Below are positions 1 through 64,000 of a stretch of 64,000 nt of DNA, piece after piece (within the stretch, counting starts at the first letter, position 1; every line of letters begins with the position of its first letter). The notes below the pieces were generated by a model. The model had not been told where the DNA came from. It made no database searches and was given only the letters and a program-made list of their open reading frames with translations. The position numbers and the translations under genes were made by a program. Origin of the DNA: Pempheris klunzingeri (Eukaryota; Chordata; Actinopteri; Acropomatiformes; Pempheridae); contig NC_092012.1 of the NCBI RefSeq assembly GCF_042242105.1, forward strand, positions 30,606,478-30,670,477. The letters run 5' to 3'.

Positions 1-99
1 GGAGAAGATCATTTCAATAAAAAGCAATTTGTCAATTCAGCAATTTGACAATTAACTGAAAGATTTAACAGCATTTAAAACCTTCAGTGAAATACGCAC

Positions 100-2505
100 C
101 TGGAAAAACTTTAGTGCCTTGATAAGACCACCAACCTCATTTTTCAGTGAGAATATGATGGTTACAGCGCCTTTCTGAGAGCTGGTGGGCCTCTCGGTGG
201 AGATGCTCCCGTTGTCCTGGCTCTCACCAATTTTGCTCAATGTCACCTTCAAAAAACAAATAAACCTGAATAAAATGTTCTTCATCTCTTATTGACCTAC
301 AGGCTCACTAAGCAGTGAGGTAAAGGTGCTGGGAAAACTTAATCCAGTGTGACTTGAATGCTTTAACTAATTTATTTGCGACTCTGGGGCAGCGGAAACA
401 AGCTGAGACTGTTTTTGATTTGTTTTTGGTCTATTTTTGGCTTAATCTCCTGATGAAAATATTTGGCAACAGCCTTCACTGTGCTCATACACTAGTCGCC
501 AACTGCTGTCTGCTGTTTGGTGCTGGGCAGGTAGTGTACAGTCAGTTTATCACAGCTTTTCCATTGAAAAGAGCTGCCTGCTGGAGGTGGAAATGATGCA
601 GAATAGAGCTGAGGGATACTAGAGTTTGTGATATTGTCACTATGAACGACTCCTTTCAAATTACACACATCAAGTGGACCCCTTGTTAATATAAAAATAC
701 TGATTACACCAGCTTTTGGTGATACTTCAACACAAGTCTACCTTACTGTACTGAATGCATGGAATTTGTGCGTGTAACATTATTTTACTCTGGGCTGCTG
801 TCTTAATCAGGACCAGTAACCATATAAGCTCAAGGATGATGAGTCCCAACTGTCAATGAGCAGACGTCAGACTTGGAAACTTGAAGTTTTGCCATGTTTT
901 ATGTAGTTTTGCTGCTTTATTAGACATGTTTGCCTGTTGAATAAAACTTTCAGCATGAGTTTTTCTTACCATTGTAACATGTATTGATGTTCTAGTGGAA
1001 AGCCTAAAGAAGTATGAACCTGAAAGTGCGCATAATGTCTCCTTTATCTTCATTCAACATTAATCACGTAGTCTGTTTGATTTTGATGATGATGTTGCTG
1101 CTGTCCTCCCCCTGCATCCTGGATTCCTCTTCAGTAGTCAGATACTGGTGGCAAGCTGACAGTAGATATTAACAATAGGCCTGGCTCATCTATTCTATTC
1201 AGCCTCTACTGGGGGCTAGCACAATTTCTTTATGACTTTGTCGACATGAGCGGCTACCTCGTTAAAATGCTGGAGTATTTAAAAGCTCATTTCTCACAGG
1301 AGATGTCAGACAATAGCATTGTAAATCAGAACAAAATCAGTTAACAACCGTTTATTAAACTTCTAAATAGTAAACATGCATGTAAACAAGCTTGGCAAAT
1401 ATTTTATGAGGAAGAAAAGCATTCATCACATTTGTTGGACCTCAAAGATCATGTGTTTGGGTGAGTACACTGAACAAAAACTCTAAAGAGCACCTTCAAA
1501 ACTAAAAGCTAGCTATTGTCATTCAGTTTTATTTTGTTTTATGTGATTATAACGTTCATGGCCAAGGTTGTCTTTCCTATATTTACAATACGTTTTTAAT
1601 GCTGCTTATGTGCTGTTTGGACCGTAGTTGTTGAACAGGCTCCAAATATAATGCTTAATATAGCCTACTAGGCGGTCTTGACATAATCCCAGGTTAGTTT
1701 TATGCTGTATGATTTTCCACAAAAACCTTTTACCTTCATCAATCCCAACTTTTAATTAATCCTAAATCTTCGGATTGATAAAAAATTGAGAATAGCTATA
1801 ACTAGACAATTGGCAAACATGCTCATTAAATCACAAGGTTTATAGGCAGCTCAGGGGGGTGCTGGCATTGTTGTATGACATATTTTATTATAATCAATCT
1901 TACAGAAATTGTAAAACACTTCATCTCATTTGAACCAAAATTAAAGTGGTCTACATCTTGACTGGCTTTACTGCAGTCCAATGAATCAGTACAGAAAAAA
2001 GTAACACTGAAATTGAATTTCTGCCACAAGATTCATATCTGCTCTGAAAAACAATTATCCAGTGTTCTCCTTTGATTAAAAAAAGAGAGAGGAATCTAAA
2101 GGGAGAAATTTCTAATTTTGGATTAATTTGATGGAGGCCTAATTCTGATAAAGCCAATTAAACCTTGCATAAAGTCAGTATTCTGTAATAAGTAAATAGT
2201 CACACTGAGACATTAGTAACACAAGAGCCAGAGATGACAGAGCCACAACAACCCACATCTGTCCTGCAGCTTGTTGATGGAGCCACCAAGATGTATTTAT
2301 GAATGTCACTGTCCAATCAAGAGCAACATCTACTTAAAACTGTTTTCCAATAACTGCCCATTCTTCTTTTAGCCGTGGCTAAGAAACACACATTACAAGC
2401 ATCATTAGTGCTACTTACTTCATTTCTGAGCGGCTTCTCCTCATAAGCAGAGTTCACAGACCTCCCTCTGCCTGGCCCCTGCTCATCAGACTTCTTGGCA
2501 TTCAT
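100..2505 (-). CDS. tph1: Tryptophan hydroxylase, 5' end (tph1-like), partial
   Basis: Tryptophan hydroxylase makes 5-hydroxytryptophan, the rate-limiting step of serotonin (and pineal melatonin) synthesis. Two coding exons are visible on the minus strand: 2505-2419 (29 codons, ATG at 2505, donor GTAAGTAG) and 246-100 (49 codons, acceptor TTTTTTGAAG, donor GTGCGT). Both are phase 0, so the frame joins cleanly into 78 residues. The second exon carries the start of the ACT regulatory domain, with the family signature IFSLKNEVGGLIKALKFFQ; LIKALK fits TPH1 better than TPH2 (LVKALR). The catalytic domain lies beyond the left edge. The N-terminus is longer than in mammalian TPH1 and contains an RGRS motif (Ser16) placed like the phosphorylated serine of TPH2. 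The tph1a or tph1b paralogue cannot be decided here. The intron (247-2418) shows no coding content. Confidence 0.88.
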
Positions 2506-2815
2506 GCCTGTCTCAAGATCAGTAGCGGAAGTGAAAAGTATAATTGTCGCTCAGTAAAGTAGTTTGTTCTGTACGAGCTACAGGTGAGCTTGAAACTAGA
2601 TGTTCTCTGAAAAGACAGGCTCTATCAGCAGCAGAATATTTTAGGAACAGCTGTGGTACGTGTTGTCAGCTGTGCTGTCACACAGAGCGGAATGCTGTGG
2701 TTTTTATACAGCTGTTATAGAGGGGAGGGCTCATGGAGAGTTGGGGCAGGAGGGAGATTAGGAAGGGTCATGATTAAAATCAGGGCTGACAGGTCCGATG
2801 GCCTGACGTGTACAC
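2506..2815 (-). promoter_or_regulatory. Probable tph1 5' UTR and core promoter with TATA box
   Basis: On the minus strand a TATAAAAA box sits at 2708-2701, about 195 bases upstream of the tph1 start codon, which would place transcription start near 2675 and give a leader of about 170 bases. Further upstream, the plus strand has a purine-rich block (2721-2765; C-rich on the coding strand), a GATTA core at 2756-2760 (TAATC on the coding strand, an OTX/CRX-type core) and a TGACGTG CRE-like site at 2804-2810. TPH1 is expressed in pineal and gut, so OTX/CRX and cAMP input would make sense, but these are motif readings only. Confidence 0.45.
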
Positions 2816-5800
2816 TACAGTAACTTCTTCATAAGTGGCCATGAAGAAATGACTCAATTATTTCATCCTACGATAAAGATAACAACATAGGATTTATGTA
2901 TGCAAATCTCTTTCCTTTTCCAAAGTTGAAACAAGTAAAACCAGCATCAATACCAGTTCATCAGATTTGATCATGATGTGATCAGGAGATTTATTTCACC
3001 TCCTACAAGGTAATCCATTGAAATTAAATGATTTTAACACTGACATTTGGTGCTGTAGATACCGATGTGACCAGGCTCTGTCATCAGACCCCACAGCCTG
3101 CTGGATTTATCACTAGGGGTGTCAGAGGGGGTGTCACATTTGGTACCACTTTACACATAAAGCCCTGTTTTTGGTTTTATGAGTTTTAATCGGTTTAATT
3201 GTTGGTTATTAAATCATTTACTGATGCTTGACAGATCAGTTGCTATCTATAGTGCCCCAAAGGACATAAATAAATCAATGAAAATTTCAAGAATGTGAAT
3301 AAATGCTGCGAGAATATTGATGTAGCTGAAAAGGAAAATTCCAACATTTTTTTGGAAATATGCTTTTGTCCATTTTTTATTGATATTAGTTTCATATTCT
3401 TTTGCATTGCTAATGCTGCTCATATCCTTACACTGAGCTGAATTAATAGTAAGACAACTGACAGTCATCTTTGCACTCACTGTTACCAAGATAACTCTGT
3501 AACAGCTTTAGTGGGTGACTCCTAATTGCACTAAAGACTACATGGTGCGCTAATGACGCCTCTGTTATGAGTAAGCAAAATGTTTACAAGCGCTCACCAT
3601 CAGTAGCAACATTTGGGGTGGAAATAATGAGGTTTCCCCATTGGAAAAATGGACTAATGAGTGAATCAGATGTTCTCACGGAATTACTTGGGGTTTGTGA
3701 CTGCTTTCATCTCCTCTCCTCACAAGTCAGAGGTGCTTATAAATCGCATTTTAAGTTTGTACATCTAAGTTCATAGTTTGCTGACTATGGTTACGTGTAA
3801 TTGCTAATTTTTATTCATTTAAATCAAATAGGATGTTGATTACCAACAGCATGAAATAAAGCCAATCAGGAATCAGGACTCCACTTGTGCACATGACTAA
3901 GACTGACAGTGATTTGCTCTCACACGATGAATGTGGGTTTCTGATGCTGGAGGTGAGGAAGGAATGACGTATGCTGTGTACCACTGGCAGATGGGGGTAG
4001 GCCACACACAAGTACTGATTGAATAATCACAGTATGCATCACAGATGCGCTACTGTGTGTCCTGGAGGTCTAACAAACGTGTTCAACATGTTTCTTTCCT
4101 CATAAAACATGCATTGGGGCAGACCTCATTTTTCTGTGTGAAACCTTCTTTGTTTATATGGATGTTAACTTGCTTGGAGTCTTCTTTCCTGCCTTTGTTG
4201 GTGCATTGCTCCATAGCACAACTAGTCATCAATCAATGCACAGGGTACCTGTAAAAGCTCAGCTTAACCACAGTTTACTTTGGTCAAAAGGAAGGCAAGG
4301 GTCAAAATTCTAAAAACTAATTTTATATAATGTATTATTTCATAATTGCATGCCCTTCTACACTTAAAATTGTGTGTTTTTGTTTGGAGATAATAGACGT
4401 ACTCATACATCATGGTCCAGAGGTTTCTTTACATAGTGAGTAACAAATAAGCGAATGGAAAAAATAACTAAATGTATGCAAAGTCTATCATAGAAAACAG
4501 TACCTAAAGTCGGAGACACTTCAGCCCTTGAGAAAGACGTCCAAAATGATTTATTGAGAACATAGAGCGTGTACACATATTTATACCCATGTAAAAGAAA
4601 CTTTAAAGCCAATGACCACTCCAGGGGCCACATGCCCACTTAACCCATGCAGTAAACCATCTGTGATGAGCAATTGTAATTACAGCAAGAGACAGGAAGT
4701 CTCTATCTGGTTCTTTAATGTTGTCTGAAACAGTAGCCTGTTTTTAGCCTGCCCTGTATGAGACCTGGCAGATGTAAACACAGTTACAGCCGGATCTGAC
4801 CTTCAGCTAACCTCGGAGGAGAGAATCACTGATGCAGGTTCACTAGTAACAAGTTATCTGCAGCCTGGATCCTCTGAGAGGTAAATCTGACCTCGGTGCA
4901 GCTCTGTTCCTTTTAGGAGCTTAATGAAAACCAATCTCAGAGTGTGATCCATCTGCTCTCTCTTTATACAATTAGAGAGCCCAGGCCCTTGTGTAGCATT
5001 GAGAGGTACTGTCCGTTCTACTGCTGCTTGGTCTGCTTGTGCAGGGTCATTCTGCAACCACATGTATTTATTTTTGCAGCTTTATAATATCATGTTATGC
5101 CCTTTCAGTGCTGAATCATTTTGAAACCTCACTTCTCTGAGTGAGGTAGGGAGGCTCCTCTTTGCATGAAACTCAAAAAGAGACAAAGCTGCTGTGAAGA
5201 AGTTGGCTGTGGCTAATAAAAATGGCCCATTGAGTGTATGAGCAGTAAAGAACGTATAAGCTGTGCTGTAAACGGGCTAAATACAGGTTAAAGCCTTACT
5301 ATGCAGCGTTATCATTGTGTAGACCGTATTATAGTTGCATTAAAGTCTCATTTCACTAAAAACATCAGAGGAGGGAAGATCAAGTGAGCAAAAACATGGT
5401 TGCAATAAAAGCCAGATTTATACTATACAGGGGGCAAGAGATTAATAGAACCCCCATGATAGGTATCAATTAAAAGGGATTGATGGCAATTTTTGGGGAA
5501 CTAACTATATCAACTATATCCCACTACACAATGTGGAGGATGTGTAATTTTAAAAGTGTGTCATTTTCCACTGGTATGAGCACGTTTTCCTGTATATCAA
5601 CAAAATATAATGTAAGTACAACGAGGACACGAATGAAGTGCTGTAGGAAATGTTCAAAGAATATCATTCCTTAGCAACTTTTCCAACACCAAAACAGACG
5701 TCAAACATTATGAAGGTGTGCATGAGCGTTGTGTGACACACCAAACTGTCGTGGAGTTTGCTGAACACATCAGAGCCTAACAGCATGGTTATGACTGAGG

Positions 5801-5865
5801 AAGAACAATTAAAAGAGTTTGGTTTCTCCAAATTCAACACAATATGCCACATTTAATGACTACTG
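2816..5865. other. Intergenic DNA between tph1 and ap2a2, no gene seen
   Basis: AT-rich sequence with only short shadow reading frames. I see no splice-bounded conserved peptide on either strand and no clear transposon ends. The tph1 and ap2a2 genes diverge here, so distal regulatory elements of either could lie in this stretch. Confidence 0.5.
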
Positions 5866-5869
5866 CAGT

Positions 5870-6420
5870 CTCAAATGTATTAACCCCCTTCTTGATAAGC
5901 AGCTTTAGTACTCAGTAGAGCACCCCTTTGCTGTTGTGACTTGCTGCAAACGTGATGCATGGCCAGACATCAGGTTCTGACAGCGTCCCTGAGGAATCTC
6001 AATAGCCTCCAGCTCTCTAATATTCTTGGGTTTGCGTGCTGCACCGGCCTTCTCTGAATCCCATCAGAGATTTTCTGTGGGATTCAAGTTAGGCGACTGT
6101 GAAGGCCACTCTAGTATCATGAGGTTTTCTCCTAGGATTTCCTGATACTTGATTGAATCCATCTTACCCTCCAAATGCTGCAGGTTTCCAATGCCAGAAG
6201 AAGCAAGGCAGCCCCAGAGTATCACTGAGCCACTGCCATGCTTCACTGTGAGCAGGGTGTTCTTTTCAGCGTATGCCTCATTCTTCCTCCTCCAGACATA
6301 CCGCTGATCCATAGACCCGAAAAGTTCCATGTGTTTGTTTCATCACTCCACAGAACAGAAACCCAAAACTTCTGTGACTTATCTACATGGTTTCAAGCAT
6401 ATTGAGACTGTGGTGTATGT
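5870..6420 (-). mobile_element. Degenerate Tc1/mariner transposon remnant
   Basis: Read on the minus strand, 6330-6064 encodes a Tc1-like transposase fragment. It has the RYVWRRKNEAYAEKN, TVKHGSGSVILWGC and LEWPSQSPNLNPTENL blocks in the family order. The segment between them that normally holds the second catalytic Asp (DNDPKH region) is deleted, so the copy cannot encode an active enzyme. Similarity to the same element class appears to continue on both sides (about 5870-6060 and 6330-6420). I could not define terminal inverted repeats, so the boundaries are approximate. Confidence 0.8.
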
Positions 6421-7559
6421 AACACTTGTAAGGCTTTGTTTGGATCTTCTTAAGGCAGCAGTCATCCACAGTATTTCCCTCCCCACTCCCAGGTTTTGGT
6501 TTTTGGCTGGATGTTCACCAGGACACCAGGCTCCATGTAAGCAATGATTTAATTTCTTTCCATAAATGTTTTGATTCAACAACATCATAGCTATATGTCA
6601 CCGTCATGAGATTGTTTATCAAGTTGTGGCACCACCCTGCATGGCTAAAAATGAACATTACTAATGTTGGCTATGGATTTGTAAATGTTAAAAGGCTTCT
6701 CCTAAGAGCAGGAACAGTGCCTGTCTGTGAACAATACCTAAAGAGTACTTAACAATTGCCAGTATTTAATGTTTTATTAGGCTATAACTAACCAAAATTT
6801 GGGTTTAATCTAATTCTCAGGACCAACTTTTTAAAAAAGACCACTGTGGCCTATTTCATAATAGGCAAAGAGTAAATTTGTGCATAAATGAACCACCCTG
6901 AACAGGTAAACCAGCCATTTTGAAGATATATACATTTGATGAATCACAACTTTGCTTTATGCATGTTATTGTTAACATAAACACATTAAATATTTCATAA
7001 ATGAGACCAAATAAATACATCGAGTTAAAAGGCTATCTCGTTGTTTTTATTTCCTCTCATCAGTAAAACAATGCATATTTTAAAGGCTTTATAGATGAAA
7101 CAAAACAAATGAATTTAGGTGCAGTTAACAGCACTGTTTTTCTCCCATCAGCAACAATATGTACATTTTAAATATTTAATAAAGGGGACAAAATAAATGC
7201 ATTTAGATGCAGTAAAACACAAATGGTAGCCACAGAAACATCGAAGGGTAGAGTTAGTAGAAATACTAACAAGTGCAGAAAAATATCTGAAATAAAATGG
7301 ACAAATGGACAATAAGTTAATGGGGATTCTGAAGTAACTTGTGTACACTGGGTATATTCTACGTATTTTTATTTGCTTTATTTTTATAATACTCTGTTCA
7401 TTTTTTTACTCTTCATTGCTATTCCTATGAAATGTATGAAATGAAAACAAAATACAGAATTTTCTGTGGAATCTGACCTCTCTCTTTATCTACAAATGAA
7501 AAATAATCTTTAAAATAAAATAAAAAGTCTCTGTAGGGATTTGCCCACAGAATAGCATT
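6421..7559. other. Intergenic, AT-rich, no gene seen
   Basis: Low-complexity AT-rich DNA with no conserved peptide, no RNA gene and no strong transposon signature. The piece from 6421 to about 6600 may be an extension of the neighbouring Tc1 remnant or an unrelated repeat. Confidence 0.45.
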
Positions 7560-7845
7560 ACAATGATTACGATCCTGTATTTTATGAGGCTGATCCGCCT
7601 GAAGATCAGCCGGCTGTTGTTGTTTAACTCCACATGTATGGGACGCAGCCCTGGTTTGGGTTGTAGGTGCAGCACGGGAGGTATGGGACGCGGCCGCAGC
7701 CTGTCTGGTTCCTGTCTCAGTCATATGTCAGGGCTCCCGGTTCTGTGTAACGTTCGCTAGCCGGTTAGCAAACTTTGAAACAAAGTTACCCAATAAAGTT
7801 CGGTTGCTTTAAATACAGGAGAGAAAACGCGAGGGAGTGAGCAAA
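7560..7845 (+). promoter_or_regulatory. ap2a2 promoter and 5' UTR region
   Basis: CpG-containing DNA directly upstream of the ap2a2 start. It has a CCAAT box at 7790-7794 (55 bases before the ATG) and two related copies of a short unit beginning ATGGGACGC at about 7637 and 7683. No TATA box is placed for a start near 7820, as expected for a broadly expressed housekeeping gene. The exact transcription start cannot be read from sequence. Confidence 0.45.
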
Positions 7846-10800
7846 ATGCCTGCAGTCGCTAAGGGGGACGGGATGCGAGGCCTGGCCGTGTTCATCTCCG
7901 ACATAAGGAACTGTAAGTTTGTTTACCACACTCACAGACACTTCTCGGGTATGCTAGCAACAAGCTAGCTAACGTTTACCAGGGTTACAAACCGGTCAGG
8001 TCTGAACATGACAACAAGAGTCTGCTCTTGTTCTTTTCACCCTCAGTTTTGGTAAGTTTAACGTATTAAAGTGAGTTTCGACGACCAATTAGCTGGCAGT
8101 TGACATTAGCCGCTAGCTTCCAGTTGCTAACATCATGTCGAAGGGCGTGGACCGCCCGCACCGCTACGTTAAGCCAACGGTTTGTTTCTGCCAAGTCTGT
8201 GGAGCCTCAAGTTTGTCTAATTTACGGGTTTCAAACACTTTCCTGACACAAACTCAGCGAATTCTCACAAACGTGATTTACTATTGACGTTACACCTGAC
8301 AGTTTCACTAGCCGTGGTGAGGGGCAAATCAGGTGACATGAGAAAGGACGCGCACAGCTCACAGTGTGAGCAGCTGTGGTGTGTGTGTGACAATCAGTAG
8401 CTTAAAGTGGGCTCAGGCCAGCTACATCCATCAGTGCAGGGATTACATGTTTTACTACCAATAATTGTGAGTTATTATTATAAGTTAACGTTCACATCCC
8501 ACAAATAGGATTTATAAACTAGTAATCGGGACAAAAATTTACCAGGTATTAAAATATTGCATTTATATGGTCATCTTTATTTGTTGGTCATAAATTTGGT
8601 CAAAAATGTACTGTCAGTTTTTACTTGCCCCCAATCAAATAGTTTTATATATTAGTGGTTAACGAATAACAAAGATTAAAGTCAATTGTAATTTAAGTAA
8701 TCAAAACAGTTGTTGGGGTGTGAGCCAGAGTTATCTGCCTCAACGAACAAACACAATAAAATAAATGTAAAAAAAATAAAAAGAAAAGCTTTCTTTTAAA
8801 TAGGTGAGTCGAGAAATTAATTTTATCAATAAATTCAAATGTATTGCTCAGGACAATGTTTATAAATGAAAGTGTCACTTGGGTAAGTACACTATGGAAC
8901 AACCACTGCTTCTCTGAGCTCCCTCAGTTAATATGAACACAAATGTTCCCCAAGAAGGCACTTTCTCCTCAGCCGTCTGGGGGGGGGGTTTGGTTTTGCT
9001 GTGTCTGACCTTAAGCAAACATCTGTTTGCTGTTTGGCTGAAGTCCGTGACAACTAAAAGCAAAAGACACACAGCTGAGTGGCACTGAGAGTTACACAAG
9101 ACACGGCAGCCATAAAACACAGGTAACATTAGTGGAATCATTTAATCTAGTTTGTTGTTAAGGGAAAAAAAAGATTAAAAAATCAGGTGTAGAGTAAAAA
9201 AAAATCTGAGATTTTATTTTTAGGCCGTATTGTCTTTAACTCGTTTGTTTCCACTTCCCTGGAGTTGCAAGATTTACTTGCCTGACATGGCTTTTTACTT
9301 ATTGTGAAACCATGCCTCAGAAAGAAAGATGGATAGACACAGAGATGACTCAGGATGATTTGTTCCCTCTAGTTCCCATGTTTAATCAAATCGCCAGATA
9401 CACCCAACAGCTAACAAGGACTCCAGAAATGAAGGAGGAACAAGAGCTGAGGCCCACAGAGCCTGTCATTATCAACATATTCAGTTTCATTTCAGATACA
9501 TATTCACTTATGGGTGAATGTAACACATGGTTTAAAGTTTTGGAAGACAGAAACATTTTTTTTCCTATTTAAAAAAACGAAAAAAAAACAACTGCATCCT
9601 GTCCTAAATGACCCTACTGCTACAACAACCCATCCCCTCAGTTCCTCTGCCAACATTCAGATCCTTTTCTATGAGATCATAATCTCAAATGGGTTTCATA
9701 GTTGAGTGAGGAGATTCTGATCTCTAACTTTTGAGATTCAGATGTCACAATCCCAGGAAAACACCTCAAATTCGATTTCTTTGCTGAATGCCATATGCGA
9801 ATGTGCAAAAGAGGTGTAGTTGTGACATTTCAGTATTTCATTGTGTGATATACACTAACACATGAGCTACAGCAGCAAAGGACCATATGGGGTTTCACTC
9901 CTGTCAGCTAAGCAAAGGAAGCTGTGGTACAGGCTCACAGAGACTGGACAGTAAATACCAGTCTAGTTTTGTTGAAATGCTACAGCCTACCAGCAGCTAC
10001 CGGCCACCTCCAGCAAGATAATGCTCCATGTCATAAACATGTCATATGAAGCTGATTCCTCGAACAAGAGCTCACAGGACTCCAATGGCCAGTCACAATG
10101 GAGCACCTTTTGAGATGTGGTGGAATGGGAGAGTTGCAGCATGAATGTGCAGCTGCCAGATTGACTGTGTGATGCCATCATGACAACATGAAGCAGGAGT
10201 TTATTCAATCCATGACACGAACAATTCAAGTTGCCCTAATGTACCTAATAAAGCGGACACTGAGTGTAGCCAATATGTGCATGTATGATGACGCTGCTCT
10301 GCCCTTTATAAAAACACATAAAAGAGCCATAACACTACACAGAGTGATATATTTCTTCATTACGATGGACACAGCAAGTATACTCTGTCCCTCTGAGATC
10401 ATCTAAAAGGAGCAAAGCAGAGTAAATGGGGAGGAAGGATGCTTTATTCAACTTAATGAGTGATCACTGCACTACATAACATGCAACATATCTTGGTCTC
10501 TTTGCAGGTAAAAGTAAAGAGGCAGAGATTAAGAGGATAAACAAAGAACTGGCCAATATCCGTTCCAAATTTAAAGGTAGGTGAACAATTCTGACGAACC
10601 AGACTAAACCTGAGGGACAGGGAAGCATGTGGCATGGAGGGCCTCTAATCGACTGGTTCTCATTCCATCCAAACACTGATTTGTAGCACCTGGTGTATTT
10701 ATGATTGGGATGGAAACCTTTTTGCCATGATACAAAGTTTCCTGTTGCTGTTATTCTGCTTTGCTAACTCATCTTGTAACTGTCTCTCAGCTTTATTCCT

Positions 10801-13800
10801 TTCCTCACACTTTGTCAATGGCTGTTGCTTTGTCACACACCTCACTGTCAATGTGTCCGTCTTACTCTCCTGTTGGTGTTGTTTCTCCTGCCACCTGTTC
10901 CCCACTGCCTATAATTAGTTTGCTCCAGAATGAATCTGCGTCCTCTGCACATAGTGCCTAGCATGCCGGCCTATGTTCATTCTAATGTATTCCTTATGTG
11001 CATTATTCCAAGCATTGACCAATCTTTGGCTGTGAGTGTTTTCCCATGTGCTTGCCCTTTCCTTTTATATAAATTATTGTTGTTGTAAAAAATTGTCTTC
11101 CCCCAGCCACACCAAATCCAATATTTTTTGGGAGGAGGTTTTAGGCACTGTTCGATAATCCACATATAATTTATAATAATAATCCAGCACATAATTTCAA
11201 GCATAGTGACACTTGTGACTTGTGTGGTGGCCCAACAGTTCAGTGGTGCTTCTGTTATTCACCTAACGGTTAACAAAACAGTTGTAAGTGTGTAACTGGC
11301 TATAAAACTTGGGATCAGCCAAAGTCTATCCTGCCTTCACCGCCCATTACTCATCAGTTTGGTATACACTAAGTGAACTCATTCTTTAGCCTACCTCACT
11401 CACAGGGCAGTGTCAGACCAGTGTAACTTCATGTAGACATTCAAATCTCTCTTTGTGTGTGTGGGTGTGGATGTGTGTGTGTGTTTGTGTGTGGATAGGA
11501 GACAAGGCTTTAGATGGCTACAGCAAAAAAAAGTATGTCTGCAAGCTGCTCTTTATCTTTCTTCTGGGCCATGATATCGACTTTGGACACATGGAGGCTG
11601 TCAACCTCCTCAGCTCCAACAAGTACACAGAGAAACAAATTGTAAGTTTGTCCTCATGTTCAGTCAGTGTCAAATGTTCAGAGCTTGTTCATCATTTGTC
11701 ACACAATTCTGTTTGTGTTAAGGGGTGTAAAAATAACTTGACATATATTGTTGCCCCTTTATACGGTGGAATTGCACTAAAAGCATTTTCCATGTCCCAT
11801 TTCAGGGCTACCTGTTCATCTCTGTTCTGGTAAACTCTAACAGTGACTTGATCCGTCTGATCAACAACGGCATTAAGAATGACCTGAGCAGCCGCAACCC
11901 GACCTTCATGAACCTGGCCCTGCACTGCATTGCAAACGTGGGCAGCAGAGAAATGGCCGAAGCTTTTGCTTCTCAGATTCCCAACATCTTGGTGGCAGGG
12001 TTTGTACACAAACCTTAATAAAATAGATTTGGCTCTAAATGATAAGCAAATAAGTTGGTAGTGTTAGTCAGGAGAGAAAAAAAAACATTGAACTCATGGT
12101 AAATGGTTTGATTGTCTTGGACACTAGTGGCTCTGAGTTTCATTTGGATGATACGGAAGACAGCTTTGTCTTCAGTTGTTTAAATGTCTAGTGGTGTAGT
12201 CAGCTGATAGCAGCATGTGTCATACACAAAAGATTACCAGATACAGCACTCCAGAAAAGCCTCCACAACTAATTATTTCCTTTATTTCTTTTTTTTGTTT
12301 CAAGCCAGTCTGTCGTGATTCTTGATGTAATATCATATTTAACTGAGGTTTAAGAGGACTATGTGCTGATTAAAGCTTTGTCTCAGAATATGACTTGGTC
12401 TTTTTGATGGCCTTGATCTTCAATCTGAATACACACAGCTCTAAGCCAACAGTCCAACTAACACTGAGGCTGTCATAGAGAGGGAGGGTTTTACAGCCAC
12501 CCTGTTTTTTCATTGCATTAGGCCTGGGTAATGATATGGTTTTTCACACTTCTGTTGTTCTAAATAAGGTTTTAAGGCAATTTGTAGTCAAAAGCTAACA
12601 AAATTAGTTACCTAAGATGTTGTTTTAGATGTGTACATGGTTTTCTTTCATGTAATCCATAACAGTGAAATTGCTTTAAACATTGTGATCAGCATGCTTC
12701 AATAATTGAGTGATTTTGCATAATATATAAAGATGCATATCAGTATTGGACAAATATCCATATTACTAGAGAGGGTGTCAAGTTTCTTTGTTAAGGTCTT
12801 AAAAAGTTCTGTTGCATTTCTGACAGATTAGCTTCACTGTGGTCAGTTTGCTGCCCCCGGTGGCCAATAAACATGTGATTTTTTTTTTTTTTTTGCATGA
12901 CACAATGGGGGCTTTTCTATTAAAATATACATACTATTGCCTCTAGCAACCACAGGTGATGGCAAATAATCCAGGACTGAAATCTTCAAGATAATATGTT
13001 GGTGACCATTTGAATCTGCATTTGTTGGGTTATAATGAAGTTTTATTGTGCTTGCTGCTGATAGGGACACCATGGACAGTGTGAAGCAGAGTGCTGCACT
13101 ATGTCTGCTAAGACTCAACAGGACGTCTCCTGACCTGGTGCCCATGGGAGAATGGACAGCACGAGTGGTCCATCTACTTAATGATCAGCACCTGGTAACA
13201 AAATAAAGTATACTCAAACTAGAAAGTAGTTTTTTGAGTGTGCCTTTCATGTTAGTATCAAATGGTAAAGTTGTTATTTTTGGGTATGCTGCAACAACAG
13301 TAAACTATGACAATTAGTATGTAGTACACACTATACAGAGCTGACATGTAATACTCATTCACTCTCTCTAATGTCTGTGCATCTGAATCAGACCTGAGTT
13401 TTATTTCTTGTACAAACATGCATCTGTCTGTTTTCAGGGAGTAGTAACAGCGGCTACCAGCCTTATTACCACTCTGGCCCAGAAGAGTCCTGACGACTTC
13501 AAAACATCCATCTCCTTGGCCGTGGCCAGGCTCAGTAGGGTGGGTGTCTTAATAACATCCCCTGATATCTTCAGCACGCTGAGGTCACAGATAAAATCTG
13601 ATTTCAACATCTATTGATGTAATCATGTTCTCACTTGTCCAGATTGTGACTTCGGCGTCCATCGACCTCCAGGACTATACGTACTACTTTGTTGCTGCGC
13701 CATGGTTGTCTGTCAAATTGCTACGCCTGCTACAGTGCTACCCTCCACCTGGTATGGTACAGTACAGTCATGTGTGTCTGGAGGAGAACTTATGATCCAG

Positions 13801-15371
13801 TGTAGTCCATCACCTGACTAGTGATTAGGCAAACTTCATTAACATCATAATGTGGTTAAAGGAGAAAATGGCTGGTCATTGATTTATTTGTTTTTTGTGT
13901 GTGTGTGTGTTTCATTTTACATAGAATAGAAATAATAGAATATTTAAAATAGAAATTTTACAAGAGCTCAAGAACTCAAAATGTATGTCTCCTGTAACAT
14001 TACATAGAGTGATCTGATTCAATGTATAATTCAGCATTAAGGTCTGAGTAATGAAGCTGACGAGTTAAAGTAAAGGCTGGGAGGTATTAAGAGCGTAGCC
14101 TTTGTTGTTACAGAAGATGCAGCTCTGCGAAGTCGTCTGACAGAGTGTCTGGAGACCATCCTCAATAAAGCCCAGGAGCCGCCCAAGTCCAAGAAGGTCC
14201 AGCACTCCAACGCAAAGAACGCTGTTCTTTTTGAAGCCATCTCCCTCATTATCCACCATGACAGGTCGGTCACATTCACTGTGACAAGTTTCTGCCAGTC
14301 ATTGAATTCCTGAAACATTACAGAGGCATGTTCTGGAAAAGGAATATCTGATTCATTTCCTGGGTAATATTACCACTGGGTCACTGGTTATGCCTTTAGC
14401 AAACTGTGTTTGTTTCCAACATGTTGAATTGGATGTTAGTTTTTAATGCAGCTATAGCCAACCCAGACTGTAACACTGCATTAGAATCTCCAAGAATTGA
14501 ACATTAAGCTCGAACCAAGATATGCTATATCTTTAAACAAGGCCACTTCAAGGCCACAGGACAAACCCAGCTGTGATTAGTTCACATTCCCGTCTACTGG
14601 GGCACTTGTGCGTTTTTGGATGTGGAAATATGTTCTGGCCTTTGGACATTTCAGCTAATTGTTGTATCCTGTTCCTCAGTGAGCCCACCCTGTTGGTACG
14701 AGCCTGCAACCAGCTGGGCCAGTTTCTGCAGCACAGGGAAACCAACCTCCGATATTTGGCTTTGGAGAGCATGTGCACTCTGGCCAGCTCTGAGTTCTCT
14801 CATGAGGCAGTAAAGACGCATATAGACACTGTGATCAATGCTCTAAAGGTGAGTCCCTCATCAGGTGTGTGCCTTTGAAAAGCTTTTCCGGGTTAGTGTG
14901 AAAATGATGTGTACAGCTTGGATAATGTCTTTTAGAACCTGGTAGTCGCTCTTCCATATTTTTTAACCATTTGACCAGTGGGAAGCTGTGGAGTCTGAAT
15001 TGTGCCACTGGAATTGTTATTCACTTCTTGGTGGTTTAATACCACTTTGATAATTGTCTTTAAAAATGTTTTTGAGTTGGCATGAAAAACCACTCTTAAC
15101 GTTAGTGTTTTCTCAAAACATTGTAAAAAATGCATTTTGCAGAGCTTTAGAACTTGAAATATATCCGTTGTCTTTCAGAATTCGTCTTCCAACCAAAATG
15201 CACCCTTGGGCTTTTCAAACCCAGGCAACATTAAATATCAAGGTCATTTATTTTACCTTTTACAAGTCAGGATGTGAGGTTGGGACTATAAAAATGTAGT
15301 GACCAGGTTACATGGCTGCCTTCGTCTATGTCCTCTGCTCTCTGTGTACACCAAAGAGCTGCAGGTCTGAG

Positions 15372-15421
<50 letters not shown>

Positions 15422-18400
15422 CAGAGCAGAGAGGTCACAGCGGACAGGGTGAAGCTTCGCTTCAGCTACATTCACACAACATCCAGCAAGTCGACACCTT
15501 CCCTTAGGGTTGTGTGGCGGTGTGGAAAGTACAATAGTTTGATCCTGAATATTAGAATGGAGCCAGATCTCTGTAAAGATGTGGGCACAACAGTCCCCCA
15601 CTTACATTTGGTCCATCTCATTTTCTTGCGGCCGGACATTAGCCAGGAGCAGCCTTAGGTCCAGGCTGGGTTAGCTTAGCTCTTATCCCAGCACTCTTCC
15701 TCTCCTCCAGGGGCGGTCGCACCACCCACGGCGGCGTTTGGTCTGCCTGGACCGGCTGGGTGATCGTCTCAAGGTCCACTGCTCTTAATCCAATCCCCGC
15801 GCTTCCTTTTCCAATGCCTACGAGTGTATTTCCGTCATAGGTAATACATGTTTCAGAAATAAAGCCGGGAAAAAAAAGACCTTGATTAACTCCTCCCATC
15901 CTTCCCCTCCTCACCCAAACAGTCCTGGTTGGGTAAATTTTATGGCCTTCCCTTAAAATTGCTGGCAGTGCATGTGTAATAGGCCACAGTGGAATTTAAG
16001 TAGCTACAGCTGATGAAATCTGCCAGATACATCCGTCATTTCATATATTCTGTGCATGTTTGTTTTCTATACAGACTGAGCGAGATGTGAGTGTTCGCCA
16101 GCGAGCTGTGGATCTGCTCTACGCCATGTGTGACCGCAGCAACGCCAAGCAGATTGTAGCAGAGATGCTGAGCTACCTGGAGACCGCCGACTACTCAATC
16201 AGAGAAGAGATAGTGGGTCATCAGTACAGGCCTTTACGCCATTTAGTTCCTCTGTGTGCTTGTCTCACCCTCAGCTAGTTGCTTCTCTTCCTCAGGTGCT
16301 CAAGGTGGCTATCCTGGCAGAAAAATATGCAGTGGACTACACTTGGTACGTGGATACCATTCTCAACCTCATTCGAATCGCCGGTGACTATGTCAGTGAG
16401 GAGGTGTGGTACCGTGTAATCCAGATTGTCATAAACCGAGATGATGTCCAAGGCTATGCTGCCAAGACCGTCTTTGAGGTGGGCATGAAGTTTCCTGCTA
16501 TCTCAGACCACCTTGAATGTCAGTATGAATTAACAGCATCCACCTCAACAGTGTTATAAGCAAACATTTCCATGTGTGGGAAGTGGGAGGTAGCTAAAAC
16601 TGGTTACACCATGAGGGAATACATGTGGTTGAAAATAGAAAACCCATTTCAGCAATCATCCCCAGGCCTCACATGGGCCTTTGCTTTTTCTCTTTTAGGT
16701 GCACATTCAAAAACAGAAATGTGTTTTTCCAGTCCCTCCACAGGTGCACTAACATGCTATAGACAGGCATCAGCTAGAATGAGGTGCTTTGTTTCCTGTT
16801 GTCTGCCACAGTTGTCACATACAGCAGTGCCTATTGCGTTCAGATAAAGCACAAGGAACCACACAAGGAATGAGTGATTGAGTCATTATTGAATATTGGA
16901 GGGGGCTATCAAAGTAAAGTTTAGATGCATCTCTTTCTTAATGCAGAGCTATTCAGCTGTCAAACAGTAAGTAAGTGTGTACAGCACACCGAATAATCAA
17001 GGGAAAAAACAAAAACATGAATTCAAAAAATGTGATGGGGACATTCTGAGCAGCAGTTATGATTCCTCACTGCATAAAGTTGAAAAACTACTATTTTTTT
17101 AAAAAAATAGAAAAAGTAACCAAAGTGGGATGAATACAATCAAGTTTTACCACTAGCAATCAAAAGAGACCCTTCAGGCTGATTACACTCCAACCCTCAG
17201 ATATCCTCAAGGAGCCGACACAGTGGGAAACCAGTGAGGGATTGTGTCCTTGTTGCTAGACAATGTGACATCCACATTTACGATGTCGACTAAGTGGTTA
17301 CTTACCGATTCTATTCAAAATGTTACAGTAGATGGCAGTGTGCGGTTTCTTCCATGTTGTTCCTGACCCAAAACTGCCATGCTTTGTGTGCACTTGCAGG
17401 CACTCCAGGCTCCCGCCTGCCATGAGAACCTGGTTAAGGTGGGGGGTTACATCCTGGGAGAGTTTGGTAACCTGATTGCAGGGGACTCGCGCTCCAGGTA
17501 CAAACGACATACTTTTCAGAACCATGTATTGCATTGTGTGGATATCATTTGGATATCATCAAAAAATACATATGAAAATTCAACAGCTTAAATGAGAGAT
17601 GTCTTTTGGCAATTTTTATGAACCACACTTTTAAATGCATGGGTGAAAGCCAGTGTTGCTTAATATACAAAGGAAATATAGACTTAGTTTCCTGTAGTGC
17701 TGACCTGAATGTTTGAATGTTGTTACTGTCATTGTTCTGTGCTGTCTTCTCATTTAGCCCTCTGGTCCAGTTCAACCTTCTGCACTCAAAGTTCCACCTG
17801 TGCTCTGTGCCAACTCGGGCGCTCTTGCTGTCGGCCTACATCAAGTTCATTAACTTGTTTCCAGAAGTCAAGACCACGATCCAAGACGTCCTGCGCTCTG
17901 ACAGCCAGCTCCGCAATGCTGACGTGGAGCTGCAGCAGAGAGCTGTCGAGTACCTGAGGCTCAGCTGCATCGCCAGCACTGACATACTGGTTAGTGAATT
18001 ATGCCCGAAGTGGACAAAATACTGATAACAGTCTTTCAGTCTCAATCTCATACACACTCGAAAACACACTGTTATGTCAGAACATATACAAACATGAACT
18101 CACACACACACACACACCCTTTACTGTAACACCTGCTATTGGAGGAATCTTCTGTATGTTAGTAGTCTGCTACAATATCACGTGATGGTATTAAAAGTAA
18201 CATTGCATATCTTTTCTGAAATTTAGTCCACATTTTGACTGGATTTCCTTGGTATTTGTAATATTAGTTCACATCCACACTGAAAATTAAACATTTTTAC
18301 TGTCACAGCGCCATTCAGTGTATTATAAAGGAAGTCTTGTCTGAAATAGAAAATCACAAAATTACTGTATTTGCCCTTCACAGGCCACAGTCTTAGAAGA

Positions 18401-21400
18401 GATGCCTCCATTCCCAGAGAGAGAGTCTTCAATCCTGGCCAAGCTGAAGAAGAAGAAGGGCCCAGGCAACCTGCCCGACATCGACGATGCCCGGAGGAAC
18501 GTCAACGGCAGCACCGAGCACAGTGAGAACACTGAAGCCACAAAGGTGACTCCACAGCACTGTGATAGGTAGCAGAGCATTCTGATCAATACAGCTTGGG
18601 TTTTTATTTTTACACAAATCCTACAGAGGAAAAGCATTTCTGGTTTCTCATACAAATCGGCATGTTTAAGAATTTCCTGCTATGAGTTCTCTGTAGCATT
18701 CATCCATAATCCTCCACAAGTCTGTATCACACAAACAACATTGTAACAGTCAGACTGTGTGTATTGTTGTATATTGTATTGTGGTACTGGTTTGCAGCCT
18801 TTTGGCCTTTAGCTTTGTTTTCTTCCATCTCAAGCATTTCCTTGATCTTTACCTTCACTTGTCTCTCTCTCCTCCCTTCTCTGTCCTCACCCCCTGTCCC
18901 TCTTTTCCTCCTTCCATTCCTTTTCTTTCTCCATCAGTCTTCTCCTTCACTGATGGCAGACCTTCTTCCTACCAACAGACCCCGCCCGTCCTCCTCTAGT
19001 CCCTTCATGCTCTCTGCTGGGACCATGGTATACTGATAGCTAGAAAACACCATGCAGTATAGCAGTTATTATACCAATCAGTCATGTTATTGCATGTTCT
19101 AGTGTTTGGCTCAGAAGGTCGTCTGTATTCTCTCCACTTGCTTTTTGCTCTTTTACGTAAAGCAGCCTTGAAGAGATTTGGCTTTTGTTACAGGACTGTG
19201 TGGACAATGTCTTGGCAGATGTTGGACACTAATGAATTTTTATTAAATTTAGCTCATCTGATTCTGGTTGTATGTAGACACTGTATATTAAAGATGGTAT
19301 TTGCTGATTTTTCACACCCAGAGTTCCACCCACCCCTTCACAGACCTGCTGAATGTAAACGCCACCCCTTCAGCAGGAGCCAGCCTGCTAGTTGATGTGT
19401 TTTCAGACAGCACCACCCCTGCATCCATAGATGTGTGTGAGGAACATTTCACCAGGTGGGACCATACTGCGAGCTTGGTTGATGAAATTAGCAGAGAAAT
19501 AGATGCCGTTTGTAAATAGTTATACATACTGGCGGGTAATCCACATTACATATTAACGGGGCACTCCAGAGATTTAGTATTGTACTACACGAGACAGATT
19601 TTTAAAAAATGGATGGTCAAAATCCAAGCTGTAGAGTCTGGGATATCATTATTTTTAATCTGCTACATGAGTCAGACTCCAAAAGCACTGGAACTTGCAT
19701 TTGCCATAATGGAAGTGGATATTATTAGACAATCTTTGGCAGGTAAACACATTTTTTCAACTCCACTGCCCCACTTTGTAATGTAGGTTTTACACATTCG
19801 TTATACAGCCTGGCTGAAATGAGTGTGACTGCTGCTGTGCCCTCTTCCACATCTGCTTTGAACATCAATCAGCAGAAGTGCAGACCTTTACAGGAAGTTG
19901 TTGTTGTAAATGTGTAATTGTGTGCTTGTAAATTCCAGGTTTGTTTGTAAGAACAACGGTGTTATCTATGAGAACCAGCTTTTACAGATTGGACTGAAGT
20001 CTGAGTACAGGCAGAACTTGGGTGAGCAGCTTTTTCAAATCTATCAGACCTGTTCAGTTTTAAGGATGGTTTCAAAGGCTACCTGAGAGAGGCTGCGTTA
20101 AAGAATAACGAAAAGACTGGTAGTGGTTAAGGGACAGATGTTATTAGTTCAGAAAGAATGAACCTGCTGTTGTCCCACAGGTCGTGTGTATGTGTTCTAC
20201 GGCAACAAGACTTCTACCCAGTTCCTCAGCTTCTCCACGTCAGTGACCACTCAGGATGAGCTCCAGACTCATATCTTTTCCACTGTTTGGTAGCTTCATG
20301 TTACAGCAAGCACTGCAGTTTACTTAACACAAGTAACTTCATCAACAAGTACTGCCGCTTCGTCCCTGCTGAGGAGAAATTTGCACCTGAGTTGTGTCTG
20401 CGTGCCACTCAAACTGAGCAACGTAAAAAAGGTACCTGTTGAATCCTTAACCATCGTCTCCACAGCTGAATGTCCATTCTAAGACAGTAGACCCCATAAT
20501 AGAAGGAGGGGCTCAGGTCCAGCAGATCATCAACATTGAGTGTGTTTCAGAATTCACAGATGCTCCGGTGCTCAACATCCAGTTCAGGTTGGTGTTGGTG
20601 TCTGAATACGGTCATTACTGATCTGTTAGTATTTATACTTAAATATACTAATATCTGACTGTGTGTGTGTGTGTTAACCAGATATGGTGGAACTCTCCAG
20701 AACATTGCAGTTAAACTCCCTGTGATGCTGAACAAGTTTTTTCAGCCTACAGAGATGACATCCCAAGACTTCTTCCAGCGCTGGAAACAGCTTGGAGCGT
20801 AAGGCTCACTTCATGCTGGCCGAGCTGTGTGTGTCATTTAGGTTGCGTACAAATGCGAGTGTCAAACAAAAAATGAACTGAATGAAGTTCAAATAGGTTG
20901 TATATATATATATTTCTGTTTTTAGCGGCTGCGTTCTATAGTAACATGTTCTTGTTATAATGACCTGCTCCCTCCCAGAAATAGTTATTCTCCTCTCATG
21001 CCTCTCTGTGTCTGCAGTCCTCAGCAAGAGGATCAGAGGATCTTCAAAGCCAAACACCCAATGGACACAGATGTGACCAAGGCCAAGGTGAAAAACTGCT
21101 CAGCCGTAGACAAGAACCAGTTGTTTGTGAGAAAATCCAGGACTCTCTCATAATTTATCTTAACTTGATATATGACATGAAACATTGACAGCTTAGAGCA
21201 AATCGTTTGTCGGTGCTCCACTTTTCTGCTCATTGTGTTAGTGATGCATTTAGGATATGGCATGGCATGATGTGGTAAGTTTATTTGTAGTGTTTATTGG
21301 ACTCATTCAGGGTGTGTACGTTGTTCTCTAAACACTCAGCAGAATCCCCCAGAATGCTTTGGTGCCGGTGATGCAGTTTTTTACCTTTTTTTGTTGTTAT

Positions 21401-21820
21401 TTTGCACTAAACTACAGCACTTTTTAAACTCAGGAGGGAACTTCGGGATAGTCTCATGCATCTAATTAGTTCTCATAAGAGGAAAAAGTATCTTCAGATT
21501 TATTTAGCTGACAAATCCCATGCACATGCTGCGAAGAAATCACATGTATGAGTCAGGGCCGTGTTCACGCCCACTCTTTTCCCACTCTTTCTCCTTCCCT
21601 CCTGTAAACGATGTCATAGATCTTAGGTTTTGGTGTGGCCCTCCTGGACGGGGTGGACCCCAATCCTGCAAACTTTGTTGGAGCTGGAGTCATCCACACT
21701 AAGAGCACTCAGGTGGGCTGCCTCCTCAGACTGGAGCCCAACACACAAGCACAGGTAAAGAGACACACTCGAACAAACCCAGACTCATCCCTGTAATGAA
21801 CCATCATATCTCCTGTGTAA

Positions 21821-21857
<37 letters not shown>

Positions 21858-21941
21858 ACCCAGATGTACCGCCTCACCCTCCGGACCAGCAGGGACTCTG
21901 TGTCTCATAGACTGTGTGATCTCCTCTCTGAACAGTTTTAG
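7846..21941 (+). CDS. ap2a2: AP-2 complex alpha subunit (alpha-adaptin), complete, 23 coding exons
   Basis: Large subunit of the AP-2 clathrin adaptor, which binds PtdIns(4,5)P2, cargo and accessory proteins at endocytic sites on the plasma membrane. Coding exons: 7846-7912, 10508-10576, 11499-11641, 11806-11999, 13065-13194, 13438-13539, 13643-13751, 14114-14264, 14680-14848, 16075-16212, 16296-16478, 17400-17497, 17758-17989, 18384-18545, 18938-19027, 19322-19455, 19939-20021, 20181-20270, 20464-20587, 20682-20798, 21018-21087, 21620-21754, 21864-21941. They sum to 2868 nt, or 955 aa (human about 940-977). The solenoid trunk is residues 1 to about 620, with the PIP2-binding set K55, K56, K57, Y58, K61 intact. 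The hinge has two DLL motifs (657-659 and 687-689). The ear runs from about 725 to 955, with platform Trp at 857. Ear features ([28 protein letters not shown]) favour alpha-C/AP2A2 over AP2A1. Intron 18 is AT-AC; all others read GT-AG. Confidence 0.96.
9842..10270 (+). mobile_element. Second Tc1-like transposon remnant, in ap2a2 intron 1
   Basis: In plus orientation this holds the 3' part of a Tc1-like transposase. It contains a QDNAPCH block at about 10013 (the catalytic DNDPKH-type motif), then LQWP and EHL separated by a deletion where PPQSPDLNPI normally lies. It ends in a CCTAATAAAG-type terminus at about 10243-10270, a common end of one fish Tc1 family. The 5' half is missing and the frame is broken, so it is a dead copy. 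It is a different Tc1 subfamily from the remnant at 5.9-6.4 kb. Confidence 0.75.
15374..15420. repeat. (AC)n microsatellite, 47 bp
   Basis: Uninterrupted AC dinucleotide tract in ap2a2 intron 9. It abuts the LINE fragment that follows. Confidence 0.97.
15425..15915 (-). mobile_element. L2-like LINE endonuclease-region fragment in ap2a2 intron 9
   Basis: On the minus strand (15914 down to about 15430), broken frames give an Arg/Pro-rich lead-in followed by [15 protein letters not shown] and [16 protein letters not shown]. These match the order (LLxNVRSLxNKMDEL, then TETWL) at the start of the L2/Rex-type LINE apurinic endonuclease domain. At least one frameshift and one stop interrupt it, and the reverse transcriptase part is absent. 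It is inserted antisense to ap2a2. Confidence 0.65.
18938..19027 (+). other. ap2a2 hinge exon with DLL motif, candidate cassette exon
   Basis: This exon is 90 bases and phase 0 at both ends, so skipping it keeps the frame. It encodes [12 protein letters not shown] and then a Ser/Pro-rich tail. The next exon (19322-19455) starts with a similar unit, [12 protein letters not shown]. Mammalian AP2A hinges are known to be alternatively spliced in AP2A1; whether this exon is alternative here is inference from its symmetric phase and duplicate look. Confidence 0.55.
20271..20463 (+). other. AT-AC (U12-type) intron in ap2a2
   Basis: No usable GT donor with a good consensus follows exon 18. Instead the exon ends at 20270 and the next bases are ATATCTTTT, one mismatch from the U12 AT-AC donor consensus ATATCCTTT. 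Near the other end, TCCTTAAC at 20444-20451 matches the U12 branch-site consensus, 12-13 bases before the terminal AC at 20462-20463. Splicing this way gives LQT-Q-LNV across the junction, agreeing with LQTQLAV in human AP2A1. The following AG is therefore exonic. Retention would add six residues or so and then a TAG, removing most of the ear. Confidence 0.8.
21824..21851. repeat. (GT)n microsatellite next to last ap2a2 acceptor
   Basis: A GT-rich run ends a dozen bases before the acceptor CCCAG of the terminal ap2a2 exon, so length change here lies inside the polypyrimidine/branch region. Confidence 0.85.
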
Positions 21942-24640
21942 ACTCACACAGCTCCAGCATTTTTACACCTTTGCTCTCCTAGTCTCACTTTAGATTGGAA
22001 TGGATGTATTGTACAGTGTAAATTCTTTTTTTATTTGACTCACTCTACAGGCAAATGAAGTGAAATGTATTCTTCGCACATGCTTTACTAATACATCACT
22101 GCTTCAAACCTGCCTTGTGCTCAGCAGGCGGCGCTCTGCAGCTCCAGTTTGAACACTTTTGAAATGCTGTGTCATCGCTGCTTGAGTGCTGCCTTTCTTA
22201 TTCAAACGCTTGAGGAGTCAGTTAGGAAGCATTAAAGAGATTCAGGTAGTTGAAAATCTGAATAGGATTATGAGCTTAGGTATGATCTCAACAATCAACT
22301 CACTTGTTCTAGGAGACATTTATTCTTGTGTTTTAAACAAATGTTGCACAGAACTGGGAAGCTTTCCTCAACTTCTCGCCCATTTTGCACTCGTTAGGTA
22401 AAACATTAGATCACTGAAGTAGATCAGATAGATTTAGACAAGAGAATTTACTTCACCTGTTTTACACGTCTGTCATCTCAGGAGGAAAAGCAAAGCTTTG
22501 CATTGCGGTATTTTTAGTAAAAAATAGACCTCGGATGCGACAATTTTGGTTCTGTCGTGAGAATTTTTTGAGCTACATCACGACGCACCGAGTTCAGACG
22601 ATCAAATAAAATGTCAAGAAGTCAATATAGAACACTAGTTAGCAAATGGAAATCAATTTCTGATAGTGATGGAACTCACTTTGTTCCCAGAATACCTACT
22701 TCACTGCTCACAGATGCACCTGTGAACTTTAGTTACTCTGTCAAGAACAGAGAGCCTTCAAACAGACGAGAGTATTTTTAGAGTCTGAAGCACTGCCACA
22801 CTGTCACACTACTTCTGCCTAAATGCATTCACTCACAGAGCACTGCCAAACTGGTAATATTTCTATATTTCTACAATGTATGGCGTATTTTCTGTTTTAC
22901 TGTTATTTACTTCTATTGTAATCCTTGATGGCGTATTACATATATGCTGAGTACAAAGTCCGGCTCTGTCCAAAGTTGGAAGGAGGAAGTCGTTGATGAT
23001 GCGTTTAGTGCCTCCTGGCTCCAGCTTTATCTTTACCAGACAGATACGAGAGAATGAATGAGGGTATGTACCAAAACGTCTCACTGTTCTTTAAAGAGCG
23101 TTCTTTCACAATGTTGATCCACATTTCAAAGACGAACAGCAGAATACATCTTTACACTGTGTTAAAGGGTTTGGATGGTTCCTGAACACTGATGCCTTAA
23201 TCTGCCCCTGAGGAGCTTTACTGTAGTTACCGTGTTTTAACGATGGGTGCTGGCCCACACCTGTTTATCCACCTATGTCCTGTAGAATATAAGGTACCAC
23301 ATCATTAAAAGACCAGTGGACTCGACCCTTTTGGAAGTCTCGAGATCTCACGTTTACTTATGCGAGGCCCTGGAGATCCTAGACCAACCAGCCCAGTGTC
23401 ACAGTGTGCCTTCTGTGTTTTTATGTAAGTCAAGGGATGACCTTTCATATCTGTTAACAGTGAATAAAACAAATGTAGCTGTACATGATCACTCGACAGT
23501 GAGCGCTGATGTTCTTTCCTCATGTTTAGATGCAGCACCATGGAGCGGTCAGATGACTGCAGTGTGTTTAGTATCCAATGCCCTCAGCTGGCCAAAAGAT
23601 CAGTTAGTTTTATAACCTGGGTCTTATTTTCATGTTGTAGAAGTTTAGGGAAGAAAGGAGACGCTGGATATGTTGTTGCTTTTTAAATGTGATGTCATTA
23701 CAACATCCTTATCCAAAAGCTGTTATACAAATTTTTTTAAAAATCAGCATTTTCTTTAAAACAACATAATTATACAGTATAATTGCAGAACTCCCAAGCG
23801 CTGTCCTGGGGTGTGTGAGCGCCCTCTAGTGGCACAGCTTTCAGACAGATGAATGTTTTGCAGGTGAATCCGTTTGTTTCCGCTTCTGCTCTACATCAAA
23901 TGTGCTTTAGACAAGTAACGACCCAGGAAACACGGAAACAACGGGTGACTGCAAACGTTTTTGCCACAACATCATCCTTCATGATAAATTCTGAAGTTGA
24001 AACAAGCAATACATCGAGATATATTTGTTTTTTGATCAGCTTGGGGATTTGTCACAGTAGAGGCACTACATCCTGTCTCTGGGTCGTACTTTTGTCAAAT
24101 GTCACAGAGATGTTTGTCAGTCAGTGTATCCACCGTACAAAGTCTATTTACGCCTCATGTGACTAAAGTATTTGCACCTACCGATTCTAAACAAATAGGA
24201 TCAGTCATTGATTTCCACTTTGAAAGTTTGCTCTTATCCAGCCTCCGCTGACTTGGTCATCATGTGAAAAAGGAGTGTGTGGTAATTGATGCTGTGGATG
24301 ATTAAGCAAATTTTACAGAGTGTGTAAATGGATCTGCGTTAATAAATAAGGTGGGAATAAAATTAAAGCTGAATTGTGAAAAGCAACCATGACAACCAGT
24401 CATGTGGCCAAAGTGTGTCAGCAGTGACATTTGATCAAAGCTCCAAAAAGCAGGTGGACTTCTGGGTTTAGATTTTGTCGCACAAGGAAAATAGAATTTC
24501 ATGAAAAAATTCACTTCACTTGCAGAGTTGCAGCAGTTCTTTACTTATGAATGTGTGTATTTTTCTTCCAAATGTTGCCTTTACAACCCGGACAACCTTA
24601 AATAAGCAAATAATGAGTAAAACACGATAGCTTTGAGTGT
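21942..24640 (+). other. ap2a2 3' UTR and convergent intergenic stretch
   Basis: No further coding exons are seen. Candidate polyadenylation signals AATAAA occur at 22605-22610 and 23463-23468; which one is used cannot be decided. Short open frames here (for example 23316-23615) have no recognisable similarity. The ap2a2 and c19orf12 transcripts converge in this interval and could overlap if the distal site is used. Confidence 0.5.
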
Positions 24641-24644
24641 ATAA

Positions 24645-24650
24645 TTTATT
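24645..24650 (-). terminator. c19orf12 polyadenylation signal AATAAA
   Basis: TTTATT on the plus strand reads AATAAA on the minus strand, about 350 bases beyond the c19orf12 stop codon. This is a plausible 3' UTR length. Confidence 0.5.
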
Positions 24651-25002
24651 TGACATTCATAACCAGATTAAAAATACCCTGATACAGAGTGTGGGAATAA
24701 AGAGATCACATTATAAATGACTCCCCAGGCACAATGTCATACAGAGTTTTAAAAAAAGCAGAGAGGAAAATTCATAAAAAACAACAACCTTATTTGTAAT
24801 AAAGTCACTCTGCATTCATTATTGAGCAACACAGACTTCTATCATGACTGTGCAGACAGTAGGATACACACTCAGCTTGGCACAGTAATGATCCATTATT
24901 CAGGTTTTCCAGAGAAGTACAAAAAAACACACTGGGCCCAAAGTGCTCCTGTTGTGTCTGGCAGTCCTTTGGCATCCTGTTTAGTTCACCTATAACCATA
25001 AC

Positions 25003-26330
25003 TCAGTCCTGATAGCGCACCTCTGCTCTGAGCTCCTTTGTGATGTAGCTAAGCAGCGCAGCCGTGACCTGCTGCTGCAGGGTGGCGTTGCCCATCACGA
25101 GGGCGATGAGCTGGGCCGCGTCCGTCCAGGTCAGGCTGCCCAAGACGGCCACCACGTCATCGCAGAGCTTATTCTGCTGGGCGGGAGGCAGCTCCATCAG
25201 GATCTGAGGCAGAGGCTTGAACTGGCCGCTCGTCAGCCAGCTGCCCAGGAGACCACCTATCGCTCCACCTGGTAGAGGCACGAGGGGGTGGGGGGGTCAG
25301 TATAACTCCACTGGAAGCATGTTCTAATATGAAGTAAACCCGCATTGAAGACAACTGATGAGGAATCTTAAAGGATAACTCTGGTGATATGTTTTTACAT
25401 CAACTGGTCTGGTTCACTCTCACTTCTCATCTGCATTTCCTGCTGTTTTCAGCTCTATCTAACAAAGTTGGAGACCAGCTGGTGGAGCCTTTAGCAGCTT
25501 AAGAGCCAGATCTTGTTCTCATCCAACAGAGCTTAAAAGAGAGTGAGTATTGGAATTTGTATGTTTGCTGTGTGTGTGTGTGTGTGTGTACCTCTCTCCA
25601 AACTGATAACTCTTAAACCTGGCACTGATCATCCATGTTTCTTCTGCCTAGGAGAATAAAACTTTAAGCTTTTTAATAACCGACCCTGATTTTGTTTCTC
25701 TCTTTCTTTCCTTCTTTCTTTGTATGGCCTGCCCTCTTCCGGGTTTGTATGTACTTTGTTGTTCTGTACTCTACATGTGACATCTATTTCCTGTCTACCC
25801 GTCCTAGCACAGGGATGCCTCCGCTATTACCCATCACAAGTTCTCAGAGACTGCATCGACAAAAGTTTTGCCCAACCAAAAGTCAAAAGCCCAAATATTT
25901 TGAATATAAAACAGCAGCAAATCACTGTTGATTCATCCTCTGCTGATCAATAACCCTGCAGTGACTAAGGAACAGGAGGTGGTGCGTTTAAGTACCGTTA
26001 CAGAAAGCATTGGCCGTGCCTTAAATACACGTATGTCCTTTTGGATTAGTCAGAAAAGAGTTTTCTATTTGGACTCTACAGTCTCAAAGGCCCCTGTGAG
26101 TGTGGGCTACACCTGAATCCCTGATCAGACAGCTGTGATGTCTGCTTCAGCAGTACATTAGTATTCTTACCAACAGCAATCCCTGGAGGTCCGCCAAGCA
26201 GCCCCCCCACAAAAGCAGTTCCTCCTGCTACCGCCGCTCCTTTGGTGGAGTTCTTCACCGCCACCTTGATCTGATCATGAGCTGATATTTCACAGCACAG
26301 ACGCATGATGTCTTCCATTCGTGGAGCCAT
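25003..26330 (-). CDS. c19orf12: C19orf12 homologue (membrane protein, NBIA4/MPAN family)
   Basis: Small membrane protein of mitochondria/ER contact sites linked in humans to neurodegeneration with brain iron accumulation. Its biochemical activity is not established. Coding exons on the minus strand are 26330-26171 (53 codons plus 1 nt, donor GTAAGA) and 25268-25003 (stop TGA), giving 141 aa, the usual length. The first exon has MEDIMRL and then a glycine-zipper stretch ([18 protein letters not shown]) that continues across the splice into [19 protein letters not shown]. The conserved C-terminus includes [28 protein letters not shown] and the end [14 protein letters not shown]. Start at 26330 is chosen because the upstream leader exon has a stop-terminated short frame. 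It sits next to ccne1 as in human 19q12, with two genes in between. Confidence 0.95.
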
Positions 26331-27322
26331 CGCTGCTATTAGACACTGGCAGGAGAGGAAAGAGGACAGTCAGCTCTGCTGTGGTCTCACCTAGAAAATA
26401 AAGACCCCATCTCTCAGCCTTGGGTCAGACTAGAAGGAAACCTCATTTTGCTCTACAGTTTGCAGTCAGTTAGTTTGCAGTAAGGTTATTAAACACATTT
26501 GAATCTGTCCTATGTGTTAAAACATAAACTAACACAATGACTTCAAATAGATTTTGACAAAAGGCCACAAAACTGAGTGGGAGCGCAGGAACCATCTTCG
26601 CTGATATTGTACTCGTCTTCATTTATTTTATTCAATTTATCAGTACTGAGCGGTTTCGAGCTTGTTTCCTCCACCTGCTTCAAAGAAGTGACAGACAAAG
26701 GAGGTACAGCACAGTTATCATGGAAAACTTGGTTTCACTTTTACTTGTAAGTACAGCATGGCCTGCATAGCATAAAATTACTAAAACGTCAAAATGATAA
26801 TGTAATAATACTAATTTAAATGTCCCCACATTTTACAATTTTTTTCACCAAAATACGCCGAATCTCAGCATAGATACTATTAATTAGTCAAATATCCAAA
26901 CTCAAAATGTGCGCGTTATTAATGCCTACCATTAGCGTTATTTTATTAAATTACCCGGTTTCTGAATGGAGTTTGGTAGAACAGATTCGTTAGTGAGCAC
27001 AGCAGTCAATTACTGGTCTAAACAGCAAGGCTCCATATCAAACTGACTTAATACAAACTAAATTAGACATAATAAGCTACTATACTTATGCAGTGTCTTT
27101 TTTAGGCTTAATCAACCATGGTTTGACTAAAAGTTCGCACTGTTCTAAGTTTCCTTTCTGTTTAAACGTTAGAGCTACCAAACAAAGTATGAGTTCAAGC
27201 ACTAAACTTAGAAGTTCATTTCTTCATCTGTGTTTAAGCTGAGACAAGCGACAGAAGGCAGCTCGCTGTCACCAGCCTTCCTTCGGCAGTTATCTACTTG
27301 TCACAACAGGTTTCAGACTCAC

Positions 27323-27425
27323 CTTCAGTCCTCCCCCAAATGTACGAATTAGTACTTCTTGCTCTTCACATGCATTCGGCTTTTCTGTAAACGACGGTCT
27401 TTGCACTGGATGATGGGATTGCTCT
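27323..27425 (-). other. Probable non-coding first exon of c19orf12
   Basis: On the minus strand a clean donor (GTGAGT, 27322-27317) closes an exon with no long frame. An acceptor (CTGCCAG) lies just upstream of the coding exon, about 18 bases before the ATG. The leader holds a short upstream reading frame of eight codons beginning at an ATG in the GCATGTG context, which might tune translation. The 5' limit is a guess. Confidence 0.5.
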
Positions 27426-28110
27426 ACTTCCTGCTTTCAAACGCTATGTCAGAGAGTATATAACAGAGAGTTGAGACAAGATGGTTATTTCAAGCAAAGA
27501 TAGATGGACATATCTCAAACTATATCATTCTGTTGTAATATTCCAAGTTCTTAAATTCATTTACCTACCAGTTGACTTGATAAGCTTTCTCCTTTTGACA
27601 ATTATAAGGCGCCGTCCAGGCTTACTATAAATATTTTCTTAAATAACAAACTTCAAGCGCATGCGCACGACAACAAACGATGGCGTGAGGAGAAGGGTGT
27701 GAACTATCTGGAACTGTAGTAGGCTCTCCGATAAAAATATCAAATTTATAGATATAAATATATATATATGAAATTATAGACGGAGTTAGCTAGGTGGCCG
27801 TTCGCTCATTCATCTATATAACTATATAATGAAAAAATAATTAGTCCTGTTTAACAGAAGAAGGTTTTCCCCGTGTTTTCTGCCTCTCGTGAACATATTG
27901 CTGTGGTCCGGGGCTTGTTTGTAGCATATTTTACCCCCCATTTTTTACAGCAGCGAGCGGAGGCTTTGAAACTACTTGACATTTCCGTGTGTTGACGTCT
28001 CGCTGTCACGCACAGCCGTCAAGTCTGCGAGGAGGACGGAGCGGGCTTGTTTGTTGACGTGTGACGCAGGACTGACGCACACTCGCCCCGCCTCCGTGGG
28101 CGGGGTTTGG
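27426..28110. promoter_or_regulatory. Divergent promoter interval, c19orf12 / TP53INP-like
   Basis: About 700 bases separate the leader exons of two genes that point away from each other. The right side is GC-rich, with GC boxes at 28084-28092 and 28098-28105 and CpG-dense DNA from 27980; the left side is AT-rich. No coding content. Confidence 0.45.
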
Positions 28111-28247
28111 TGATGTCCGAGGACACCGCGGAGCACCCTCACTGATAAACAACTTCGTGATCAAAACAGTCTCTGAAGCTGCTCCTTAGCTGGATCCTGT
28201 CTGTGCAGCTGCCACACCCGTGGATAAACACCCGTGGATTCGAACAG
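28111..28247 (+). other. Putative non-coding first exon of the TP53INP-like gene
   Basis: GC-rich DNA ends at an AACAG/GTCAGC donor (28247/28248). The first coding exon has its own acceptor at 29469, so an upstream leader exon is needed, and this is the best candidate. A different leader is possible. Confidence 0.35.
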
Positions 28248-29489
28248 GTCAGCCAAATATAACCATATCGTGTGAATAGTGGCTTTTGATGGGCCTTGGA
28301 TTTAATCTGTCTTTTGTTCTCTGACTGCAATCCTCTTAGCCAGATTTGTGCTGTCTTTGCAGCCACGGCTTTCTTGATTTTTGGACTAAATTCAGTTATG
28401 CAATACCCACTATAGTTGAGTATGTTGTAGCAGGACTACATTCTCCACTTGGGGGGGAAAAAAAGCCAATCCAAGTAGCTGCGATTACAAGAAAAGAAGA
28501 ACCACCTATTTCTCAATCACCTGTTTTGCTACATGCGTATCAGCTGGGTATAACAACAACTGCCGAGACTGAGACTGGCGTGGACAGTATGTCTGTGTTT
28601 ACAGGGAGGGGTCAGGTGACAGACAGGCAGCAAGGCATCCAGACACTGGGGGGAAAACACGGGGCTATTTATGGATCTGTGTTTGTCTTCAACCACAACA
28701 GCAGAAATGCAATACATCTTGGTATATTATAGCTGTGGTATATTTATGTATGCCTGGAGATACTCTGATCAGTTAAGGAAAAGAGTACTAAAAAATACAA
28801 TCACATACACATGCTGGATAGGAGGAGGTCAGTGTGTCATGATGACCACTTCCACTGATTTGTGACAGTAAGATTTCTCAGTTTTAGTCTCGTTGTGATT
28901 GCGTAAGTGCACAAAAATAGTAATATAAATAACAGACTGAAATATCTATGCCCAAGAACGGCATGGTGACCCGCACTAGAGGCCGACAAACAAATAAAGA
29001 GTGTAGATATAAGTTTCACATCGTGCTAGAAGAAGAGTTACAGTGTGTTCAGTTTGGGACAAAAGGTCAGTTTGGGGTCATAAGTCTGCACTAGTCTGAA
29101 GCAGGATCACAGATTACATAATATCTCTGCAATCAGTGTAATATCAGCCGGTATCGTTGCGCCCCCTCAGCCATTTCAGCTCCAAAATGACCCCATGACC
29201 CCACGTCATGCACTGTTATGACGTGACCACTCAGGCTGCTCGGGTTTCTGAGTTGGCGTTATGGAAGCAGGCCTGACATGTCCATGATCTGACAGGTACT
29301 TGGTGGTGTTTGTCAACTCAGCCTCAAGGGGGAGCCATTTACTTTGTGGATTTGAGAGAGACGCAAGCAGGGAGGGGGTTCGGGTGAGGAGGTCTCTTGG
29401 AAAACCTTCTCTCCACTGGCTCTTTGGAGCATCCTCACACTTCACCTGCTTCCTGTTGTTACTCCACAGATTGCAATAGAGGCTTAAAG

Positions 29490-31098
29490 ATGATCGGGAA
29501 GATTCTGTCTCATCTGCTCGGGAGCACCGGCGAGGACTTTGAGGCAGCCGACGGCGCTTATGAGGAGCTGCTGGAGTTTGAGGAGGGAGGATGGGTCATT
29601 GTTAATCTCCCAGGTGGGACATAGAGCCGACTCGAACTGCATCGAAATGTTCTTGATCACATTTAAAAGGTTTGTGGCTCGGTGAGGGCGCAGCTGATGC
29701 CGGAATGTTCCTTCTACAGAGAACGAGGCGCTGTCAGCCCCCCAGGTGGACCCCCTGGAGAACCTGCTGATCGAGCACCCCAGCATGTCTGTCTACCAGA
29801 TGAGATGCAGGATGAGCGGAGCGGAGGAGGAGGAGGAAGAGCTAGGCTCAGATGAGGATGAAGAGGACACCTCCAGGTTACTTTCCATCTACACCTTCAG
29901 CTCACACACACATTTGTCTTTGATCTTGAGCCCAAAATGAACGAATGACCACTGAACAAGTGAAAATGAAATACCTGAAGTATCTGCTGTCACAAATGAG
30001 AGACCACACAGCTCATGTGGCATGAACCCAGTGACAGCAATGAGTTACCGTTATTCCAATGAATCCAATATTTACCACATTACCTGCAAGATTCTACTTC
30101 CATGATGGAAAGTCACAAATGCAACCTGCTGTGGGTTCATTTTAAAAATGGGACTCGGCCCTGTAATAGACTACAACAGAAGCTGAAAGGTACTGAGCCT
30201 CTTTGTACTGCAGGCAAAATGCATGACATTTGCAGCAGCTGATGAAGTCCAATGCCTAAAGGTTGTATGCTGTATGTGCAGTGGTAGAAGAAGCATTTCT
30301 TACTTTTATGTAAAGATTAGGGACCACAACAGAAAAAAATCTCCTTTATAAGTAGAATTAGTGAAAACATGATCATTTTCATAATAATTATAATTTATTT
30401 ATAATAATGTGTATAGCTTCATAGTTGATAGAAAGATTAGAGAGTTGTACTAATCTTCTCCTATGACTCTCTGCAAGAGAGGGAATGAGACTACTCCTCT
30501 AAAGAATGAGACGTCGCTGAGCAAGTTTAAGAATAGACTTTCATGCTTAGCTAACCAACAATTTTGGCCCCCCTGGGTTGGATGACATGTATTAGCAGAT
30601 CTAAATTTGATCGGTGTTACTTGAGGATGAAGGCTATTTTAATTCTAATGCTGATATTAAACTACAATCTGAGGATTTAGTCCCAAACTAACCTCTAGAG
30701 AAATGAGGACCTTCAAAAATGTTGCAAAAACAGCCTCCCATTTAGGATTTCAGTCTTCAATTGGTTTTCACAAGGACTGAAGAGCCACTGTGCAGTAATG
30801 CTTTATCTCTCTCATCTTGTATTCCACCTGTTATGCCATCAGCACACACTATAACACTTCTTCGTGTCTGTCCAGGCCAGCGGCGGTGAGGCGACACGTG
30901 TCCTGGCGTCTGGCTGCCTGGGGAATCCCTCTGCCCAGTAACATCCAGCTGCTGGCTGTCCAGAAGGCCAGGACCCAGGCGGAGTGGAAGCAGCTGAGCC
31001 GCAGGGCCCTCCACAGGCAGAACCTGGCTAAGACACGTTTCTCCCCGGCTGAGAAATGCCACTTCAAGCAGCCGTGCCAGCGCCTCTACAACTACTGA
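29490..31098 (+). CDS. TP53INP/DOR-family protein, short third paralogue
   Basis: TP53INP1 and TP53INP2 shuttle between nucleus and autophagosomes, bind Atg8/LC3 proteins and act as p53 or nuclear-receptor co-factors. Coding exons are 29490-29613, 29720-29876 and 30876-31098 (stop TGA), 167 aa against about 220-240 for the two known paralogues. An acidic N-terminus leads into EEGGWVIVNLP (residues 31-41), an LC3-interacting-type motif W-V-I-V. The family signature DPLENLLIEHPSMSVY lies in exon 2, then an acidic run EEEEEELGSDEDEEDT. The C-terminus has LHRQNLAKTRF and the family end KQPCQRLYNY. The spacer between LIR and signature, about 80 residues in TP53INP1, is nearly absent. It lies between c19orf12 and a btpA-family gene. 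Family assignment is firm; which paralogue name applies is not. Confidence 0.88.
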
Positions 31099-31980
31099 AC
31101 AGGATCTGGGAGGGAGTGTTTGTCTCAAGGTGTCCCCACCGTAGCTCAGTGTGCAGCACAGTGCCTTGACTCTTAATTACTCAGGTTTTCCACCATCGTT
31201 TCACCTCACGCAGCTAAAGCATTTGAGATTCACCACTTCCTGTGCAGTAAAATGATAGAACATCTGAACTGATCTGAGCCAAATGAACCACAGCAACACA
31301 TTTGAGTTTGATCTTAATCTGCACAGCCTGCACTGTAACTCGAAATCACTGAGTTAAACCTCAGGTTGGAAAACATCAACTGAAAGCCTTTGTACATTAT
31401 CAAATGAGAACGGCTGAGTTGTTTGACTTGTGTAGATTGATTAGATATAAGTAGGGGTTGGGTTTATAGATTAGAGGTGTGTGAAAGTTATTCTAAAGGT
31501 ACTGTCATGGTTACAGTGTGTGACACTGATCCAAATATGAAAAATGTGTAGAATGCTTTGCTCTTAATTATGATGCATATATTATAAGTGTGGCATATTT
31601 TGATTGGTTATTCTTTGGGTGTGTTCAGTATGTATTATAGTATGTGCCTTAGCTTTAGATGTTCATGTGACAAGTGTATTAAAAGTTACTTTCATACAAT
31701 GTTGACCTGTACAGTATTCACGCTGCACAAAATCATAACGATACTATGTGAACCTCCTAAGATAAACGTTCCTTTTGTTCCTAATTGATTCTTTACGGAA
31801 TAATTACAAAACCACTGTTCATGTTTTGTACTGACTGCCATTTTGTACTTTTCAGTGGGTACTCACGCTTCTCTTTTTCGACTCACAAGTGTAAATACAG
31901 TTGAATACTATGTTTTTCTATTTGTGCTTATTTATAAAATGTACAAAAAAACTGCAAATAAATCTTGTTTTCTTAAGGTG
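31099..31980 (+). other. 3' UTR of the TP53INP-like gene
   Basis: Non-coding, AT-rich and about 880 bases long, ending at a good AATAAA (31957-31962). A T-rich tract follows it. Only about 75 bases separate this end from the stop codon of the convergent btpA-family gene. Confidence 0.65.
31957..31962 (+). terminator. Polyadenylation signal of the TP53INP-like gene
   Basis: AATAAA followed within 30 bases by T/GT-rich sequence, at the end of a gene-free run. Confidence 0.7.
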
Positions 31981-32055
31981 GTGGTTTTATTTTTTTTAAT
32001 GTGTCAGTACATACAGTAGTTATACAGTGGAACAGAACTTGTGTGAGGCACCCTC

Positions 32056-35000
32056 TCATTTTCGAAGGTCACAGATCTTTCCCATGAACCTCTTCACTCG
32101 CTCCGGGTCGACTGCGTTGGCCCAGTGGCCGCCTTCCTTGAAATGAGAACCGATGATCATTCCATTTGCATCAAGGTAGCGTTCAATGTTGTCGTAGGTC
32201 ACTCCAGAGCCGATGAGCACCGGGATTCTCACAGACTGGGAAACACCTGCAGAAACAAAGACACAGCAGAAGAGTAGCAACTTTTAAAAGAGCACACAGT
32301 ATACTGCCTTTATTTCCTACTCGCTTCTCCCCAGCACATGTACACAGTATAATGAAGGTACATAAAATCTGAGGAGGCAGACATAAAATGCAGAGGCCTC
32401 AAAAGAAGATGGTCTTTGCAGGTGTATCCTATGTGATTTGTTCCATCTCATACACCATACATTTTGAATCAAGATGTGGAGGTTCAGGTTTCAGCTATCG
32501 TGCTGTGATACATTTAATTGCAGCCCCCAAGACTAATTGTAACAAATAGATTTTGGCCCTCCCCTCAAAGCCTTCGGGACAGCAGCGAGGAGGACCACCT
32601 TTGGATCTTTGAGGATAGCTTGGTAGAAAACTTCCTCAGAAATAACTTAGGGCATGGTCAGAAAATATTAGTGTGGTTTCCATTTAAAGCTTAAAGTAGT
32701 TAATGCCATCCTTAGTCCATTTAAACCCACTCTTTAACTGAATTTGGAATTTGGCCACAGATGGCCACAGCTTCAGACTTATCCATGTTAACTTCATACC
32801 TGGATAATATCCTACCGGAAAATAAGCTCTTTTAGACGCGGTATTGTTGTTGATTCCATTAAGAAGAGCGTCACATCATCAGCATAGAGTGATAACTTAT
32901 ATTCTTCTCTATTGATAATGGTGTCCTTAATAGTCATCTCAAATGAGCAGGCACAGAGGCTCAATACTGATGGTGAACAATGGGGTTGAGTGGGCATCCC
33001 TGTGTACAACCCCATTCCAGTGTAAAACTCTTCAATCTCCACAGTGTGTGATTTTATTGTGAAGGGGACCAAACCAAGAGCGGCAGTGATATACCTAGTG
33101 AACTTTGGACACAGAACAGGCTAACCTCCACAGTTAAATATGAGCTCCAGTAGAAAGCAAAGGGGAAAGTGTGTGTGTGTGTGTGAGAGTGTGTGTTTCT
33201 TCTCATGTGTGTGAATCCAAGGCAGTTTTGTACGTCTTGTTGGAGACATTGGTGTTGCTATGGGAGAGACATGGTCCAGATTTCAGACCCACTGACAAAC
33301 CTGGGTCCCTTCTATCACAGCCTCCTTGGACACTGATGGAACTTGGAAGAAGTATTCAAATATTGGTAGAACAACAAAATGTACAAATAATCAATTACAA
33401 GTAAAAATCCTGCATTCAATATTTTACTTTTAAAAAAATAAGATTAAATAGGCCCCTTTCAGTGTCTTTTTATTGGATCATTATTACCAATAAATGTAAT
33501 ATGTTGCTTATATAGCAGTATTTCTGCTATATATGTTTCATATACGACATCATTTTTTAAAGGTGATCATGTGTTTTGCGTATACATTTTGATTCTGCAA
33601 TGCAACTAGAAACAATAGCTGTGAATGTAGTGGAGTAACAAGTACATTATTTCCTTTACAGCAATGAAAGAAGCATTCAAATAAGTGTAAATAACAATGC
33701 AACAATTCAAAAATACCCAATTACTACAACCTCTGCGTTGGAAATCTTACTTCAGCAACGGTACAGAGGTATTATTAGAAAAATGTATTGTAAATGTATT
33801 GTAAGTAAAAGTACTTGTTTTATGCAAATCTAACTCCAGCTGACATATATAGTTTATAAACTTTAGTTTAGAAATATAGTTTATAAACTTGTTAGCAAAC
33901 AGATGCTTATTTGCACATCCAGTGGATATGAAGCAACATTAGCATTCATTTTTTTGTCATGTTGTGCAGCTGGTTCACTGAAAAACTGTGTAGGTGGAGG
34001 CAAGTTTGATGAGAATGGAAAGAATGAATCGAAACGGTTAAGTTGCAGGCCATAAAACCAAAACAAGGAGCCGAAAGAGGCTAACAAAGCTCAGTAAAGC
34101 TGAGGGGAAGTGCAGAATCAGGTGAAAATCATGTGGATTGGTTCCTTTTTTTTCACTGTCGCTAAGCCATTTTCAGTGCAGACATTTTGACTTATCACAG
34201 CAGGAAAAGCACAGCTGTTGCTATTAACATTAACGATGGCTCTGTTCAAGTGTCCCAGTGAGCCATGACAGTGTGTCAGTGAGCCAGCATGAACAAACCA
34301 TGAAACTGAAACAGCTTAATGGAATTCACTCAATGTATTATGTACTCCTGCGCTTTGTCTGCTGTGACGTACGAAAATGTCTGCTGTAAAAAGATTGATT
34401 AGCGCTGCCTTTAGTTCACACAGTCCACCTCTGGAAATGTAGCGGAACTTTCACTTTTACTGAGTTTGGACAAATGTGTGAAAACTAGAATAATGAGAAT
34501 GACTGTCCTCACCTGGAAATGATACGCAGTGAGTAAAGTATATACCACACAGTCTTCACACTTGCTCATATTTAAAACTCAACTAAACGGTCTCACCCAG
34601 TGGAGTTCAGAGTTTAGATTACTTAATGTCCACTTAACACTTGTATTGTACTGTACTATATATGGTGTGTGTGAGTGAGAGAGACAGACAGAGTGAGAGT
34701 GCATGTCCAGCATTCCTAAACCGAGACACAGTGCAGCCAAGCTTCAGCTTCAGGGTGCCATATTGGGTGAATACCGATCATTGGTCAGGAACTCCCATAC
34801 TGGAGGACATCCAGACAGGTGAGAATGTCCTCTGCTGGACAAACAGGGCACTGACTTCAAGGCTGTGGTACTTCTTAAATCTGGGGAGTTACTTGCTTTT
34901 TTTTTTGGTCTGATCTCATCGCTCATTTAGTATGTGTCTGTTGTATTATGGCTCCTGGTTGTATCAGTTAAGTGTGACAGTACCCCGCAGCTCCTGAGGG

Positions 35001-37028
35001 TCAGCCTGCATTCCAGTAGCAGCTCCTGTGATGATGAGTCCATCTGAGAGGAAGAACTCGGAGGCACGTGCCGTCTCCTCAATGCTCACGTCTGATGTCA
35101 GGGCATGGGAGCTGGAAAAGACGCATACAGTTTACTGTGCATGGGGGTAAGACTGAGACTAACTCAGGACGGTGGGCTGAAACCAGGGTTGAATTAATTC
35201 AAATTAAATGTATGTATTTCATTTCAAAGACACGGTTCTTTAGCAATCAGCATGGATTTGGGCCTGTATTCATGAAATGTAATAATGCTCTGAGGAGCCA
35301 ACATTTTCACTAAAAGGGAAGGATGAGCCATTCTCTACTTTACCAGCAGCTGTCAAGTGATCACATGATTAATTACATGCATGCTAAGAGAAGGAAAAAC
35401 CAATCAGAGGCAAAGATTTACCTCCATCTGCTTCCATTATTCACTCGTTTACAAAAAGCGATGTGCTATCTCACTCTGGACAGGCTAGCAGTCAATCACA
35501 GGGCTGACACATAGAAGACAGACAACCAATCATGCTCGCTGTTACACTCCCAGGCGATATAGGGTTGACATGTAAGCTTGCCTGCATGTCTCTGAGCTGT
35601 GGGAGGAGTTTTGATTGATTAAACATCCAGCAAAAAAGCCACGCAGACACAAGGAGGACATACAAACGCACAGAAAGGCCCCACCCAAAGCCGAAGCCGT
35701 CCAGATCCAAGTGGCAAACTATACAGGTAGTGATCTCACCTGTGCTTCTTTTTAATGTCGGTGAAGATCTGCACATGCTCAGCTCCAATCTGCTTGCGAT
35801 ATCTCAGTAAGTCACCGGCGCAGGCATTCAGGAGGCCCTCATCAGCCACATGGGAAAAGACAAACCCCTCAGCCCTGATGAAATCCAGACCTGTAACCAT
35901 TTAGTAACATTAGATGATGAGCACACCTTAAATTAGAAAAGGTGACCAGAGAGCCAAATCAGCTGTTTGGTGGGGAAATCAACACATGATTGAAGACCTC
36001 TGTCCAGCTGTGTCCTAAAAGCTTTGGCTGCAGAGGTCTGCAGTCCCATATACAGCACAACAATAACTGAACTGACGTAAAGACTGAACCTGAAGCCAGA
36101 GCTACGGCCAGTGCCTGCTGGTTAGCAGAAGAAAGTATTTGCACTCCGAGCGGCATGAATGGACAGGTGCTTCTCACAGCGGCGCATACTGCAGTCATGC
36201 AGGCACACACCTCTGGGCCCACAGAGAAGGAGTAGGGGATATCATGCATGTTCTCAATGATCACGGCATCCTGAAAGAGAGGTTTACAAGCGATGCTCAC
36301 TGGCTTGCCTGGAAAGACTTCCAATGTGTGTATGGATCTTACACAGTGTGCAATAACTTACGACCCCGGCATCACGGTAGAGTGCTGCCTCCCTGCAAGC
36401 TGCTTCAGTGATTTCAGACATTTTCATACAACCCAGGGGGGTACCTGAGGCAGACCAGAAACCTGGTTACATGCTTAAAGCTTTCACATACTGTAGCTCT
36501 CAAATTTGCAGTGGCTCAGTGTAACTGAGTATTTCCGTTTAATTCCATTTATTGTATGTTTTACTTGCCTACATTAATTTGACAGTTATAAATGACGATT
36601 TCCACGCAAAACATATGATCACTTATTAAAATGTGATGCATAGATATTAAACTCCCTAACACTAAAATGGTCTAAAATTCACCTGGCTCTTTTGCAACAG
36701 CCAAATGCTTCTCCCACCTTAATGCATGGGATATGCAACAGTATAACATTAACAGGGGCAACATTTTCTGCACAGAGAACTTTTACTTTTGATGCTTTAA
36801 GTACATTTTGCAAATTTTTTACATTATCAATGCAGATTCAGAGTATTTTTGCATTGTGGTATTGCTGTTGCTTTTACTTAAGTAAAGAAAGTGAATACTT
36901 CCTCCAGCCATGAAAACTTTTAAAGATTGGAGGACACAGGTCAGTGCAGTCTTACCTGGTAAAGCTTTAACATGAATCATTCCGATAACTACGGATTTCA
37001 GGCGCCCGAAGAGGTTCAAAAACCTCAT
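32056..37028 (-). CDS. BtpA-family protein (F13E9.13-like), complete
   Basis: Member of the BtpA family, TIM-barrel-like proteins named for a cyanobacterial photosystem I biogenesis factor; the animal function is unknown. Six minus-strand exons: 37028-36956, 36444-36362, 36270-36090, 35890-35740, 35111-34984, 32246-32056 (stop TAA/TGA-type end after CDLRK). They sum to 268 aa, normal for the family. Visible blocks: VIGMIHVKALPGTP at the N-terminus, the DAGVDAVIIENMHDIPY strand-loop with Glu and Asn, PLGVQILSSANQQALAVA, FIRAEGFVFSHVADEG, IFTDIKKKHS, DGLIITGAATG, and PVLIGSGVTYDNIERYLDANGMIIGSHFKEGG. All catalytic-looking loops are intact, so the gene appears functional. It is divergent from ccne1 and convergent with the TP53INP-like gene. 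The last intron (2.7 kb) carries LINE debris. Confidence 0.9.
32560..33100 (-). mobile_element. L1-like LINE reverse-transcriptase fragment
   Basis: Minus-strand reading 33072-32812 contains IINREEYKLSLYADDVTLFLME, that is, the YADD box of a LINE reverse transcriptase in the typical context (K-x-SLYADDxxLF). It is preceded by a degraded region where the QGCPLSP motif would be. It lies in the last intron of the BtpA-family gene, in the same orientation. Stops and missing flanks show it is dead. The borders are estimates. Confidence 0.7.
33101..34980. other. Intronic AT-rich DNA, no gene
   Basis: Rest of the last intron of the BtpA-family gene. It contains a short GT run at about 33171-33184 and a duplicated 17-base unit (33845-33861 and 33874-33890, ATATAGTTTATAAACTT type). 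No coding content is recognised. Confidence 0.5.
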
Positions 37029-37680
37029 GTTCCAGTTCTTGTAGGAAAAAACACAAAGAGCCTGGAAAAAAATCTTGTTTTTTTGTCTTTCTAAGAGTGG
37101 GGATCACGTGACTGGCCAAAGGTCAATTTTGTTTAACCAAACAAAATGTTCACAAAAACCCTTATTCAAATTCTATGTGAAAACATAGGAAGCAATATTT
37201 GATCATACATTGTCCTAACACCTGGATTAAAAGCACATTTGGCGGTGCAGAAAGCTCACCCATGGGAAAGGGTTGTGTGGTTGCAAAGGGGGGATATGAA
37301 TGGCAACCCGGGCTGGAAATGGGCGGCCCGGCGGCAACAGCAGCATCCGCCGGCTAACATCGTTCTTTTGGGGCTAAATAACAGATGCGCCCAGGGTGAC
37401 AGCGGGGGACATCCATCTTTGAAGTTCACAGGACGAAATGGCCCGATTGCCCCACAATACCTGGGTCGCGTTATGTCTTATTTTAGGCTCAATCCAAACG
37501 GAGTTCGGCTTTGTTTACATCTGACAGACTAGCCACGCGGTGCCCGGGCACTTCCTCTTTGGAAGCTCCGCCCCCCGCAGCTGTCACCGGCACCAGTCAC
37601 GCCTCCCGGTTATAAACTTATTTTTTCTATTTCTTTAGCTCAATATAAACCTACTACATCGAACAGGAGCGCCGTTCACA
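37029..37680. promoter_or_regulatory. Divergent promoter interval, btpA-family / ccne1
   Basis: GC-rich from about 37240. It has a GC box at 37566-37575 and a TATAAA at 37611-37616 facing ccne1. A 97-codon open frame at 37239-37532 is best explained by the CpG-rich composition. Both genes start at opposite edges, so they probably share this region. Confidence 0.5.
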
Positions 37681-37964
37681 CGCCACAGGTGTGAAACTGC
37701 GGCGAATTTCGGTGAAATTGGGCCGTAAAGAGGCGGCGGAGCTGGAGGTTTAGCGCCAAGTTAAATCCACTCCTCCCCTGACGTTGATGCCTCCAGTCAT
37801 CTGTTCCCTACAAGGCGCCAGCTCAGAGCAACCATCCCGGCCTGGACACACTCAGACACACACTTCCAAGGAGCGTCTGCAAGTGTGAAAAACAGCCGGT
37901 GAAGCTTCTCAACATTTGCTTTCAGGACGTGGATACGAGTGAACTTCAAGGGCTGAATCTTGAG
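37681..37964 (+). other. Probable non-coding first exon of ccne1
   Basis: CpG-rich leader ending at the donor TGAG/GTGAGC (37964/37965). The second exon begins at 38513 after TTCACAG and holds the start codon at 38550. The transcription start is not resolved. Confidence 0.55.
37749..37760. promoter_or_regulatory. E2F-like site in ccne1 leader
   Basis: TTTAGCGCCAAG (reverse CTTGGCGCTAAA) differs by one base from the palindromic E2F consensus TTSGCGCSAAA. A further E2F-like core, TTTCCCCGCGCC, lies at about 38389-38400 in intron 1. Mammalian CCNE1 is a classical E2F target, so control at G1/S by E2F is likely conserved (inference). Confidence 0.5.
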
Positions 37965-38549
37965 GTGAGCGGGTGAAATAAAGCGGTATCATTGCATTGG
38001 AGTTAGCCGAGCTAGTTTCAGCTGCAACTTTGCTAGCTAATGCTGGCTAATGAAGTTGTCACGCGGATAATGAATTGAAAGTCCGCGTGAAGGTCCGTAT
38101 TTAAGTGTCGCGTGTGTTAGCATGCACGTCCGCTGTCTTTGCTGTTAATGTTAAATGGTGAATTGAGAAAATAGACGTCCTGGTTGCGCCTGTCGTTCGG
38201 CCATTATGGGGCAAGACAGCTGTCCGAAGTTAGTGGGAGAAAATAACCCGCTTCCCTTTTGAAATACGACAAATAACAACGTGAAGCAGCTAAAATAGCG
38301 TCTGCTGTCGGCTGTTGGTGAATTTCACGACCGTACGAGCAATGTGTGGCACTTTTAGGCGACTTTTAACATCGCGTACCGTTTCCATTTCCCCGCGCCA
38401 GGCTGAGTCGGGCTTTGTCAGAAGGAGGGAGTTGAGAGTGGGGGTTGGGAGTGTATGAATGTGTTTTCTTTAACCCCCTCAAATTAAACTTAAAAACATT
38501 TCTCATTCACAGGTTTACTCCGACGCCGACAGCCATACCTCCGAGTATA

Positions 38550-41500
38550 ATGCGAGGAAAACGGTGAGTTTTCTGTTTGTTTCCTCTGTGAAGAGTTTCT
38601 TTTTGAGCGCGTCAATCAAAGTGTGTGACGACAGAAAGAAAAGTTGAGTTGATGCTTTAGCCACCCGGGGAGTTAGCTTGTTGCTATCGGACCTGATTTT
38701 GACCATTTTAACATGTTTGTCCACTGTTTTGTGCGGATTCTGGAGGTTTACAGCCACGATTCTTTTGTCTTGTGTTGTCACAGGGAAGAAACAGAACCGA
38801 AGTCTGTTGCTCCCGAGGCGCCCAAGGAAAATACAGTACGATCGAGAAAGAGGAAGGCAGATGTTGCCATTGTAAGTAGTGTGAAAGGCTCGCAGACTGG
38901 CTCATAATAAGCGGCCTAAACCCCATTTTGAGCAGCAGCGAGATTTCACATGTAGGCCTAATTGAATAACCAAGATAGAAACCTTGTCACATGCAGGATG
39001 TTCATCCTTGTGACAGTGATAGTACCCAGGATCTGTGATTGATTTGTAACTGATATTGTATTGAATGTAACAATTGCTGCATATATTAATGCTTTTTTTT
39101 ATTGGTGTTTGCAAAGTAAAAGCACCCTGGTTCAGTTTCTGCTTTTCACAGATTCTCACATGCTGTGGAAAGTGATCTGATCCAACCAGACCCATGCTTG
39201 TTCGCGAAACTGAGTTGCACACAAAATAACAACCGTTTTCCCTCTTCGCCCCCCCCAGTATTTACATGATGTGGATGAGGAGGTAGCAGAGATGACGAAG
39301 AAGAAGCAGCGTGACTGTGAGGTAGGATCGCTTGTCTCGAAGCATGTACCTCAGTACAGTAATCAGTTGGTCTCTATTGTATCATAAGCGATACGGCTGG
39401 TATTTAAGATGACTGATCTATTATTAATTGACACTAGTTGGGGAGGTGTGCGTTTATTCCCTCTTCAGGCCCTAATGTTTGCAGTCAGCATATTGAAGAA
39501 TAGGCGTTAACACAACATGTTTCTTTATTGTTATCTTACCTTCTCATTTTCTTTGTGTCATCTCTCTGCCTCTCCCTCTTTCTTGCGAAGCTGGGCTGGA
39601 GTCCTGATGGCGGTTACACAAGTCCACACAGGTGGATCCCCACACCTGATCAGGAGGAGGACCAAACAGTCACTCTGATAAACGCAGGCTTCCCCCACTA
39701 TAACTTTAACAACATATTCACAACCCCCGTGCATTGTGCCCCGCTTCCTGCGCTGTGGTGAGTACTATTCTTGTGTGGTTGGGTATATGAGGTTAGGTAG
39801 TACATCATGCAGCCGCCCGTGCCCTCTCTTGTATGTAGGCACAAACTGACGGACTTCAAATGGATGCCTAGGCTTAACATACGTGTCTTCTTTCATAATA
39901 CTGCTTTTTTCTGGGGTTGTGTCTTATAGGTTTTCCTCCCTCACCTTTTAATCACTACCCACCCTGCTAGGGCTAAAATATTATCTAGTGGTTTCTGTAT
40001 CTGTCCACGGTAAATCATAATTTAAATGCAACTGACACAGCTTTGCACATCAGGTGGGGCAGTGAGGATTTACCATTGTCTGTCTCTGTGTTTATCAGCT
40101 GGGCCAGTAAGGATGTGGTATGGAACAACATGGTGGAGAAGGATAAGACCTACACCAGGGACGTCCACATGATGGAGAAGCATCCTCATCTGCAGCCCAA
40201 GATGAGGGCAATTCTCCTGGACTGGCTCATGGAGGTCCGTTGCGTGTCTCAGTGTGACGACCTTAACACCTCTTTTGTCAACACCATTGTAAACAAAAAA
40301 GCATATAATGCCTTTCACTTAGATAATCTCAGCTGTTTACCTTACAGAATATCATTAAGTTTCATGACTGTAGAGTTAACTCTTATGGTAATGGTGGACT
40401 TGACTTTGTGGATAATCATCAGTATCCATTTTGTGCCACAAATGGCTAAGTGATAGTCAACAGCATCTTGTGGGGAAACATACTTATTACATTCAGTAAA
40501 GACCCTATCTGCTGTAGCCTCTTTTGGTTCTTCTTCACATCAGAGGATAAAGTGCCATCAAAAATGGCACTAAGGGCTACACGGAAGCAATGTGGGTCCT
40601 CACCAGAGTGCTCCCTCTCTCTCTCTCTCTCTCTCAGAAAATGTCTACAAGCCAAATGAAAAGTAGCACTGCTTGAAATCCATGCTGCATACTCATTATA
40701 TCTGCACACGACATCCATATTCTTTATCACTTGAAATACGCTCGGTGGAAGTCTTACAGTGACGTCCTTCTGATGCACATGCTCACCTGTAGTAGTCCTG
40801 CACTGTCCAACGTTTCACAGAAGTCGAGGTCACCACTAATTAGACTAATGACCATTAATCACATTGAAAAAGATGCCCAGGTTAAGCGGTGTTCCCCATT
40901 TGGACATGTTTACTACATGAGACTGAACAGAAAAACCACCACCTGAATCAGGAAATAAACATGATGACATTTAAGTAAAAAAAGAAACACTACAGAACAG
41001 AGTTTCCTGTGCCTTTTAACTATTTCATGCTGCGGAAAACATGCTGAGAAACCAAACTCTTCTTTGCTATTTTCATTTTTAAGATAAAATGGTGCAGAAA
41101 AGGAATCTCACTAATCGTCAAAGATACATATGACTTTGTTCCAATTAATAGGATCGAGTCTTTGCCTATTGATGAGCTTCTCCTGATGAACAAACCATCT
41201 TTATTGTGAACATCCTGACACCTTAATGTCCACAGTTAACTCACTTAAACCTACCGGTGGATGTCACTTGAAGTCATGGGGGGGTGCCACATCAGTGCAG
41301 TGATGGTCTGTCTGTCTGCATGTTTTAGGTGAGTGAGGTGTACAAACTGCACAGGGAGACGTACCACCTCGCCCAGGACTACTTTGATCGCTTCATGGCC
41401 ACACAGAGGAACGTCTTCAAATCAACGCTGCAGCTCATAGGCATCACGTGTCTCTTCATTGCTGCCAAAGTAGAGGTAAGAAGGGTCACACAGCACAGGA

Positions 41501-44226
41501 TGTAGAGTGGGGAGATCACAGTCCCTGCTCGTTAAATACCTTATAGTTCTTTCTAGTCTTTGTGGGTTTGCTTTCGGTTTATTATCTTTGGTGCAGTGTC
41601 CCTTTTCTCCTGCTACATGACGTTGGTTGGTATGATTGGTTGCAGTAATGTTCTCTCTGTGTTTTTCCTTGTCACAGGAGATGTATCCTCCTAAGGTCCA
41701 CCAGTTTGCCTATGTTACAGATGAAGCCTGCACTGAAGATGAGATTCTCAGTATGGAAATCATTATTATGAAGGTAAAGAGCGCACATTGCTCATTGATA
41801 ATGACGCCAATATGAACTGGTCTGCATTGTGTTACCCCAATCTACCCCAACTGATGTAGGTTTAGTAGATTCTAGTGTATAAGTAGTATGACTCTTTGAC
41901 TATGACTTTTTGGCCCTTAGTAACCTAAATCATTCATGGAGGACATGTTTTCTTCCCTTTCTTTTACTATCTTATTTCAGAGCATGATGTTTTGTGGTCA
42001 CAATCCTGGAACCCTGGCAAATCTTGAATCTATGTAGATTTTAAGTTGCAAGTCGTCGCACTGCTGTTGGCGATGGTGTCACTTTCTCAGCACCAACAGC
42101 TTGTCTGCTTTCTCTTTTCTACCACAGGAGCTGAAATGGAGTCTGAGCCCACAGACTCCCATCTCCTGGCTCAATGTTTACATGCAGGTGGCCTACCTGA
42201 AAGAGACAGACGAGCTGCTCATCCCCAGATACCCCCAGGCTACCTTCACACAGATTGCAGAGGTATGTTTTTTTTTTTTGTTGTGTTTCCCTCCCTCCTT
42301 CCTTAATGATAAGTTGATGCATGTATCAGATACTCCATTAATACAGAACATGACCAAGAAGTGTAGATTTTTCAGGCTGGTGTCTTTTTTCCATATCTCG
42401 TTCAGTAAGACTTTAGACAGCTCTGGACCAAGTTATTTCTCACCTGGGATGTTTGATGGTGACATTTGCACTTAACAGCACAATTAACTGAATGCTGAGC
42501 AGTTCTGTGCATCTTGTCATTCTTCATTGTTCACATCAGTGGTGTTTGATAGAAGCGCAGGCAGCACCATGCAGTTCAGCTTAGATTCTACAATGAAACA
42601 AGTATTGATTCATTGACTTCACAAAAAAAGCACTGTTTTAAAACTTCAGACTGCTACATTTTATGTAAAAATGTAATTCTAGTTCCTGTAAACTACACAA
42701 ACGTAATAGAGCAGAATCTAACAGGACGAGGCAATACTAAACCAGAATGACCATGGGCCATGGCCCAGCAGTAGAGGAGTTGTCTTAATGCACCTGGCTG
42801 TAGATCCAGGTGCCACAGCTTGGGTATCTCCTTTTAAAAAGTGCTTGAATTTAGCTCTCAAAGCTTTGCTGTCTCACATGATACAGCAAAGTTAAAAAGG
42901 AAAGACGCAAAACTAACTGCACTGTGTCTACAGTTTTACTCACCTCCTGTCTGCCCAAATCATGTTACCCTGCCAGGCAGCTGAATTCACAACATCGTAT
43001 CACACGTTATAGAGATCACATGATTTGGCATTGAGATGGACACATCTTTCTTTTGCACTGTATATATCATCTCATCGCCCTGCACATGAGATGATTCTAA
43101 TAGATTCTTAACCAATGAGGTGATTTAAAAATTTGTTTGGCCTCAACTAAAGCTGGGACTCTATTATTCCAGAGCGTTTCCACCTTCCTTCTGTTAATTA
43201 GACCACACCACCAGTTACTATGGCTGTGGCCCAGCTGTCAATCAAAATCAGAACTATAAGCAAAAAATACAGCAAGTCTAGACATAATAAATCTGTAGAT
43301 TTAAACGTTTCACCACACCAAGTAAGTGCTCTAATGTTTAATCGGCTCTTTTCCTTTCCCCCCTAGTTGTTGGACGTGTGTATGCTCGATATGCGCTGCC
43401 TGGAGTTTTCTAATCGCATCCTTGCTGCTTCAGCCCTGTTTCACTTCTCTTCTCTGGAGCTGGTGGAAAATGTCTCAGGTAAAAAACAAAAACGTAATTG
43501 TAAATGTACTCTTTCTTGCTAAAGTTTTATTAAAACATACCAGCAGGATTCGTTTTTTTACCGTGAATATTTGTCTTTTCCTTTTTGTTGCCTTGACTCA
43601 CCACTTTGTTTGCTCTGACCGTGCAGCTCTGAAGAGGGTAGAAGTAGAGGAGTGCGTGAGGTGGATGGTGCCGTTCGCCATGGCGCTGCGGGAGGTTGGT
43701 GGGTCGCCCATGAGAACATTCACAGGAATCCCTGCAGATGACATGCACAACATCCAGACCCATGCCTCCTACATGACGTGGCTGGTGAGTGAAATTATTC
43801 TAATGAGAAGGCAACTGAGTTTTTTTCCCTTAGGTTTAATATATTTAAGAAGCATGGTTCAAAATCAAACTTGTAGATGCAGTGAAAAGAATTTTGACAT
43901 TCCTTCAACACACATGTAAAACACTCAACTTTAATACTACAAACCGCCACCCTTCCTCCACTTTCTCATAATGCCTCTAATCTGTTTGTGGCTGTGTTCA
44001 GGACAAGGCCTACTCTTACCAGGACGTGGAGCTGGAGCGTCACAGCAGCTGTCCTGTCCCTTCAGGCGTCCTGACCCCGCCCCTGAGCAGTGAGAAAACC
44101 GAGGAGTTTGTCCGAATGGATGCCACGGTGCTGAAAATCAAGCCGAGGATGCGTTCTCCGTCCTCCTCCTTCCAAAGTAACGACGCAAACACTGAAACTG
44201 ACGAGACAACACCGCATCCTAATTAG
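38550..44226 (+). CDS. ccne1: Cyclin E1, complete, 11 coding exons
   Basis: Activating subunit of CDK2 at the G1/S transition, acting in the nucleus. Coding exons: 38550-38563, 38784-38871, 39259-39321, 39591-39757, 40099-40234, 41329-41475, 41678-41773, 42128-42262, 43367-43478, 43627-43784, 44002-44226. The model is 446 aa (human 410). The N-terminus has the nuclear signal RSRKRKA and the IPTPD motif (Thr73), matching the human N-terminal phosphodegron. The cyclin box starts around residue 115, with hydrophobic patch MRAIL at 146-150, [22 protein letters not shown], and the second fold with [14 protein letters not shown]. The C-terminal Fbw7 degron SGVLTPPLS (Thr397, Ser401) is intact, so turnover should be normal. 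ccne1 versus ccne2 is decided by RKRKA, IPTPD and gene context. Confidence 0.96.
40616..40635. repeat. (CT)n run in ccne1 intron
   Basis: Ten CT units in the intron between the fifth and sixth coding exons counted from the cyclin-box start (40235-41328). The rest of that intron shows no gene. Confidence 0.85.
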
Positions 44227-44697
44227 ATTTTTACATTGGAGCTGGAAGTGGATGAGAAGCAACTCTGGAGTGTTGACTCTGAACAGCGCTGCCTCTGCAG
44301 TACCAGTACACACATGTACGAGGGACTTTTTTTTTTCAGTGGGGAAACACTGATGGAAATAGTATTGTCTCCTTTCAAAGTCATGCTGATTACTTGGATT
44401 AAGATGCTTCTAAATGTCTGTGTGGTGGGCTCACGCACCAACGCCGGCTAAATTGGGGACGCGCTGGCACACAGTGAGCAAATGATTTGGATGGTCCCTA
44501 TCCCCACAGGAATCTTACCTATTTAACCCCCCCTACTCTGGTGAAACACAAAGCAAAGGGCAGATGGGGATGGGACGGCTCGAGGAGATTTGTGTTTTTG
44601 AGTTGCATTTCCAACCACGCCTACATTTAGTGGTTGCCATTTTTATTTTCTATGCAGAGGCCAAATTGAATGGACATTTTATGGAGTCTCTACTTGA

Positions 44698-44735
<38 letters not shown>

Positions 44736-45120
44736 ATGTGGTGATCGCTGTTTTTAATCTATTAGTGGCCGCATTTGCCCAAAAACTATTCCTAGGGTCA
44801 CGTTTGGCTCTATCTGCTGCTATAAAAGTGGGCTTCACATGATGGAGGGGAAAGAGTGTGTGTGAGTGTGTGTGTAAAATAGGTGTTACTATTGTTTTTG
44901 GTTCTAATCTTGCCATTTTATTGGACAAAACATGGCCATGTTTTGCTTAGGGACCAGTAGCTTGGCTACCTATATGGACAAGTGAACCAGCCAGGCTTCA
45001 GAAGCTAAAATATTGATTGTATTTAACTTTTATTTTAATCCCAACCTGCAGTTTGTTTCCCCACCACCAAAATGTAAGATTTCTATTTGACTTTTTAAAA
45101 TAAAATGCTGCTACATATTT
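44227..45120 (+). other. ccne1 3' UTR
   Basis: About 890 non-coding bases ending at AATAAA (45099-45104). It includes a (GT)n tract of about 29 bases at 44702-44730 and a second, imperfect GT run at 44857-44875. Confidence 0.65.
45099..45104 (+). terminator. ccne1 polyadenylation signal
   Basis: AATAAA about 870 bases after the stop codon. Nothing gene-like follows on this strand. Confidence 0.65.
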
Positions 45121-49620
<4,500 letters not shown>

Positions 49621-49629
49621 GAAGGACAC

Positions 49630-50066
49630 TAGTGATCGGAATTCAGGCTCTTTTCAGTGAACCAGATCATGTGGCTCAATGTGTCCACCTCTGGCTTTTC
49701 TAATTAAGCTAAATTTAGCAATGTTTGACCTATGATTGGCATGTCATTTCCAAAATACTATAATTCTTGCTTTGTATAAATACAGATCAAAAACTATTAC
49801 ACATGTAAATTGGACATTTTATTTATACCAAAATATGTTTGTGTGTTGGAAAGTGGCACAACGAACAAAAGTGCTCGGGTCTTACTACTGAGATGTTTCT
49901 GGATCGTACTGTATTTAACAAATGTGTCATAGGATCATCCTATTATTCCGTCTCGTATTCATCTCCTGAAAAAAGAGAAATTGGCCCCCCATCGGTCACT
50001 TAAGACAGCCCGTGGAGCCGCCTCGCTCACGAGCGACGTATCACTAAAAGACGTGCAAAAGCAAGC
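49630..50066. mobile_element. Possible hAT-type MITE
   Basis: The left end (CTAGTGATCGGAATTCAGGC, then CTCTTTTCAGTGAACC) resembles ends of non-autonomous hAT elements with TAGTGAT/CAGTGATGGGAAT termini. The right end, reversed, also begins TAGTGAT, followed by an unrelated GC-rich arm. Candidate 8-bp target duplications (about AAGGACAC and AAAGACGT) match only partly. No transposase. Confidence 0.3.
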
Positions 50067-51618
50067 TGAATGACATTGTTTCTGCGGTGCCAATGACGCC
50101 AAATGTTTAATTGTTCCAATAATGTTCGTCTAAGAGCCTTTTGTGGATTTCATCTAGATCTGGAAGTGGGTTTGTGGCAGAGCCAGAACTTCTAAAAATC
50201 CTTTGGCGAAGTGCTCCACACTCATGTCATGGTTGATAAAAGAAGTATCTGTATCTTGCCTTACAATTTAGACTGAGGGGGACATATTTGGAGTAGATCT
50301 TAGAGCTGTATAGTACAATAGAGCATGTGTGGATTAGGCCTATTTAATAATGCGAGCACAAAGGCACTCTGTTCTTTCAAGTCTTTATGGGATTTCATAA
50401 TGTGTGTAAAAGTGTGTGTGTGTCACACATGAGAGACCGTTTCCTGTCGATACTACTCCACACATCCCCGGTTCCTTTTCCATTGTAATTCCTTTAATTA
50501 AAGTGATTTTATTCACAGGCACACAGCTGGCACCGGCTACTTTCCATTAGCCATCTGAGTGGACGCCGCGTTCAGTGGGAGGACCCGCACTGGGGCTGCT
50601 TCCTATGGAGCACACAATACTATTTTCATCTCCCAGCTGAGTTTGTTGTGTGTTTTGAATTTATTAATCATTGATTTTAATGTGCTGCCTCTTGACAGTG
50701 GCAGCTACCCACGCATTAATTAATTCCTGCTTCCAAGCCTTACAAAATGGCATTTAAAAACAATGAGAGGTCGGCTGGTGTTTCCTCTGACCTATAAATG
50801 GAAGGCGTCGAAAAGCAAAATGTCAAAATTTGCTTTTATTTGTTCTTCTCTTCGCAGATTTTATTGCCTCCTTTTATTTGATAGAGCAAGATAGAAATTA
50901 GGTTATTTTAGGTCTATTGAACTGATGTGTAAATACAGTTGTGTCACCTTTAATATTCCGCTCGTCTTTTTGGGAGGTTGTGAAATGCAATAATGTCTCT
51001 TTTGTCGGGCATGTTTCCCTCAGTGCACCTGCTTTGCATACGGCATCTGCCAGGAGCACTCTCAAAGGAACTGTGGGTCTTAAGTTGAGGATAAAGGTGC
51101 ATTGCCATCAACAATAGGTAGTCTGTGTTTATCCTTTGAGGTCTTAAACAACTATGTGTACAAAGATTTGCCTTCCGTGAATTGGTGGAAATAGAAAAAG
51201 GGGAGATTAGATCTTAAATTAAGCATATGGTGCTGGAATGTGAATGGTGTTGGGATTTGAATGTATTTATGGAAGTATATTCTTTTTTTATTTATTGAGC
51301 AGACCTGAATTGTTCATCCATTTAAATGAGTGACTGGTCTGTGTGTTTGAGGAGATAAAAGCTCGCTCTCATAATCCTTATTGACACTCTGGGATGCGTA
51401 AAGACAGCTATTGCTAAGTCCCTGCAGTGCCCTGCCCCATGGAAAGGGCCTCATCCCCATTCACAGTGGGTTGTTTAAAGCTAAAGATTTCCTGACAGAT
51501 TGCTCTCAACAGATTGATTAGCACATGTTGTGAGAGAGACAACTACCCAAACTGGGTTTGTGTACGTTTTTGCACTCGTGCACGTTGTGGTGCTGCTGCG
51601 TGCGCATGCAACATCCAG

Positions 51619-51660
51619 AGTGTGTGCGTGTGTGTGTGTGTGTGTGTAGGGGGGGGGGGG
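51619..51660. repeat. (TG)n followed by a 12-base G run
   Basis: A compound simple repeat ending in consecutive G residues. Confidence 0.9.
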
Positions 51661-52360
51661 AGTCTAGGAGTGCTTATCGCACGCTTCAAAAAGCATTCCT
51701 GCTATAATTAAAAAAGCAAACAACCACAGTCGTAACCTGATGGCATTTAGTGGGAGCCCCGTGGAGCTCCGGCACAAAACCACGAACAGTGCTGACAGCT
51801 GCAAAAGATAATACACTCGCTCCTCTCGGCTCACCTCTTTCATACTCAAAACGGCTGTTATGTAGGAAGAGAAGAGGTAAATAGATACTGTGTTCATACA
51901 CACTCTCACAAAAAAAAGTGCTTATGCTTCACAAACCTGTGGTACAGTGTGGCTGATCTGTTTGGACTGAAACACAACCACCGTCTGATCCACGCGGATT
52001 TGCGAGGGCCCTGAACCATTTTTAGACACAGCTGTAAAATAATCAGCCGAATTGGTTTGATACGGTCTCTGTGACTTTATTATTATACTTGGTGTTCTTT
52101 GGTACAGATGTGAGGCCTCTGGCTCCGCCTTGCTACAGAGTAAAAATAATCATTCCCATGCAAATGTGCTGTTTGACATGTTGAATTAGACCCTTGTGAA
52201 GAAAACGATCGGCGCTTTGAAGAGAGACAGTTCCCACTGTTAGTGCACCTATGAAGCCCTAAAGCTGCTTGGCCTTTCTCCCCCCCTCCCCTCCCTCCCT
52301 CCTTCTCTTGCTGTCCTCCCCACTCCAGCCTCCCCTTCCTGTGGCTGGCCTCTGAAGGGA

Positions 52361-52384
52361 GAGAGAGAGAGAGAGAGAGAGAGA
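52361..52384. repeat. (GA)n tract
   Basis: Preceded at 52278-52340 by a C/T-rich block, so this is a strand-asymmetric polypyrimidine/polypurine region. Confidence 0.9.
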
Positions 52385-54270
52385 TCCATCGATCAGTGGC
52401 GATCGTTGAGCGCCCGCCCCGCCTCCTGCCTCCTGCCTCGCATTGTTTTTATCTCATCTCTCAACCCTGTTGCCATGGCAGTGAAGATGGCACTTCAACC
52501 CTTGTGCTTAATGATCTCTTGGATGATAGCCTACTTGTCAGGCATTCATGCCCTGTTCTGTTGAAATGCAAGACAGAGAGGAATGAGCTGGTGCTGCTAC
52601 TGAAGGGGAGGGGTGGTTATTTGAACATTTTATTCTGAGCTTAACTGGTAACGAACATGGCGTTATGGGTTATTTGCTAAATGAGCTGTCTTAAACAGCT
52701 GTTTTGTTTCCTCTTCCTGGCCAGCCGAACCATGTTCTTAAAGATGGACATTCAGAAAGATAGAAAAGCCAATTTGCATTCATTTAGTGACTCCTTTTGT
52801 TTTGCAGCATTACTTTAAAAACCATCCCTCTTTTCTGGCAGTTCAGTGCTGGGTGAGGGATTACTCATATAAATAGCTGCCATTGATTTGACTAAGAGAA
52901 TGCTTTGTGTGTCATTATGAAGGCAGAAAATCCTAATTTGGAAATTGGAACACAAAAAAAAAGAGCCAAGCGTTCAATTCATATCCATAATCCACCACAT
53001 TGCATGAAATCAGGGGTGTCGCGTTACAATGCTTGATTTTAGTCATCGCTGTGATGGAAACAAAGGTAGCGCCTGGAGCCATCATGGCGGTGCTACTCAG
53101 TGAGGGAATGTGTCATTTTATTATGTTTTATCTGGCAGCCTCCCTCTGCGCTTCGCTGTGTGGAAGGCCTGCGTACGGAGCGCACAGGGGTTGCGATCCT
53201 GGAAGACTTTGGGTTAAAGACGCTCATAATCATTATGAATCTGGAGATGATGTGCGCAACAATGCCTCCCACCCCACCCCCCACTTACCCCCTCTCCCCC
53301 ATTACCGACTGCTTATTGATTGACATTCCTGGAAAAGAAGAGATATGACGGCTCGCCATCGCTGCGGATGGAGCTGTTCGATCACATCTAACCTATTATT
53401 CATGTGTGGCGGCCTACAGTTGTTGCTTTTGTCTTGCCGCGATTCCCCTCTACGTTTTTTTTAGGGTTTCATCTCATCAGAGTCCTGGAACGATCCCTTT
53501 GATTAAGATTAAAGAATGAGAGCGTTCCCTACATCCTCAGCTGACGGGAAGGGCCCGATAACTTCTAAGTGTACGTTTGGCGTGTCGTCGCTTTGAGAAC
53601 ATGTAGAGAAGTCAAATCCAGCCTGGGTGTGAGTTTAGTTAAATGTGTTAGCTTGTGTTTTGTCTCCTGAACATGGGCAGGCAACATTATGAAGCGACCT
53701 AATCCTCTCCTCCCTTACAGAACAGAACACAATGAAAAACACACTCCTCGCTTTATCTGCTTTTATCTCCCTTTGTGCCGAAGAGCTTTAAAGAATCAGC
53801 GTCTTTATCTCTCCCCCACTCCCCATAATGCAATAGGGTGAATGCTTCCTGTGTGTCATAAATAAGGTATTGAAAGGTCCAATTGAATTAAACTAAAAGA
53901 TCTGGGAAGAAAATGGGAAGTACTCTCACTTTTTCCCTCTCATTTTTGACGGTGGGAATTGCTGTAAATTGACACTGAAATGGTCCGTCTCGCCTCAGCC
54001 GCCCTCCCTTTAACCACCCTCTGAGCACCCCCCCACCCCCACTTCCCTTTTCGTCGGCTCCATACACCCCCTCAGTGCAGTCGGATAACGTGCATATTAA
54101 CGGGCTCTGGACAAAGTGTGTTGAAATGGGACAGAAATGCAGTAAATGAGATATCCATTGTCTAGTAGATAGCATTTCCCCTCATCAGAGCGGCTTGCTT
54201 GATTTCCTCCCCTACTGACGCCTGATGGGTTTATGACGTAGCCACTCCAAATTAACTGACCTTGGCCTCG

Positions 54271-57200
54271 CTGTCTGCACACACACACACACACAGTGCT
54301 GAAAATATCTTAATCTAGCTGTTTCTTTCATTTATTCACTATAACATTCCTACAAACTGCTCTTATCAATTAGTCATTTTGATATGAACTATATATTAAG
54401 ACACATCAAAATCAAAATCAGAATGACTGTGCAATCTAAAGGGGGTCGCTCATAGTGGAGAACTCACAGAGAGTTCTCCTCAGCTCTGTGGAGCTTTTTA
54501 GTGTCTTTCAGCTCATTGTTTTTTTTTTTTTTTTACCAGTGTTGGTCACTCTCACCGCGCTGATGAGCGTCATGTGGAAAGTTCAGTGGAAAACTTCCAT
54601 TAAACCCACTGTGCACTACCTGCCCAGCACCAGACAGCAGATGTTAGCCATTAGCAAGTTAGCAAGTGAACATAGTATTTAAATAGTATAGTGCTTAGTT
54701 GGTGGAGGCCAAAATAGAGCTAAAAGGAGAGTGAACGGTGGACTTAGATCATTAGGTGACCAGAAACACCATTCCTAATGTTGCTGCGTGTCTCCTGTAA
54801 TAGGCAACTGCTTGCTAACCTGTCAGCCATGAAACATTTATGATTCTAACATATCAGTGTTCTAGGTGAAGCTCCATTGTCACGCATGTGTCCTATGGCC
54901 TACACCAAAACCGCTGCTTCATTTCAATCATTTTAATACTGTCTATAAATGTGAAGAGCAGGTGGGACTAGCTGAGAGAAAGATAAGAAAATGCAGAGCG
55001 CTGGTTAATTTCCCACTGATACCTGTGAAATGTAGGTTAGATGTTTCGTGGAACTTGCATCAGTGTTTAGTGATTGTCATTTCTGCTTTAGCGCGGCATT
55101 ATGGGGATTCTCTTCCTTCGAGTGGCAACTGTCAGGGAGTATTTTGGTGTGTGTGAAAAAAAAGATGCCTTGAATACACATGCTATTAATAATTAACTAT
55201 GTGCTTTATTCCCCTTTGAAAGTTATTATGCAAAATTAATATTTCATATGGGTACAGGCTGTACATGACAACTGTGCTAAGACAAAGGATAGTAATGGCA
55301 CAAAGTTTGACAAGTCTGTCTGGGGTTGCTCTAAAATCATTGGCCTTCATCTTATATTTAGCATTCAAGAGACGCCACAAGATGAATCTTTATTTTTGTT
55401 CACTTTCCTATTCATGAATTCTTCTTTCTCACCCTATGTGAAAAATATAAGAGTGTTCCACTTTGAATGCACAGTGGTAGGCTTCCCTTTTGGGGATGGT
55501 AACTGTCATTAGTGCGTCAGTGTGTGGAAGCTGCTCTTATGATCAACATCAGTCCTTAACACTTGGACCCTGAAGAGAATTGGAGATCTTCAGAGACGAG
55601 GCGCACCAGGTCGATGGCAAGCATGCCACCTTTCCTCTGTGGCACTGAAAGGATGTTCTCCCAGCCTTCATTCTCACCGTTCCCTGAGTATCTGTTTAGC
55701 AATGAATATCAGCCTACTAGCAGCGTATCTTTGAACTTTTTGATTTTCTAATCTTTGTATTTGAATATAAGGTAACATTTTGAGATAATACATGGTGATC
55801 AAACAGTTGTTTTACTTAAGAACAGAACACGGATCAACATGTGGAGAGTCTTGTCAGATGTAGTTTGGGCTTTTGCAAAGTGTGTTCACAAGTTGTTGTT
55901 GTCTGTTCACTTTATACGTGTATACATACAGCTATTGAATCGGTCTTTGTCTTTTTTTTATCAGTAAAAGTCATATTACATAGTCCAATCCTTTACGTCT
56001 TTTACTGCCTTGTGTGGCATTGTGTTTTGCAAGGATTTAGTTATTCCATGTCTTTTATTCACTCATTCATTTACTTAATTCCTTTTATTTTTTGTTGTTT
56101 TTATTATTGCACTTGCATACATACGTGCATGTACTTATTATTATTATTAATATTATTATTATTAATAATAATATGCCACTCAAGACCATCTATAATATCG
56201 TCAGAAGAAGAATGAGTGAAAGGAAGGTGCTTGTTACAACTGATTTAAACCAAAACTCTGAGCATAACCTCCTCTGGTGCAGGTTAGGTGTGCAGCATAA
56301 TTTACTGAGGCCATGTAGGCAGGTTAAGAGACCCATCTCGCTCCATAGTACACCCCCACTGCAGTTGTTACCACTGCAGTATACCTAAACACAAAATTAG
56401 TCATGACACGTCTTTGTCTCAACATTTCTCTCTCCCCGTCTCTCTCATTTGGTCCATCTCTCTCCTCCCTCCTCTCCTGTCTGACTCTCTTGTCTCATGA
56501 TATGCCACAGAGAGACACAATTATCCACTTCATTTGAGTCATGGTGCTAGACTGGCCTCTTGGGGAGTTTGGGGGGGGGAGGGGGGTGATAGGTAGCAGT
56601 AATTGTAAATGGTGTAATGAGTGTGGAATGGTCACAATGTAGCGCTCTGCCATTACAGGTGACCCACTCCTGCCCCCCCTCTTCCCCCCCAACATGGCAC
56701 CGACAACAAGTGAGCCCCCCCCTCCTCTCCTTCAGGGTTCAGCTGAGACAGAGGAAATATTAGCCTCACAGACCATTACTCCCAAGTGGTTTGGCTATTG
56801 CTCCTTCTTGCCTCGTTCTGCGGGTGGCCCCCTCACCTCCTGTTTCACTTCTCGCCTAATCTGACATTTTTTTTTTTTTTTTCCACAACTTTTGTCTTTT
56901 TCTTCACAGATCAAATTAACCCTGTAGGTCTGGACTGGTTTCAGCAACTGTACAAGGGCGTCTCATCAAGCCACCACATCATATTCACAGGAATCAACGT
57001 CTCTCCTTTTTCATCCTCCCACTCCAGTGCATCTATTTATTTTGGTGTTTTGGGAAAAGGTGTGAATCAGTTTCCAGCCTTCAATTCATTCATTTGAGTG
57101 GTCTGCCAGTCAACATCACTGTAAGTGGCCTAAGAGGGCTGCTATAATTACAGGTCCAAAAAAAAAAAAGCTGCTATAAAACATATTATTCTTTATATAA

Positions 57201-57990
57201 ACGCGAGAAATGAGCAGGAACTCCCCAGTTCACACAGCGTTATCACAGCAGAGAGAAACAACAGCTGAAGCTACACAAGTAAGAAACAAGTTAAAATAAA
57301 CCTGACTCATTCTTTAACATTAATGATCCTTTCCCACTGGATTTTATCATGAGATGAGTTATTTTTCTGTCATCTCACTAAAGCAATTAAAAAAAGTCAT
57401 TATTTTGAATTAACCACCGCCACTAGTCCTACCATAGCAGCTACTACTCATGAAATAACTAGCTAGTGCCTGCCATAGATGTCAGTAGTATTAGTAAGAC
57501 CGTTGTTTGCAGTGCTGTGTATATGCTATTTCGTTGATTCAGTGTAATAGAGCACAGCAGTATCAGCAAGCAGAAATGCTGTAACCTCTTAACACGTATT
57601 TATAAATGAACCTTAAATTGTGTTGTTGTAAGTCTCACCAGCCACAGATAGAGGTAGGTAATGACAATAAATTACAAAATGTAGCTTTAAATGAGTTTTT
57701 TTCTATGCTTTTCTCTGTCTCAATCACATAAACAGCAGCTGTTTGGATGCTGAGGAATAAAAGGAGGAAGATGAGGAAGAGGAGCTGTTCCTCTCCGGTG
57801 GGCGATGACATACCAGCACCTGTGCTGAGACAGGTGAGCGAGCGCACTGACGTTCCCCAATTATCACAAGTGACACAGTGTCAGCGAATTACCTCCCTGC
57901 TCACCGACGCCTGGAGTGCCGGGGAGCAGCGGGAGGCCCGACAAACCCCAGGCAACATTCATTGAAGAGAGCTGCCTGGCTGCCTGTGGA
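54271..57990. other. Intergenic, no gene supported
   Basis: AT-rich stretches (54300-56200) with runs of ATT/TTA units at 56130-56172, then T/C-rich DNA. A quieter GC-moderate block at 57725-57965 resembles conserved non-coding DNA and has a 72-codon open frame that I do not recognise. Confidence 0.4.
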
Positions 57991-57995
57991 GGAGC

Positions 57996-57996
<1 letters not shown>

Positions 57997-58029
<33 letters not shown>

Positions 58030-58193
58030 CACACTCAGGTTTCTCGTACTGTGATATGATCCTACTCTCCACTATTCTTTTTCTGTCTCTCTTACACACA
58101 CGAACACACATTAATGGACATTTCCTTCCTCATATTTTGTGTGAAAGAGAGAGATGCTCTCCCTATCTCTCTCTCTCTCTGTCTCTCTCTCTA

Positions 58194-58228
<35 letters not shown>

Positions 58229-58390
58229 CACACACTCCTCTCCTGGTGAAGTGTGTGATGAGCTGCTTGTCATGGATTCCTGCTGTTTCGGAATATGTGG
58301 GAGCGATATCCGCTCGCTTTAAAATTCCTCTATTAATTAACTGACCCCCCACACACACACACCTACACCCACACACACACACACACACCC
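57997..58390. repeat. Cluster of (AC)n and (CT)n microsatellites
   Basis: Three AC tracts (57997-58026, 58196-58222, 58351-58387 with interruptions) and a CT-rich run (58160-58195) lie within 400 bases. Confidence 0.9.
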
Positions 58391-60795
58391 CTCCACTCCA
58401 GCTATTGTAAGAGGTGTCACTGTCCACGTGTCTTACACCCATAAGTCCTTAACTGGCTCTTTTGGTTTTGTTCAACAAGAAAGTTGAGTAGTTTACTGAG
58501 TGACACTCTGGAGGCAGGAGCACCACCTGAAAGGTTTTCCCTCCTTGTGGAGTGTGACCTATTTGACCGTCACTTATCAAAACACTTGTGGTTGAATAGG
58601 CTGTCTGAAATATTAGATAACTTTTTACAGCCACCAATTGAGTGTAATTTAGTTGAGATGCCTTTAAATGTCTATTGCCTATTTGCCATGTCAACATAAC
58701 TGTAGCAGTTACTCATCTTATGAATTGACTTGCACATGTAGTTGAAGATCTGCTCAGTAACTGCAGCCACTGTGAGGACTGTACTATGTCCATGTCCATG
58801 ATATATGAACAAAGTAGCAAAGCCATAACTTTTATGGAAACTGTCCAGATCATGTCCTCTATTGACGTAGTAAAGGATTTCTTGCATACTGAAGTGTCAG
58901 CTGGTAATGGAGCTCTCAGGTCTTCCTGTGGATACCAAGACTTTCCTCATGCTGCTGGCTGCTGGTGTTATCTTCAGCAAGAACTTCCTCCTCTGATGGG
59001 TCCAGGGACTCCTGAGCTTCACCGGCTCACTCAGACGATGAAGGCTGCAGCATCTTATTGTAGCTCAGAGTAGTTCTAATATATCAGGCTACAAACCTGC
59101 ATTCTGATGTGAGACTGAAGAGTCTAGCGTTGGCTTCGTCTGGTGGGTCAGTCCAGCAGACAGTTTTCCTTGTTGCAGGTAACTGTAGTGATGTGCTGGC
59201 CTGTATGTAGGAAACAGTGACGAGGTTACACTATAAACACTGCTATAATGATGACAAATCATTTGTTCAATCAATTATTAAAGAAGAAATTGATTACACA
59301 GGACATTTGACTTCAACACTCGTAAATACAGAATAAGATCCCATTCTAATGGTTGTATTAGCCTATGCTTGACTTAACACACACTGCCAGGCCATCGGGC
59401 CACTACAGCTTACAGCTGAGCAGGTTAGTAGCTTGGTGCTAATCAAAGATGCTAAATACCTCGCATTTTCACCACTTCTTTTTCATATTATATAATTACT
59501 TTCATTGAACGTCTACATTGACATAACATTACAGCAGCAACACACACACACAGGATCACAGAGTAGAATGGACCTAGCTTAGCTAACGCTGCAGTATAAT
59601 GTTCACAAATGGCAACATGAAAAAACAGTTACCAGCATCAAACCTGCTACTTTCGTTATTTAGTTGGCTTCAGTTGAGACTTAATGTGTACACTGTTTGT
59701 TTTGACTAGCCACACAATGCCAAGTTCATCAGACTAACCTGGTATATAAACAGTAAAACACCATGAAAAATGGAAAAATGGACAGATTTCCGGTATCAAT
59801 CAATACTTGAACTTGTAACATTACTGACATCAGAAGATACAACAGGACAAAAAGAGAGAGGACGGTCTTTTCTTATCGTTTGCGGGTCTCTGGACACACT
59901 GGAGACACGAATTTATGTTAAAAAGACACGAAAAAGAGCATTTTACATATGTCCCATTTAAAGTTACTGAGACTCAATGACAATGTTGCTCTGTAACTGA
60001 TGGATGTGTAAATAAGCAATTTCTGCTGTCTGTTAGTGGTTGTGTACAGAACAAATGAGAGACCTGGCTGTGGATCTGCGACCGTCTTGTCATCACGATG
60101 ACTTTGGAGGATCGCCTGAAGGGATCTATCATTTGGATACTTTCAAAATCTGGCCTACTTCAGCTAGTTTCTCCAATTCCACAGACCCTGACTTTAAGGT
60201 TAGGGAACAGCTGTGGTTATGATTAAAGGAAACTGGTGACTGTTTGTAGGGAACAGAAAACAAACAAAGTGACAAGCTTTGCTAACCCATTCACCCTCTC
60301 AGAGCCATTCAAAAACACAACAATGCAAGGGGTGACCAGCGAGACAATACAATGTGATCCAGGAAGTCCAGTTTGAGTGATGCCTCCATGAGGCTGAAGG
60401 TTTATCAGAAAGATAAACACTGCATAGAGATGAATAATCACAAGAAACCAGAGTTTACAAAAGTTGGTACGGTGCCAATCTTTTGATTTTTGGTTGTGAA
60501 AATTGCAAGGTTAACAGCAGAAATATGACATTTATGCCGCAAAGTAACTACCATGAATGTCTGCCACAACATCTTTGATCGGCCAATGCAACGCCTTAAC
60601 AGATGACATCACATTGTGTCGCATTTTCCACACAATGCTGTTGTCTGTCTGAACATGGCCTAACAAGGTTCTGGCTGCTGTAACATCACAATCGCTGGTG
60701 TTTTGGTAAAACAGTTCGATTTAAAATAGTATTAGTATAGTATAATAGTATTATCGGGTACAGGTTAGAAATACATAGTGAAATGCTCTCTTATT
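58391..60795. other. Intergenic, no gene supported
   Basis: Two modest minus-strand open frames (58449-58697 and 58672-58887) overlap a longer, stop-interrupted minus-strand region up to about 59070. It could be a decayed transposase-like gene, but no motif is recognised. The remainder holds no feature I can support. Confidence 0.35.
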
Positions 60796-60963
60796 GTGAG
60801 TGTGAGCTGTCTCTATGGTTGTCTGTGTCCATGTGTCGGCCCTGCGATTGGCTGGCGACCAGTCCGGGGTGTACCCCGCCTCTCGCCCAAAGTTATCTGG
60901 GATTGGCTCCAGCCCCCCCACGACCCTTAAGGATAAGCGGTATGGACAATGAATGGATGGATG
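60796..60963 (+). repeat. Teleost dispersed repeat tail (LINE/SINE-type 3' end)
   Basis: Contains GATTGGCTGGCGACC, GGGGTGTACCCCGCC, GGATTGGCTCCAGCC and ends in GGATAAGCGGTATGGACAAT with ATGGATGGATG. This is the widespread fish repeat whose 3' end carries an (ATGG)n tail. Truncated at the 5' side. Confidence 0.8.
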
Positions 60964-62049
60964 TTCTCTTAATCTAGAGCATTATCAACTCTACACCTAC
61001 ATTGCAGGGTGCAAACCCACCAGACTAGAGATGTTGCAGCGCTCACTGTGCTCTGGGTGGGAGGGTGGGTGGGGGGGCTTGGGTATCCACCGTGGGACCA
61101 GAATTCCACAGAGGAGACAAGCTATAAGGCGCTCTAGGAGATCTTTGACTCATGATGGGACTCGGGGAAACGAATATTACAGATTTCATTGCCAGGGAGA
61201 CATCTGTGTCACAGCTGAGCCCACCTCCCCATTAGCCCCCAGCATCTCCCCTCCCCTTTGTCCTACAAGTCCCAGTGGCCTTTGCTCTAGCAGTCAAGGG
61301 AGAGGGAAGGGGTTGTGCAGACAGACATGGATCCTTGAGCTTATGCTGGCTCTCTAACGCTTAACAAAGGGAGTGTCAGATGGCTTTGAGAACGAGCCGC
61401 GCTCACCTGAGAGTGTCTCACTTTTAGATTAATTGTATAAATACCGTTTAATCTGCAAGTGGTGTGACACCTTTATCTGTTGTGTTGGCACTGAACTCCA
61501 GAATATTAGGTTTGAATTTCAACATCGAAGCTTTAATTTGAGGAGGTTTGCTTCCAGACGGCGTGAAAGGCAGCCTGTCGTGTACCGTTGAAAAGTTTGC
61601 TTAAGAGTCCTCAATATGGCTGAAAGACAGACTCGGTGTTTCATGTCAGATCCAAGTCTATATATCTTCATTTTTTTCTCACAACTTTTCTTTGAGGCAC
61701 ATCTGTTTCTAATAATAAACATTTCATAATAGCTTTCCACACTACCTCACTGCAGACATTGTTTGAAGTACTATTTCTTTGTATGTCTGTGTAAGTACGT
61801 TCATCATCTGGAGTATGTGCCTTCAACCGCGTTCAAAACACCATCATGTGCACTTGGACTCTTCCTTCTCTGGAGGTTTTATTGATTGGGGTGTCACCAT
61901 ATACAGGTACCGACTATAACCGTGATATTAAAAAAAAAAAATCTATATTGCTATCATGTTGAAAATACACATATAATCATATCACGCACACTAAATAATC
62001 TTGAATCTTAAATCTTTTCCGTTTTTGTCTCCTTCACGCACACACGCAC
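60964..62049. other. Intergenic, no gene supported
   Basis: Short unrelated open frames only. A run of A at 61930-61941 and AT-rich DNA precede the CpG-containing block that follows. Confidence 0.45.
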
Positions 62050-62099
62050 TTACACTTGATATAGTAGTTAGCTAGTTGGCTAGCTAGCTAGATAGCTTC

Positions 62100-62329
62100 T
62101 ACCACAGTGTAGCTTTTAACGTTAAGGCCGCGCAAAATCGTGTCGGAGAAGCGAAACACTGAACCGTAACTCCAACAGTTAGTTCGCCATTGTTACTTTT
62201 TTAGTGTTTTTGGACTCCCTGTCAAAAGACGGTGTTAGTTGACGCACCAGCCTGCAGGAGATACAACCTGCACACACACACCTTCGCCTCCGTCGTCACA
62301 CAGAGATCACCGCGGTGGACAGGTAGAGG
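62100..62329 (+). other. Candidate non-coding first exon
   Basis: A CpG-containing block (62125-62320, with GGCCGCGC and CGCCTCCGTCGTC) ends at an excellent donor AGAGG/GTAAGT (62329/62330). No long frame runs through it and no ATG is in good context, so it would be 5' UTR. The gene would lie to the right, outside the window; by human synteny a znf536- or uri1-like gene is possible, which is inference only. Confidence 0.35.
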
Positions 62330-62335
62330 GTAAGT

Positions 62336-63878
62336 TGCAGTGACTTTGTTTGCCATAAAACTGGAAATGTTACTTAACGTTACTTTATGTTACTTTGTTG
62401 TTAAAGCAAAGTTAGCATTGCTCTGGGCTCGACAGTCACATTAAAACACGGGACTGAGAACGTCGTGCCGTAACTCGGCTGTTAGCCAGAGAGCTAACGT
62501 GATGCTAGCATGAGTCAAAGTCAACAACACTGCTTTAATATTGACAAAACAGTAAATGTAATTCTACAGTATGTTTAACGACAAGGCTAGCTAGCTAACC
62601 AGCTATGTCAGCGTCCCCAAATTAATGTCAATGTTTTCAGGAACAACTGTGTGACCATGAGTAATGTTACTGTCAGCATAGCGAGCTGAATTGTGGGATG
62701 TGACGTGATCGCTCATATCAAGGGGATTTTCAACTTGCAGAGAGTTTTTGAACATCAGAGATCAGATGAAAGATCAGAGCCGGATCCCTTGAGCTGTTCA
62801 GACTCACAGATCAGACGGGGATGATGTGGTAGAAAAGTCTCAGGGAGGTCAGGGGGCAGTCTACTTCCTGCAGCTTGTGCAGTCTCCATCCTGTGGTGGT
62901 GTTCAGAGGATGAGGACCTGAAGGAGGACACTCACTATTAAAAATAAGTTCACTTGTTAACGTGTTGCGTTGAATCATAAACCGAGGCAGTGGCTGGCTC
63001 ACATTTAATGGACACTGCAGCCAGTCAGTTTGGAGCATTCATCCAGACCATGGTATAAATCACAGTATATCACAGTGGTTTGTTGTCAGCCTGTGGTCTC
63101 ACACACAATCCCCCTGTCCCCCTCTCCCCACGAGAGATTGCATTTCAGTTGACATTGTATTGATGGCAGATGTTAATCCCTGTAGGTCTTTTGTTTATCA
63201 GATCATCTGCTAGACATGGTCTTTTCTGAGACCATGTCTGAATGAAACCCTAGTTTTTCTTTACTTTTTAAGCTGACATTTTGCTCACATGGTGGAAATC
63301 CTCAAATAAAGTTGCTTGTTTAATTTTTACACTGATCAAAAACTACTTGACACACATTAAACTTCGGGCAGGCACAGGTAGCACTGGTTGTTTAATGGGC
63401 CTACAAGGTAAAATCTAATGTTTCCCTAAGTAGTCTGCAGATTGGGCTTAGTTGGAGGTGACAGGGCTTGTACACAATGCACAGAGAGCGTGAGAAATGG
63501 GGCATCAATGGGGGCCAGACAACTCATTTTTACCCCAGGGCTCAGTGGTGGGTTAATCCGGATAGGGAGGCTCACTTCATCACTTTTCTGCTATTGTACA
63601 GCACATGAGCAGTACCAAGGCAGCAAACGTGCAATAAATATCATTCTTGTCAGGCTAGTTTTGCTTTTAGATATTTCACCATAATGTAAGGTGTTCGTAT
63701 TATTCTGTCCACCCACTGTACCCTTCCGTTTTCGTTACCTGGGACAGAGCAGGAACCAGTAGCCCCTTTCCTCCAGCAGGGGGTGGTATTAGCACTTGTT
63801 TCTCAGCTGGGCCTTTTGGGGTAGACAGCTGAAATGCCAGCACTGCCTACAGAGACAGAAGGAAAGAGGAGGGGTGGC

Positions 63879-63915
<37 letters not shown>

Positions 63916-64000
63916 GGGAGAGGGGGTCTAAACAACCCAACAGTATCAGACATGTAGTCTTAACCGAGTCGGGATGAAGCTGATTGTTATTCAAAGTTCT
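62336..64000. other. No gene seen to the right edge
   Basis: No coding exon with conserved peptide. It ends with a (GA)n tract at about 63881-63923. If the candidate exon at 62.1-62.33 kb is real, this stretch is the start of its first intron. Confidence 0.4.
63881..63923. repeat. (GA)n tract with GGGA interruptions
   Basis: Imperfect GA repeat near the right edge; read on the minus strand it gives a spurious Ser-Leu frame. Confidence 0.9.

Follow-up and report, generated by a model that had tools for sequence, protein, structure and literature searches.

In introns of the U12-type AT-AC class, the 5' splice site follows the consensus ATATCCTTT, with the start ATATCC and a C at +5, and the branch site resembles TTCCTTAAC and lies about 10-16 nt from the intron end; these donor and branch-site consensuses hold for U12-type AT-AC introns in general, and the intron described below shares them. 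U12-type introns are also biased against phase 0 (PMC7367187, partial text). The closest described counterpart of our intron lies between exons 19 and 20 of human AP2A1: a 2008 paper (PMC2603472, partial text), which drew its U12 introns from the catalogue of Levine and Durbin (2001), lists it as a U12 intron with AT/AG termini and reports measurements of its splicing. The AP2A1 primers given in that paper encode, when translated by hand, SVQFQN upstream and LAVQTK downstream, and thus bracket the same interval of the ear. The human intron is of the same gene family, of the U12 class and with an AT donor, like the intron of the ap2a2-like gene analyzed here, while its AT/AG termini differ from the AT-AC termini of the latter, a discrepancy that could be a real subtype change or an annotation difference. 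The STK11 and C3G introns of the same paper share both the AT-AC termini and the U12 class with the ap2a2-like intron. Since the human AP2A1 intron is listed as U12, the U12 nature of the intron in this family was already known. Hence, when an earlier note on this DNA assigned the intron to a small class, the U12 AT-AC introns, the class was right but the implied rarity was overstated, a human counterpart having been published.

PMC2603472 was the sole paper found to contain both 'U12 intron' and 'AP2A1'. Literature searches combining AP2A2 with U12 terms returned no paper, neither the AP2A2 copy nor an AT-AC form of the intron came up in the literature searched, which covered main texts, and AP2A1 and AP2A2 were absent among the matches listed in a further search. 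The string AP2A does not occur in the main texts of PMC10639083, PMC6717393, PMC9501576 and PMC8034651, nor does AP2 in the main text of PMC8280824, nor do adaptor, clathrin or AP-2 in that of PMC2831892.

The gene of interest is an alpha-adaptin gene carried by the plus strand of the window (the whole 64-kb stretch of DNA that was analyzed, located on contig C1 of the 645.9-Mb genome), and exon mapping places its coding part at about 7846 to 21938. A second alpha-adaptin gene lies on contig C17. We take the window gene to be ap2a2-like and the C17 gene to be ap2a1-like, both names being given from resemblance to known proteins. The features of the ear region of the window gene are as follows.

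20022-20180, + strand: preceding intron, GT-AG, from exon mapping
20181..20270, + strand: upstream ear exon, 29 residues and the first base of a Q codon, from exon mapping
20271..20463, + strand: predicted U12-type AT-AC intron, 193 nt, phase 1, from motifs, frame, paralogue and human counterpart
20271..20279, + strand: predicted U12-type donor ATATCTTTT, differing from ATATCCTTT at +6 only (C to T)
20285..20290, + strand: alternative in-frame GT donor ACT|GTTTGG, very weak, yielding HIFST if joined to 20466
20444..20451, + strand: predicted U12-type branch site TCCTTAAC, 8/8 match, 12 nt before the intron end
20464..20587, + strand: downstream ear exon, AG of the Q codon, 15 residues...NIQF and part of an R codon, from mapping and PDB match
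20588-20681, + strand: following intron, GT-AG, from exon mapping

The interval 20271-20463 almost certainly represents the AT-AC form of a U12-type (minor-class) intron that is conserved in the alpha-adaptin genes. The earlier note had proposed such an intron in the alpha-adaptin ear, and the proposal is upheld by the motifs, the reading frame, the paralogue, the snRNA genes and the published human counterpart. The intron reads ATATCTTTTCC...GAATCCTTAACCATCGTCTCCAC, with ATCCTTAACCATCGTCTCCAC at its 3' end. It is preceded by the exon letters GAGCTCCAGACTC, which end at 20270 (...DELQT, then C), and followed by AGCTGAATGTCC, which starts at 20464 (AG, then LNVHSK). The donor agrees with the consensus at 8 of 9 positions and has a C at +5; the change at +6 is its sole departure, in keeping with the single mismatch counted previously. 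Likewise, the U12 branch site that had been noticed near the intron end proved to be an exact 8-mer. When the two exons are joined, the ear reads LQTQLNV at the junction, and all 72 residues match 7 distinct PDB sequences; the five PDB alignments listed are gap-free and show LQTNLNL in the PDB sequences at the junction.

The strongest evidence, which is independent of any chance count, is the intron of the paralogue. At C17:6052034-6052587, the ap2a1-like gene contains an intron at the same position and the same residue, again in phase 1 and with AT-AC termini, so that the ear introns of both alpha-adaptin genes run from AT to AC; it is however longer (554 nt versus 193 nt). The letters at its junctions are GAGCTGCAGTCTC|ATATCCTTT...GCCTCCTTTACAACCAGCCAC|AGCTCAACGTTCAG. 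Its donor matches the consensus at 9 of 9 positions, including the C at +5, and a branch-like site with one mismatch, TCCTTTAC, is found 10 nt before the intron end. The phase 1 of both introns (C|AG) fits the U12 bias against phase 0. Family-wide use of GT-AG at this position, which would have spoken against the proposal of the earlier note, is not what the two relatives seen display: the paralogue is AT-AC, and the human AP2A1 intron is listed as U12 with AT/AG termini (PMC2603472). The two alpha-adaptin genes of this genome thus share a minor-class intron at an identical site, and its presence in the two fish genes, together with the human AP2A1 report, suggests that the intron is older than the alpha-adaptin gene duplication.

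The ear introns stand apart from the other introns of the two genes. Indeed, 34 of the 36 introns mapped in both genes outside the hinge (mouse residues 625-708) are GT-AG, the two exceptions being the ear AT-AC pair. Since the mapping score granted a bonus of 20 points to GT-AG and of 8 to AT-AC, the mapping bias ran against the AT-AC result. Mismatches were tabulated for 32 of the 36 mapped introns (the four 3'-terminal introns, whose donors are GT, fall outside the table); the 30 tabulated introns other than the ear pair differ from ATATCCTTT at 5 or more positions, from GTATCCTTT at 4 or more and from TCCTTAAC at 2 or more.

To estimate the chance expectation of the motif set, we scanned both strands of the 64 kb for a donor (AT fixed) and a 9-nt branch site near an AC, each allowed a single mismatch to the consensus, the intron being no longer than 250 nt. 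Matches started from the donor at 20271 only, with ends at 20463, 20337 and 20346, while 60 simulations of first-order Markov sequences produced on average 0.18 matches per strand. With introns of up to 2000 nt allowed, two extra matches appeared on the plus strand (33649-34729 and 54151-55568) and none on the minus strand. A second branch-like site, TTACTTAAC, is present inside the intron, in the window interval 20320-20346, and it is followed by AC at 20337 and 20346. These two decoy ends were rejected: joined to 20270, they would lead to a stop after LRPC (translation read by eye).

The genome contains genes for the minor-spliceosome snRNAs, each being the single match above the Rfam cut-off: U11 on C16 (118.9 bits), U12 on C17 (128.7 bits) and U6atac on C2 (135.2 bits). 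The GTAAGGA segment of U12 forms seven Watson-Crick pairs with TCCTTAAC, leaving one A bulged. It also forms seven in its best pairing with the TCCTTTAC site of the paralogue, with the difference that the bulged base is a T and not an A, which is less typical. The GAAAGGA segment of U6atac pairs with the paralogue donor through Watson-Crick pairs only; with the window donor, the expected register includes one G-U pair, and another U6atac register comes out slightly higher. As for the 5' end of U11, it pairs with both donors over six positions with one G-U pair each, in registers that are one base apart; in the register of the paralogue, the window donor has two G-U pairs. U11, U12 and U6atac would therefore be able to pair with the sites of both introns, which represents a potential for pairing, not proof of use.

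We weighed three other ways of reading the junction. A major-class (U2) GT-AG intron spanning 20285-20465 would preserve the frame, end at a CACAG acceptor and insert HIFST between LQT and LNV, but we regard it as very unlikely. Its donor, ACT|GTTTGG, scores 0.68, whereas the 34 true donors, only one of which is weaker, reach a median of 7.3 in leave-one-out scoring, and 44% of the GTs on the plus strand of the window score at least as high; with -1.55, the equivalent donor TCT|GTACAG of the paralogue is weaker than every true donor. Besides, such an intron adds four residues that are absent from all five PDB alignments listed, and it makes the U12 motifs a coincidence in both genes. In the interval from 45 nt before to 60 nt after the AT-AC donor, the window gene offers four in-frame GT-AG choices: two remove part of the exon, and two keep it by using the 20285 donor, one of these ending at an acceptor that lies within the downstream exon. 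The earlier statement that a GT-AG reading needs a poor GTTTGG donor and inserts HIFST is accurate for the exon-keeping choices.

It had also been claimed that only the AT-AC splice restores LQTQLNV. This splice does give LQTQLNV, but if both ends of the minor-class intron are moved 2 nt in the 3' direction (20273-20465, AT...AG), the ear reads LQTHLNV, which scores equally well when compared with the mouse protein (46 versus 45 for AT-AC, and 57 versus 56 in the paralogue), albeit without a recognisable donor: the shifted donors, ATCTTTTCC in the window and ATCCTTTCT in the paralogue, lack the ATATCC start of U12 donors. Moreover, the C|AG junction yields Q, in agreement with the Q of human AP2A1 at this residue, which the earlier note gives as well (LQTQLAV). 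Although the listing of the human AP2A1 intron as AT/AG (PMC2603472, partial text) may speak for the shifted cut, we hold this cut to be highly improbable. Removal of an AT-AC intron by the major spliceosome has precedents in sodium channel genes, but the U2-type AT-AC introns described there are reported to have a G at +5 (PMC2831892, partial text), a position occupied by C in both alpha-adaptin genes. The U12 branch site of the ap2a2-like intron also argues against a U2-type AT-AC intron, which we deem extremely improbable.

With the U12-type AT-AC intron as the preferred reading, U11 would bind the donor ATATCTTTT and U12 the branch site TCCTTAAC, and U6atac would then replace U11 at the donor, in the established order of minor-spliceosome steps. 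The minor spliceosome would thereby join 20270 to 20464, producing an uninterrupted ear with LQTQLNV. We infer that this animal uses the junction 20270/20464. The role of the intron is most likely constitutive splicing rather than that of a dedicated switch. The gene model is thereby corrected where a predictor restricted to GT-AG would err.

If the intron is retained, translation of the window gene meets a stop after 7 codons (HIFSTVW), inside the ear, and translation of the paralogue stops after 58 residues (hand count). Retention would consequently truncate the ear in both genes, as the earlier note had foreseen for the window gene, and the retained mRNA would probably be degraded or give rise to an AP-2 alpha without a working ear. 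Both AP-2 alpha chains of this animal are thus candidate targets when minor splicing fails. In human cells, depletion of CENATAC hit 92% of AT-AN minor introns (PMC8280824, partial text).

The idea that AP-2 output could depend on minor-spliceosome activity is a hypothesis, on which one published set of human measurements bears. In lymphoblastoid lines, controls had a spliced:unspliced ratio of 36 for the AP2A1 U12 intron. In PRPF8 mutants the ratio was 29, a change that was not significant on its own, and the two groups of PRPF31 lines gave 39 and 40; all U12 introns pooled displayed a trend in the PRPF8 mutants (one-sided p 0.067) (PMC2603472, partial text). The major introns in the same paper had control ratios of 154 to 1683 for ACTB, GAPDH, PRPF8 and ZNF198, of 78 for RPGR and of 8 for APRT (PMC2603472, partial text); the last two values show that low spliced:unspliced ratios also occur outside the U12 class.

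We also considered a class switch, whereby limiting minor splicing would let the major spliceosome join a nearby in-frame GT to the CACAG acceptor. Both genes do have a frame-preserving GT shortly after the donor (14 nt from it, at 20285, in ap2a2 and 11 nt from it, at C17:6052045, in the paralogue), but these GTs are very weak, and we consider such a switch very unlikely. If it did take place, Q would be replaced by an insert, HIFST or HILS, and both AP-2 alpha chains would change their ear, or be lost by retention, with minor-spliceosome activity.

Two observations concern the surroundings of the intron. On the minus strand of contig C15 (23890051-23895117), 97 bp of the downstream exon (window 20461-20557) are found again with 98% identity. 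This piece abuts a copy of window 22452-27008, whose pieces are 88-95% identical, the interval 20558-22451 being missing. The C15 segment is a duplication in which part of the ap2a2-like gene was captured; it was rejected as a third alpha-adaptin gene, for it comprises an exon fragment only (97 bp), fused to sequence from 22452 on. Further along the plus strand of the window, at 39989-42472, open stretches resemble cyclin E as judged by eye and from recall, and we assume that a ccne gene probably lies downstream.
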